The position numbers and the translations under genes were made by a program. The notes beneath the pieces are model-generated. The model was not told where the DNA came from. It saw only the letters and a list, made by a program, of their open reading frames with translations, and did no database searches. This document shows positions 1 through 37,241 of a DNA stretch of 37,241 nucleotides, in pieces (position 1 is the stretch's first letter; every line of letters starts with the position of its first letter). The stretch is taken from NCBI GenBank assembly GCA_017991615.1, contig JAGOQF010000005.1, positions 2,785-40,025 of the forward strand, read 5' to 3'. This DNA is from Candidatus Shapirobacteria bacterium (GTDB lineage Bacteria > Patescibacteriota > Microgenomatia > UBA12405).

Positions 1-127
1 AGGTAACGATCATTACAATGTCTTTACCGGCAAAGCCAAAGACAATGACAATACTGAAGCCACTGATGATGATGATGCCACTGTTGAATTTACTGATGTC
101 GCTCCTACCATTGAAGTTACTAAGACT
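1..127 (+). repeat. Copy 1 of a 342-bp-spaced direct repeat
   Basis: These 127 bases are identical to 343-469, so the period is 342 bp (114 codons, in frame). The copy ends where the two sequences diverge after ACTAAGACT. The left limit is the window edge, so the repeat may extend further upstream. It encodes the end of one DUF11-like module (GNDHYNVFTGKAKDNDN, then the Asp-rich string) and the start of the next (TIEVTKT). Confidence 0.95.
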
Positions 128-3100
128 CCAAGTGTTACCGAAGTTCCAGAAACCGGCGCCAACGTTACCTTTACCTTTGTTGTCAAGAATACTTCTACTA
201 AAGAATCGGTTACCATCACCAGTCTCACCGACAGTATTTACGGCACCTTAAATGGTGATGATGATTGTAAAGTTGGCACTGTTCTTGCCGCTGGATCATC
301 CTGTGAATTCTCCATTACCAAATGGATCGAAGGTGATGCCTCAGGTAACGATCATTACAATGTCTTTACCGGCAAAGCCAAAGACAATGACAATACTGAA
401 GCCACTGATGATGATGATGCCACTGTTGAATTTACTGATGTCGCTCCTACCATTGAAGTTACTAAGACTGCTAGCACGTTAATATTGCCAGTTCCTGGTG
501 GTAATGTCACCTTTACTGTTGTCGTAACAAACAAGAGTAAAGAAGCTGTAACCCTCACCAGTCTTACAGACGATATTTATGGAGATCTAAATGGTCAAGG
601 AAACTGCGCCACTGGAGGAACGATTAATCCAAACGGTGGTACATATACTTGTTCATTCTCAGGTTCTGTTACAGGCGATCCAGGATTTTATAAAGATATT
701 GTGACAGCTATTGCCACAGATAATGAAGGATCTACTGACACAAAAACAGATGATGCCGTAGTCGAGCTTAAGGGTGGGAAAATAATCATCGAAAAACAAA
801 CTTTGCCAGACGGTTACACTACTCAATCTTTTGAATTTGATCCCAGTTGGAGTGATGTTAATTTTAACCTAACCGATGGGCAATCAAAGGATAGTGGTTG
901 GTTAGCTCCTGGGAAATATTCCGTTTCAGAAATAGTTCCCACAGGTTGGGATTTAACTAATATTTCTTGTGGTAATGATACTGACAGTACGGTAGATATT
1001 ACCAATAAAACTGCTAATATCAATGTTTCCGCAAATGAAACAGTAAGATGTGTTTTTACTAATACCAAACGAGGAACGGTAGTTATTGAAAAGAATGCGA
1101 TAAATGATAGTGACCAAAGTTTTAGGTTTACAAATAATTTTGGTAATAATAATCCAATCGAGTTCAGCTTGACAGATGATACCACCACAGGTCTACCTAA
1201 CTTTGAAGCTGAGGTATTGCCCGGTCAGTACATAGTAACTGAGGATGAATACGAATCTTGGACATTAACTGAAATTAAATGTGTTGATCCCACCAAAAAT
1301 AGTACTACAAGTTTAGAAAATCGTCAGGCAAGCATTGATGTTGCTCCAGGAGAAACGGTTACCTGTACCTTTACCAACAGACAGAAACCGACCTTAACTG
1401 TAGTTAAAAAAGTGATCAATGATAATGGCGGTACCAAAACTGTTGATGATTTTGGCATCACTTTTAGTGGTGGTCAGTTAACTTTTGACAAAGGTGTAGA
1501 AGATAATAAAACTACCACCTATACCTCTGAAAAACTAACCTTAGACAAGGGAACTTATACCTTATCCGAAAAAGACATCAATGGTTATACCGAAGGGACT
1601 TGGGACTGTGGTACATCCAATGAAAACAAATTGACCACCACAATCAAATTAAATTACAACCAAAATCTTATTTGTACCATTACCAACGATGATCAACCTG
1701 GAACTCTGATTGTTAAAAAAGTTGTAAATAACATCAATGGTGGTGATTTAACCGCCGATGATTTTAGCTTTAGTGTCAACGACGGTACTGCTATTCCTTT
1801 CGAAGCCGACGGTGAAAATAGTCTGACCATTGATGCTGGTATTTATACTGTCACCGAAACTCCGGTTGATGGTTATCAACCAAGTTATAACAACTGTTCC
1901 AACATTACTCTCGCTAATGGTGGCACCGCTACTTGCACTATCACCAATGACGCTATTTTTGGTCAAATTTCAGTCATTAAATTTAATGATGTCAACGGTA
2001 ACGGTCAAATGGACTCAGATGAAGAAACCTTGCCAAATTGGCAAATAAATCTAACTTCTCAAGACTCAAAAATTACCAACGACCAAGGTTCAGCTGTGTT
2101 TAACAAATTAATTCCTCAAACTTATTATCTCAGTGAAACTCTTCAACCTGGTTGGACTCAAACTAATATTTATTGTGATGACAAAACACCATCCGATATA
2201 AGTAATCAAAATAATTATCAAATTGAGCTAGGGTCATCTCAATCACTCCAATGTCATATTGGTAATCGTCTACTTACTCCAGAACTTGACATTGCCAAAA
2301 CCAACAATGTCGGCAGTTCAGTTCTTTCACCTGGCGATTCGGTTACTTATACTATCAAGTTGGAGGTTTCTAAAAATGATATTTCTAATCTAAAAGTTAC
2401 TGACCTTTTGAGCAATGGTTTCAAATATCGCCCTGGTTCTTACAAAGTTATCAAAAACGGCATTGAGGATATTACTTCTCAAATTGCTGAACCTCAATAC
2501 CATTCACCTGGTCTTTGGAATTTAGGTTCTTTTGTTAAAGGTGATAAATTGGATCTAATTTATATTGCTGATATCAATTCCAATCAACAATCTGGTGTCT
2601 ACAAAGATATTGCCTGGGCCGTTGGTAATAATACTTACAATCAAGACGAAACCGTCTTAGCTTCTGCTTTACCGGAAGGTTATCTGGATACTAATTTTGT
2701 CGGCACTCAGGTTCCTATCAACAAAGCTGTTTCTGATTCCGTCTCGGCTGAAGTTGAAAAAGTCCAGACTATTGAAGGTCAGGTATTGGGAGTCTCTACC
2801 GATACTTTGCCTGCCACCGGCGCCGCCACCATTTGGCTTCTAATTAGTAGTCTCTTTGGTCTAACCGGTTTGGCTTTAATTTTTAGTCGTCATACTATGT
2901 TTAAAAATTTATTTTTCAGTCTTATCTTGACTGCTTTCGCCTTTGGTTTTACCGCTTCACCTCTTCAGGCCGCCGATCCAACTCTCTTTATTCGTCTTCA
3001 GGATCCTAAAACCCATGTTAATACTACTAATCTTGATCTTAAGTTTGTTACTTTAGATATTTCTGCCCGCCCGATTACTGTTAAATGTTTCAAAAAAGGC

Positions 3101-3895
3101 CCTACTGAATCAGTTTTTTCTCAATTTGGAGGGGATATTGTCGTTACTGCCGGTGGCAATTCCGACCAATGCAATTTAGCTTCGGTAATTTCTACCCCCG
3201 GTACCTATCAATTCCAAACCAAAGCTTACGCCGGCGCTGATGTTGCTGAGAGTAATACTGTTTTCTTTGATTATCAAAATTCTACTCCCGGCACTCCAGT
3301 AGAATATTCTAAGTCAGTCTTAGATAATCACTGCGACTATATTATTAAGTTTAGAACCGCTAATGATGAAGGTAGAACCGCCAAAGTTGAGATTTATCGT
3401 TCCACCAATCCTGCCTTTGCCGCTGACAACCAATCTCTAGTTCATTCTATCAATGTCGGCTCCGATCAATATCGGGAAGTCAACAATAGTGTCCCAGATT
3501 GTTCCAAAACTTATTATTATGCCATTCGTGCTTTTGATATTTATGGCAATGGTTCTGGTGTTACCGGCGATACTGTAGTTAAAACCGTCGTTTCCGGTGA
3601 TACTACAGTTATCAATACTACCACCACTTCTTCTTCAACTGACACTACTGGCGCTATCAGGGTCAGTGATTCAAATATTCCTCAAGAGGAAGATTTAAAC
3701 AAAAAAGATGATTCTGAACAGACCGAGACTGTTAGTCCTGATGATTCCACTGGTCAAGTTTTGGGTGTTGGCAGTCAGTCAATCAAAAGTTATTTTGCTG
3801 ATCATAAAGTTTTGACCGCAATTATCATTATCGCTTGCCTTGCCCTGATAATTTATGTCATCAAAACTGTCTTCAACAAGTCCAAAAAATCCTAA
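2..3895 (+). CDS. Giant repetitive surface protein with internal LPATG, fused to a second signal-peptide surface protein (5' partial)
   Basis: This frame is open from the left edge, so the gene starts outside the window; about 1297 residues are visible. It begins with two DUF11-like repeats carrying Asp-rich DDDDAT strings. Five SpaA/prealbumin-like modules follow (about nt 773-2270), each ending in a C-x-x-x-N type strand; the fifth looks SdrB-like, with a calcium-loop-like DVNGNGQMDSDEE. Another DUF11 domain (about 2279-2650) comes next. A sortase signal LPATG lies at 2807-2821, followed by a membrane helix and SRH. With no stop, the frame runs on from a Met codon at 2897 into a typical signal peptide, a beta-rich Fn3-like ectodomain with paired cysteines, a Thr/Ser-rich linker and a C-terminal membrane helix with a KSKKS tail. 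A sortase gene overlaps the 3' end. It is probably an adhesin or wall protein. Module names are by eye and the repeats have no assigned ligand. Confidence 0.85.
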   Translation, partial: GNDHYNVFTGKAKDNDNTEATDDDDATVEFTDVAPTIEVTKTPSVTEVPETGANVTFTFVVKNTSTKESVTITSLTDSIYGTLNGDDDCKVGTVLAAGSSCEFSITKWIEGDASGNDHYNVFTGKAKDNDNTEATDDDDATVEFTDVAPTIEVTKTASTLILPVPGGNVTFTVVVTNKSKEAVTLTSLTDDIYGDLNGQGNCATGGTINPNGGTYTCSFSGSVTGDPGFYKDIVTAIATDNEGSTDTKTDDAVVELKGGKIIIEKQTLPDGYTTQSFEFDPSWSDVNFNLTDGQSKDSGWLAPGKYSVSEIVPTGWDLTNISCGNDTDSTVDITNKTANINVSANETVRCVFTNTKRGTVVIEKNAINDSDQSFRFTNNFGNNNPIEFSLTDDTTTGLPNFEAEVLPGQYIVTEDEYESWTLTEIKCVDPTKNSTTSLENRQASIDVAPGETVTCTFTNRQKPTLTVVKKVINDNGGTKTVDDFGITFSGGQLTFDKGVEDNKTTTYTSEKLTLDKGTYTLSEKDINGYTEGTWDCGTSNENKLTTTIKLNYNQNLICTITNDDQPGTLIVKKVVNNINGGDLTADDFSFSVNDGTAIPFEADGENSLTIDAGIYTVTETPVDGYQPSYNNCSNITLANGGTATCTITNDAIFGQISVIKFNDVNGNGQMDSDEETLPNWQINLTSQDSKITNDQGSAVFNKLIPQTYYLSETLQPGWTQTNIYCDDKTPSDISNQNNYQIELGSSQSLQCHIGNRLLTPELDIAKTNNVGSSVLSPGDSVTYTIKLEVSKNDISNLKVTDLLSNGFKYRPGSYKVIKNGIEDITSQIAEPQYHSPGLWNLGSFVKGDKLDLIYIADINSNQQSGVYKDIAWAVGNNTYNQDETVLASALPEGYLDTNFVGTQVPINKAVSDSVSAEVEKVQTIEGQVLGVSTDTLPATGAATIWLLISSLFGLTGLALIFSRHTMFKNLFFSLILTAFAFGFTASPLQAADPTLFIRLQDPKTHVNTTNLDLKFVTLDISARPITVKCFKKGPTESVFSQFGGDIVVTAGGNSDQCNLASVISTPGTYQFQTKAYAGADVAESNTVFFDYQNSTPGTPVEYSKSVLDNHCDYIIKFRTANDEGRTAKVEIYRSTNPAFAADNQSLVHSINVGSDQYREVNNSVPDCSKTYYYAIRAFDIYGNGSGVTGDTVVKTVVSGDTTVINTTTTSSSTDTTGAIRVSDSNIPQEEDLNKKDDSEQTETVSPDDSTGQVLGVGSQSIKSYFADHKVLTAIIIIACLALIIYVIKTVFNKSKKS
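343..469 (+). repeat. Copy 2 of the 342-bp-spaced direct repeat
   Basis: This copy is identical over 127 bases to the left edge of the window. After it the sequence departs from the repeat, and the following DUF11-like module (PVPGGNVTFTVVVTN) is only similar in protein sequence. It therefore marks the right end of the nearly identical part of the array. Confidence 0.95.
2807..2971 (+). other. Junction: LPATG sorting signal, membrane helix, then a complete signal peptide in the same frame
   Basis: LPATG is encoded at 2807-2821. A hydrophobic helix (AATIWLLISSLFGLTG and on) and SRH follow, which is how a sortase substrate normally ends. No stop follows. A Met codon at 2897 starts MFKNLF, a hydrophobic core and an AXA-like site (SPLQA, then ADP) ending at 2971. 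I see no Shine-Dalgarno sequence and no -10 hexamer at the usual 5-7 nt distance before 2897, so a separate promoter there is not supported. Confidence 0.8.
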
Positions 3896-4466
3896 TCAAT
3901 CAAAGAAATCTCTTATTTTAGGATTTGTTCTCATTTTTATCGCCGTTGTTTTTCTTTTTAAAACCTATTATCCGGTTGCTAAAGCTGAGATTAGCTATCA
4001 ATTTCAATCACCATCTCTCCAATCAGATGATCTTACTCCTGTTGATCCTGAGTTTTCTCTTCTCATTCCCAAAATCAAAGCCAATTCAAAAGTCATCAAA
4101 AATGTTGATGCCACCAATCCTAAAATCTATCAATCAGCTCTTAGTCGAGGAGTTGCCCACGCTTCCGGCTCAGCTACTCCCGATCAACCCGGTAATGTCT
4201 TTATTTTTGCCCACTCCGCCACTAATTGGTATCAAGCCAGCGACTACAACGCCGTTTTTTATCTCCTCAATAAACTGACAGTCGGGGACAGCCTCACTCT
4301 TTACTATCAAAACCAACCTTACACCTACTCCGTTACCGACAAAAAAATTGTCTCTCCTGATCAAATCGACTATATGAAATCATCTTCTCAACGTCAACTT
4401 ACCTTGATGACCTGTTGGCCTCCCGGCACCACTCTCAATCGACTTATCATTGTTGCTACTCCCTAA
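3855..4466 (+). CDS. Sortase (class D/E-like transpeptidase)
   Basis: This is a membrane-anchored cysteine transpeptidase that cleaves LPXTG-like signals and joins surface proteins to the envelope. The 203-residue protein has a Lys-rich N-terminus, one membrane helix (about residues 19-36) and a sortase beta-barrel domain. The catalytic residues are visible: His120 in FIFAHSA, Cys187 in LMTCWPPGT and Arg196 in LNRLIIVA. The TCxPxGT...R arrangement fits class D/E-type housekeeping or pilin sortases, but class assignment by eye is weak. The ATG at 3855 overlaps the upstream surface gene by 41 bp, indicating co-transcription. Likely substrates in this window are the LPATG protein just upstream and the IPKTG protein at 15948-17213. 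An export-compatible N-terminus supports the chosen start. Confidence 0.93.
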   Translation: MSSKLSSTSPKNPNQSKKSLILGFVLIFIAVVFLFKTYYPVAKAEISYQFQSPSLQSDDLTPVDPEFSLLIPKIKANSKVIKNVDATNPKIYQSALSRGVAHASGSATPDQPGNVFIFAHSATNWYQASDYNAVFYLLNKLTVGDSLTLYYQNQPYTYSVTDKKIVSPDQIDYMKSSSQRQLTLMTCWPPGTTLNRLIIVATP

Positions 4467-4498
4467 AAAATCCCTGCTCATAAAATTTTAATATCGTG

Positions 4499-4504
4499 TA
4501 AAAT
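4499..4504 (+). promoter_or_regulatory. Extended -10 box (TG-TAAAAT) 6 nt before an ATG
   Basis: TAAAAT preceded directly by TG ends 6 nt before the ATG at 4511. Initiation at the normal distance would place the transcript 5' end at or next to the A of the start codon. No good -35 match is seen at 17-18 nt spacing. Confidence 0.6.
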
Positions 4505-4510
4505 AGGTCT

Positions 4511-6205
4511 ATGACCAACCACCGAGTCTATTCTGTTAAAATTGCCGGTCCGGCTGGGCTTGGCATCAAATCGGTTGGTCAACTTTTTTCTCAAATTCTT
4601 ATTGCCCATGGTCTCAATTTAGCCGATTATACCGAATATCCCTCACTAGTTCGCGGCGGTCACAACACGATTCAAATTAGTTTTTCTACCGACAAAGTTT
4701 TTGCCCCCCACCAACAAATTGACGTTTTCTTTTCCATCGTCGCCGGTCATTGGCAAAAACATTTACCAGAGTTCACCAAAAAAACTTTAATTTTTTCCGA
4801 TGAAACTTTTGAAAATAATTCCACTCTCGGGACTTTTTCCTCTTTGCCGCTTAAAACTTTAGCCGGCGAAATTGGCAGCCCTCTGGTTGTCAATACTATC
4901 AGTCTTGGTGTCGCCGTTTATCTATTTAATCTCGATCTTAACCTTAGCAAAACCATTGTCTGTGGCTTTTTTAAACAATTTTGTGATCTCAATGGTCGAG
5001 CCATTCAGGCCGGTTATGATTATGCCAAAACCAATTTCAGTCATCTTAAATTTGATTTAGTTGTTCCCAAAACTCTAAGCAAGGGAATTAATTTTTACGA
5101 CGGTAATGAAGCTTATGGTTGGGGATTTTTAGCCGGCGGAGGTGATTTTTACAGCGCTTATCCTATGACTCCCGCCACCGGAGCCATGCATTTTTTAGCC
5201 GCCAAACAAGAAGCTTTTGAACGTCTTAAAGTCATTCACGCCGAAGATGAAATTGCCGCCGCTAATATTGCCGCCGGTGCTGTTTTTGCCGGCGCCAGAG
5301 CCGCTACTGGCACCTCTGGTGGGGGATTTGCTCTCATGAACGAAGCTGTCAGTTTCTGCGGCGTTAGTGAAATTGGTTTAGTCTTTTATTTGGTTTCCCG
5401 ACCCGGTCCAGCCACCGGTTTGCCCACCTGGACTTCTCAGGCAGACTTGCTTCACGCCATCCACTCTGGACACGGTGAGTTTCCTAAGGTTGTCATTGCT
5501 CCCGGTGATATTCAGGAATCTTTTGATATGGGTTATCAATCTCTCAATCTTGCCGCCAAACTTCAAACACCAGTTATTGTCTTAAGTGATAAATTTTTAG
5601 CTGAATCCAGTGCTAGCGCTAAAGATCTTTCCAAAATCAAAGTCAAAATTGATCCAGGCGATATTGTTTCTCATCCTAAAATTGGTTTTAATCGCTACCA
5701 ATTAACCAAAAACGGTATTTCTCCTCGAACTCTTCCCGGCACTCCCAACGGTCAGTTTTTAGCCAACAGCTACGAGCATGATGAATATGGTTTCTCTACC
5801 GAAGATGCCACTGTCTCCAAAAAAATGTCTCAAAAACGGCTATCAAAACTAAAACTTGCCCAAAAAATATCTCCTCCGGCTAATTTCTTTGGTGACAAAT
5901 CAGCCAAGCAATTAATTATTTCTTGGGGATCTACCAAAGGTCCTATTTTAGAAGCTCTAAAGTTGTCAAAAAATAAATCAAAATTTGCCTTTTTACAGTT
6001 AAAAACTCTTTGGCCTATCAATCCGAATCTCAAAAAAATCATTGACGGTTTTGCTAAAGTTTTTGTTATCGAGAACAATGGCACCAGTCAGATGACGACT
6101 CTTCTTAAATCTCAGTTTGATTTTAATCCCGATCGGATTTTTACCAAAAATGATGGTCGCCCCTTTTTCCCCGAAGAGATAATTAAAATTTTGTCCAAAA
6201 AATAA
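4511..6205 (+). CDS. 2-oxoacid:acceptor oxidoreductase, fused gamma-alpha subunit
   Basis: This subunit belongs to a thiamine-diphosphate, ferredoxin-type oxidoreductase that oxidatively decarboxylates 2-oxoacids in the presence of CoA. The 564-residue protein starts with the gamma domain (KIAGPAGLGIKSVGQLF, then EYPSLVRGGHNT; about residues 1-190). The alpha (pyrimidine-binding) domain follows, with GGGDFYSAYPMTPATG, an HAEDEIAAANIA segment and TSGGGFALMNEAVSF, and a C-terminal transketolase-like domain begins near residue 470. The gamma-alpha order is typical of KorA-like proteins. The beta subunit lies at 6541-7158, two genes downstream. No delta (ferredoxin) subunit is in the window. The substrate (pyruvate, 2-oxoglutarate or other) cannot be decided from these motifs. 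A -10 box 6 nt upstream supports this start. Confidence 0.92.
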   Translation: MTNHRVYSVKIAGPAGLGIKSVGQLFSQILIAHGLNLADYTEYPSLVRGGHNTIQISFSTDKVFAPHQQIDVFFSIVAGHWQKHLPEFTKKTLIFSDETFENNSTLGTFSSLPLKTLAGEIGSPLVVNTISLGVAVYLFNLDLNLSKTIVCGFFKQFCDLNGRAIQAGYDYAKTNFSHLKFDLVVPKTLSKGINFYDGNEAYGWGFLAGGGDFYSAYPMTPATGAMHFLAAKQEAFERLKVIHAEDEIAAANIAAGAVFAGARAATGTSGGGFALMNEAVSFCGVSEIGLVFYLVSRPGPATGLPTWTSQADLLHAIHSGHGEFPKVVIAPGDIQESFDMGYQSLNLAAKLQTPVIVLSDKFLAESSASAKDLSKIKVKIDPGDIVSHPKIGFNRYQLTKNGISPRTLPGTPNGQFLANSYEHDEYGFSTEDATVSKKMSQKRLSKLKLAQKISPPANFFGDKSAKQLIISWGSTKGPILEALKLSKNKSKFAFLQLKTLWPINPNLKKIIDGFAKVFVIENNGTSQMTTLLKSQFDFNPDRIFTKNDGRPFFPEEIIKILSKK

Positions 6206-6206
6206 T

Positions 6207-6539
6207 ATGTCGCTTACTGTTTACCAAAAGTTAATCAGGGATAATATTCCTCAGTTTTTTGCCAAACCTAATAAAATTTTTAATACCAAAATTCTTTCTA
6301 ATTCAGAATTTAAAATCGCTCTCAAACAAAAATTAATTGAAGAATCTCAAGAATTACTTAAGTCTGACAATAGAAATGATCTTATTAATGAATTAGCTGA
6401 TGTTATTGAAGTCTTAAATTATATAAAATCTTCAGAAAATATTTCTGAAGCAGAAGTTGAAGCCATTCGTCTCCAGAAAAAACAACAGCGGGGTGGCTTT
6501 GATAAAAAGTTATTTTTGGAATCAATTGAGGAAAAATAA
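6207..6539 (+). CDS. MazG-like nucleotide pyrophosphohydrolase (COG4997-type)
   Basis: This is an all-alpha NTP pyrophosphohydrolase of the small 'house-cleaning' type; such enzymes hydrolyse NTPs or modified nucleotides to NMP and pyrophosphate. The 110-residue protein opens with YQKLIRDNIPQ, matching the family's 'KLVRDKIP' start. It carries the metal-binding pattern EExxE (Glu45, Glu46, Glu49) followed by ExxD (Glu62, Asp65), and ends with QQRGGFDKKLFL, the family's typical 'rGGF' tail. It begins 1 nt after the alpha-subunit stop and ends 1 nt before the beta-subunit ATG, so it sits inside the oxidoreductase operon. The nucleotide substrate is unknown, and a link to the oxidoreductase is suggested only by position. 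Confidence 0.85.
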   Translation: MSLTVYQKLIRDNIPQFFAKPNKIFNTKILSNSEFKIALKQKLIEESQELLKSDNRNDLINELADVIEVLNYIKSSENISEAEVEAIRLQKKQQRGGFDKKLFLESIEEK

Positions 6540-6540
6540 T

Positions 6541-7158
6541 ATGATCAATTATCGCTCTCATATCGCTCCCACTTGGTGTCCCGGTTGTCACAACTATCTT
6601 GCTTTTGCCTCGCTTCAAAAAGCTTTTACCGATCTTAACCTTAGTTTGGATACTTTAGCTATTTTTTATGACATCGGTTGTGCCGGCAATATGGCTGATT
6701 TTTTCAAAACCTACGCTATGCACACCCTCCACGGTCGATCTATCCCCAGCGCTATCGGTGCCAAACTGGTCAATCCCAAACTTTCAGTTTGTGTTGTCGG
6801 CGGTGACGGTGGCATTTATGGTGAAGGTTTAAATCATTTAATTACCGCTGCCAGGGGTAATATTGATATTAAAGTTTTTGTCTCCAATAATTTTCTTTAC
6901 AGTCTAACTACTGGTCAAACCAGCCCGACTACTCCAAAAGGTTCCCGCACCAAATCCACCCCCACTGGCAATATTAATGAACCTATCGATCCGGTTAAAC
7001 TTCTTAAAAGCGCCAATTCTGATGTTTTTGTTGAGTCGGTCGATTGCAAAGACATTCCCAAACTCAACGATACTGTCAAACGCGCCATCGAACACCCTGG
7101 CTTTGCCCTGGTCGATATGATTCAGGAATGTGTTGCTTTTGGTAAACAACTCAAATGA
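6541..7158 (+). CDS. 2-oxoacid:acceptor oxidoreductase, beta subunit
   Basis: This subunit binds thiamine diphosphate and an [4Fe-4S] cluster and passes electrons to ferredoxin. The four expected cluster cysteines are visible in the family positions: Cys13 and Cys16 (WCPGCHN), Cys47 (DIGCAGN) and Cys197 (IQECVAFG). The ThDP/Mg motif starts at GDGG (residues 88-91) and runs to SNN, followed by the family's LTTGQTSPTTPKGS. At 205 residues it is shorter than common KorB proteins. The ATG at 6541 is chosen over an upstream in-frame codon at 6457, because that extension lies wholly inside the MazG-like gene and is not family-like. A GAGG about 9 nt upstream is one of the few Shine-Dalgarno-like sequences here. 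The next gene overlaps by 4 nt (ATGA). Confidence 0.93.
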   Translation: MINYRSHIAPTWCPGCHNYLAFASLQKAFTDLNLSLDTLAIFYDIGCAGNMADFFKTYAMHTLHGRSIPSAIGAKLVNPKLSVCVVGGDGGIYGEGLNHLITAARGNIDIKVFVSNNFLYSLTTGQTSPTTPKGSRTKSTPTGNINEPIDPVKLLKSANSDVFVESVDCKDIPKLNDTVKRAIEHPGFALVDMIQECVAFGKQLK

Positions 7159-7574
7159 AACCTTTAAATAAATTTGATTTTCCCAAAACTTGGTTAGAAT
7201 TAGTTTCTCTTAAATCTAAATTGTCCCACTGTGGCCCCAATCTGGTTCGTTATGACGATGATTTAAGTTTTTATCAACAATATATTCAGCAGGTGCCGCT
7301 TGATATCAGGTTAAAAATTTTGGATAAGTCGATTGGTAAAGGTGATATCAGACTTTGCCGCAACGCCTTTCCTTATCTTAAATTAATCCAACATCTCGAC
7401 GGTGTTGTTCATTATTGTCTTTGGAGTCGCATTGGCAAATTATCTCCCAAAACCATTGAGGCCAAGATCAAATCCAAATTCCCCGGTAAGGATTTCTTCT
7501 GGTTTGAAAACAGTCCTACCACTAAATCTATTCCCCAGGTTTGGCACTGTCAGGTATTTATTAAATTAAAGTAA
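7155..7574 (+). CDS. Conserved-looking hypothetical protein at the end of the oxidoreductase operon
   Basis: I do not recognise this 139-residue protein. It is soluble: there is no signal peptide or membrane helix. Its composition is mixed, with Cys26, a YDDDLSFYQQYIQQVP segment, a basic IRLCRNAFPYLK stretch, a VVHYCLWSRIGK segment and a C-terminal QVWHCQVFIKLK. The aromatic and His/Cys-rich second half looks like a compact folded domain rather than spurious coding. It overlaps the beta-subunit stop by ATGA, so it is translated with the oxidoreductase. It ends 1 nt from the stop of the convergent methyltransferase gene. A role in oxidoreductase maturation or regulation would be pure inference from position. 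Confidence 0.75.
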   Translation: MKPLNKFDFPKTWLELVSLKSKLSHCGPNLVRYDDDLSFYQQYIQQVPLDIRLKILDKSIGKGDIRLCRNAFPYLKLIQHLDGVVHYCLWSRIGKLSPKTIEAKIKSKFPGKDFFWFENSPTTKSIPQVWHCQVFIKLK

Positions 7575-7575
7575 A

Positions 7576-8343
7576 CTAAATTTTTTTCGCTAAAATCGCC
7601 ATAAACATTGGAATTTCTCGTCTGGCTCTGTCTTCCATTTTTGCCTTTGACCCAGTGCTTTTTTTATCACTTGTCCATTCATCAATCAATTCAATTACAA
7701 ATCCGTTTTTTGCCAAATCATGACTGTATTTTGATAGGGGATAGTGAAACGACCACGTTTTTTGAGAATTCATTTTTCCTGGATGTGTTGTAATTGGAAT
7801 CTCTTTTTCTGTCATATAACCGTCAATTCGTCGGTATTGAGTCTTGCTGTTTTCATCCATTCCCCATGAACTTTGTCTAGGAATCCTAAACATAGGGTGA
7901 TTTAAAACTATCAAAAATTGTCCGCCCATTTTTAGATGTTTTTTGGCATTTTTTACCACTCCGGTAACGTTTTTTATATTTTGCAACGCCAAAATTATCA
8001 CTCCCAAATCATAATAATTTTCCTTTATTGGCAAACTTTTGCTGACATCGGCTGTTATAAATTTGTGTTTTGGACTTAAACTTCTGCTTCTGGCTTCTCT
8101 TATCAGACTTTCAGCCATATCCAGCCCTACATATTCAGTATGTATATTTAGTTGTCGTTCCCAAACTCCTTGACCGCAGCCAAGATCAAAAACTGATTTA
8201 ATATTTTTTAAATCAATCAGCTGTTTTATTTTTGGAAATATTACCGCCTGATGAAAATAATGACCTTTATCACCCACAATTCCGCCATACCATTTACTTG
8301 AATTTTCCCACGATGTTTGCTGTTTCATTATTTTTAAGTTCAT
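7576..8343 (-). CDS. Class I SAM-dependent methyltransferase
   Basis: This is a cytosolic methyltransferase of the Methyltransf_11/25 type; the acceptor is unknown. The SAM-binding motif I is VFDLGCGQGVWE, motif II is YVGLDMAESLI, and later a TADVSKSLP acidic loop and a YDLGVIILALQNI segment match the Rossmann fold. The C-terminal half contains a conserved-looking HPMFRIPRQSSWG, as in small-molecule or quinone methyltransferases of this superfamily. Start codons are ambiguous. A TTG at 8352, an ATG at 8343 (used here) and an ATG at 8328 (giving MKQQTSW) are all in frame; none has a clear -10 box at the 5-7 nt spacing seen elsewhere. It is convergent with the previous gene and divergent from map. 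Confidence 0.85.
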   Translation of the reverse strand: MNLKIMKQQTSWENSSKWYGGIVGDKGHYFHQAVIFPKIKQLIDLKNIKSVFDLGCGQGVWERQLNIHTEYVGLDMAESLIREARSRSLSPKHKFITADVSKSLPIKENYYDLGVIILALQNIKNVTGVVKNAKKHLKMGGQFLIVLNHPMFRIPRQSSWGMDENSKTQYRRIDGYMTEKEIPITTHPGKMNSQKTWSFHYPLSKYSHDLAKNGFVIELIDEWTSDKKSTGSKAKMEDRARREIPMFMAILAKKI

Positions 8344-8444
8344 TCCAGCCAACCAGCTACCGCTATTCTTCTATATATATTCGACTCAATTACTAAAATA
8401 TTCCAAATATCTACCGTAAATTCATCATATCACAATTTCCATTG

Positions 8445-8450
8445 TATAAT
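8445..8450 (+). promoter_or_regulatory. Perfect -10 box TATAAT 5 nt before a GTG start
   Basis: TATAAT at 8445-8450 is followed after 5 nt by the GTG at 8456, predicting a leaderless map transcript. A short inverted repeat (ACAAT, 4-nt gap, ATTGT; 8432-8445) abuts and shares one base with the box, and could be an operator or chance. The -35 region is poor. Confidence 0.65.
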
Positions 8451-8455
8451 AAGGC

Positions 8456-9217
8456 GTGATTATTATTAAAACTCTAGAGCAAATTAATGGTATTCGCCGT
8501 TCCTCTCAGTTAGCCGCTGCTACTCTAAATTATCTCATCCCTTTCGTTAAACCCGGTGTCAGTACTGACAGACTCAACACTTTAGCTCACCGATATATCC
8601 TTGACCACCATGCCATCCCAGCACCCTTAAATTACGGTGGCTTCCCTAAAAGTATTTGTACTTCGGTCAATAATGTTGTTTGTCACGGAATTCCTTCATC
8701 ACAGCAAATTTTAGTTGCAGGCGATATTATCAATCTTGACGTTACTACCATTTTAGACGGATATTACGGAGATACTTCAGCCACTTTTGCAGTTGATAAA
8801 ATTTCTCCTTTAGCTCAAAAACTGATTCAAGTTACTCAAGATTCTCTTTATTTAGCTATCAAATCTCTCAAACCCGGCAAACTTCTCAATGACTGCGTCG
8901 GTAAAATTATTCAACCCTTCGTTGAAAAACATCACTTTAGTGTGGTTAGGGAACTTGGCGGTCACGGTGTCGGTCTTAAATTTCACGAAGATCCTTTTGT
9001 CTATCATTTTGACAATCCCAAAGAAAAAATTATGCTTCAACCTGGGATGATTTTTACTATCGAACCCATGGTCAATGCCTCTCCAAATTATCAGGTTACT
9101 TTAGACAAAGACGATGCCTGGACCATTCGTACTTTTGATGGCTCTCTTTCAGCTCAATTCGAACATACTGTTTTAATCACCAAAACCGGTCACGAGATTT
9201 TAACCAAGGTGATATAA
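8456..9217 (+). CDS. map: Methionine aminopeptidase, type I
   Basis: The enzyme removes the initiator Met from nascent proteins with a dinuclear metal centre. All expected residues are present: the five metal ligands Asp95, Asp106, His170, Glu203 and Glu236, plus the substrate-binding His77 and His177. Their spacing is nearly the same as in the E. coli enzyme. The 253-residue length and the lack of an N-terminal zinc or SH3 extension fit type Ia. The start is a GTG only 5 nt after a perfect TATAAT, so no ribosome binding site can fit. folD follows after 7 nt, and its own -10 box overlaps the map stop codon. Confidence 0.96.
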   Translation: MIIIKTLEQINGIRRSSQLAAATLNYLIPFVKPGVSTDRLNTLAHRYILDHHAIPAPLNYGGFPKSICTSVNNVVCHGIPSSQQILVAGDIINLDVTTILDGYYGDTSATFAVDKISPLAQKLIQVTQDSLYLAIKSLKPGKLLNDCVGKIIQPFVEKHHFSVVRELGGHGVGLKFHEDPFVYHFDNPKEKIMLQPGMIFTIEPMVNASPNYQVTLDKDDAWTIRTFDGSLSAQFEHTVLITKTGHEILTKVI

Positions 9218-9218
9218 T
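9213..9218 (+). promoter_or_regulatory. Perfect -10 box TATAAT overlapping the map stop, 6 nt before folD
   Basis: TATAAT at 9213-9218 contains the TAA stop codon of map (9215-9217) and ends 6 nt before the folD ATG at 9225. It implies that folD can be transcribed separately from map as a leaderless mRNA. Confidence 0.6.
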
Positions 9219-9224
9219 AAAATT

Positions 9225-10061
9225 ATGACCATCCTTGACGGTAAAACTTTATCAGAGCAAATCTTAACCTCTCTTAAATCTGAGATTTCTGATCAAAAAC
9301 TATTTCCCATTCTCGACATTATTTTGGTCGGTACCGACCCCGCCAGTCAAAAATATGTTGATATGAAACAAAAAGTGGCTACCAATATTGGCATCGGTGG
9401 TCGAGTTCATCATTTGGATCAATCTGCTTCCACTACAGAAGTAATAGACCTAATCAACCGTCTAAACCAAGATAAAACTGTCACTGGCTTTATGGTCCAA
9501 CTGCCTTTACCTTCACAAATTAACACTCAACAAGTTCTCTCTGCTATTGACCCCAAAAAAGATGCCGACGGTTTAAGTCCTTTTAATTTAGGTTTGATTT
9601 TTCAAAAACAATCGACTGGAATTCCTGCCGCCACCGCTCTGGGAATCATTAAGATTCTTGATCACTATCAGATTGATGTTAGCGGTAAAAACGCGGTTAT
9701 AGTTGGTCGCAGTCCCGATGTTGCTTTTCCTCTTTTTGCTCTCCTTACTGCCCGTGACGCCACTGTCACCATCTGTCACACCCAAACTAAAAATTTAAAC
9801 GATCTTTGTCGACAAGCCGATATCTTAGTTTCGGCCATTGGTAAGCCTAAATTTTTTGACAAAACTTTTATCAAACCCGGCGCTGTCGTAATTGATGTTG
9901 GTTTTAGCCGCGATCAAAACGGTAAATTATCCGGTGATTTTGATTTTAACTCCATCAAAGACATTGCCAGCTTCATTACTCCGGTTCCCGGAGGTGTTGG
10001 TCCTATGACTATCGCCAGTTTGTTGTTTAACACTGTCCAAATTGCTAAAATAAGACCATGA
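9225..10061 (+). CDS. folD: Bifunctional methylenetetrahydrofolate dehydrogenase / methenyltetrahydrofolate cyclohydrolase
   Basis: FolD interconverts 5,10-methylene-THF and 10-formyl-THF using NADP, supplying formyl groups for initiator tRNA and purines. The 278-residue length is standard. The catalytic Tyr44 and Lys48 are in KYVDMKQK (equivalent to the YxxxK pair). FMVQLPLP, DADGLSPFNLG and the C-terminal VPGGVGPMTIASLL are family signatures. The nucleotide-binding loop reads VGRSPDVAFPLFALL rather than the usual GRSxxVGxP form, a mild divergence. The next gene overlaps by ATGA. Neighbouring map and folD both serve the formyl-Met cycle, although this pairing may be incidental. Confidence 0.96.
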   Translation: MTILDGKTLSEQILTSLKSEISDQKLFPILDIILVGTDPASQKYVDMKQKVATNIGIGGRVHHLDQSASTTEVIDLINRLNQDKTVTGFMVQLPLPSQINTQQVLSAIDPKKDADGLSPFNLGLIFQKQSTGIPAATALGIIKILDHYQIDVSGKNAVIVGRSPDVAFPLFALLTARDATVTICHTQTKNLNDLCRQADILVSAIGKPKFFDKTFIKPGAVVIDVGFSRDQNGKLSGDFDFNSIKDIASFITPVPGGVGPMTIASLLFNTVQIAKIRP

Positions 10062-10297
10062 GAATTCAACTTTTTGATCGCGGTAGTCCTCAGGGTCAGA
10101 AACTTTTTGCCAATCTTCAAATTGTTTGTCGTCGTCTTCAAATAGACTATGACCCTGAGTATATCAAAGATATGTCCCGAGTTTATTCCATGGGAATTCA
10201 GGGTAAAACTATTCTTCTTATCAACGGCGAAGTCGCCTTTGTTGACAAATACCCCGGGCCTCAGGAATTGGAAACCATTATTTCTGATTATCTTTAG
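10058..10297 (+). CDS. Small thioredoxin-fold protein without the CxxC motif
   Basis: The 79-residue protein looks like the small thioredoxin_3/glutaredoxin-like family. It starts with a beta strand (MRIQLFDRG), then a helix and a central region with VYSMGIQGKTILLINGEVAF, and ends with PGPQELETIISDYL, which matches the family's 'ING-x-P-x-xELxxxL' ending. Where the redox CxxC would be, it has GSPQGQ, and the usual cis-Pro before the ING strand is replaced (GKTILLING). Only Cys24 remains. It is therefore probably not a disulfide oxidoreductase but a binding or structural relative. It is translationally coupled to folD (ATGA overlap), and its end overlaps the convergent tatD stop by 4 nt. The fold call is by pattern only. 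Confidence 0.7.
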   Translation: MRIQLFDRGSPQGQKLFANLQIVCRRLQIDYDPEYIKDMSRVYSMGIQGKTILLINGEVAFVDKYPGPQELETIISDYL

Positions 10298-11001
10298 ATT
10301 TTAAATAGTTTATAAGCATTGCCGTCAATTATTTTTTCTGCTGCCTCAAAACTCATTTCCCAAATTTCTGCTGTTTTTTGATAAACATGTTTAATATATG
10401 CTGGTTTATTTTCCCGTCCACGGAAGGGGATAGGAGCCAGATAAGGACAGTCTGTTTCTAATATTAACCTGTCTTTAGGTATATTTCTAACCACTTCTGC
10501 CAATCCTACCTCATAAGTTAGGTTACCATCAATTCCAAAGTACCAATTATTTCCTAATTCCATCACTTTTTTAATCCTTTTATTTCCCCCGGCATAACAA
10601 TGAAATACTCCAGCTAAATTCTTGTAATTTTTTAACATTTCAATCGTTTCATTCACTGCCTTTCTAGCATGAATTATCAGCGGTAACTTATATTTTTGAG
10701 CCAATTTAATTTGCTTCTCAAATAATTTCCTTTGTTCTTTTTCGTTATATTTTTCCGAAAAATCCAAACCGCACTCACCAATAGCGACTACTTTTTTATT
10801 AATCAACTTTTCTAATTCATTCACTCGATAGGTAGGGGATTGGGGGTGAATTCCTACTGCTGGTTTTAAAAATTTATATTTTTTGGCCAATTCTAAATTT
10901 CTTTTAGCGCTATCAACATCACTGGAAGCCAATATTATTTTGTCTACCTTCCCTCGAGTGTCGCACAATATTTCTTCTAAATGAGCGTGGGTATCAATCA
11001 T
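10294..11001 (-). CDS. tatD: TatD-family metal-dependent hydrolase (DNase)
   Basis: This is a TIM-barrel metal-dependent hydrolase; characterised TatD proteins are 3'-5' exonucleases involved in DNA repair. The 235-residue protein shows the expected metal ligands in order: His5 and His7 (DTHAH), Glu76 (IGECGLDF), His111 (LIIHAR), His134 (VFHCYAGG) and Asp184 (ETDCPYLAP). The ATG directly follows the metG stop codon with no gap, so the two are an operon read leftward (metG then tatD). This metG-tatD order is common in bacteria. It converges on, and overlaps by 4 nt, the thioredoxin-fold gene. Confidence 0.94.
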   Translation of the reverse strand: MIDTHAHLEEILCDTRGKVDKIILASSDVDSAKRNLELAKKYKFLKPAVGIHPQSPTYRVNELEKLINKKVVAIGECGLDFSEKYNEKEQRKLFEKQIKLAQKYKLPLIIHARKAVNETIEMLKNYKNLAGVFHCYAGGNKRIKKVMELGNNWYFGIDGNLTYEVGLAEVVRNIPKDRLILETDCPYLAPIPFRGRENKPAYIKHVYQKTAEIWEMSFEAAEKIIDGNAYKLFKI

Positions 11002-12408
11002 CTAAATTCTAGGAAATAATGGTTTTTTTAATGGTTTAATTTTTTCAGAAAAAATTTTTAGAATTTGTTTTGAAGTTTGGGGGATTATCGGCGCCAAATT
11101 TACTGCCGCCCGTTTCAGGTTAAGAATTGATTCAGTTAGTATCTCTTGTCTTTTTTCGTCACTTTTATCTAATTTCCATGGAGCTTGTTGGTTTAAATAA
11201 TTGTTAGTTTTATCAATATATTTTTTAAAAATATACCCTAAGGCTTCATCTAATTCTAAATTATCAATTTTTTCTACCACTCGATTATCCATCGTCATTG
11301 ATTCCTTTTGTTCTACTTGCCAACCCTCGCTTAATTTAGCCACTCTAGAAACTAAGTTACCCAAATTGTTCGCCAAATCTGCATTATACTTTTCTTTAAA
11401 TCTTTCAACCCCGATATCGCTGTCATTTTTGTTAGGAAATGATCCGGCAATCAAATATCTAGTTCCATCCACGCCAAACAAATCTACCAATTGCTGAGGA
11501 GAAATTATATTCCCTAACGATTTTGACATTTTCTGGCCGTCAATCATATAAAAACTGTGAGTATAGGTTTTTCGAGGCAAATCTAACCCCGCCGACAACA
11601 ACATCGCCTGCCAAATAACCGTATGAAACCACAAAATTTCCTTCCCTAGCAAATGTAGTTGAGCCGGCCAAAAATCTTTTTTATTTTCTACCAGCCTGGT
11701 AGCACTGTAATAGTTAATTAATGCGTCAAACCAGACATATACCGTCTGGGTTTCATCCCAGGGGACCTTGATTCCCCAATCAACCTTTTCTCGCGACAAA
11801 GAAATATCTTTCACTTCAGATTTTAACTTTGATAAAACCTCCGATCGTTTGCCTTCCGGAAAAATATAATTAGTCTGATCATTTTCGATCAATTCAATTA
11901 ATTTTGGTACATATTTACTCAGTTTAAAAAACCAGTTCTCCTCTGTCTTCCAAACTGTTTTTTCCGGTGGATGTAATGGACAATGTTTGTCTACCAAATC
12001 AGTTTCTGTCAGAAATTTTTCACAACCGATACAATACCATCCTTCATATTTAGCTTTGTAAACATCGCCGTTATCATAAATTTTTTGCAACACCTCCCCT
12101 ACTATTTTTTGGTGACCTTCATCAGTTGTTCTAATAAAAAAATCAAAATTAATATTTAATTCTTGCCATGCTTGTTTAAATCGAGGAGAAACTTGGTCAC
12201 AATAATCCTGAGGTTTTAATCCTTCTTTTATCGCTGATTCCGCCACTTTCTGACCATGCTCATCAGTCCCAGTTACAAAAAATACCTCATCACCCATAAC
12301 TTTATGAGTCCTTGCCAATATGTCCGCTGCCACTGTGGTGCAAGTATGACCGATATGTGGCACATCGTTAATATAATAAATTGGGGTGGTTACAAAAAAC
12401 TTCTTCAT
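11002..12408 (-). CDS. metG: Methionyl-tRNA synthetase
   Basis: MetG charges tRNA-Met with methionine. The HIGH signature is intact at residues 18-21 and KMSKS at 293-297. A zinc-knuckle-type insertion in the connective domain has Cys126, Cys129, Cys143 and His146. At 468 residues it ends after the anticodon-binding helical domain, so the C-terminal OB-fold dimerisation/tRNA-binding domain of longer MetG proteins is missing. The ATG at 12408 gives a canonical start (MKKFFVTTPIYYINDVPHIG). The upstream sequence has a TAGATA 4 nt away and other AT-rich alternatives, so the promoter is less clear here than elsewhere. tatD follows directly. Confidence 0.96.
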   Translation of the reverse strand: MKKFFVTTPIYYINDVPHIGHTCTTVAADILARTHKVMGDEVFFVTGTDEHGQKVAESAIKEGLKPQDYCDQVSPRFKQAWQELNINFDFFIRTTDEGHQKIVGEVLQKIYDNGDVYKAKYEGWYCIGCEKFLTETDLVDKHCPLHPPEKTVWKTEENWFFKLSKYVPKLIELIENDQTNYIFPEGKRSEVLSKLKSEVKDISLSREKVDWGIKVPWDETQTVYVWFDALINYYSATRLVENKKDFWPAQLHLLGKEILWFHTVIWQAMLLSAGLDLPRKTYTHSFYMIDGQKMSKSLGNIISPQQLVDLFGVDGTRYLIAGSFPNKNDSDIGVERFKEKYNADLANNLGNLVSRVAKLSEGWQVEQKESMTMDNRVVEKIDNLELDEALGYIFKKYIDKTNNYLNQQAPWKLDKSDEKRQEILTESILNLKRAAVNLAPIIPQTSKQILKIFSEKIKPLKKPLFPRI

Positions 12409-12465
12409 ACAATATCTAATTAAATATACTACACTTTACCCCGTTACTTTCCAATATTCAGTAAG

Positions 12466-12744
12466 TTAGACTGTTTTGGTAGATTTAGACTTTGGGGTAG
12501 CAATTTTCTTTGGTTTAACTTTTTTGGCTAAACTAGACTTTAATCTAGCTGTTTTGTTTTTATGAAAAATTCCCTTTTTAGCCGATTTGTCCAAAATAGA
12601 ATAAACCGATTTCAACCCATCAGTAGTTGGTTTACCCAAAAACTGTTTTATTGTCAGTTTAATTTTGGTCTTAAATAATACATTCTCCTTGTTATTTTTC
12701 AAGGACTTTCTTAATGACCTTTTTGCAGATAAACTTATTGGCAT
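12466..12744 (-). CDS. rpsT: 30S ribosomal protein S20
   Basis: This small basic helical protein binds 16S rRNA. The 92 residues are Lys-rich, with an N-terminal AKRSLRKSLKNNKEN segment and the family-typical KKGIFHKNKTARLKSSLAKK near residues 55-75. A Lys/Thr/Ser-rich tail extends beyond the usual S20 end. The ATG at 12744 lies 7 nt after a TAGAAT box that has a -35-like TTGTAA at 17-nt spacing, so the start and promoter agree. It is divergent from murJ. Confidence 0.94.
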   Translation of the reverse strand: MPISLSAKRSLRKSLKNNKENVLFKTKIKLTIKQFLGKPTTDGLKSVYSILDKSAKKGIFHKNKTARLKSSLAKKVKPKKIATPKSKSTKTV

Positions 12745-12751
12745 GAGTGAT

Positions 12752-12780
12752 ATTCTATCCTATATACCAAACTTTTACAA
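12752..12780 (-). promoter_or_regulatory. rpsT promoter: TTGTAA, 17 nt, TAGAAT, 7 nt to ATG
   Basis: On the minus strand, TAGAAT occupies 12757-12752 and TTGTAA lies 17 nt further upstream. The box ends 7 nt before the rpsT ATG, predicting a leaderless or nearly leaderless mRNA. This is one of the two best-matched complete promoters in the window. Confidence 0.6.
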
Positions 12781-12792
12781 GAATCTATAATA

Positions 12793-12798
12793 TACAAT
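12793..12798 (+). promoter_or_regulatory. -10 box TACAAT 6 nt before murJ
   Basis: TACAAT at 12793-12798 ends 6 nt before the murJ ATG (12805). A second TATAAT lies at 12786-12791, giving a possible 13-nt leader. The AT-rich tract makes the exact box uncertain. Confidence 0.5.
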
Positions 12799-12804
12799 AT
12801 ATAT

Positions 12805-14418
12805 ATGAAATTTTTCAGCCATCTTTTTCATCTGGGTCAAAAAAAGCAACAATCTATCTTATCAGCCTCTTTGGTTTTAGGTATTACTTTTGCTATCTCC
12901 GCTGTTCTCGGTTTTCTTCGAAGCCGATTTTTATACGCCGAATTTTTCAAGTGTTGTGCTGATCAATTAGATGTTTATAACGCCGCTTTCAGACTCCCTG
13001 ATCTTATTTTTAAGCTTCTTGTTACCGGTGCCCTCTCTGCTTCTTTTATTCCTGTTTTTTCCAGTTATCTTCACAAAGATAAAGATAAAGCTTATCAAAT
13101 CGCTTCTAGTGTTATCAATATTTTGGCCGTAATTTTTATTATTGCTTCTATTGTTGTTTTGATTTTTACCCGTCCTCTGACTCAACTTATTGCCGCTGGT
13201 TTTAGCCCTGTTCAACTTGATCTTATGGTCAACCTAACTAGAATTTTGCTAATTGCTCAGGTTTTTTTCCTCGTTAGTAATTTTCTTACTGCCATCCTTC
13301 AAGTCAATCAAATTTTTATCATTCCCGCCCTTTCCCCTATTATCTATAACCTTTGTATTATTATTTCCATTTTTATTCTTGCCCCCACATTTGGTATTTA
13401 TGGAGTGGTTTATGGAGCTGTTATCGGCGCTTTTTTTCATCTTGTCATTCAAATTCCTGCTGTTAAAAACAATGGTTTTAAATATTCTTTCACTATCAAT
13501 CGTCATCTTAGTGGTGTCAAAGAGGTTTTTCGTCTTATGGTTCCCCGTAGTTTATCACTAGGTCTAGGGGAAATTGAAAATACTGTCACTTTATTTTTTG
13601 CCAGCTCTTTACCAATTGGTTCAATTTCATTGCTCAATCTTGCCCTCCAATTAATGTATCTTCCTAGTCGTATTTTTGGTACTACTGTTGGTCAAGCGTC
13701 TTTGCCTATTTTATCCAAAAATATTGCCGCCAACGAACTTGACAATTTTCGTCGGACTGTCAGTAATATTCTGCTTCAAAGCCTTTTTATTGCTTTACCT
13801 GTCGCTGTTTTAGTTCTTGTCGAAAGGGTACCTATTATCAGATTACTTTTTGGTTCTCAAAATTTTCCTTGGACAGCCACCTTGACTACTGCTAGAATTT
13901 TAGCCCTTCTTACCCCAGCTATCGTCTGTCAAGCAATCATCCAAATACTCATCCGTTCATTCTATGCCCTTCATAACACCAAAATTCCTTTCAAAGTTTC
14001 CTTTGTCTCTCTTCTAACCAACATTACCGTTAGTTTTATTTTGATTAACTTTACCAATTTAGGTGTTCTTGGTCTGGCAATCAGCTCCACTATTACCAAT
14101 ATCATTCAAATGTTAGGTTTATTTTATTTCTTTATCAAAATAGTTGATGGTTTCGATTGGGTTCAGACTCTTCGCCGACTTAACAAAATGCTTTTAGCCT
14201 CTCTACTAATGGGTTTATCCACTTGGTTAAGTTTAAAGTTTCTTGACCTCTTTGTTCTTGACACCACTCGTACCATTGCTCTCGGTCTGGTTTTTTCTGC
14301 TTCTAGCTTGATTGGAATTATTATTTATATTTTTGTTTCCGATTTACTTAACATCAACGAGATTAATGATTACAAAAAATACTTTAACAAATTCAAACGT
14401 TTTGTTTTCAGAAAATAG
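12805..14418 (+). CDS. murJ: Lipid II flippase MurJ
   Basis: MurJ moves lipid II across the membrane for peptidoglycan synthesis. The 537-residue protein has about 13-14 hydrophobic segments. It opens with the family pattern: a first helix, then FLRSRFLYAEFF, an acidic ADQLDVYNAAFRLPDLIF and LLVTGALSASFIPVFSSYL, which match the MviN/MurJ signature around helices 1-2. Later GLGEIENTVTLFFAS, GQASLPILSK and RSFYALHNTKIPF also fit. An earlier ORF start in another frame is a shadow. It heads a run of envelope genes in the same direction, starting with PilN/PilO-like proteins 18 nt downstream. Confidence 0.95.
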   Translation: MKFFSHLFHLGQKKQQSILSASLVLGITFAISAVLGFLRSRFLYAEFFKCCADQLDVYNAAFRLPDLIFKLLVTGALSASFIPVFSSYLHKDKDKAYQIASSVINILAVIFIIASIVVLIFTRPLTQLIAAGFSPVQLDLMVNLTRILLIAQVFFLVSNFLTAILQVNQIFIIPALSPIIYNLCIIISIFILAPTFGIYGVVYGAVIGAFFHLVIQIPAVKNNGFKYSFTINRHLSGVKEVFRLMVPRSLSLGLGEIENTVTLFFASSLPIGSISLLNLALQLMYLPSRIFGTTVGQASLPILSKNIAANELDNFRRTVSNILLQSLFIALPVAVLVLVERVPIIRLLFGSQNFPWTATLTTARILALLTPAIVCQAIIQILIRSFYALHNTKIPFKVSFVSLLTNITVSFILINFTNLGVLGLAISSTITNIIQMLGLFYFFIKIVDGFDWVQTLRRLNKMLLASLLMGLSTWLSLKFLDLFVLDTTRTIALGLVFSASSLIGIIIYIFVSDLLNINEINDYKKYFNKFKRFVFRK

Positions 14419-14423
14419 TCGTA

Positions 14424-14429
14424 TATACT
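14424..14429 (+). promoter_or_regulatory. -10 box TATACT 6 nt before the PilN-like gene
   Basis: TATACT at 14424-14429 ends 6 nt before the ATG at 14436, in the short gap after murJ. The -35 match is weak (TTGTTT at 16-nt spacing). It suggests that the pilus-like genes have their own leaderless transcript. Confidence 0.55.
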
Positions 14430-14435
14430 GAATAT

Positions 14436-15011
14436 ATGGCTATCAAAAAAGAGTTATCTCTTTTGCCGGATTCAGAAAACCCAAACTCATTTAGCGCCCG
14501 AGCGATTAAGTGGTTAAGTACTGTTGGTCGCTGGATTATTGTCTTAACTGAGTTAATTGTAGTTACCGCTTTTATCTCCAGGTTTTGGCTTGACCGTAAA
14601 AATTCCGATCTTTCTGAAATTATCCGTCAACAACAAGCTATTATTGAAAGTACTCAAACTTTCGAAAAGGAATTTAATTCTTTTCAACAAAGATTGAAAT
14701 TTATCAAGGATTTTTATGCTATCTCTCCCAGCTACGATGATAAAATGTCGATTTTAGTCAAAAGTACCCCACCCGATCTTGTCTACAAAAATCTAGCTCT
14801 CAAACCCGATATTAATGATAGTCACAAAGTAAGTGCCAATGCTAATCTTATCGCTTTTAAAGAAGATTCTATTGTCAGTTTTATTACCAATCTCATGGTA
14901 AATGATCAAATTGAATCAGTTACTATCAATCAGATTGAAAAAAAATCTCAGGAAAATAATTATTCTGTGACTTTATCAGTTGTTTTTAAAAATTCAGTCT
15001 CTAAAACATGA
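14436..15011 (+). CDS. PilN-like type IV pilus inner-membrane assembly protein
   Basis: The 191-residue bitopic protein has a short cytoplasmic N-terminus that starts with the PilN-like KKELSLLPDSENP (compare 'INLLP'). One membrane helix follows at about residues 31-50, then a coiled-coil-prone stretch (SDLSEIIRQQQAIIESTQTF) and a periplasmic-type alpha/beta domain ending SVTLSVVFKNS. This is the usual PilN/GspL-C-like layout. It overlaps the next, PilO-like gene by ATGA, which supports an interacting pair. PilM, PilQ and ATPases are not in the window, so involvement in a pilus or related secretion apparatus is inferred. Sequence motifs are weak, so the family call rests mainly on architecture and pairing. 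Confidence 0.7.
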   Translation: MAIKKELSLLPDSENPNSFSARAIKWLSTVGRWIIVLTELIVVTAFISRFWLDRKNSDLSEIIRQQQAIIESTQTFEKEFNSFQQRLKFIKDFYAISPSYDDKMSILVKSTPPDLVYKNLALKPDINDSHKVSANANLIAFKEDSIVSFITNLMVNDQIESVTINQIEKKSQENNYSVTLSVVFKNSVSKT

Positions 15012-15634
15012 TCGAAAAAAAGACTTGGTTTCAAATTCAACCTCTTTATCAACACGTTCGTCGTCAAGCTGAAAACAAAAAAACTGTCAAGTATGTCGAA
15101 ATCGGCACTACTTTCTCTCTGATTGCTGTCTTTCTTTTTGCTGCCATTGCTCCCACCGCCTCAGCCATTTCCAAACTAATCGGTGAAATCAAGGCTAAAG
15201 AACTGACTGTCAAAGAGATGAAAACTAAAATTAATAATTTAGTTCAAGCTCAGGAAAACTACGCTGCCTTTCAAGAAAAATATCAAGTACTTGAATCAAG
15301 TTACCCTTCGTCTCAAGAGTTTTACCAATCAGCTTCCAATTTTTCCGCCATTACTCGGGAATCATCTTCGATCATCAGAAGTATGAATTTTAATCTTAGT
15401 GAACATGAGACTACTTTTGATTCCAAAAATCCGTCTTATATCGTCAGTATGCTTATCGATGGCAATTATTATTCCATCCTTCAAACTATCAAAAAAATCA
15501 CCGAAAGTCGACGATTGATGGATATTAATTCTATCCAGGTTAAAACTCCTGAGAATAATCAACCCAATACTGTTGTTTTAAATATTTCCACCGGTTTATT
15601 CTATTTACCTGTTTATTCAAATGAAAAAAACTAA
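15008..15634 (+). CDS. PilO-like type IV pilus inner-membrane assembly protein
   Basis: The 208-residue protein has a cytoplasmic N-terminus of about 30 residues, one membrane helix (about 31-53), a coiled coil (IGEIKAKELTVKEMKTKINN) and a ferredoxin-like C-terminal domain with a SYIVSMLIDGNYYSILQTI segment typical of PilO. It is coupled to the PilN-like gene upstream by a 4-nt overlap, and its 3' end overlaps the next gene by 14 nt. PilO pairs with PilN in the alignment complex of type IV pilus machines. The family is assigned from size, topology and gene order more than from invariant residues. Confidence 0.7.
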   Translation: MIEKKTWFQIQPLYQHVRRQAENKKTVKYVEIGTTFSLIAVFLFAAIAPTASAISKLIGEIKAKELTVKEMKTKINNLVQAQENYAAFQEKYQVLESSYPSSQEFYQSASNFSAITRESSSIIRSMNFNLSEHETTFDSKNPSYIVSMLIDGNYYSILQTIKKITESRRLMDINSIQVKTPENNQPNTVVLNISTGLFYLPVYSNEKN

Positions 15635-15944
15635 ACTTTCTGGTTATTTTGTTTTTATCTCAGCTTTCACTTTTTTAACTATATTTGTTGTTATCGTTCA
15701 GCGGAGTTATTCTAATCTTATGGGACCTATCAAAAGTGTCGAATCTAACGTTCTTCTTCGACCTATAAATCCTGAACTAGACACTGATATTTTAGAGGAA
15801 ATTGAAAACCGCCGCGAATATATCGAAACCGGTAGTATAAATATTATTCCTTATACCGACGGTGATCAATTAGAAACCGGCAATATTAATCTTGACCTAG
15901 TTGCACCGCCTACCCCTGTCGCCACTCAAAGCGCCTTAAATTAA
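15621..15944 (+). CDS. Small single-pass membrane protein in the pilus-like operon
   Basis: The 107-residue protein has a basic N-terminus (MKKTKLSGY), one membrane helix at about residues 9-27 and an acidic extracytoplasmic part (NPELDTDILEEIENRREYIETG) ending in a Pro/Thr-rich tail. I cannot assign a family. It occupies the position that PilP takes after PilO in many type IV pilus operons and overlaps the PilO-like gene by 14 nt, but no PilP signature or lipobox is visible. A structural role in the same assembly is inferred from position only. Confidence 0.7.
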   Translation: MKKTKLSGYFVFISAFTFLTIFVVIVQRSYSNLMGPIKSVESNVLLRPINPELDTDILEEIENRREYIETGSINIIPYTDGDQLETGNINLDLVAPPTPVATQSALN

Positions 15945-15947
15945 TTT

Positions 15948-17213
15948 ATGAAAAAGGAAAAAAGAATTCCTACTATTCTCGGGTTAATTTTGATGTTAAG
16001 CACAGTTCTTATCAGTTCTCGTTTAGTTGATCGAACTACTACCACCTCTACTCAGGCTAGCGGCGAGTGTGATCCTATTAACCCTCAAATAACCAATCTG
16101 ACTCATCAAACAGCCGTTATTTCTTTTACCACTTCCTCAGCTTGTTTGGTTGATGTTAAGATTGCTAATCAAACTATTTCCGATCCCAAAGGTAAAAGCA
16201 CTGTTCATTATTTTGATATTACTGATCTAGAAGCATCAAAAGCTTATATTTTTTCCATTATTAGTGGTGGTAAAGAATTTAAATCTGACAGTTACAATTT
16301 TAAAACTGCCCAAAAACCTAATCAAGATATTCCGACCTCAAACCTTGCCTGGGGTCGAGTCCTCAATCCAGATCAATCTCCAGCCACTGATGCTATTGTC
16401 TATCTAAATATTCCTGGTGCCTCGGCTCTATCTGCTTCTGTTACTTCATCAGGTAATTGGAGCATTGCTCTAGCTACTAGTTTTAATGAATCTTTAAATG
16501 ATTGGTTTATTTCTCCTAGTGATATTGAGGAAAATATCACTGTTATTGCTACTGGTTATCCCGCCACTCAAATTATTAATACCACTTCTCACAACAATCC
16601 CGTTCCTGATATTATTCTGGGTCAAGATAGATTTTCTATCCCTGAATCTATATCAACTAACCAAATAGAAGATATTATTCTTCCTGAATATACCCTCGAT
16701 TCATCTGTACCTCTTAACATTACTAACCCTACCAATAATGAACAAATTTCCACCCAAAAACCTGATTTTTTCGGTACTGGTCAACCTAACTCGACTCTAA
16801 AAATAAAAATTGAATCGCCAATTATCATTAATGGTCAAACCACTGTTAGTGCCGATGGTAGTTGGAACTGGTCCCCACCTCAAAATCTAACTCCTGGTGA
16901 ACACACTATCACTGTCACCGACAGTAACAATAAAAGTGTTACTCGAAAATTTACCGTTCTCGCTGCCGAGGCTCAAACTTCATTTACCGCTTCTCCTTCT
17001 GCTACCACAGTTATCCCAACTCTAACCCCCACAATTGCTCCCAAGCCTACCGCCACTCCTACCTATTTACTCACTCCTACCTCTATTCCGGTTATTAAAC
17101 CCAGTACCTCTTCAGGTATCCCAAAAACCGGGGTTCTATTACCAAACTTCACTTTAATTTCTCTAGCCATCGTTTCAATTATTCTTGCCACCGTTTATTA
17201 CAAAAAATCATAA
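15948..17213 (+). CDS. Surface protein with Ig/Fn3-like domains and an IPKTG sorting signal
   Basis: The 421-residue exported protein has a basic N-terminus and signal helix (about residues 8-25). An Fn3-like domain (DPINPQITNLTHQTAVISF, then DITDLEASKAYIFSI) follows. The middle domain (ASVTSSGNWSIAL) resembles carboxypeptidase-regulatory domains, and the Big/Ig-like domain (STLKIKIESP, SADGSWNWSPP, GEHTITVTDSNN) follows it. After a Thr/Pro-rich stalk (about 343-388) comes the anchor: IPKTG at residues 391-395, a membrane helix and the KKS tail. IPKTG fits an LPXTG-like sortase signal, making this a probable substrate of the sortase encoded at 3855-4466. It is the last gene of the pilus-like run, so it might be a minor pilus or associated surface component; that is inferred. 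Confidence 0.85.
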   Translation: MKKEKRIPTILGLILMLSTVLISSRLVDRTTTTSTQASGECDPINPQITNLTHQTAVISFTTSSACLVDVKIANQTISDPKGKSTVHYFDITDLEASKAYIFSIISGGKEFKSDSYNFKTAQKPNQDIPTSNLAWGRVLNPDQSPATDAIVYLNIPGASALSASVTSSGNWSIALATSFNESLNDWFISPSDIEENITVIATGYPATQIINTTSHNNPVPDIILGQDRFSIPESISTNQIEDIILPEYTLDSSVPLNITNPTNNEQISTQKPDFFGTGQPNSTLKIKIESPIIINGQTTVSADGSWNWSPPQNLTPGEHTITVTDSNNKSVTRKFTVLAAEAQTSFTASPSATTVIPTLTPTIAPKPTATPTYLLTPTSIPVIKPSTSSGIPKTGVLLPNFTLISLAIVSIILATVYYKKS

Positions 17214-17219
17214 ATCTGC

Positions 17220-17225
17220 TAACAT
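17220..17225 (+). promoter_or_regulatory. -10-like TAACAT 5 nt before the UbiA-family gene
   Basis: TAACAT at 17220-17225 ends 5 nt before the ATG at 17231, in the 17-nt gap after the IPKTG gene. It is a weaker match than the other boxes but has the same spacing. A nearer ATG at 17226 is out of frame. Confidence 0.4.
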
Positions 17226-17230
17226 ATGTC

Positions 17231-18154
17231 ATGGTTAAAAAAAATAAATTAACCGTAGTTTTCGAAGCTCTCCGACCCATCCAATGGATTAAAAATCTAG
17301 GTATTTTTGCCGCCATCATTCTTAATGGTCAATTGTTTAACCAGACAGCTTTCACCAAAAGTTTGTTAGCTTTTATAGTTTTTTGTCTTTTATCATCCTC
17401 TTCATACCTTATTAATGATATTGTTGATATTGATAAAGATAAACTTCACCCCGTCAAGAAAAACCGACCTATTGCCAGGGGTGATTTAGCTACCAGCAAT
17501 GCCATTTTTATTGCTTTTATTTTGTTGTTTTCTGGATTATTTATTTCTCTTTTTATCAACTCTGGCTTTTTTTGGCTATCTTTAATTTTTATCCTGTTTC
17601 AATATACCTATTCACTACTTCTCAAAAAAAAGGCAGTGGTTGATATTATTGGTATTTCCTTTTTCTTTATTATTCGTACCTATGCTGGAGAAGTCGCTAC
17701 CGGTTATCATCTTCCAGTTTGGATTATGTTGGCAGTTGTCTTCTTGTCTTTATTTTTGGCCAGTGGCAAAAGACGCAGTGAAATCAATAATACCGGTACT
17801 AAAACCAGAAGTGCTCTTGCTGGTTATGATAAAAACCTACTTGATTTTTACACTACTATGTTCGCTGTCAGCACTCTTATTTCTTATGCTTTGTTTACTT
17901 TCACCGAAGAACCGGTTATTTTTGATGGACTTATTCATCATTTTCTTCTAGAAAATTTTCCCAACGCCCTAGGTCGTAAATGGTATATGATCACCATTTT
18001 GCCAGTTATTTTTGGGATTATGCGCTATGGACAGGTTATTTTTGAAATGCAAGAAGGGGAGCGTCCCGAAAAGATTATTGCCACAGACATACCCTTATTG
18101 ATGATTATTTTTATGTGGGGTTTCATGATGATTGCTATTATTTATGTCATCTAA
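17231..18154 (+). CDS. UbiA-family prenyltransferase, decaprenyl-phosphate phosphoribosyltransferase-like
   Basis: This subfamily transfers phosphoribose from PRPP to polyprenyl phosphate, the first step to lipid-linked pentose donors (Rv3806c type in mycobacteria). The 307-residue polytopic protein starts LRPIQWIKNLGIFA, a strong subfamily signature. It carries the first Asp-rich motif with Asn62, Asp63, Asp66 and Asp70, followed by HP (73-74) and RPIARG (79-84). The second motif region is YTYSLLLKKKAVVDIIG and then FFFIIRTYAG. These points favour the phosphoribosyltransferase branch over quinone or heme O synthases. The next gene overlaps by 11 nt, tying it to a GT39-type glycosyltransferase. 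The polyprenyl length and product are not determinable here. Confidence 0.85.
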   Translation: MVKKNKLTVVFEALRPIQWIKNLGIFAAIILNGQLFNQTAFTKSLLAFIVFCLLSSSSYLINDIVDIDKDKLHPVKKNRPIARGDLATSNAIFIAFILLFSGLFISLFINSGFFWLSLIFILFQYTYSLLLKKKAVVDIIGISFFFIIRTYAGEVATGYHLPVWIMLAVVFLSLFLASGKRRSEINNTGTKTRSALAGYDKNLLDFYTTMFAVSTLISYALFTFTEEPVIFDGLIHHFLLENFPNALGRKWYMITILPVIFGIMRYGQVIFEMQEGERPEKIIATDIPLLMIIFMWGFMMIAIIYVI

Positions 18155-19679
18155 AACCAAGTCTGTCATTTATCTTCTAGTTATTGTTTTAGCTGTTTTT
18201 ACCCGATTTTGGAACCTAAATTGGAGTCAAGGCTATCCTTTTCATCCCGACGAAAATAATATGGTTAATTCGATTCTCCAGCTGACCACCACCGATCTTA
18301 ATCCTCGTTTTTTTGCCTATGGTCAATTTCCTTTATATTTAACTTACTTCACTTCTCCACATCAAACTTTCACTTCTATCACTCTTACTCTTCGGTTCTG
18401 GTCGGCAGTTTTTTCTTGCCTCTCACTAGTCTTTTTTTATTTTATTAGCAAAAAAATTTTTGTCTCAGATTTTTTTTCGCTTATTTTTGTTTTGCTTTTA
18501 ATCTTTACTCCCGGCTTAATTCAGTCAGCTCACTTCGGTACTACTGAATCAATTTTAATTTTTGTGTTTTCAGTTAATCTTTTTTTGGCTTTTAAATTTC
18601 TTGACCACCCCCGACCTAAATTCATTTTTCTAGCTAGTTTAGTCTCTGGCCTTGGTCTGGCCACTAAAATTTCCGCCCTAATTTTAACTTTACCTATTTT
18701 TATTTCTTTTGCTTTTTTATTTTTCAAAAAAACTAATTTTTGGTTTTTGGTCAGATATTTTCTCTTTTTTGTTTCTTTAACTATTGTAGTCAGTTTGTTA
18801 TTATCCCCTTTTAACTTAATTAATTATGCCGATTTTATATCGGCTATCAAATATGAAATTGGTGTTGCCAATAGCAGTTTGCCGGTATTTTATACTCGTC
18901 AGTTTATTAACACTCTGCCTTATTTGTTTCATTTTCGTCATATTTTCCCCTACACCAATGGTATTTTTATTTTTTTCTTTGGAATAATCGGTACTTTTAT
19001 TTATATTTATCGTTCCTTTGTTTATCAAAAACTAAATCCTTATTTTTTTATCACCTTTTTTTCTGCCCTGATTTATTTTGTTTATCACGGTCAAATTTTT
19101 GTTAAATGGACTCGTTTTGTAGCTCCAATTTTCTTTATTTTTCCTTTTATGTCGGTTTATTTTTTTTCTACTATCAGATCAAAAATCATTTCTATTTTTC
19201 TTTTTATTTTGTCAATTCTCCCCGGAATTTACTTTATGAAAACTTATTTTACAGTTGACAATCGTATTTTGGCCAGTCATTGGATAAATCAAAATATTCC
19301 CCAACAATCGGTTATTTTATCCGAATCTGGCAATGTTACCTCGCTTCCTTTAGACACCTCGTCAAAATTTAATCTAACCGATTTTGATTTCTATAATCTG
19401 GATTCTCAGAATCATGCCAACCTTGATCATTTAATTGCCGACAGTCAATATATCTTTGTCCCTTCCCGTCGGGTTTTTAAAAACCAAACCAATTCTCTTT
19501 TTCCCGAATCTCAAAAATACTATCAATCCCTTTTCTCAGGACAATTGGGATTCAATTTAATCAAAACTTTTAGTCTCAACAATAGTTTATTTCTCAACCC
19601 CGAAACTGCCGAAGAAACCTGGTCAGTTTTTGATAATCCGGTTATTAGGATTTACCAAAAAAATGAAATCAAAAATTAA
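18144..19679 (+). CDS. GT39/PMT-type membrane glycosyltransferase (copy 1)
   Basis: This is a GT-C fold enzyme that would use a polyprenyl-phosphate sugar donor on the outer face of the membrane. The 511-residue protein has many membrane helices, and the first extracytoplasmic loop has WSQGYPFHPDENN with the catalytic-type Asp36/Glu37 pair of the GT39/ArnT-like group. A non-membrane C-terminal region contains YYQSLFSGQLGF and an AEETWSVFDNP motif, shared with the next gene. The ATG at 18144 is used; a TTG at 18132 is also in frame but less likely. It overlaps the UbiA-family gene by 11 nt and the next GT39 gene by 17 nt. The acceptor is unknown. Confidence 0.87.
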   Translation: MSSKTKSVIYLLVIVLAVFTRFWNLNWSQGYPFHPDENNMVNSILQLTTTDLNPRFFAYGQFPLYLTYFTSPHQTFTSITLTLRFWSAVFSCLSLVFFYFISKKIFVSDFFSLIFVLLLIFTPGLIQSAHFGTTESILIFVFSVNLFLAFKFLDHPRPKFIFLASLVSGLGLATKISALILTLPIFISFAFLFFKKTNFWFLVRYFLFFVSLTIVVSLLLSPFNLINYADFISAIKYEIGVANSSLPVFYTRQFINTLPYLFHFRHIFPYTNGIFIFFFGIIGTFIYIYRSFVYQKLNPYFFITFFSALIYFVYHGQIFVKWTRFVAPIFFIFPFMSVYFFSTIRSKIISIFLFILSILPGIYFMKTYFTVDNRILASHWINQNIPQQSVILSESGNVTSLPLDTSSKFNLTDFDFYNLDSQNHANLDHLIADSQYIFVPSRRVFKNQTNSLFPESQKYYQSLFSGQLGFNLIKTFSLNNSLFLNPETAEETWSVFDNPVIRIYQKNEIKN

Positions 19680-21324
19680 TTTAAGTTTACTTTTTATTCT
19701 TATTTTTGGTTTTTTTGTTCGTCTTGTCGGTCTCAATTGGGATCAAGGTCAACATCTTCATCCTGACGAAAGGTTTTTAACCATGGTTCTGACCGAAATT
19801 AGTCTTCCTGCTAAATTTTCTGACTATCTAAACCCTCAAACTTCTCCTCTTAATCCTTATAATCATGGTTTTGATTTTTTTGTCTATGGTTCTTTTCCAC
19901 TTAATCTAGTTAAAGTTATTGGTCAAATCATCGGACAAACTGACTACCAGCAAATTTATTTAGTTGGTCGAATAATTACTGTTTGTTTAGACACTCTGGT
20001 TATTTTATTGATTTTTCTTATTACTCAAAAAATTTTTAATCGTCGCTTTGGTCTGGCTGCCGCCTTTTTATATTCCATTTATGTTCTTCCTATTCAGCTG
20101 TCTCATTTTTTTACTACCGATCCTTTTTTAAATTTCTTTCTCATTCTTACCTTTTATTTTTTACTGACCAAAATATCTCCTCATCGATGCCTTGGGTTGA
20201 CTCTGGCAGCCCTAAGTTATAGCTTGGCTCTAACCAGCAAAATTTCTGCCGTCTATTTTGTTCCAGTAATTCTGTTATTTTTTATTTTCTATTTTAAAAC
20301 CAATTTTAAACATTTATTAACCTATGGTTTATTTTTTTCATTTTTAGTTTTAATTTTCACCAGATTCTTTCAACCCCAGTTGTTTATCGATAATAATTTT
20401 CTAAATTGGAGTCCAAATCCTCAATTTATTGCCAACCTTAACAGTTTAAAGAGTTATGATCGTAACCCTATTTATCCACCTGCCATCCAATGGCTTAAAA
20501 CTATCCCTATAATTTTCCCTTTGCAAAATATTATTTTTTGGGGATTGGGTTTGCCTTTAGGTTTTATTTTTATTTTATCTCTGTTCCATTACATTTTTTT
20601 TCTTATCAAAAACCCTTCTCGATCAAATTTTAATTTATTTGTAATTATTTTTTGGATTTTATTTTTACTCATTGTTCAAGGACTCCAACCAGTAACTACT
20701 GTTAGATATTTTCTGCCTATTTATCCGTTTATTTCCATTATCTCCGGCGCTTTTATTTATAAACTTATTTCCAATAAATTCCACCTTTTCAGTCGACCTG
20801 TTATCAAAATTATTTTTGTTGCCAGTTTATTAATCTATCCTTTTTTGTTTATTTCTATTTATTTTAAAGACCATTCCCGGGTTGCCGCTTCCAAATGGAT
20901 TTATCAACACCTGCCTTTAGGGTCAACTATTGCCGTTGAATATTGGGATGATGCCCTGCCTTTGTCTATTGGCGACTCACTTTCGTCAGATTATCAATAT
21001 CAACTTCTTCATGTTGCTGATTACCCCGATACCGAAACCAAGTTTAATCATCTTTTAGATCAACTTACCGCTTCCGATTATCTTATCCTGTCTTCAAACC
21101 GTTTTTATCAACCCATCCCCAAAAATTCCGATGTTTTCCCTTATACTTCAGCTTATTATCAATCCTTGTTTAATGGTGATTTAGGTTTTTCTAAAATTGC
21201 TGAATTCACTTCTTACCCTTGTTTTTTCTCTTTTTGCCTTGTTGATGATTCTGCTGAAGAAGCTTTCACCGTTTATGATCACCCCAAGGTTATTATTTTC
21301 AAAAAAACCGTCCCTAGTTTCTGA
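19663..21324 (+). CDS. GT39/PMT-type membrane glycosyltransferase (copy 2)
   Basis: This is a paralogue of the preceding gene. It has the same start (LVGLNWDQGQHLHPDERF, with Asp35/Glu36), many membrane helices and a matching C-terminal end with YYQSLFNGDLGF and AEEAFTVYDHP. The ATG at 19663 (MKSKINLSLL) is chosen; an in-frame start at 19630 would add 11 residues lying wholly inside the upstream gene. The 553-residue protein overlaps copy 1 by 17 nt and converges with, overlapping by 11 nt, the GT4 gene. Tandem duplication followed by divergence is likely. The two may add sugars at different positions of a lipid-linked or surface glycan; that is inferred. Confidence 0.87.
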   Translation: MKSKINLSLLFILIFGFFVRLVGLNWDQGQHLHPDERFLTMVLTEISLPAKFSDYLNPQTSPLNPYNHGFDFFVYGSFPLNLVKVIGQIIGQTDYQQIYLVGRIITVCLDTLVILLIFLITQKIFNRRFGLAAAFLYSIYVLPIQLSHFFTTDPFLNFFLILTFYFLLTKISPHRCLGLTLAALSYSLALTSKISAVYFVPVILLFFIFYFKTNFKHLLTYGLFFSFLVLIFTRFFQPQLFIDNNFLNWSPNPQFIANLNSLKSYDRNPIYPPAIQWLKTIPIIFPLQNIIFWGLGLPLGFIFILSLFHYIFFLIKNPSRSNFNLFVIIFWILFLLIVQGLQPVTTVRYFLPIYPFISIISGAFIYKLISNKFHLFSRPVIKIIFVASLLIYPFLFISIYFKDHSRVAASKWIYQHLPLGSTIAVEYWDDALPLSIGDSLSSDYQYQLLHVADYPDTETKFNHLLDQLTASDYLILSSNRFYQPIPKNSDVFPYTSAYYQSLFNGDLGFSKIAEFTSYPCFFSFCLVDDSAEEAFTVYDHPKVIIFKKTVPSF

Positions 21325-22456
21325 ATATTTTTTCATATTCCCTTATTGATTTTTGGTAATCAAATTTATTTAAATTATTCCCCGCTCTTTTTTGATAAAA
21401 CTTTTTTCCCTTTTTTAACACCAATTCAATTTTGTCAGCCAAATCCGTTACATTTTTGTTTTCAAACAATTCTCCCATTTTAGTTATTTTTATCGGTATT
21501 CTCATCCCTGGCAAGTCAGTCGCCACTCCCGGAGTCCCACATTTCATCGCTTCTATTTGCACCCAACCAAACGACTCCAAAATATCATCGCTTGGTAACA
21601 CTAATAAATCAATTTTCTTGTAAAAATTACTCAACTCTGACCTTTCAATATTACCCAAAAAAACAAATTTTTCTTTCAAAATTTTCCGATATTTATTTTG
21701 CAAATACTCATAATAGTTTTCTCCAATGACCTTGATTGGGCCCGCCATTAAAATTACATAATTATTTTTCCCCAAATTTTTATCCAATAATTTTGTTGAT
21801 TGAATCAAGAGTTCGATTCCTTTTTGTTTGGCAATCCTGCCACAAAAACCAATGACATATTTCTTGCCATAAATTGCTTTATTTATCTTCTTTGTCAATG
21901 TCAAGTTAATTTTGTTTTCTAATTTTATCGGTGGATAAATTTGTTTTACCTTTCTCAAAAAAAGTTTTAAATAGTAAGAATTCCGGGCATAATCATTGGT
22001 ATAAGAAATTATTTTGTCTGCTAACAATCCCGAACCTACCTGACAAACAAACACCCCTCCATCAATAATTTTGTTTTTTATCCCTTTCCAAAAACTCAAA
22101 TCTGTATGATGACTCAAAATTAATTTTTTCCCAAATATTTTTGCCACCAATCCCAGCCACACTGATTCTGGTTGAGGTAAATGACAATTTACTGCCTGAC
22201 ATCTTCTTATTTCTTTGATTGATGAACCTATCAGTCCTGGATAAATTGGCCCTTTACCAATCTTAAACCAAATTTTCAATCTCTTAATTTTGACACCATT
22301 TATGACTTCCTCTTTTTTTGTCTTTGGATCATGCCAACTTGTCAGTATGGTTACCTCGTGACCCAATTTGACCATTTCCTCGGCCAATATTTTAATATAG
22401 ATGGTAATTCCCGATACATTTGGTAAATAATAAGTTGTGGTTATTAAAATCTTCAC
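21314..22456 (-). CDS. Glycosyltransferase family 4
   Basis: This is a cytosolic GT-B fold, nucleotide-sugar-dependent glycosyltransferase. The 380-residue protein starts MKILITTTYYLPNVSGITIY, the N-terminal GT4 pattern, with a LSHHTDL acceptor-side segment. The C-terminal domain shows FCGRIAKQKGIELLI (Arg207, Lys211/212) and the E-x7-E donor-binding motif with Glu294 and Glu302 (ESFGWVQIEAMKCGTPGVA). It resembles lipid-linked mannosyl- or glucosyltransferases (PimB-like group), but the sugar is not assigned. The start is a GTG at 22456, which lies exactly 6 nt after a minus-strand TATAAT and therefore has no room for a ribosome binding site. It is divergent from the PAP2 gene. Confidence 0.9.
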   Translation of the reverse strand: MKILITTTYYLPNVSGITIYIKILAEEMVKLGHEVTILTSWHDPKTKKEEVINGVKIKRLKIWFKIGKGPIYPGLIGSSIKEIRRCQAVNCHLPQPESVWLGLVAKIFGKKLILSHHTDLSFWKGIKNKIIDGGVFVCQVGSGLLADKIISYTNDYARNSYYLKLFLRKVKQIYPPIKLENKINLTLTKKINKAIYGKKYVIGFCGRIAKQKGIELLIQSTKLLDKNLGKNNYVILMAGPIKVIGENYYEYLQNKYRKILKEKFVFLGNIERSELSNFYKKIDLLVLPSDDILESFGWVQIEAMKCGTPGVATDLPGMRIPIKITKMGELFENKNVTDLADKIELVLKKGKKFYQKRAGNNLNKFDYQKSIREYEKIFRN

Positions 22457-22462
22457 TCTCCA

Positions 22463-22491
22463 ATTATATCAACCGTATTTACGGTTATAAT
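22463..22491. promoter_or_regulatory. Divergent, mutually overlapping promoters with a central palindrome
   Basis: On the minus strand, TATAAT (22468-22463) ends 6 nt before the GTG of the GT4 gene. On the plus strand, TATAAT (22486-22491) ends 6 nt before the ATG of the PAP2 gene. Exactly 17 nt separate the two boxes, so each occupies the -35 position of the other. Between them lies an inverted repeat with AACCGTA (22471-22477), TT, and TACGGTT (22480-22486), a candidate operator. Confidence 0.6.
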
Positions 22492-22497
22492 AAGACA

Positions 22498-23073
22498 ATG
22501 AATTTAACTAAATCCATCTTGTTTTGGCAGCCTCGAATTGATTATTTGCCCTGGTTCGAGTCGAACTCTTTCCGTAAAAAAATTTTAGTCGTTTTAAATT
22601 ACATTATTTGGTTGTTTTTTTTCTATATTTCCTTCATTTTGATCAAATCCGATATTAATATTTTTGGTCAGATTCTCATGGCCACCATTATTGCCGAGAT
22701 TATCGAAAGATATCTAAAAAGTAAAATTAATTGGCGCCGTCCTTTGTTTAATCGAAACAATCAAACTCCTTTTGGTTTAGTCGACCGTTGGTATAAAACT
22801 GGTTCTTTTCCTTCTGGTCACACTATCAAGGCTGTTTATTTTTTATTGTTTATTATCCAATATCAAATTTTTTCTCCCGTCATTTTTTTATTGATAGTTA
22901 TTCCTTTGTTAACCTTTCGAGTCGTTATTGGTTTTCATTATCCGATTGATATTTTAGGAGGTCTTATAGTTGGTGTCTTTATTTGGTTTTTGGTTCGAGA
23001 AATTACTTTTCCGTTGTTTTTTAATCAATTAGTTCAATCAGTTTTTGATTTTATTTTTTATTTAAGTTTATGA
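22498..23073 (+). CDS. PAP2-superfamily membrane phosphatase
   Basis: This is a membrane lipid-phosphate phosphatase. The 191-residue protein has about 5 hydrophobic segments and the three PAP2 motifs: K-x6-RP (Lys74, Arg81, Pro82), PSGH (105-108) and R-x5-H-x3-D (Arg141, His147, Asp151; the residue before Arg is Phe rather than the usual Ser). The ATG at 22498 (MNLTKSILFWQPRIDY) is preferred over an in-frame start at 22420, which would reach into the divergent GT4 gene, and a perfect -10 box lies 6 nt upstream of 22498. It overlaps the DUF2298 gene by ATGA. Candidate substrates are polyprenyl pyrophosphate or a polyprenyl-phosphoribose 5-phosphate made by the UbiA-type enzyme. Confidence 0.92.
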   Translation: MNLTKSILFWQPRIDYLPWFESNSFRKKILVVLNYIIWLFFFYISFILIKSDINIFGQILMATIIAEIIERYLKSKINWRRPLFNRNNQTPFGLVDRWYKTGSFPSGHTIKAVYFLLFIIQYQIFSPVIFLLIVIPLLTFRVVIGFHYPIDILGGLIVGVFIWFLVREITFPLFFNQLVQSVFDFIFYLSL

Positions 23074-25163
23074 TTAATGATCTTTATTCTATCCTAATTT
23101 GGTGGTCGACCATTTTTTTTCTGGGTTTATTAAGCCTGCCCATAATTTTCTCTATTTTCTCCAAATTTTGGGACAAAGGTTATATTTTTGCCAAAACACT
23201 TTCTTTGATAATTATTACCTATTTGTCATTGGTTTTGGGTATTTTCAAACTTCTTCCTTTCAATCTTGTCGGTTTATCGGTCATCATTTTATGTCTTCTT
23301 GTCGTCGATTTTATTTTTTTAAAACAAAAAAATAATTTCCACAAATTTATTTCCACTATCAAATCTCATTTTCGTATTTTTATAACTCAAGAATTAATAT
23401 TTTTGATTATTTTAATAATCTGGTCGTTTGTTCGCGGTTTTTCTCCTGCTATCGAAGGCTTGGAAAAATATATGGACTGGGGGTTTGTCAATTCCGCTCT
23501 CAGAAGTCGGTTTCTTCCGCCAATTGATATGTGGTTTGCTGGTGAGGTTATTAATTATTACTATTTTGGTCATCTTATTTTTGCTTTGATTACCAAAATT
23601 TCCCAACTTAGTTCCGCAATTACCTACAACCTATCTATTGCCACAGTTTGTTCACTTACCTTTGTTAGTGCTTTTTCCTTAGCTTCCAATTTAGTCTATC
23701 TTTTGTCACCAAAATCCGGCCTCAAAAAAATTATTATCGCTGGTCTTGTTTCTGCCCTTTTACTTACCTTTGGTGGTAATTTTCACCCCGTTTTTAAAAT
23801 CGCCAAAAATAATTATCTCCAAAATGATCACCATTTTGTTTTTACTAAAGAAGCTGTTAATCAATCTATTTCAGCCTATTGGTATCCCGATGCCACCCGT
23901 TTTATTGGTCACGATCCTGATATTCAAGACAAAACCATTCATGAATTCCCTCTCTATAGCTTCGTCGTTTCCGATCTTCACGGTCATATGAACGACATTT
24001 TTATCATCCTCTTTTTTATGGCCTTTTTATCAATTTCCCTTATAAAACCCCAACCTCTTTTTGACTGGAAATTTATTTCTTTTTCCGGTTTTATTCTCTC
24101 TGTTTCTTATATGACCAATGCCTGGGATTTTGCTATTTATGGACTTTTATTGGCTGTTTTTACTTCAATTTACAATTATCGCCAGACCGGTTTTGACAGT
24201 TTAGTCAAAACCATTAGCAACGGTTTATTAGTCATTGCTTTTTGGTATCTTTTTACTTTGCCATTTTCACTTAAATTTATTCCTATGATGGAGGGGATTC
24301 GGCTTGCCGACAGTCACTCGCCTTTTTATCAACTTTTTGTCCTTTATGGTGGTTTTTGGTTGATTAGTTTGCCTTTTTTAATTCATTTTTTAATCTTGTT
24401 TTTTAAACATAAATCACCCAAAATCACCCCTGTTGATATTTTTGTTTTTTCTCTGGTTCTTACTGCCACTGTCTTGATTACTATTCCCGAGCTTATTTAT
24501 ATCAAAGATATTTATGTCTATGAGCACCGTCGCGCCAACACCATGTTCAAATTAGTTTATCAGGCATTTATTATGTACTCGCTTTCCTCCGGTTATATTC
24601 TTGTCCGCCTGCCGCAAATCATCAAATCCAAATTTTGGATCAATTTTTATAAAGTAACTTTCTGCCTCGTCTTTGTTATTCATCTGATTTATCCTTATTT
24701 TGCCATCAAATCATACTATGGTAGTCCTAAAAATTATAAAGGTCTTGACGGTCTTAAATATCTTCAAAATCTCTACCCTGACAATTATCAAGCTGTTTTG
24801 TGGATTAACCAAAATATTTCTGGTCAACCGGTTATGTTGGAAGCGGTCGGGGATAGTTATACCACCTTCAATCACGTTTCTTCCGCTACTGGTTTACCCA
24901 CAGTTCAGGGCTGGGTGGTTCACGAATGGCTTTGGCGGGGTGGCTACGATGCTCCCGCCGCCCGTCAGCAAGATGTCGAAACCATTTATTCTTCTACCGA
25001 TATTAATGAAGTCAAAAATTTACTTTCAAAATATCACGTCGAATATATTTTTGTCGGTAGCAAAGAATATGAAAAATACCCTCAACTTGATTCCGACAAA
25101 TTTTTATCTTTGGGTGCCAAAATTGTTTTTCAGTCTGGCAAAACCACCATTTACCAACTATAG
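23070..25163 (+). CDS. DUF2298 ('YYY' domain) polytopic membrane protein, putative glycosyltransferase
   Basis: The 697-residue protein has many membrane helices. It carries the hallmark of the Chloroflexi/Archaea YYY family: an acidic first loop (AIEGLEKYMDWGFVNSALRS) and NYYYFGH at residues 162-168. Later family-like segments include a DLHGHMNDIFIILFFMAF stretch and RRANTMFKLVYQAFIMYS. The family's function is not firmly established; it resembles GT-C glycosyltransferases in layout. The C-terminal region ends with YIFVGSKEYEKY and an Ile/Tyr-rich strand. It is translationally coupled to PAP2 (ATGA), and its stop codon lies inside the -10 box of the next gene. Context suggests a role in surface-glycan assembly. 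Confidence 0.85.
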   Translation: MINDLYSILIWWSTIFFLGLLSLPIIFSIFSKFWDKGYIFAKTLSLIIITYLSLVLGIFKLLPFNLVGLSVIILCLLVVDFIFLKQKNNFHKFISTIKSHFRIFITQELIFLIILIIWSFVRGFSPAIEGLEKYMDWGFVNSALRSRFLPPIDMWFAGEVINYYYFGHLIFALITKISQLSSAITYNLSIATVCSLTFVSAFSLASNLVYLLSPKSGLKKIIIAGLVSALLLTFGGNFHPVFKIAKNNYLQNDHHFVFTKEAVNQSISAYWYPDATRFIGHDPDIQDKTIHEFPLYSFVVSDLHGHMNDIFIILFFMAFLSISLIKPQPLFDWKFISFSGFILSVSYMTNAWDFAIYGLLLAVFTSIYNYRQTGFDSLVKTISNGLLVIAFWYLFTLPFSLKFIPMMEGIRLADSHSPFYQLFVLYGGFWLISLPFLIHFLILFFKHKSPKITPVDIFVFSLVLTATVLITIPELIYIKDIYVYEHRRANTMFKLVYQAFIMYSLSSGYILVRLPQIIKSKFWINFYKVTFCLVFVIHLIYPYFAIKSYYGSPKNYKGLDGLKYLQNLYPDNYQAVLWINQNISGQPVMLEAVGDSYTTFNHVSSATGLPTVQGWVVHEWLWRGGYDAPAARQQDVETIYSSTDINEVKNLLSKYHVEYIFVGSKEYEKYPQLDSDKFLSLGAKIVFQSGKTTIYQL

Positions 25164-25164
25164 T
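25159..25164 (+). promoter_or_regulatory. -10 box TATAGT over the DUF2298 stop codon, 7 nt before uvrD
   Basis: TATAGT at 25159-25164 includes the TAG stop of the upstream gene (25161-25163) and ends 7 nt before the ATG at 25172. TGGCAA at 17-nt spacing is only a weak -35. Confidence 0.5.
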
Positions 25165-25171
25165 AAAGCGT

Positions 25172-27079
25172 ATGTCAGACATTTTGGATGGTCTTAATCC
25201 TCAACAACAACAAGCTGTAATTTATACTGGCTCTCCTCTATTACTTTTGGCAGGCGCTGGTTCCGGCAAGACCCGGGTATTAACTCATCGAGCTGCTTAT
25301 TTTATTGATCAAAAAATTGCCACCCCCAGTCAAATTTTATTGTTAACTTTTACCAATAAAGCCGCTGGTGAAATGAAACAACGGATGTCAAAATTATTAC
25401 CAAATACCAAAAATAAATCTTCTCTGACCACTGATTCAACCAATCTTTGGGCAGGAACATTTCATTCTTTTTGTTGTCGGGTTCTTCGCCGCGACGGTCG
25501 TTATATTGGTGTCGATCCAGAATTTGTTATTTATGATACCTCCGATCAAGAAGACCTAATTAAATCATCTCTTCTTGAACTTAATCTCAGTCCTAAAGAG
25601 TTTAAACCCTCCAGTCTGCTTTACTTTATTGAAGCTGCTAAAAATTCTTTTCAAACTCCAGTTGATGCTGCCTCTCAGTCACGTGGTTTTTGGCAGGAAT
25701 ACGCCAGCAAAGTTTATCGTGTTTATCAACAAAAACTTGAGGAGTACCAAGCTCTAGATTTTGATGACCTTTTATTCAAAACTGTCAGTCTTTTTCAACA
25801 ATATCCAAAAGTTTTAGAAAAATATCAAGATATTTACCGTTTTATTTTGGTTGATGAGTATCAGGACACCAATCAAATTCAATATATGCTAACTAAACTT
25901 TTGGCTCAAAAATATCGCCAACTGACTGCCGTTGGTGATGCTTCTCAGGCTATCTATGGCTGGCGCGGCGCCGACTTTAAAAATTTAATGAATCTAACCC
26001 TTGATTTTAAAGACACCAAGATTATCAATCTTGAACAAAATTACCGTTCCACTCAAATTATTTTGGATGCTGCCAATTCAGTTATTTCCAAAAATACTTC
26101 CCATCCAGTTCTTAAACTTTTTACTCAAAAACAATCCCAGGACAAAATTAAATTATATGAAGCCAACTCCGAAGTTGCCGAAGCCGAATTTGTCGCCCAA
26201 AAAATAAAATTTATTCAAGCTAATCACCGAATACCTCTTAAAAATATTGCCGTTCTTTACCGTATGAACGCCCAATCCCGGGTTATTGAAGAAGCCTTTC
26301 TTAAATATGGCCTTCCTTATGTTCTTATCGGTGGCACTCGCTTTTACGAACGGGCTGAAATCAAAGATATTTTAGCTATGATTCGTTTTGCCGACAACCG
26401 TCACGACAAAATTTCTCTTGACAGAATCAACAAAGTTTTTGGTAAGCGTCGCTTATCGGTTTTTATGTCTCATCTTGAAAGTCTTGATATTTCCTCTCTC
26501 ACCTCTCTTCAAGTTTTAGAATCATTAATTGTTAATTCTGGTTATCTTGATCGCTACAATCCCAAAGACGAAGATGACCAAAAAAGGATAGAGAATATCA
26601 AAGAATTAAAATCAGTGGCCGCCACTTTTCCTAAGTTAAGCGATTTTTTGGAAAATGTGGCTTTGGTTCAACAGGAATATTCACTCCAAGAAAAAAATAA
26701 AAAGAAAGAAAATCGTGATGGTGTCAGACTGATGACTCTTCACGGCGCTAAAGGGTTAGAATTTGAAGTGGTTTTCTTGGTCGGTTTCGAAGAGGGGATT
26801 TTACCTCATTCTCGCTGCTTGATAGATGAATCTGAAGTTGAAGAAGAACGTCGTCTTTGTTATGTCGGTATTACTCGCGCCAAAGACTATCTTTATATCT
26901 CTTACGCCAACCAACGTCTTTATTTTGGCAAAAGCAGTCTCAACGAACCCAGTCGATTTTTGGCTGACATCCCCAATGATTTGATAGAATTGGATGAACC
27001 CACAGATATTGTCAGAGATTATCGTCACCGACACAATTCTGACGCTGATGAATTAATCTACGACCCCGACATTTACTAA
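25172..27079 (+). CDS. UvrD/PcrA-type superfamily 1A DNA helicase
   Basis: This is an ATP-dependent 3'-5' helicase for excision repair and removal of recombination proteins. The 635-residue protein has the Q-motif region (LNPQQQQAVI), Walker A GAGSGKT (28-34), Ia (LTFTNKAAGEMKQR), motif II LVDEYQDTNQ near 226, motif III GDASQAIYGWRGAD, motif IV LEQNYRST, motif V TLHGAKGLEFEVVFL and motif VI YVGITRAKDYLYISYA. It is shorter than typical UvrD or PcrA, lacking the long C-terminal extension, though it keeps domains 1A-2B. The MSDILDGLNPQQQ start is canonical and lies 7 nt after a TATAGT box. I cannot separate UvrD, PcrA and Rep by eye. Confidence 0.94.
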   Translation: MSDILDGLNPQQQQAVIYTGSPLLLLAGAGSGKTRVLTHRAAYFIDQKIATPSQILLLTFTNKAAGEMKQRMSKLLPNTKNKSSLTTDSTNLWAGTFHSFCCRVLRRDGRYIGVDPEFVIYDTSDQEDLIKSSLLELNLSPKEFKPSSLLYFIEAAKNSFQTPVDAASQSRGFWQEYASKVYRVYQQKLEEYQALDFDDLLFKTVSLFQQYPKVLEKYQDIYRFILVDEYQDTNQIQYMLTKLLAQKYRQLTAVGDASQAIYGWRGADFKNLMNLTLDFKDTKIINLEQNYRSTQIILDAANSVISKNTSHPVLKLFTQKQSQDKIKLYEANSEVAEAEFVAQKIKFIQANHRIPLKNIAVLYRMNAQSRVIEEAFLKYGLPYVLIGGTRFYERAEIKDILAMIRFADNRHDKISLDRINKVFGKRRLSVFMSHLESLDISSLTSLQVLESLIVNSGYLDRYNPKDEDDQKRIENIKELKSVAATFPKLSDFLENVALVQQEYSLQEKNKKKENRDGVRLMTLHGAKGLEFEVVFLVGFEEGILPHSRCLIDESEVEEERRLCYVGITRAKDYLYISYANQRLYFGKSSLNEPSRFLADIPNDLIELDEPTDIVRDYRHRHNSDADELIYDPDIY

Positions 27080-27088
27080 AAATCTAAA

Positions 27089-27427
27089 ATGGAAATAATT
27101 AAAAAAAATCAATCACAAGTTTTCAATTATGATACTATCACTGCTTATGAATATGCTTCAAAAAATAAATATATAAATATTGGGCTAGTTAAAATTAACG
27201 GTAGATACCCCAAACAAAATTTTATTATTAATCAAGATGTAACAGAACTAATTTATATTATTGATGGTTCAGTTCAATTAACAACAGACTCAGAACAGTA
27301 TTCACTATCTTCAGGAGATGTTGTCATAATTTCTCCAAAAGAAAAATATTTTTTCAAAGGCAATTGTACTGTTCTAACACCATGTACTCCCCCTTGGACA
27401 CCAGAACAAACAAAAATCATAAAATAA
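27089..27427 (+). CDS. Cupin-domain protein
   Basis: The 112-residue, single-domain protein has a beta-strand-rich sequence matching small cupins: INGRYPKQNFIINQDVTELIY (motif 1 region), then the GSVQLTTDSEQYSLSSGDVVIISP stretch (motif 2 region) and YFFKGNCTVLTPCTPPW near the end. The canonical His metal ligands are missing in motif 1, so metal binding is doubtful. Its function is unknown; such small cupins bind sugars or other small molecules. It begins 9 nt after the helicase stop and ends 1 nt before the FemAB-type gene, so it is probably co-transcribed with them. A TAAAAA stretch lies 6 nt before the ATG. Confidence 0.75.
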   Translation: MEIIKKNQSQVFNYDTITAYEYASKNKYINIGLVKINGRYPKQNFIINQDVTELIYIIDGSVQLTTDSEQYSLSSGDVVIISPKEKYFFKGNCTVLTPCTPPWTPEQTKIIK

Positions 27428-27428
27428 T

Positions 27429-28442
27429 ATGATTACTAGACAATTAACCGACATCAAGGACAAATCTAAATATAATTCTGTCATCAATCATCCGGTTCAA
27501 ACTTGGGAATGGGGAGAATTCCAACAAAGCCAGGGGCATAAAATTTTTCGATTTGGTGTTTTTGATCAAAAAAATAAAATTGTTTCCGCCTATACCGTTA
27601 GTTTTCATCAAATCCCCAAAACTAAATTTTCAGTCGGTACTGTTTTGCGCGGTCCTGCCGTTGACGAAGCTATGCTTCAAAATATCAAAAAAATCGCTAC
27701 TAAAGAAAATGCCATTTTTGTTAAATTAGAGCCTAATGTTGCCAAATCCCAAGCTTCGATGCAATTTCCTGATTTAGTCGTTTCTCCCAAGGTTGCCTTT
27801 TACCCTCACACTTTTATTGTTGATACCACTCAAACCGAAGCCCAACTGATGGCTGCTCTTCACCCCAAGACCAGGTACAATATCAAAGTTGCCAATCGCC
27901 ACGGAGTTGATATTAAAGAAGACACTACTGATCGCGGTTTTGATATTTATCTCAAACTTCTTCGTAACACTACCAAGCGTCAAGGTTTTTATCTTCATAC
28001 CGCTAAATATCATCGTGACCTTTGGCAATTACTCAAACGCACCGATATTCCCCACATTATGTTGGCTTCATATCAAGGTCAAGTTTTATCAGCTTTTATG
28101 ATTTTTAAACTTAAAGATCGGCTCTTTTATCCCTACGGAGCCTCTCTGGATATTTATCGTCAGGTTATGGCTCCCACCTTATTGATGTGGGAAACCATTA
28201 AACTTGCCAAAAAACTTAAATGTCGCACTTTTGATATGTGGGGCTGTCTTGGTCCCGATGCCAAAGAAGGGGAAAATGGCTTTGGTTTTCATCGTTTTAA
28301 GCAGGGATTTGGCGGTCAAATGTTGGAGTATGTTGGTACTTATGATTTGGTTATCAACCCCAATCTTTATAAACTTTATAATCTTGTCGACAAATTACGC
28401 TGGACTTTTCTCCGTCTCAAAGCCAAAGTTTTTAAAAAATGA
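27429..28442 (+). CDS. FemAB-type peptidyltransferase (peptidoglycan bridge / lipid II aminoacyltransferase)
   Basis: This family adds amino acids from aminoacyl-tRNA to the peptidoglycan stem peptide to build the cross-bridge. The 337-residue protein shows the twin acyltransferase (GNAT-like) layout of FemAB. It has an N-terminal VQTWEWGEFQQSQGHKIFRF, a central LMAALHPKTRYNIKVANRHGV, then YPYGASLDIYRQVMAPTLLMW and a late GFGFHRFKQGFGGQM with YVGTYDLVINP, all of which are family landmarks. It fits well with MurJ and the sortase as wall-building functions in the same window. The amino acid added and the position are not predictable from sequence. It lacks the coiled-coil insertion of FemA, as in FemX-like proteins. 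Confidence 0.87.
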   Translation: MITRQLTDIKDKSKYNSVINHPVQTWEWGEFQQSQGHKIFRFGVFDQKNKIVSAYTVSFHQIPKTKFSVGTVLRGPAVDEAMLQNIKKIATKENAIFVKLEPNVAKSQASMQFPDLVVSPKVAFYPHTFIVDTTQTEAQLMAALHPKTRYNIKVANRHGVDIKEDTTDRGFDIYLKLLRNTTKRQGFYLHTAKYHRDLWQLLKRTDIPHIMLASYQGQVLSAFMIFKLKDRLFYPYGASLDIYRQVMAPTLLMWETIKLAKKLKCRTFDMWGCLGPDAKEGENGFGFHRFKQGFGGQMLEYVGTYDLVINPNLYKLYNLVDKLRWTFLRLKAKVFKK

Positions 28443-28444
28443 GA

Positions 28445-28450
28445 TAAAAT
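28445..28450 (+). promoter_or_regulatory. -10 box TAAAAT 5 nt before gatC
   Basis: TAAAAT at 28445-28450 begins 3 nt after the FemAB-type stop and ends 5 nt before the gatC ATG (28456). No -35 match is evident. It would start a leaderless gatCAB transcript. Confidence 0.5.
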
Positions 28451-28455
28451 AGACT

Positions 28456-28755
28456 ATGTCTACAACCAAAATTACTCCAGAGCAACTCAATCGTATCGCC
28501 GCCCTTGCTCATTTGAAAATTTCTCCTCAAGATCAAGATACTCTAATCCAACAACTTTCCCAAACCACTGAATATATAGATATTTTATCTGATGTTGACA
28601 CCAAAAATGTGTCTCCTACTTATCAGGTTAATCACCTTCAAAATGTCTGCCGTCCTGATGAAGTTACTCTGTCTTTGTCTCAATCAGAAGCTTTGTCTCA
28701 AGCACCTCAAACCCACAATGGTTATTTTCAAACTCAGGCTACTATCAAAAAATAA
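28456..28755 (+). CDS. gatC: Asp-tRNA(Asn)/Glu-tRNA(Gln) amidotransferase subunit C
   Basis: GatC wraps around the GatA-GatB interface and stabilises the complex. The 99-residue protein has the typical sequence: ITPEQLNRIAALAHLKIS, an acidic QTTEYIDILSDVDTKNV segment, PTYQVNHLQNVCRPDEV and a final HNGYFQTQATIKK corresponding to the family's C-terminal 'ffkVPkvi'. It heads gatC-gatA-gatB, with gatA starting 2 nt after its stop. Confidence 0.95.
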   Translation: MSTTKITPEQLNRIAALAHLKISPQDQDTLIQQLSQTTEYIDILSDVDTKNVSPTYQVNHLQNVCRPDEVTLSLSQSEALSQAPQTHNGYFQTQATIKK

Positions 28756-28757
28756 TT

Positions 28758-30146
28758 ATGTTGCTAAATCAGTTAACTCTTACACAAGCTGTTGAAGGTA
28801 TCAAATCCAAAAAATTTTCCGCCACTGAACTAGTCCAAGCTTATTTTGACCGTATCGAGAAACTAGAACCCAATCTCAATGCTTTTGTCAGTCTCAACAA
28901 AGCTGATGCTATTGCTAAATCAAAAAAGGTTGATTTAGATAAACCTCTGGCAGGTATTCCTATCGCCATCAAAGATAATTTTTGTATCAAAGGCATTAAA
29001 ACCACCGCCTCTTCAAATCTGCTCAAAAATTATATTGCTCAATACACTGCCACCGTTGTTTCCAAATTGGAAGCTGCCGGAGCCATTATTATCGGCAAAA
29101 ATAATATGGATGCTTGGGCTCACGGCTCTTCTACTGAAACCTCTGATTTTGGTCCTACTAAAAATCCTTGGAATACTAATCATCTTCCCGGTGGTTCTTC
29201 TGGTGGTTCGGCTGCCGCCGTTGCTGCTAATGAAACTATTGCTGCCATTGGTACTGAAACTGCCGGTTCTATTCGTCAACCGGCAGCTTGGTGCGGTGTG
29301 GTTGGTCTTAAACCTACTTATGGTCGTGTTAGTCGTTATGGTGTTATCGCCATGGCCTCCTCCATGGATTGTCCCGGACCTATCACTAAAACTGTTGATG
29401 ATGCCGCTCTGCTTCTTTCCTTGATTTCCGGTCACGACACCCGCGATGCTACCAGTCTGCCTCAAAAACCCTTGACTTTAGATACTCCCCTAAAAAATCT
29501 CAAAAGTCTTAAAATTGGCCTTCCCCAAGCTTATTTTCCAAATGACATCCATCCTCAAGTCAAAAACCTTGTTTTACAAGCTGCCAATACTCTAAAAAGT
29601 TTAGGCGCGGAAATTATTGACTTGGATATTTTGAATCCACAGCTTTCTGTGGCTGCTTACACTGTTTTGCAACGTTCTGAAGTTTCTTCTAATCTTGGTC
29701 GTTATACCGGCATTCGTTACGGTGGTCCCCGTTCTGAATTTGGCAAAGAAGCTGTCCGTCGTATTATGTTGGGAACTTATACTTTATCCAGTGGTTACTA
29801 CGATGCTTACTACCTCCAAGCTCAAAAAGTCCGTACCTTGATTATCAATGATTTTGATAAACAGTTTAAACAAGTCGATGCCATCATCGGCCCCACTTCT
29901 CCAACTCCCGCCCTGCCGGTTGGTTCCAGTCAAAATCAATCCATGTTTGGTGAAATGTCTGATTTATTGGTTGAACCTTCCACCTTGGCAGGACTTCCGG
30001 GAATTTCTGTTCCTTGCGGTTTTGCCGATGATTTGCCGGTGGGTTTACAAATTATTACTCCTCAACTTAAGGAAAATTTAGCTATCAATATTGCTCGTTT
30101 GTTTGAATCTCATACTAATTTCCATCTCCAAAAACCAAAACTATGA
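28758..30146 (+). CDS. gatA: Asp-tRNA(Asn)/Glu-tRNA(Gln) amidotransferase subunit A
   Basis: GatA hydrolyses glutamine and channels ammonia to GatB. This amidase-signature protein has 462 residues and an intact Ser-cisSer-Lys triad: Lys72 (AIKDNFC), Ser147 in GGSSGGS and the nucleophile Ser171, with the same spacings as characterised GatA enzymes. The nucleophile loop reads TETAGSIRQP where many GatA proteins have T-GGSIRQP, a small change next to the catalytic residue. It is slightly shorter than common GatA (about 480-490). gatB overlaps its stop by ATGA. Confidence 0.96.
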   Translation: MLLNQLTLTQAVEGIKSKKFSATELVQAYFDRIEKLEPNLNAFVSLNKADAIAKSKKVDLDKPLAGIPIAIKDNFCIKGIKTTASSNLLKNYIAQYTATVVSKLEAAGAIIIGKNNMDAWAHGSSTETSDFGPTKNPWNTNHLPGGSSGGSAAAVAANETIAAIGTETAGSIRQPAAWCGVVGLKPTYGRVSRYGVIAMASSMDCPGPITKTVDDAALLLSLISGHDTRDATSLPQKPLTLDTPLKNLKSLKIGLPQAYFPNDIHPQVKNLVLQAANTLKSLGAEIIDLDILNPQLSVAAYTVLQRSEVSSNLGRYTGIRYGGPRSEFGKEAVRRIMLGTYTLSSGYYDAYYLQAQKVRTLIINDFDKQFKQVDAIIGPTSPTPALPVGSSQNQSMFGEMSDLLVEPSTLAGLPGISVPCGFADDLPVGLQIITPQLKENLAINIARLFESHTNFHLQKPKL

Positions 30147-31591
30147 AAGTCACCCCTATCATCGGCATCGAAGTTCATATTGAACTCCAAACTAAATCAA
30201 AAATGTTTTGCGGTTGCAGCGCTTCCCATTTTCAAGTAGAACCCAACACTCATACTTGCCCAGTTTGTCTTGGTCTCCCCGGAGCCTTGCCGGTTCCCAA
30301 CCAAACCGCCTGTGATTATTGCATTAAACTTGGTTTATCTCTTGGTTGCAGCATCAACAAAGAAACTTTCTTTGAACGTAAAAATTATTTTTACCCTGAT
30401 CTCCCTAAAAGTTACCAGATCACTCAACTTCAACAACCTTTTTGTATCAATGGTCAAGTTGTTTTAGGCGACCACACTATCCGAATCAACCGAGCTCATA
30501 TGGAAGAGGACACCGGTAAATCAGTCCATCAAACTATCAACGGGTCCGACGCCACTCTTTTGGATTACAACCGTTCTGGGGTGCCTTTGGTGGAAATTGT
30601 TTCCGAACCGGACATTCTCTCTCCGGAAATGGCCAAAGATTATCTTCTCAAAATCCAACAAATTGTCCGTTATATCGGTGTCTCTGACGCTGATATCGAA
30701 AAGGGAAGTATGCGTTGTGAACCCACTGTTAATTTAAAAATTGAAGTCGATGATCAAGTTTTTTATACCCCCTTGGTAGAAATTAAAAACATTGCCTCTT
30801 TAACCGGTGTTCAAAATGCGATTCAGTTTGAAATTGATCGTCAAACCGAGGTTTTTTCTCAAACCCGCGAAGTTAAATCTTCAACCAACAAAACTACTCG
30901 TGGTTGGGATGCTGTCAAAAACCAAACCTTTTTACAACGGCAAAAAGAAGGTTCGGCTGATTACCGCTATTTTCCGGAACCAGATATTCCACCGATTGTT
31001 TTGACCGACGAACACATCCAGTCTCTCAAAGATTCTCTTCCCGAATTACCCGATCAAAAAATTGCTCGTTACCAACGCGATTTTGGTCTCAATGATTACG
31101 ATGCCAACCTTTTGGCTTCGGATATCAATTTTGCCACCGGCTTTGAAACTGCCATCAGCTCAAATCCTACTCCTCAAATGGCCAAGTTTACTGCCAATCT
31201 TTTTCTTGGCGCTATCAAAACCCATCTCAACGAATCTCAATCTCAGTTGGATATTTCCAAAATCAACCCTCATTTTTTTGACCATTTATTTCAGGCTGTC
31301 TCCGACTCCAAAATTTCTGCTACCGTTGCCAAACAAGTAATTGTCGACAGTTATCAAACCGGTCAAGACCCTGTCGATATTGCCACTACCAAAGGTCTGA
31401 TGCAGGTTTCTGATGTCAATGAAATTAACAAATTGGCCCAGACTGTTATTGATCAAAACCCCAAAGCTGTTCAAGACTATCAAAAAAATCCCGCATCTAT
31501 CGGTTTCCTCATCGGTCAACTTATGAAAGCCTCCAAAGGTTCCGCCAATCCTCAACTTGCCAAAGAAGCCTTGGAAAATTTACTCCACTAA
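30143..31591 (+). CDS. gatB: Asp-tRNA(Asn)/Glu-tRNA(Gln) amidotransferase subunit B
   Basis: GatB phosphorylates and amidates misacylated Glu-tRNA(Gln) or Asp-tRNA(Asn). The 482-residue length is normal. It starts IIGIEVHIELQTKSKMFCGC and has the zinc cysteines Cys23, Cys25, Cys39 and Cys42, then CLGLPGALPVPN and a middle region with KNYFYPDLPKSYQITQ. Further landmarks are EDTGKSVH, DYNRSGVPLVEIVSEPD and GSMRCEPTVNL. The YqeY-like tail ends with MKASKGSANPQLAKEALENLL. The organism probably makes Gln-tRNA and/or Asn-tRNA by this indirect route. It ends convergently, overlapping the HAD gene by 12 nt. Confidence 0.97.
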   Translation: MKVTPIIGIEVHIELQTKSKMFCGCSASHFQVEPNTHTCPVCLGLPGALPVPNQTACDYCIKLGLSLGCSINKETFFERKNYFYPDLPKSYQITQLQQPFCINGQVVLGDHTIRINRAHMEEDTGKSVHQTINGSDATLLDYNRSGVPLVEIVSEPDILSPEMAKDYLLKIQQIVRYIGVSDADIEKGSMRCEPTVNLKIEVDDQVFYTPLVEIKNIASLTGVQNAIQFEIDRQTEVFSQTREVKSSTNKTTRGWDAVKNQTFLQRQKEGSADYRYFPEPDIPPIVLTDEHIQSLKDSLPELPDQKIARYQRDFGLNDYDANLLASDINFATGFETAISSNPTPQMAKFTANLFLGAIKTHLNESQSQLDISKINPHFFDHLFQAVSDSKISATVAKQVIVDSYQTGQDPVDIATTKGLMQVSDVNEINKLAQTVIDQNPKAVQDYQKNPASIGFLIGQLMKASKGSANPQLAKEALENLLH

Positions 31592-32182
31592 TTCCGTCAA
31601 ACTCTTTATATTCCTAACACCGTCAATTCTGTCACTACTGTCTCGGTTAATCCATACCAACTTTAAATCTGGCCTTAACTGTTTTAATGTTCCAATTACT
31701 GTCTTTTTATCATCAACCACCATCGCTCCAAAAGGAATTTCTTTGATACTTTCTGGATTCATTTTTCTTCTTTTAATTATCATATACTCAGTATCAAAAA
31801 ATTCATTAATTCCGGTTAATTCTAATTTCTTTTTTTGCCACGCCTCGGCTCCTTCCGAAAATGTTCCCAAAATAAATCTTTCCGAAAGTGCTTTTAGTAC
31901 CGAATCCGATTCTGCAAACAATACAAAATTATCTCTGTTAAACAACACCTGTTCTAAATTATCCCTTGATACCTGGTATCTTTCTCCTATTTCTTTTAAC
32001 AATTCATTAGGATCAAAGTCTGTCGATGACCTCAAACTTAAGCGGTACTTCTGGACCGATTCTTCAATATCCTTTTTCCCAACCCGACAACACTCCGCCA
32101 ACTTTTGTTTATACTTCTTTCCACTGGTTTCAGTGTCAAGCACTGTCCTATCAATATCAAACAAAATTACCCCTTCCTTCAT
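31580..32182 (-). CDS. HAD-superfamily hydrolase
   Basis: This Rossmannoid phosphatase of the haloacid dehalogenase superfamily has about 200 residues. Motif I is FDIDRTVLD (nucleophile Asp9 and acid/base Asp11). A helical cap follows (KKYKQKLAECCRVGKKD to about residue 90). Motif II is LGTFSEG, motif III a basic KRRKMNPES, and motif IV VVDDKKTVIG. The cap and size resemble small phosphatases; the substrate is unknown. The ATG at 32182 is preferred over one at 32197, because a minus-strand TAAAAT box (32193-32188) lies 5 nt upstream of 32182 and would sit inside the coding region if 32197 were used. It is divergent from the helicase-nuclease gene and convergent with gatB. Confidence 0.85.
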   Translation of the reverse strand: MKEGVILFDIDRTVLDTETSGKKYKQKLAECCRVGKKDIEESVQKYRLSLRSSTDFDPNELLKEIGERYQVSRDNLEQVLFNRDNFVLFAESDSVLKALSERFILGTFSEGAEAWQKKKLELTGINEFFDTEYMIIKRRKMNPESIKEIPFGAMVVDDKKTVIGTLKQLRPDLKLVWINRDSSDRIDGVRNIKSLTELVE

Positions 32183-32187
32183 CCCTG

Positions 32188-32193
32188 ATTTTA
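32188..32193 (-). promoter_or_regulatory. -10 box TAAAAT 5 nt before the HAD gene
   Basis: On the minus strand, TAAAAT (32193-32188) ends 5 nt before the ATG at 32182 and helps choose that start. It lies back to back with the plus-strand TAAAAT at 32207-32212, with 13 bp between the boxes. Confidence 0.5.
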
Positions 32194-32206
32194 TCATTTT
32201 TTAAGT

Positions 32207-32212
32207 TAAAAT
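32207..32212 (+). promoter_or_regulatory. -10 box TAAAAT 6 nt before the helicase-nuclease gene
   Basis: TAAAAT at 32207-32212 ends 6 nt before the ATG at 32219. No convincing -35 sequence is present, and the upstream region is shared with the divergent HAD promoter. Confidence 0.5.
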
Positions 32213-32218
32213 AAACCA

Positions 32219-35200
32219 ATGGACCAAGATTTTCACCCAAAATTTTTAAATGAATACAACCGCCTCAATTCAGAACAAAAATTAGCTGTTGATACCATCG
32301 AGGGTCCGGTGATGGTTATTGCCGGCGCCGGTACCGGCAAAACCCAAACCATTGCTGTCAGAATCGGCAATATCCTTAATCAAACTCAAGTTAATCCCAG
32401 CAATATTCTTTGTCTCACTTTTACCGAAAATGCCGCTATCAATATGAGGGATCGACTCATCAAATTAGTCGGTCCCGACGGCTATGGCGTTCGTATTTCC
32501 ACTTTTCACGGTTTTTGCAATTCCGTTATCAAAGATCATCCTGAATATTTTTTGACCTCCACTGTTGAATCTCAACCTGTTGACGATATTACCCAAATCG
32601 AAATTATCAGGTCGTTAATTGATCAACTTCCCGCTACCAGTCCTCTCAAAAACTTCAATTCTCCTTATTTTTATCAAAAAGATATTATTTCCTCTCTTTC
32701 TTCGCTCAAAAAAGAAAATATTTCTCCATCAGATTTTGACCGTTTAGTTCAAGATTCTGCCGACTTTATTTCCGCCGCTATTCCGGTTTTAGAAAAAATT
32801 AGTTCTCTTCGCGCTTCCAAAAAAACTGAATCAGAAATTGTTTCTCAAATCCGCCTTTTATCTCTTAGTTCTAATATTAATGTTCTTTATCAATCGCGTT
32901 TGACTTATTTTTTAAAATTATTTGAATTGGCAGAAATTACCCTCTCTCAACTCAAACAAAAAGTCAAAGATTTTATCCAAAAAACTCAAATCAATCTGCC
33001 CAAAATCAAAGATTTGTCCTTAATTTATCATCGTTATCAGGACATTCTTAACAAGCGGGGACTTTATGATTATGAAGATATGATTCTTTGGGTTATCGAC
33101 GCTTTCAGTCATCATCGCGATCTTTTGTCTGCTTACCAAGAAATTTATCAATATATTTTGGTTGATGAATTTCAAGATACCAACTCTTCCCAGATGGGCA
33201 TTCTCAATTTATTGGTTCAAGATCAGGACAACCCCAATATCTTTGTCGTCGGCGATGACGATCAATCAATTTTCCGCTTTCAAGGCGCCAATATTGAAAA
33301 CATTTTTGATTTCTATCAAAAATACCGTTCTCAAATCAAACAGCCCATTGTTCTTAAAAATAATTATCGTAGTCACCAACTTATTCTTGATTCTTCCAAT
33401 GATGTTATTTCCCAAAATCAAGGTCGAATCAGTCAATATATCAACAATATTGACAAATCTCTGACTTCCAATTCTCAATTTGATCCCAATCCTATAAATT
33501 TGTTTGCCGCCAACACCTCTGTTGAGGAAAATTTTTGGATATCCCAGCAAATCAAACAACTCATTGATGCCGGCGTTCAAGGTCAAGATATTGCTGTTTT
33601 ATATCGCAATAATGCCGATGTCAATGATCTACTGCCGTTTCTTACCCAAAACCATATTCCTTATCTCCGTTCCGACGCCATCAATATTCTTGAGACTATC
33701 GAAATCCAACAACTCCTCACTCTTATAAAATATTTGGCTTCGCCCCACGATGATACTCTTTTGGCTCACCTTCTTTCTTTTAAATTTCTCAATTTTCCCG
33801 CCTCAGAACTTTATAAACTTTTTCACACCGTTTATTCTCAAAAATTAGATCTTTCTGGTAGTATTTTGAATCATGATTTTTTAGCCCAAAACAATTTTTC
33901 TTCCAAATTTATCAAAAAAATTGATCGATTTGTTTTTCAGGTTGCCGAAGTCAACAAGCAAAGTCAAAACTTGCCGGCTGACGAATTGTTCAACCTTATT
34001 ATCCGCCGTTTTGGTTTTCTAAAATTTGTCCTCAAACATCGTCATCTCAGCCTTCTTAAACAACTCAATACTCTTTATTCCCACCTCAAACAAACTTTAT
34101 CATTGGAAAAAATCAGCCTTTTTGATTGGATCAAAAAAATCGATCTTTTGGTCGAAAATAAACTGTCACTTAATTCTTCACCTTTGATTACTCAGGCCAA
34201 AGATGCTGTCAGATTGATGACTGTTCACAAAGCCAAAGGTTTGGAATTCAAACACGTTTTTTTAATCAAAGTTTTGTCCTCAAAGTGGGATACTGTCTCG
34301 GCTAGATCCTTTATCAAACTCCCCTTAGGAGTCGTCAAATACGATTTGGAAAACGACAGTCTCGAAGAAGATCGCCGTCTTTTTTATGTGGCTCTTACCC
34401 GGGCTATGCAACAGATTTATCTTTCATACACCAAATTCAATGACTCTCAAAAGGAACAAACCCGTTCCCGTTTTATTGCCGAAATTAATCCCTCAAGAAT
34501 TGAATCATCTCAAACTACTCCCGAACTTGAGTCTCAAGCTTTATTATTTTCTTTTTATCCCAAATCCCCTAAACTTCAGTCTGATTCTCTCAAAGATTAT
34601 CTCCACGAATTTTTAGCCAGTAAGTATCGTTTTAATATCACTCATCTAAATTCCTATCTCAAATGTCCTCTTTGTTTCTTTTTCAAAACCATAATGCGCC
34701 TGCCTTCTCCAAAATCCAAGGTTATGTCTTTTGGTAGCGGGGTTCACGGTGCTTTGGCTTATTTGACTCAAGTTTACAAACAAGATAATTATTTAATTCC
34801 TCTGGATAAATTTTTGTCTGTTTTTGAAGACAATCTCAAAAAAGAAAATCTCTCCGATACCGATTTTGCCAACCTCAACCAACGCGGTCGACAAATTCTT
34901 ACCGATTATTATCAACATTATCAATCAAATTTTAATGGCAATTGTCTGACCGAACACGATTTCAAATTCAAAAATGTTCGCTTGGGTGATATCCCTCTCA
35001 CCGGCAAGATAGATCGCATCGATTTTATCGGCGGCAACAAAGTTGGTGTTGTTGATTATAAAACCGGCAAACCCGATTCCAAAAATAAACAACTTGGCCC
35101 CGATGGTGATTATTTCCGTCAATTAGTCTTCTATAAAATACTTTGTTCCCAAACCAAATCTTTTCCTTATGATGTCGTTTCCGGCACCATTGACTTTGTT

Positions 35201-35383
35201 GAAAAAAATAACAGAGGTAATTTTGTTCGCAAAACTTACACCATCACCCAAGAAGATACTGATAAATTAAAAAAACAAATTAGCGACGTTTTCCACCAGA
35301 TTACCAGTCTAAATTTTGCCCCCAATCCCGATTGCCCCGACCCCGACCACTTTCATTATTTATTTGAAAAATATTTCAAATGA
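32219..35383 (+). CDS. UvrD-like helicase fused to a PD-(D/E)XK nuclease
   Basis: This is a superfamily 1A helicase-nuclease of the AddA/RecB/AdnB kind, 1054 residues long. The helicase part has Walker A AGAGTGKT (35-42), a LTFTENAAINMRDRL motif Ia, ILVDEFQDTN, GDDDQSIFRFQGAN, a NNYRSHQLIL motif IV, TVHKAKGLEFKHVFL and FYVALTRAMQQIYLSYT. The C-terminal part contains NSYLKCPLCFFFKTIMRLP and the nuclease core near residues 928-950 (GKIDRIDFIGG, VVDYKTGKPD). It ends with NPDCPDPDHFHYLFEKYF. The usual four-Cys iron-sulfur cluster of AddB/AdnA-type nucleases is not evident. No partner (AddB or RecC) gene is adjacent. It probably works in double-strand break processing, but the single-subunit arrangement is unusual. 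The next gene overlaps by ATGA. Confidence 0.92.
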   Translation: MDQDFHPKFLNEYNRLNSEQKLAVDTIEGPVMVIAGAGTGKTQTIAVRIGNILNQTQVNPSNILCLTFTENAAINMRDRLIKLVGPDGYGVRISTFHGFCNSVIKDHPEYFLTSTVESQPVDDITQIEIIRSLIDQLPATSPLKNFNSPYFYQKDIISSLSSLKKENISPSDFDRLVQDSADFISAAIPVLEKISSLRASKKTESEIVSQIRLLSLSSNINVLYQSRLTYFLKLFELAEITLSQLKQKVKDFIQKTQINLPKIKDLSLIYHRYQDILNKRGLYDYEDMILWVIDAFSHHRDLLSAYQEIYQYILVDEFQDTNSSQMGILNLLVQDQDNPNIFVVGDDDQSIFRFQGANIENIFDFYQKYRSQIKQPIVLKNNYRSHQLILDSSNDVISQNQGRISQYINNIDKSLTSNSQFDPNPINLFAANTSVEENFWISQQIKQLIDAGVQGQDIAVLYRNNADVNDLLPFLTQNHIPYLRSDAINILETIEIQQLLTLIKYLASPHDDTLLAHLLSFKFLNFPASELYKLFHTVYSQKLDLSGSILNHDFLAQNNFSSKFIKKIDRFVFQVAEVNKQSQNLPADELFNLIIRRFGFLKFVLKHRHLSLLKQLNTLYSHLKQTLSLEKISLFDWIKKIDLLVENKLSLNSSPLITQAKDAVRLMTVHKAKGLEFKHVFLIKVLSSKWDTVSARSFIKLPLGVVKYDLENDSLEEDRRLFYVALTRAMQQIYLSYTKFNDSQKEQTRSRFIAEINPSRIESSQTTPELESQALLFSFYPKSPKLQSDSLKDYLHEFLASKYRFNITHLNSYLKCPLCFFFKTIMRLPSPKSKVMSFGSGVHGALAYLTQVYKQDNYLIPLDKFLSVFEDNLKKENLSDTDFANLNQRGRQILTDYYQHYQSNFNGNCLTEHDFKFKNVRLGDIPLTGKIDRIDFIGGNKVGVVDYKTGKPDSKNKQLGPDGDYFRQLVFYKILCSQTKSFPYDVVSGTIDFVEKNNRGNFVRKTYTITQEDTDKLKKQISDVFHQITSLNFAPNPDCPDPDHFHYLFEKYFK

Positions 35384-36003
35384 GACAATTCTTTTTAACT
35401 TCCGCTGCTAATTATGTTTTAAGTGACATAGTAAAAAATCTCCCCATGTCTTCTAATAAATATAATGTTGCCTTTATTCCTACTGCTTCTGAAGTTTACA
35501 ATGAAGATACTCAATGGGTAGATAATGACCGTAATGCTTTAATTAAAATGGGTTTTAATCTTAAAACTGAATTTTCAATTACTGGTCTTAAAAAAGAAGA
35601 AATTATTACCAAATTAGAAAATATCAATTTAATTTTTGTTTGTGGAGGTAACCCTTTCTATTTACTCGATCAGGTTATTAAATCTGGGTTTGATGAAATT
35701 CTTAAAGATAAAACAAATCCAGATACGATTTATATCGGTTCCAGCGCTGGTTCTATGATTATAGGCGATCATATTGATTTAGTTTCTACTGCTGATGAAG
35801 TATCCAAAGCTCTCCAATTAAAATCTAAAGGTTTAAAAATTATTGATCTAGCTATCCTACCTCATTGGGGGAATCAAGAATTGTATGAAGAATACAAAAG
35901 TGAATTCAATAAATTTTATATCGAAAATATCAAAATCGTTCCTTTAACTAATTACCAATATCTAAAAGTCATCAATAATAATTACGAAATTATTCAAGTA
36001 TAA
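35380..36003 (+). CDS. Peptidase S51-family / class-I-GATase-like protein
   Basis: The 207-residue cytosolic protein resembles peptidase E and cyanophycinase-type S51 enzymes, which are serine hydrolases with a nucleophile elbow. The key pattern is YIGSSAGSMI, with Ser122 as the likely nucleophile, and LIFVCGGNPFYLLDQV upstream matches the family's 'ixxGGnpfyLl' strand. ILPHWGNQE gives the candidate His162. The start (MRQFFLTSAA) fits the first strand. It overlaps the helicase-nuclease stop by ATGA, so it is translated with it. Whether this coupling is functional or just tight packing is unknown. It could cleave Asp-X dipeptides, but the substrate is inferred from the family only. Confidence 0.85.
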   Translation: MRQFFLTSAANYVLSDIVKNLPMSSNKYNVAFIPTASEVYNEDTQWVDNDRNALIKMGFNLKTEFSITGLKKEEIITKLENINLIFVCGGNPFYLLDQVIKSGFDEILKDKTNPDTIYIGSSAGSMIIGDHIDLVSTADEVSKALQLKSKGLKIIDLAILPHWGNQELYEEYKSEFNKFYIENIKIVPLTNYQYLKVINNNYEIIQV

Positions 36004-36010
36004 AAACTAG

Positions 36011-36039
36011 TTGAAAAATTTTTAAAACAGTTTCATAAT
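36011..36039 (+). promoter_or_regulatory. Promoter TTGAAA, 17 nt, CATAAT, 6 nt before ATG
   Basis: TTGAAA (36011-36016), 17 nt spacing and CATAAT (36034-36039) are 5/6 matches to each consensus and end 6 nt before the ATG at 36046. This is the best complete promoter in the window and again predicts a leaderless mRNA. Confidence 0.65.
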
Positions 36040-36045
36040 AAAATT

Positions 36046-37155
36046 ATGTATTCTCTCAATAGAGTACTTCGAAGAGTATTTTTGATAACGTTACTGTTGA
36101 TGATGATTAGCCCGGTACCGGCTCAAGCGGTTAATGATTTTAGTAATGATTTCAGTGTCGTTGGCTTATATCGTTTAGAGTCGGGTGCCTTAACTACGAA
36201 CAATTCTCCTGTCGTGGGATGCGGTGGTGCCAATTCACTGGTTAATTCATCAGATTCTGTTACCGCTAACGCTTCAGCTAAAGAGGGTAATTATTCTGGA
36301 TCTTTTGTTCGAGCTCGTAGTGCTTATTTATACCAAGATGATGCTAATTTATGTTCCAAATTTCCCGGTAAGTCGGGCACCAGTAACACCAGCTTCGCCA
36401 TCTCAATGTGGTTTAAACTTAACTCCTTACCTCATTCAAGCGTTTACACATTAACATCAAAGGGTAGTCCTGGACAAAGATCATTCCTTTTAAGATATGA
36501 CGAGAACGGCTTAGTCATGTATATCGGATCTGAGACTCGTACTATCGGTTCAGTTGCTCTTTCTACAGATAATTGGTATCACTTGGGTTTGAGTTACAAT
36601 GCTTCAAACAAATCTTTGATTAGTAAGCTGGTTCGAGAAGATGACACGGTCATAGTGGACGCGTCTATAACATATAATACGACTATGTCTCCACAGACTG
36701 GACCCTTTGCCATTGGCTCAGCCTATAATGGTGTTTCATTTAATGATTTTTTTGATGGTTTGATGGATGAGGTGGTGATTTTCAATACACCCAAAACCAT
36801 CGCGGATTTTGATAATATCCGCAAGGGAAACTACGTGGCACTTAATCCTCCCACACTTTCCAGTCCCATTAATGGGTCTAGCTCTGTGGCTACGGATACC
36901 GATTTAAGCTGGACTGACACCAACACCAACCCCAATGAAACTGGTTATTCTGTTTGTATTGGCATATCAAATACCTCTCCTCCGGCCAATTGTACTACCA
37001 CTGCGGCCAATACCACTTCGGTTTCAGCAGCTACAGCCTTGGGTTCCGCATTGAGTGAAGGGACCACATATTATTGGACTGTTAAAGCATTGGGAGACAA
37101 TTCGACTATTGCTGATTTTGGAAAACCGCTGGCGCCAAGACAATTTTTAAGTTAA
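36046..37155 (+). CDS. LamG/Fn3-type surface protein, reading frame broken by a 70-bp duplication/insertion
   Basis: The exported protein has a basic N-terminus and signal peptide (LNRVLRR, then LITLLLMMISPVPAQA). A LamG/concanavalin-like lectin domain occupies roughly residues 25-265, with SFAISMWFKLNSLPHSS, NWYHLGLSYNASN and FFDGLMDEVVIFNTPKT as typical laminin-G-like strands. It is followed by an Fn3-like domain (PTLSSPINGSSSVATDTDLSW, then TTYYWTVKALGDNS). The frame then meets a stop at 37153-37155, and the last residues (FGKPLAPRQFLS) look unrelated. The intact Fn3 ending (IADSSYADNYSFSTAA, PPTPTP) lies in another frame downstream, so this is an interrupted gene that probably extends past the window. 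It uses codons more evenly than its neighbours, which may hint at transfer. Confidence 0.85.
   Translation: MYSLNRVLRRVFLITLLLMMISPVPAQAVNDFSNDFSVVGLYRLESGALTTNNSPVVGCGGANSLVNSSDSVTANASAKEGNYSGSFVRARSAYLYQDDANLCSKFPGKSGTSNTSFAISMWFKLNSLPHSSVYTLTSKGSPGQRSFLLRYDENGLVMYIGSETRTIGSVALSTDNWYHLGLSYNASNKSLISKLVREDDTVIVDASITYNTTMSPQTGPFAIGSAYNGVSFNDFFDGLMDEVVIFNTPKTIADFDNIRKGNYVALNPPTLSSPINGSSSVATDTDLSWTDTNTNPNETGYSVCIGISNTSPPANCTTTAANTTSVSAATALGSALSEGTTYYWTVKALGDNSTIADFGKPLAPRQFLS
37081..37116 (+). repeat. 36-bp direct repeat, copy 1 (in the LamG gene)
   Basis: The 36 bases starting GTTAAAGCATTGGGAGACAA are present here and again at 37151-37186, identical over the whole length. The distance between copy starts is 70 bp, so the second copy is one base out of frame. 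The 34 bases between the copies (37117-37150) are not recognised elsewhere in the window. Confidence 0.95.
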
Positions 37156-37186
37156 AGCATTGGGAGACAATTCGACTATTGCTGAT
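37151..37186 (+). repeat. 36-bp direct repeat, copy 2 (in the LamG gene)
   Basis: This is identical to 37081-37116 but in frame 2 rather than frame 1. The codons that follow restore a sensible Fn3 ending, so this copy joins the true continuation of the protein. Confidence 0.95.
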
Positions 37187-37241
37187 AGTTCTTATGCCGA
37201 CAATTACAGCTTTTCTACTGCCGCACCACCAACCCCAACCC
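37151..37241 (+). other. Displaced 3' continuation of the LamG/Fn3 gene
   Basis: Read in frame 2, these bases give VKALGDNSTIADSSYADNYS and then FSTAAPPTPTP, i.e. the end of the Fn3 domain and the start of a Pro/Thr-rich linker. The frame is open to the right edge. It is out of register with the upstream CDS because of the 70-bp duplication, so it is the remainder of the same gene. Confidence 0.8.

Follow-up and report, generated by a model that had tools for sequence, protein, structure and literature searches.

An internal sortase signal joined in frame to a second exported protein recurs across Patescibacteria and points to a putative surface polyprotein

The studied stretch of DNA (37,241 nt, hereafter the window) comes from a Candidatus Shapirobacteria genome of 0.68 Mb that is 95.25% complete. 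A stop-free frame on its forward strand (2..3895, stop codon at 3893-3895) encodes an LPATG motif, a hydrophobic helix, a basic link, a signal-peptide-like helix, a second ectodomain, and a third helix, which confirms the uninterrupted fusion read from this DNA in the initial annotation. The frame reaches at least 2225 aa once the 2784 bases that precede the window on the contig are added; this added part contains an N-run, and the 5' end runs off the contig. Positions 1-480 of the window hold near-identical tandem repeats with the unit GNDHYNVFTGKAKDNDNTEATDDDDATVEF, and with an N-run upstream the assembled repeat number is unsure. A conserved domain of ectodomain 1 (2123..2800), within which a DUF11-type domain was detected (2288-2629; Pfam PF01345, 1.6e-6), directly precedes the sorting signal. 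The latter is formed by the LPATG motif (2807..2821, read directly, with the sortase cut predicted between T and G) and hydrophobic helix 1 (2822..2884, recognized by sequence and by a sub-threshold PF00746 match), followed by the short basic link SRHT (2885..2896), predicted to be cytoplasmic from its sequence and from the hairpin charge in relatives. Helix 2, MFKNLFFSLILTAFAFGFTASPLQA (2897..2971, with an ATG at 2897), is assigned as an internal signal peptide by alignment with the N-terminal signal peptides of split relatives, and a signal peptidase I cut is predicted after LQA (2971/2972). Ectodomain 2 (2972..3781), starting with ADPTLF, is followed by the C-terminal helix 3 with its basic tail (3782..3892). 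As the initial annotation had also noted, a sortase gene (P0003, 3855..4466; PF04203, 1.9e-23) follows the fused frame and overlaps its end.

The AlphaFold2 model of the second half of the frame (P0001; 17-row alignment, mean pLDDT 74.1) contains two confident beta-sandwich domains (about 2984-3274 and about 3299-3568), a disordered stalk (3578-3781), and the C-terminal helix (model helices 296-330). Foldseek matched this half to tandem FnIII/Ig pairs (best E 3.4e-7), and query TM-scores of the listed matches were low, about 0.2-0.3. No Pfam family was found for the second protein, with only one chance-like match among 17 members. Judging by the model, the second protein may be a binding module; no ligand is indicated, and the role of the two Ig/FnIII-like domains is unproven.

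Relatives were collected with P0001, i.e., with the second half of the fused protein alone. Four of the eight genomes of the genus and 7 of the 34 genomes of the family gave matches, all eight of which lie in long open frames, and an alignment-based search with the second half gave hits in 7 of the 43 genomes of the order. A scan of named relatives, which are Microgenomates (e.g., Shapiro-, Roizman-, Levy-, Gottesman-, and Collierbacteria), provided 19 loci. With the wider profile (A3), matches were obtained in 68 of 373 genomes of the class (six of them only at E of about 1e-4 to 1e-3) and in 52 of 379 genomes of the phylum; beyond the class, strong matches were confined to two families (f64 and f84). 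Weak matches of the wider searches (E of about 1e-15 to 1e-3) were left out of the classification. A domain score of at least 90 bits was reached by 129 rows. Once those whose core sequence was contained in a different row had been removed, together with additional copies of the window, 86 distinct loci were left; one more locus (L039), cut at a contig end, was excluded.

As a result, 85 distinct loci of Patescibacteria were classified, 47 as fused and 38 as split. The initial annotation had left it to related genomes to show either the same fusion or two genes with a stop between them, and both were found. Within the class the fusion occurs in many families, and outside the class in two; all six loci of the window's clade (L004, L021, L022, L023, L024, and L026) are fused. 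The frequency of fused and overlapping genes among relatives suggests, on comparative grounds, that the two proteins may be built together and then separated.

The split loci constitute a natural control, which makes the processing model discussed below directly testable. In all 38 of them, the ORF immediately upstream terminates with a sorting signal made up of a hydrophobic helix plus a short tail; its LPxTG-like motif can be seen in 37 cases and is masked by N in one. The second protein of the split pair has an ordinary signal peptide at its own N-terminus. In the alignment this peptide corresponds to helix 2 of the fused chains, and helix 2 is thus a homologue of a real signal peptide. The two split genes overlap by 8 nt in 22 loci, by 11-17 nt in eight, and by 4 nt in one, whereas the remaining seven abut or start after the stop. 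These offsets place the downstream start in the +1 frame for 34 of the 38 loci, so that joining the genes requires a frame shift and not just a lost stop. In a separate observation, another LPKTG protein from one of the genomes (L138:904-2291) has a normal stop and a 4-nt overlap with the next exported-looking ORF.

Both predicted cut sites are conserved in the fused proteins. By alignment columns, every locus has Ala at position -1 of the predicted signal peptidase site (47/47 fused, 38/38 split). This residue is one of only three well-filled columns that do not vary over the 85 rows of the aligned region (signal peptide plus ectodomain), the others being a Pro and a Ser. The alignment was built by MAFFT, which can favour matching, but within helix 2 only one further position, a lysine (66 of 84 rows), is listed as conserved. 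The -3 residue in the fused loci is V (24), A (13), T (8), or L (2), the last and rarest type being that of the window. Signal peptidase I substrate features (a basic n-region, a hydrophobic core, and small residues at -3 and -1) are met, with the exception of this Leu in the window. Given the stop-free layout in 47 of 85 classified loci and the invariant -1 Ala, the fused arrangement is more than chance, and the architecture is real and conserved.

An LPxTG-like motif was found in 43 of the 47 fused loci, as LPATG (28), LPSTG (4), LPNTG (4), LPAAG (3), LPGTG (2), LPVTG (1), or MPATG (1), and the distance from it to the -1 Ala varies between 50 and 68 aa, with a median of 58. The four loci without the motif (L085, L088, L089, and L099) carry a GAATG-like sequence at the motif position, possibly a variant sorting signal, and have a sortase gene upstream on the same contig. 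Against curated models, the sorting signal of the window scores 15.2 bits with TIGR01167 (cut-off 15.9) and 18.3 bits with PF00746 (cut-off 20), and a PF00746 profile search of the window's genome did not pick up its motif. The C-terminal placement of a sorting signal is absent here, as the chain continues for another 357 aa after the motif before the stop (362 aa when counted from the L of LPATG). Among 14 fused loci inspected by eye, a signal-peptide-like N-terminus is clearest in L025, L032, L036, L123, L133, and L136; other N-terminal starts are uncertain or masked, and the window frame runs off its contig. Three of these loci (L123, L133, and L136) have complete fused frames of only about 733-763 aa, hence a giant first protein is not needed.

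The neighborhood of the pair is conserved as well. A sortase ORF is located directly downstream in 38/47 fused and 30/38 split loci; where it is missing, a same-strand sortase was found upstream on the same contig in 8/9 fused and 7/8 split cases. By their coordinates, the upstream sortases adjoin the frame in most such fused loci and lie about 1.3 kb away in G056 and 2.2 kb away in G046, and the contigs of the two loci without a sortase on either side (L128 and L094) end nearby. The product of P0003 has a sortase domain with the catalytic Cys (PF04203, 83 bits against a cut-off of 26.6; TCWPPG) and remains below the cut-offs for sortase classes D (57.7/165), C (52.8/160), and E (44.7/160). 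The window's genome encodes two further sortases and a signal peptidase I (PF10502, 8.7e-47; this family was used instead of PF00717, which is not specific for the enzyme). On the side of the first protein, approximately 220 aa before the sorting signal are homologous in all 85 loci, ending 0-13 aa from the signal, according to a homology search confined to the 85 segments. In the window, a GQVLG motif stands shortly before the membrane segment in both halves (2777-2791 and 3752-3766). VLG-type motifs occur at most 40 aa before the sorting signal in 84/85 loci and near helix 3 in 73/85, compared with 13 of 291 stretches taken from the first proteins as controls. No gene for ectodomain 2 was seen away from a sorting-signal protein among the 85 loci. 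The sortase, its substrate, and the partner define a conserved cassette in bacteria with a poorly understood cell-surface biology.

The tree of the ectodomain 2 core (85 rows, 244 columns) requires eight changes between the fused and split states, ranging from 7 to 9 over 200 bootstrap trees, and well-supported branches force at least four; the direction of change was not inferred. A history of separate genes, which the initial annotation had offered as a lost stop codon, may therefore hold, but in view of the +1 start in most split loci the loss of a stop alone would mostly not have joined them. Ten pairs were tried for hairpin dN/dS, one of which was saturated; the nine computable ratios range from 0.04 to 0.68. 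By this measure, the hairpin is under purifying selection within the joined frame. It is less constrained than ectodomain 2, its ratio being the higher one in six of the eight pairs where both were computable.

We consider it probable, from comparative sequence evidence and in the absence of cleavage data, that the fused frame encodes a bacterial surface polyprotein cut by sortase at LPxT|G and by signal peptidase I at AxA|, with the hairpin discarded. Sec would export the first part of the chain, helix 1 would stop the transfer, and helix 2 would restart it as an internal signal peptide. Sortase would then attach the first protein to an unidentified acceptor, and the signal peptidase would free the second as a single-pass membrane protein, leaving the helix 1-helix 2 hairpin behind. 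The two products would arise in a 1:1 ratio, which split relatives may approximate by overlapping genes. Points that weigh against this model are the four fused loci without an LPxTG-like motif and the three with LPAAG, the weaker constraint on the hairpin, the rare Leu at -3 in the window, and the linker ATGs with an SD-like match in some fused loci. The polyprotein part of the earlier proposal has comparative support, namely both cut sites conserved when fused, purifying selection on the hairpin, and split relatives with the same two proteins and a signal peptide. The term "self-splitting", however, is too strong, as the enzymes would be a separate sortase and signal peptidase I and the cleavage is inferred.

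Helix 2 could instead remain uncut, in which case sortase alone would release ectodomain 1 from a three-helix membrane protein, and the hairpin and ectodomain 2 would stay in one piece. We regard this as improbable. An uncut hairpin would still have the right topology, its net charge is positive (+2 to +9) in the 43 fused loci whose motif could be located, and cleavage has not been shown; nonetheless, there would be no evident reason to retain an AxA site, the same one as in the split genes, with its -1 Ala and restricted -3 residues.

The proposal in the initial annotation that the second protein is initiated separately at the ATG 2897, which would make the joined frame incidental, has a slim chance. 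This ATG is located where the split genes start, and 13/47 fused loci have an SD-like match of 4 nt or more at a linker ATG, compared with 21/38 split genes, so internal initiation is possible in some fused loci. It cannot be general, since 18/47 fused linkers lack ATG and 6/47 lack ATG, GTG, and TTG altogether. Moreover, no SD-like match precedes the ATG 2897 of the window, and the frame is open over whole clades, with a hairpin that appears to be selectively constrained. A single-base error at the junction or a recently lost stop in this genome is very hard to credit: although the ATGTTTAA of the window matches the ATGNNTAA overlap of split genes and a one-base difference would split the frame (no reads were inspected), two genomes of its wholly fused clade have no linker ATG, the ATGNN-stop pattern expected as a relic of the overlap is not enriched in fused linkers (4/53 linker ATGs against 30/360 other in-frame ATGs), and the recurrence of the same fusion in 47 distinct loci, with two genes in 38, argues against a sequencing slip here and refutes error or stop loss as an explanation for the whole family.

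Under the polyprotein model, the second protein would most likely be a dedicated membrane-bound partner of the first, as inferred from its presence only in this cassette among the loci examined. More speculatively, and with considerable doubt, ectodomain 2 might act in cis while joined and keep the sorting signal close to both membrane and sortase; attachment and release would then become ordered steps of maturation, and a single-base indel might switch between the fused and split states, given the +1 frame of the split start codon. A stronger version, in which the partner itself serves as the sortase acceptor, was considered less likely still, since none of its lysines is invariant over the 85 rows (best 74/85).

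Sortase signals are described as C-terminal, for example in the abstracts of two studies (PMC4617865, PMC4155245). One sortase family occurs in more than half of CPR genomes and is near ubiquitous in Microgenomates, according to the available part of another (PMC6744442), and the available parts of two more mention sortase without such a fusion (PMC7143001, PMC8672522). In titles and abstracts of the literature searched, which mostly does not cover subscription papers, no description was found of a sortase signal that lies internally and runs on into another exported protein. Viral polyproteins processed by host signal peptidase (flaviviruses, bunyavirus Gn/Gc), insofar as partly available sources describe them, are similar to the window in that an internal signal peptide behind a membrane helix separates two ectodomains; they differ in the use of a eukaryotic signal peptidase and in the lack of a transpeptidase step. 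Among bacterial polyproteins, the fbcH cytochrome b/c1 of Bradyrhizobium is separated into two proteins by signal peptidase cleavage at an internal signal peptide; it has no sortase signal and yields respiratory rather than surface proteins. The name of the midcut-by-XrtH family (NF033207) implies a sorting cut in mid-protein, by an exosortase and not a sortase; its sole match to the window protein is weak (16.5 bits against a cut-off of 45) and lies in the repeats, not at the junction. The literature searched for midcut/XrtH and fbcH contained nothing on either system. With the LPXTG sortase substrates of Gram-positive bacteria (PF00746/TIGR01167), the window shares the LPxTG motif, the hydrophobic helix, the basic residues, and the adjacent sortase gene. 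Unlike in those substrates, its sorting signal is internal, with a signal peptide and then a further ectodomain behind it, so that the sortase signal here is a conserved internal junction, with a signal-peptidase-type site a few dozen residues on, kept over many lineages of Patescibacteria.

Follow-up and report, generated by a model that had tools for sequence, protein, structure and literature searches.

What would a UbiA-type enzyme make in a Candidatus Shapirobacteria bacterium, where its gene overlaps that of a putative glycosyltransferase, and to what use would its product be put? Candidate-phyla bacteria are hard to grow, and their surface chemistry is almost unexplored. An earlier note had read six neighboring genes of this organism as a candidate pathway that may build a pentose-containing surface glycan from PRPP. 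We followed up that reading across the window (the whole stretch of 37,241 nucleotides that was analyzed), across the source genome (677 kb in 19 contigs, 95% complete), and across the class that contains Shapirobacteria, which we take to be Microgenomatia.

Gene content and organization of the locus

Gene families were assigned by Pfam and NCBIfam scans, with a cutoff of 26.1 bits for PMT_2. All six genes were found where the earlier note had placed them, and the motifs that it quoted are present in the sequence. Together with two upstream genes, the features are as follows.

12805..14418, + strand: MurJ-type flippase of the syntenic block that includes UbiA (MurJ, 258 bits)
15948..17213, + strand: Ig-domain surface protein directly upstream of UbiA (Big_13, 33 bits), with a C-terminal PKTG-TM-KK anchor read in the sequence
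17231..18154, + strand: predicted UbiA-fold polyprenyl-phosphate phosphoribosyltransferase (PF01040, 92.6 bits; NF008978, 215.7 bits)
18144..19679, + strand: GTa, GT-C glycosyltransferase of the PMT_2/GT39 clan with an HPDEN motif, candidate pentosyltransferase (PMT_2, 28.4 bits)
19663..21324, + strand: GTb, second PMT_2/GT39-clan protein, with an HPDER motif (PMT_2, 43.1 bits)
21314..22456, - strand: GT4 glycosyltransferase (Glycos_transf_1, 108 bits)
22420..23073, + strand: PAP2 phosphatase, putative and possibly acting on the 5-phosphate (PAP2, 49.7 bits)
23070..25163, + strand: DUF2298/chlor_Arch_YYY membrane protein, putatively GT-C-like (PF10060, 303 bits; TIGR03662, 492 bits)

The UbiA, GTa, and GTb genes overlap one another and form one unit, with 11 nt shared by UbiA and GTa; PAP2 and DUF2298, which also overlap, form a second unit beyond the opposed GT4 gene. 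Alternative starts exist for the open reading frames of GTa (18132/18144 to 19679) and GTb (19630/19663 to 21324). GTa likely starts at an internal ATG at about 18144, and the PAP2 protein likely starts at one at about 22498. Neighborhood reading recovered the MurJ-pilN/O-Ig-UbiA block in the organism's own family, where an Ig-domain protein gene lies upstream of UbiA. Scans of this AT-rich DNA returned terminators at the level of shuffled sequence and a moderate excess of promoter-like sites over that level, and were given no weight as evidence. The repeats found here resemble chance matches of AT-rich DNA.

The UbiA protein as a predicted PRPP-dependent phosphoribosyltransferase

Model scores, pocket residues, and modeled fold all point to the same enzyme family for the window UbiA. 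The protein scored 215.7 bits against NF008978, a curated equivalog model for decaprenyl-phosphate phosphoribosyltransferase with a cutoff of 207 bits, and 166 bits against PRK08238, which describes HAD-UbiA fusions of the phosphoribosyltransferase (PRTase) kind. The NF008978 model is selective: at an E value of ≤1e-20, only Corynebacterium glutamicum was positive among 14 control genomes, all of which encode UbiA-family proteins. Rv3806c (PDB 8j8j) was the closest solved relative by sequence (E = 2e-35), and an AlphaFold model of the window UbiA (pLDDT 76) was closest to 8j8j/8j8k; it matched 8j8j with TM scores of 0.77/0.81, and the TMq of 0.77 compares with 0.67 or less for UbiA homologues. 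Named relatives at 64 to 78% UbiA identity were mostly Candidatus Shapirobacteria.

The residues through which Rv3806c binds PRPP, Mg, and the lipid phosphate have been described (PMC10994848). The pocket is complete in the window UbiA, where R15, K21, Y59, N62, D66, K76, R79, Q124, Y127, K132, and K180 keep the Rv3806c residues R22, K28, Y70, N73, D77, K87, R90, Q135, Y138, K143, and K191, and these positions are mostly invariant or nearly so across 86 class sequences. The Q135 position, which contacts ribose O3, is His in 21 of the 86. Lys208 is not conserved in the class sequences, and the Tyr157 position is Phe in the window UbiA, as it is in some mycobacteria (PMC10994848). Four of these residues, taken together, separate the PRTases from Escherichia coli UbiA, MenA, and CyoE: K28, Y70, K87, and K191 are all retained by eleven PRTase-family proteins drawn from other records, and none of the three E. 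coli enzymes has the full set. In a tree, the window and class proteins were joined to the PRTases by short branches, but the E. coli prenyltransferases sat on branches of 6 to 9 changes per site, too long to be placed or interpreted.

A quinone, heme, or aromatic prenyltransferase would also have the UbiA fold and the superfamily-wide NDxxDxxxD motif, but that reading is highly improbable and was rejected, given scores below 50 bits for the prenyltransferase models (heme O, UbiA, MqnP, EboC, and others; PRK08238, at 166 bits, excepted) versus 216 bits for the DPPR synthase model, the joint pocket lysines and tyrosine, and a modeled fold nearest to 8j8j. Ubi-297, an EboC-type enzyme (PMC9235831), was considered as a counterexample and dismissed, as the EboC model gives the window UbiA only 31.7 bits. 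The window UbiA is thus, by sequence and modeled structure, a predicted polyprenyl-phosphate phosphoribosyltransferase (PRPP + polyprenyl-P to polyprenyl-P-ribose-5-P), as the earlier note had proposed, and on model scores, pocket residues, and fold it did not fall with the quinone or aromatic prenyltransferases. A PRPP synthetase gene is present in the genome.

Distribution and gene neighborhoods across the class

The UbiA protein was found in 88 of 96 class genomes. In a separate sample of 145 genomes from the phylum, 32 passed an E value of 1e-20, ten of them within the class itself. No description of this enzyme in candidate-phyla bacteria was found in the literature searched. Occurrence of a pentose-lipid enzyme in about nine-tenths of genomes that reach at most about 1.5 Mb suggests that the surface sugar is not optional.

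Neighborhoods were read at 86 loci from 33 families. A GT-C or WecA gene lies directly beside UbiA in 31 families: a GTa- or GTb-type GT-C gene directly downstream in ten, and a WecA-like gene directly upstream in 21, usually in the block GT2-PMT-120 aa protein-WecA-UbiA. The WecA-like protein at one such locus (L046) scored 94 bits against TIGR02380, which is under that model's cutoff. Of the two remaining families, one has DUF2298 directly downstream, and the other has neither GT-C nor WecA. Among relatives, overlap with UbiA was seen for GTa in 40 of 43 pairs and for WecA in 34 of 35, and GTb follows GTa in the organism's own family and several others. The other members of the proposed six-gene set were found near UbiA less often: GT4 in 3 of the 33 families, PAP2 in two (the organism's own, f1, and one other, f2), and DUF2298 in seven. 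These counts indicate a conserved core of a phosphoribosyltransferase with glycan assembly enzymes, not a set of six genes. Clustering of UbiA with GT-C or WecA genes is therefore conserved in relatives, and the main point of the earlier note was correct; PAP2 and DUF2298 had been over-read. The link of DUF2298 to UbiA, seen in seven families, is patchy, and the gene often adjoins UvrD instead.

Identity of the lipid-linked sugar

The earlier note had suggested that the sugar could stay ribose, as no DprE1/DprE2-type epimerases are encoded in the window. The DprE1 model NF053785 had no match in the genome, and its best score among the 96 class genomes was 53 bits, far under true members; as a positive control, it gave 339 to 352 bits in two genomes (G224 and G211) of another patescibacterial family. 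Pfam PF04030 (ALO) was dropped as a DprE1 test after it missed a clear DprE1 at locus L136. At that locus, which belongs to one of the two positive genomes, the genes of a HAD-UbiA fusion, DprE1, and a DprE2-like SDR lie in succession, with a PMT_2-like protein close by; this gene order suggests that an arabinose branch exists within the phylum. That DprE1 is missing here as it is in all 96 genomes of the class supports the suggestion of the earlier note, and the donor is predicted to stay polyprenyl-phosphate-ribose.

An SDR or other oxidoreductase encoded elsewhere could still epimerize the sugar to arabinofuranose or xylofuranose, so that the final glycan would not be ribosylated. In Citrobacter, an SDR epimerase alone turns lipid-ribose into lipid-xylose (PMC11127046), an epimerase gene adjoins UbiA at one locus (L142), and an amine-oxidase-type flavoprotein is encoded near UbiA in five families. 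We regard this as unlikely considering the absence of DprE1 from 96 of 96 class genomes and the lack of an epimerase or SDR among the cluster proteins of the window. Ribose is thus the predicted default, with a lipid-linked sugar that stays ribose as the simplest reading of these gene contents, and surface glycans are probably decorated with ribose. A concrete, testable prediction follows: ribofuranose, not arabinose.

The GT-C proteins and their donor

The AlphaFold model of GTa (pLDDT 75) matched STT3, PglB, ArnT, and Pmt4, with weaker matches to AftB and EmbA/B. On its modeled fold, GTa is a GT-C enzyme, as had been claimed for the gene after UbiA; the fold leaves the donor unspecified and is nearer to oligosaccharyltransferases and mannosyltransferases than to arabinosyltransferases. 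Searches of the GTa, GTb, and DUF2298 sequences against solved structures returned nothing useful, the single GTa match (E = 0.2) being attributable to chance. No Emb/Aft-type arabinosyltransferase is present in the cluster, where the GT-C proteins match only PMT_2/PMT and DUF2298.

It is possible that UbiA makes polyprenyl-P-ribose while GTa, GTb, and DUF2298 use another lipid-sugar, with the pentose moved by an unlinked enzyme. One such donor would be a polyprenyl-P-hexose from a 438-aa GT2-GtrA fusion of the dolichyl-P-sugar-synthase kind (DPM1-GtrA) that is encoded elsewhere in the genome and could feed the GT39 proteins. The nearest folds of GTa are consistent with this arrangement, as are the 21 families in which WecA is the direct neighbor and the GT-C genes belong to other subgroups. 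However, the two genes share nucleotides at 40 of the 43 UbiA-GTa loci, and GTa or GTb lies directly downstream in ten families, a coupling expected of a donor maker and a donor user. We consider a different donor rather doubtful and prefer GTa as the enzyme that uses the UbiA product.

Candidate phosphatase and flippase

The PAP2 protein retains intact motifs (KSKINWRRP, PSGH, and RVVIGFHYPID, read in the sequence), and its nearest solved relatives are PgpB (E = 2e-4) and YodM. The earlier note had assigned it the removal of the 5-phosphate. Since PAP2 is near UbiA in only two families, this role is a guess, and nothing but location links the window PAP2 to ribose-5-phosphate. In mycobacteria, too, the phosphatase status of Rv3807c is putative, and the gene proved non-essential on knockdown (PMC5964476).

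The chances look about even that the window PAP2 is instead a general lipid phosphatase, acting on undecaprenyl-PP or phosphatidylglycerophosphate and unrelated to ribose-5-phosphate. Its kinship with PgpB and YodM, weak NCBIfam matches to undecaprenyl-diphosphatases, and a gene pairing with DUF2298 rather than UbiA are all consistent with such a role. On the other hand, the genome also holds BacA/UppP and another PAP2 protein (510 aa), which may cover the general role and may leave the window PAP2 free for another, and a PRTase gene of Marivivens adjoins a "divergent PAP2" gene. The window UbiA carries no HAD domain. No GtrA- or SMR-type flippase is linked to the cluster, where MurJ is the only linked flippase; the GT2 fusion carries the sole GtrA domain that searches of the genome turned up.

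Proposed pathway and its significance

We consider it fairly probable that the locus takes part in a PRPP-derived lipid-ribose pathway. UbiA would join PRPP and polyprenyl-P into polyprenyl-P-ribose-5-P; the 5-phosphate would be taken off by a phosphatase, perhaps PAP2 and perhaps an unlinked one; the sugar would remain ribofuranose, with no DprE1 to act on it; a flippase would turn the lipid over; and the cotranscribed GTa, with GTb, would transfer the pentose, on the outer side, to a glycan or glycoprotein of the cell surface. Computed tests support the UbiA enzyme family and the GT-C fold of GTa; the steps of dephosphorylation and flipping, as well as the acceptor and the final identity of the sugar, are our inference.

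More tentatively, and with the odds against it, the class may share a core surface polymer, a ribofuranose glycan initiated by WecA and made with the class-conserved phosphoribosyltransferase without epimerases. If so, the polymer would correspond, in the candidate phyla, to the arabinan of mycobacteria, with ribose as the final sugar. The chemistry itself is already known from the mycobacterial DPPR synthase and from the three-component systems of Kelly et al. (2024). The novelty lies in the setting: the enzyme is found almost universally in a candidate-phyla class of largely unknown surface chemistry and is coupled in most families to WecA, while a linked epimerase or phosphatase is mostly missing.

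Comparison with known systems

The mycobacterial decaprenyl-P-arabinose pathway offers the closest enzyme: Rv3806c (DPPR synthase; PDB 8j8j/8j8k) shares its family, its PRPP and lipid-phosphate pocket, and its fold with the window UbiA. In Mycobacterium tuberculosis, as in the window, a PAP2 gene and GT-C genes lie nearby. In contrast to that pathway, the genome and the class are without DprE1, the GT-C genes of the window are PMT_2/DUF2298 rather than Emb/Aft, and the PAP2 link extends to just two families.

Clusters of HAD-UbiA with a DprE1-like FAD oxidoreductase and a DprE2-like SDR (Rhizobium and Cereibacter plasmids; G224) have the same PRTase domain and pocket, and membrane protein or GT-C genes are adjacent, as in the window; however, they encode a fused phosphatase and an arabinose epimerase pair, both of which the window lacks. 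On the Cereibacter plasmid, a UbiA of HAD-fusion size accompanies GtrA, the FAD oxidoreductase, and the SDR, and the Rhizobium record is similar. A Marivivens plasmid combines the PRTase with a divergent PAP2 and an EamA transporter, and a Lactococcus plasmid combines it with a HAD phosphatase and GtrA. We counted such named records, in which the PRTase is accompanied by a phosphatase (PAP2-type or HAD) and by a small flippase, in favor of the proposed pathway. Pilin arabinosylation of the Pseudomonas aeruginosa PA7 type is PPPRS dependent, as cited in PMC11127046. It resembles our locus in the PPPRS and in the closeness of the window UbiA to a PilO-type gene, but differs in that DprE1 is missing here and that our data lend no support to pilin as an acceptor.

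Kelly et al. (2024; PMC11127046) described three-component pentofuranose systems in Citrobacter youngae O1/O2. Such systems add ribose where there is no epimerase, and the backbone of the prototype begins with WecA (PMC11127046). As in those systems, PPPRS and GT-C are encoded in one unit, with overlapping genes and a GT-C fold, and WecA-UbiA coupling in 21 families suggests a likeness to the WecA-initiated acceptor glycan of the prototype. Unlike them, the window has neither a fused HAD phosphatase nor a linked MATE/SMR flippase. By analogy, the cluster may work like a three-component system in which two defining parts, the phosphatase and the flippase, are putative. Whereas those systems belong to a variable O-antigen cassette, the gene is here a class-wide core gene, so that PRPP-dependent lipid-sugar synthesis, known from mycobacteria and from variable O-antigen cassettes, would also be a conserved trait.

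Small protein beside WecA

Gene neighborhoods of UbiA in the class include, in 18 families, a small protein of about 110 to 150 amino acids immediately upstream of WecA, for which no Pfam family was found. In three loci (L140, L139, and L148), WecA itself is longer (476 to 502 amino acids), with an N-terminus resembling the small upstream protein. Since a similar-looking segment thus forms part of these longer WecA proteins, the small protein may be an accessory domain. Coordinates for these observations are as follows:

L046: 11540-11980
L042: 11522-11857
L140: 9469-10899

A flavin amine-oxidase-type protein was encoded one or two genes away from UbiA in five class families (loci L070, L081, L069, L072, and L074).

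Possible acceptors and lipid-sugar genes

PilO-type, PilN-like, and Ig-domain genes lie directly 5′ of UbiA in the window, a position kept in several families, and the acceptor may be a surface or pilus protein. The window sequence also predicts sortase-anchored surface proteins at 2-4466. Elsewhere in the same genome, a GT2-GtrA fusion is a possible second source of lipid-linked sugar.

Window 2-4466: 1,297-aa open frame that encodes SpaA-like domains and contains LPATG internally, then a sortase
Window 14436-17213: block upstream of UbiA, in which the Ig-domain protein carries a PKTG-type anchor
Window 15008-15634: PilO-type gene within this block; its neighbor is PilN-like, judged by position and eye
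L121:709-2241 (contig 5): 510-aa protein, the second of the PAP2 type in this genome; its C-terminal domain is long
L123:725-2041 (contig 11): DPM1-type GT2-GtrA fusion

Candidate pentose-lipid modules elsewhere

A candidate compact pentose-lipid module was found at L142 (6143-8879), where UbiA, an NAD-dependent epimerase, a small HAD-IIIA phosphatase, and an ArnE-like SMR protein are encoded consecutively. In another patescibacterial family, a HAD-UbiA fusion is adjoined by DprE1, which scores 340 bits, and by a DprE2-like SDR (L136:6300-9842), with a PMT_2-like gene nearby; this set is predicted to represent a polyprenyl-phosphate-arabinose route within the phylum.
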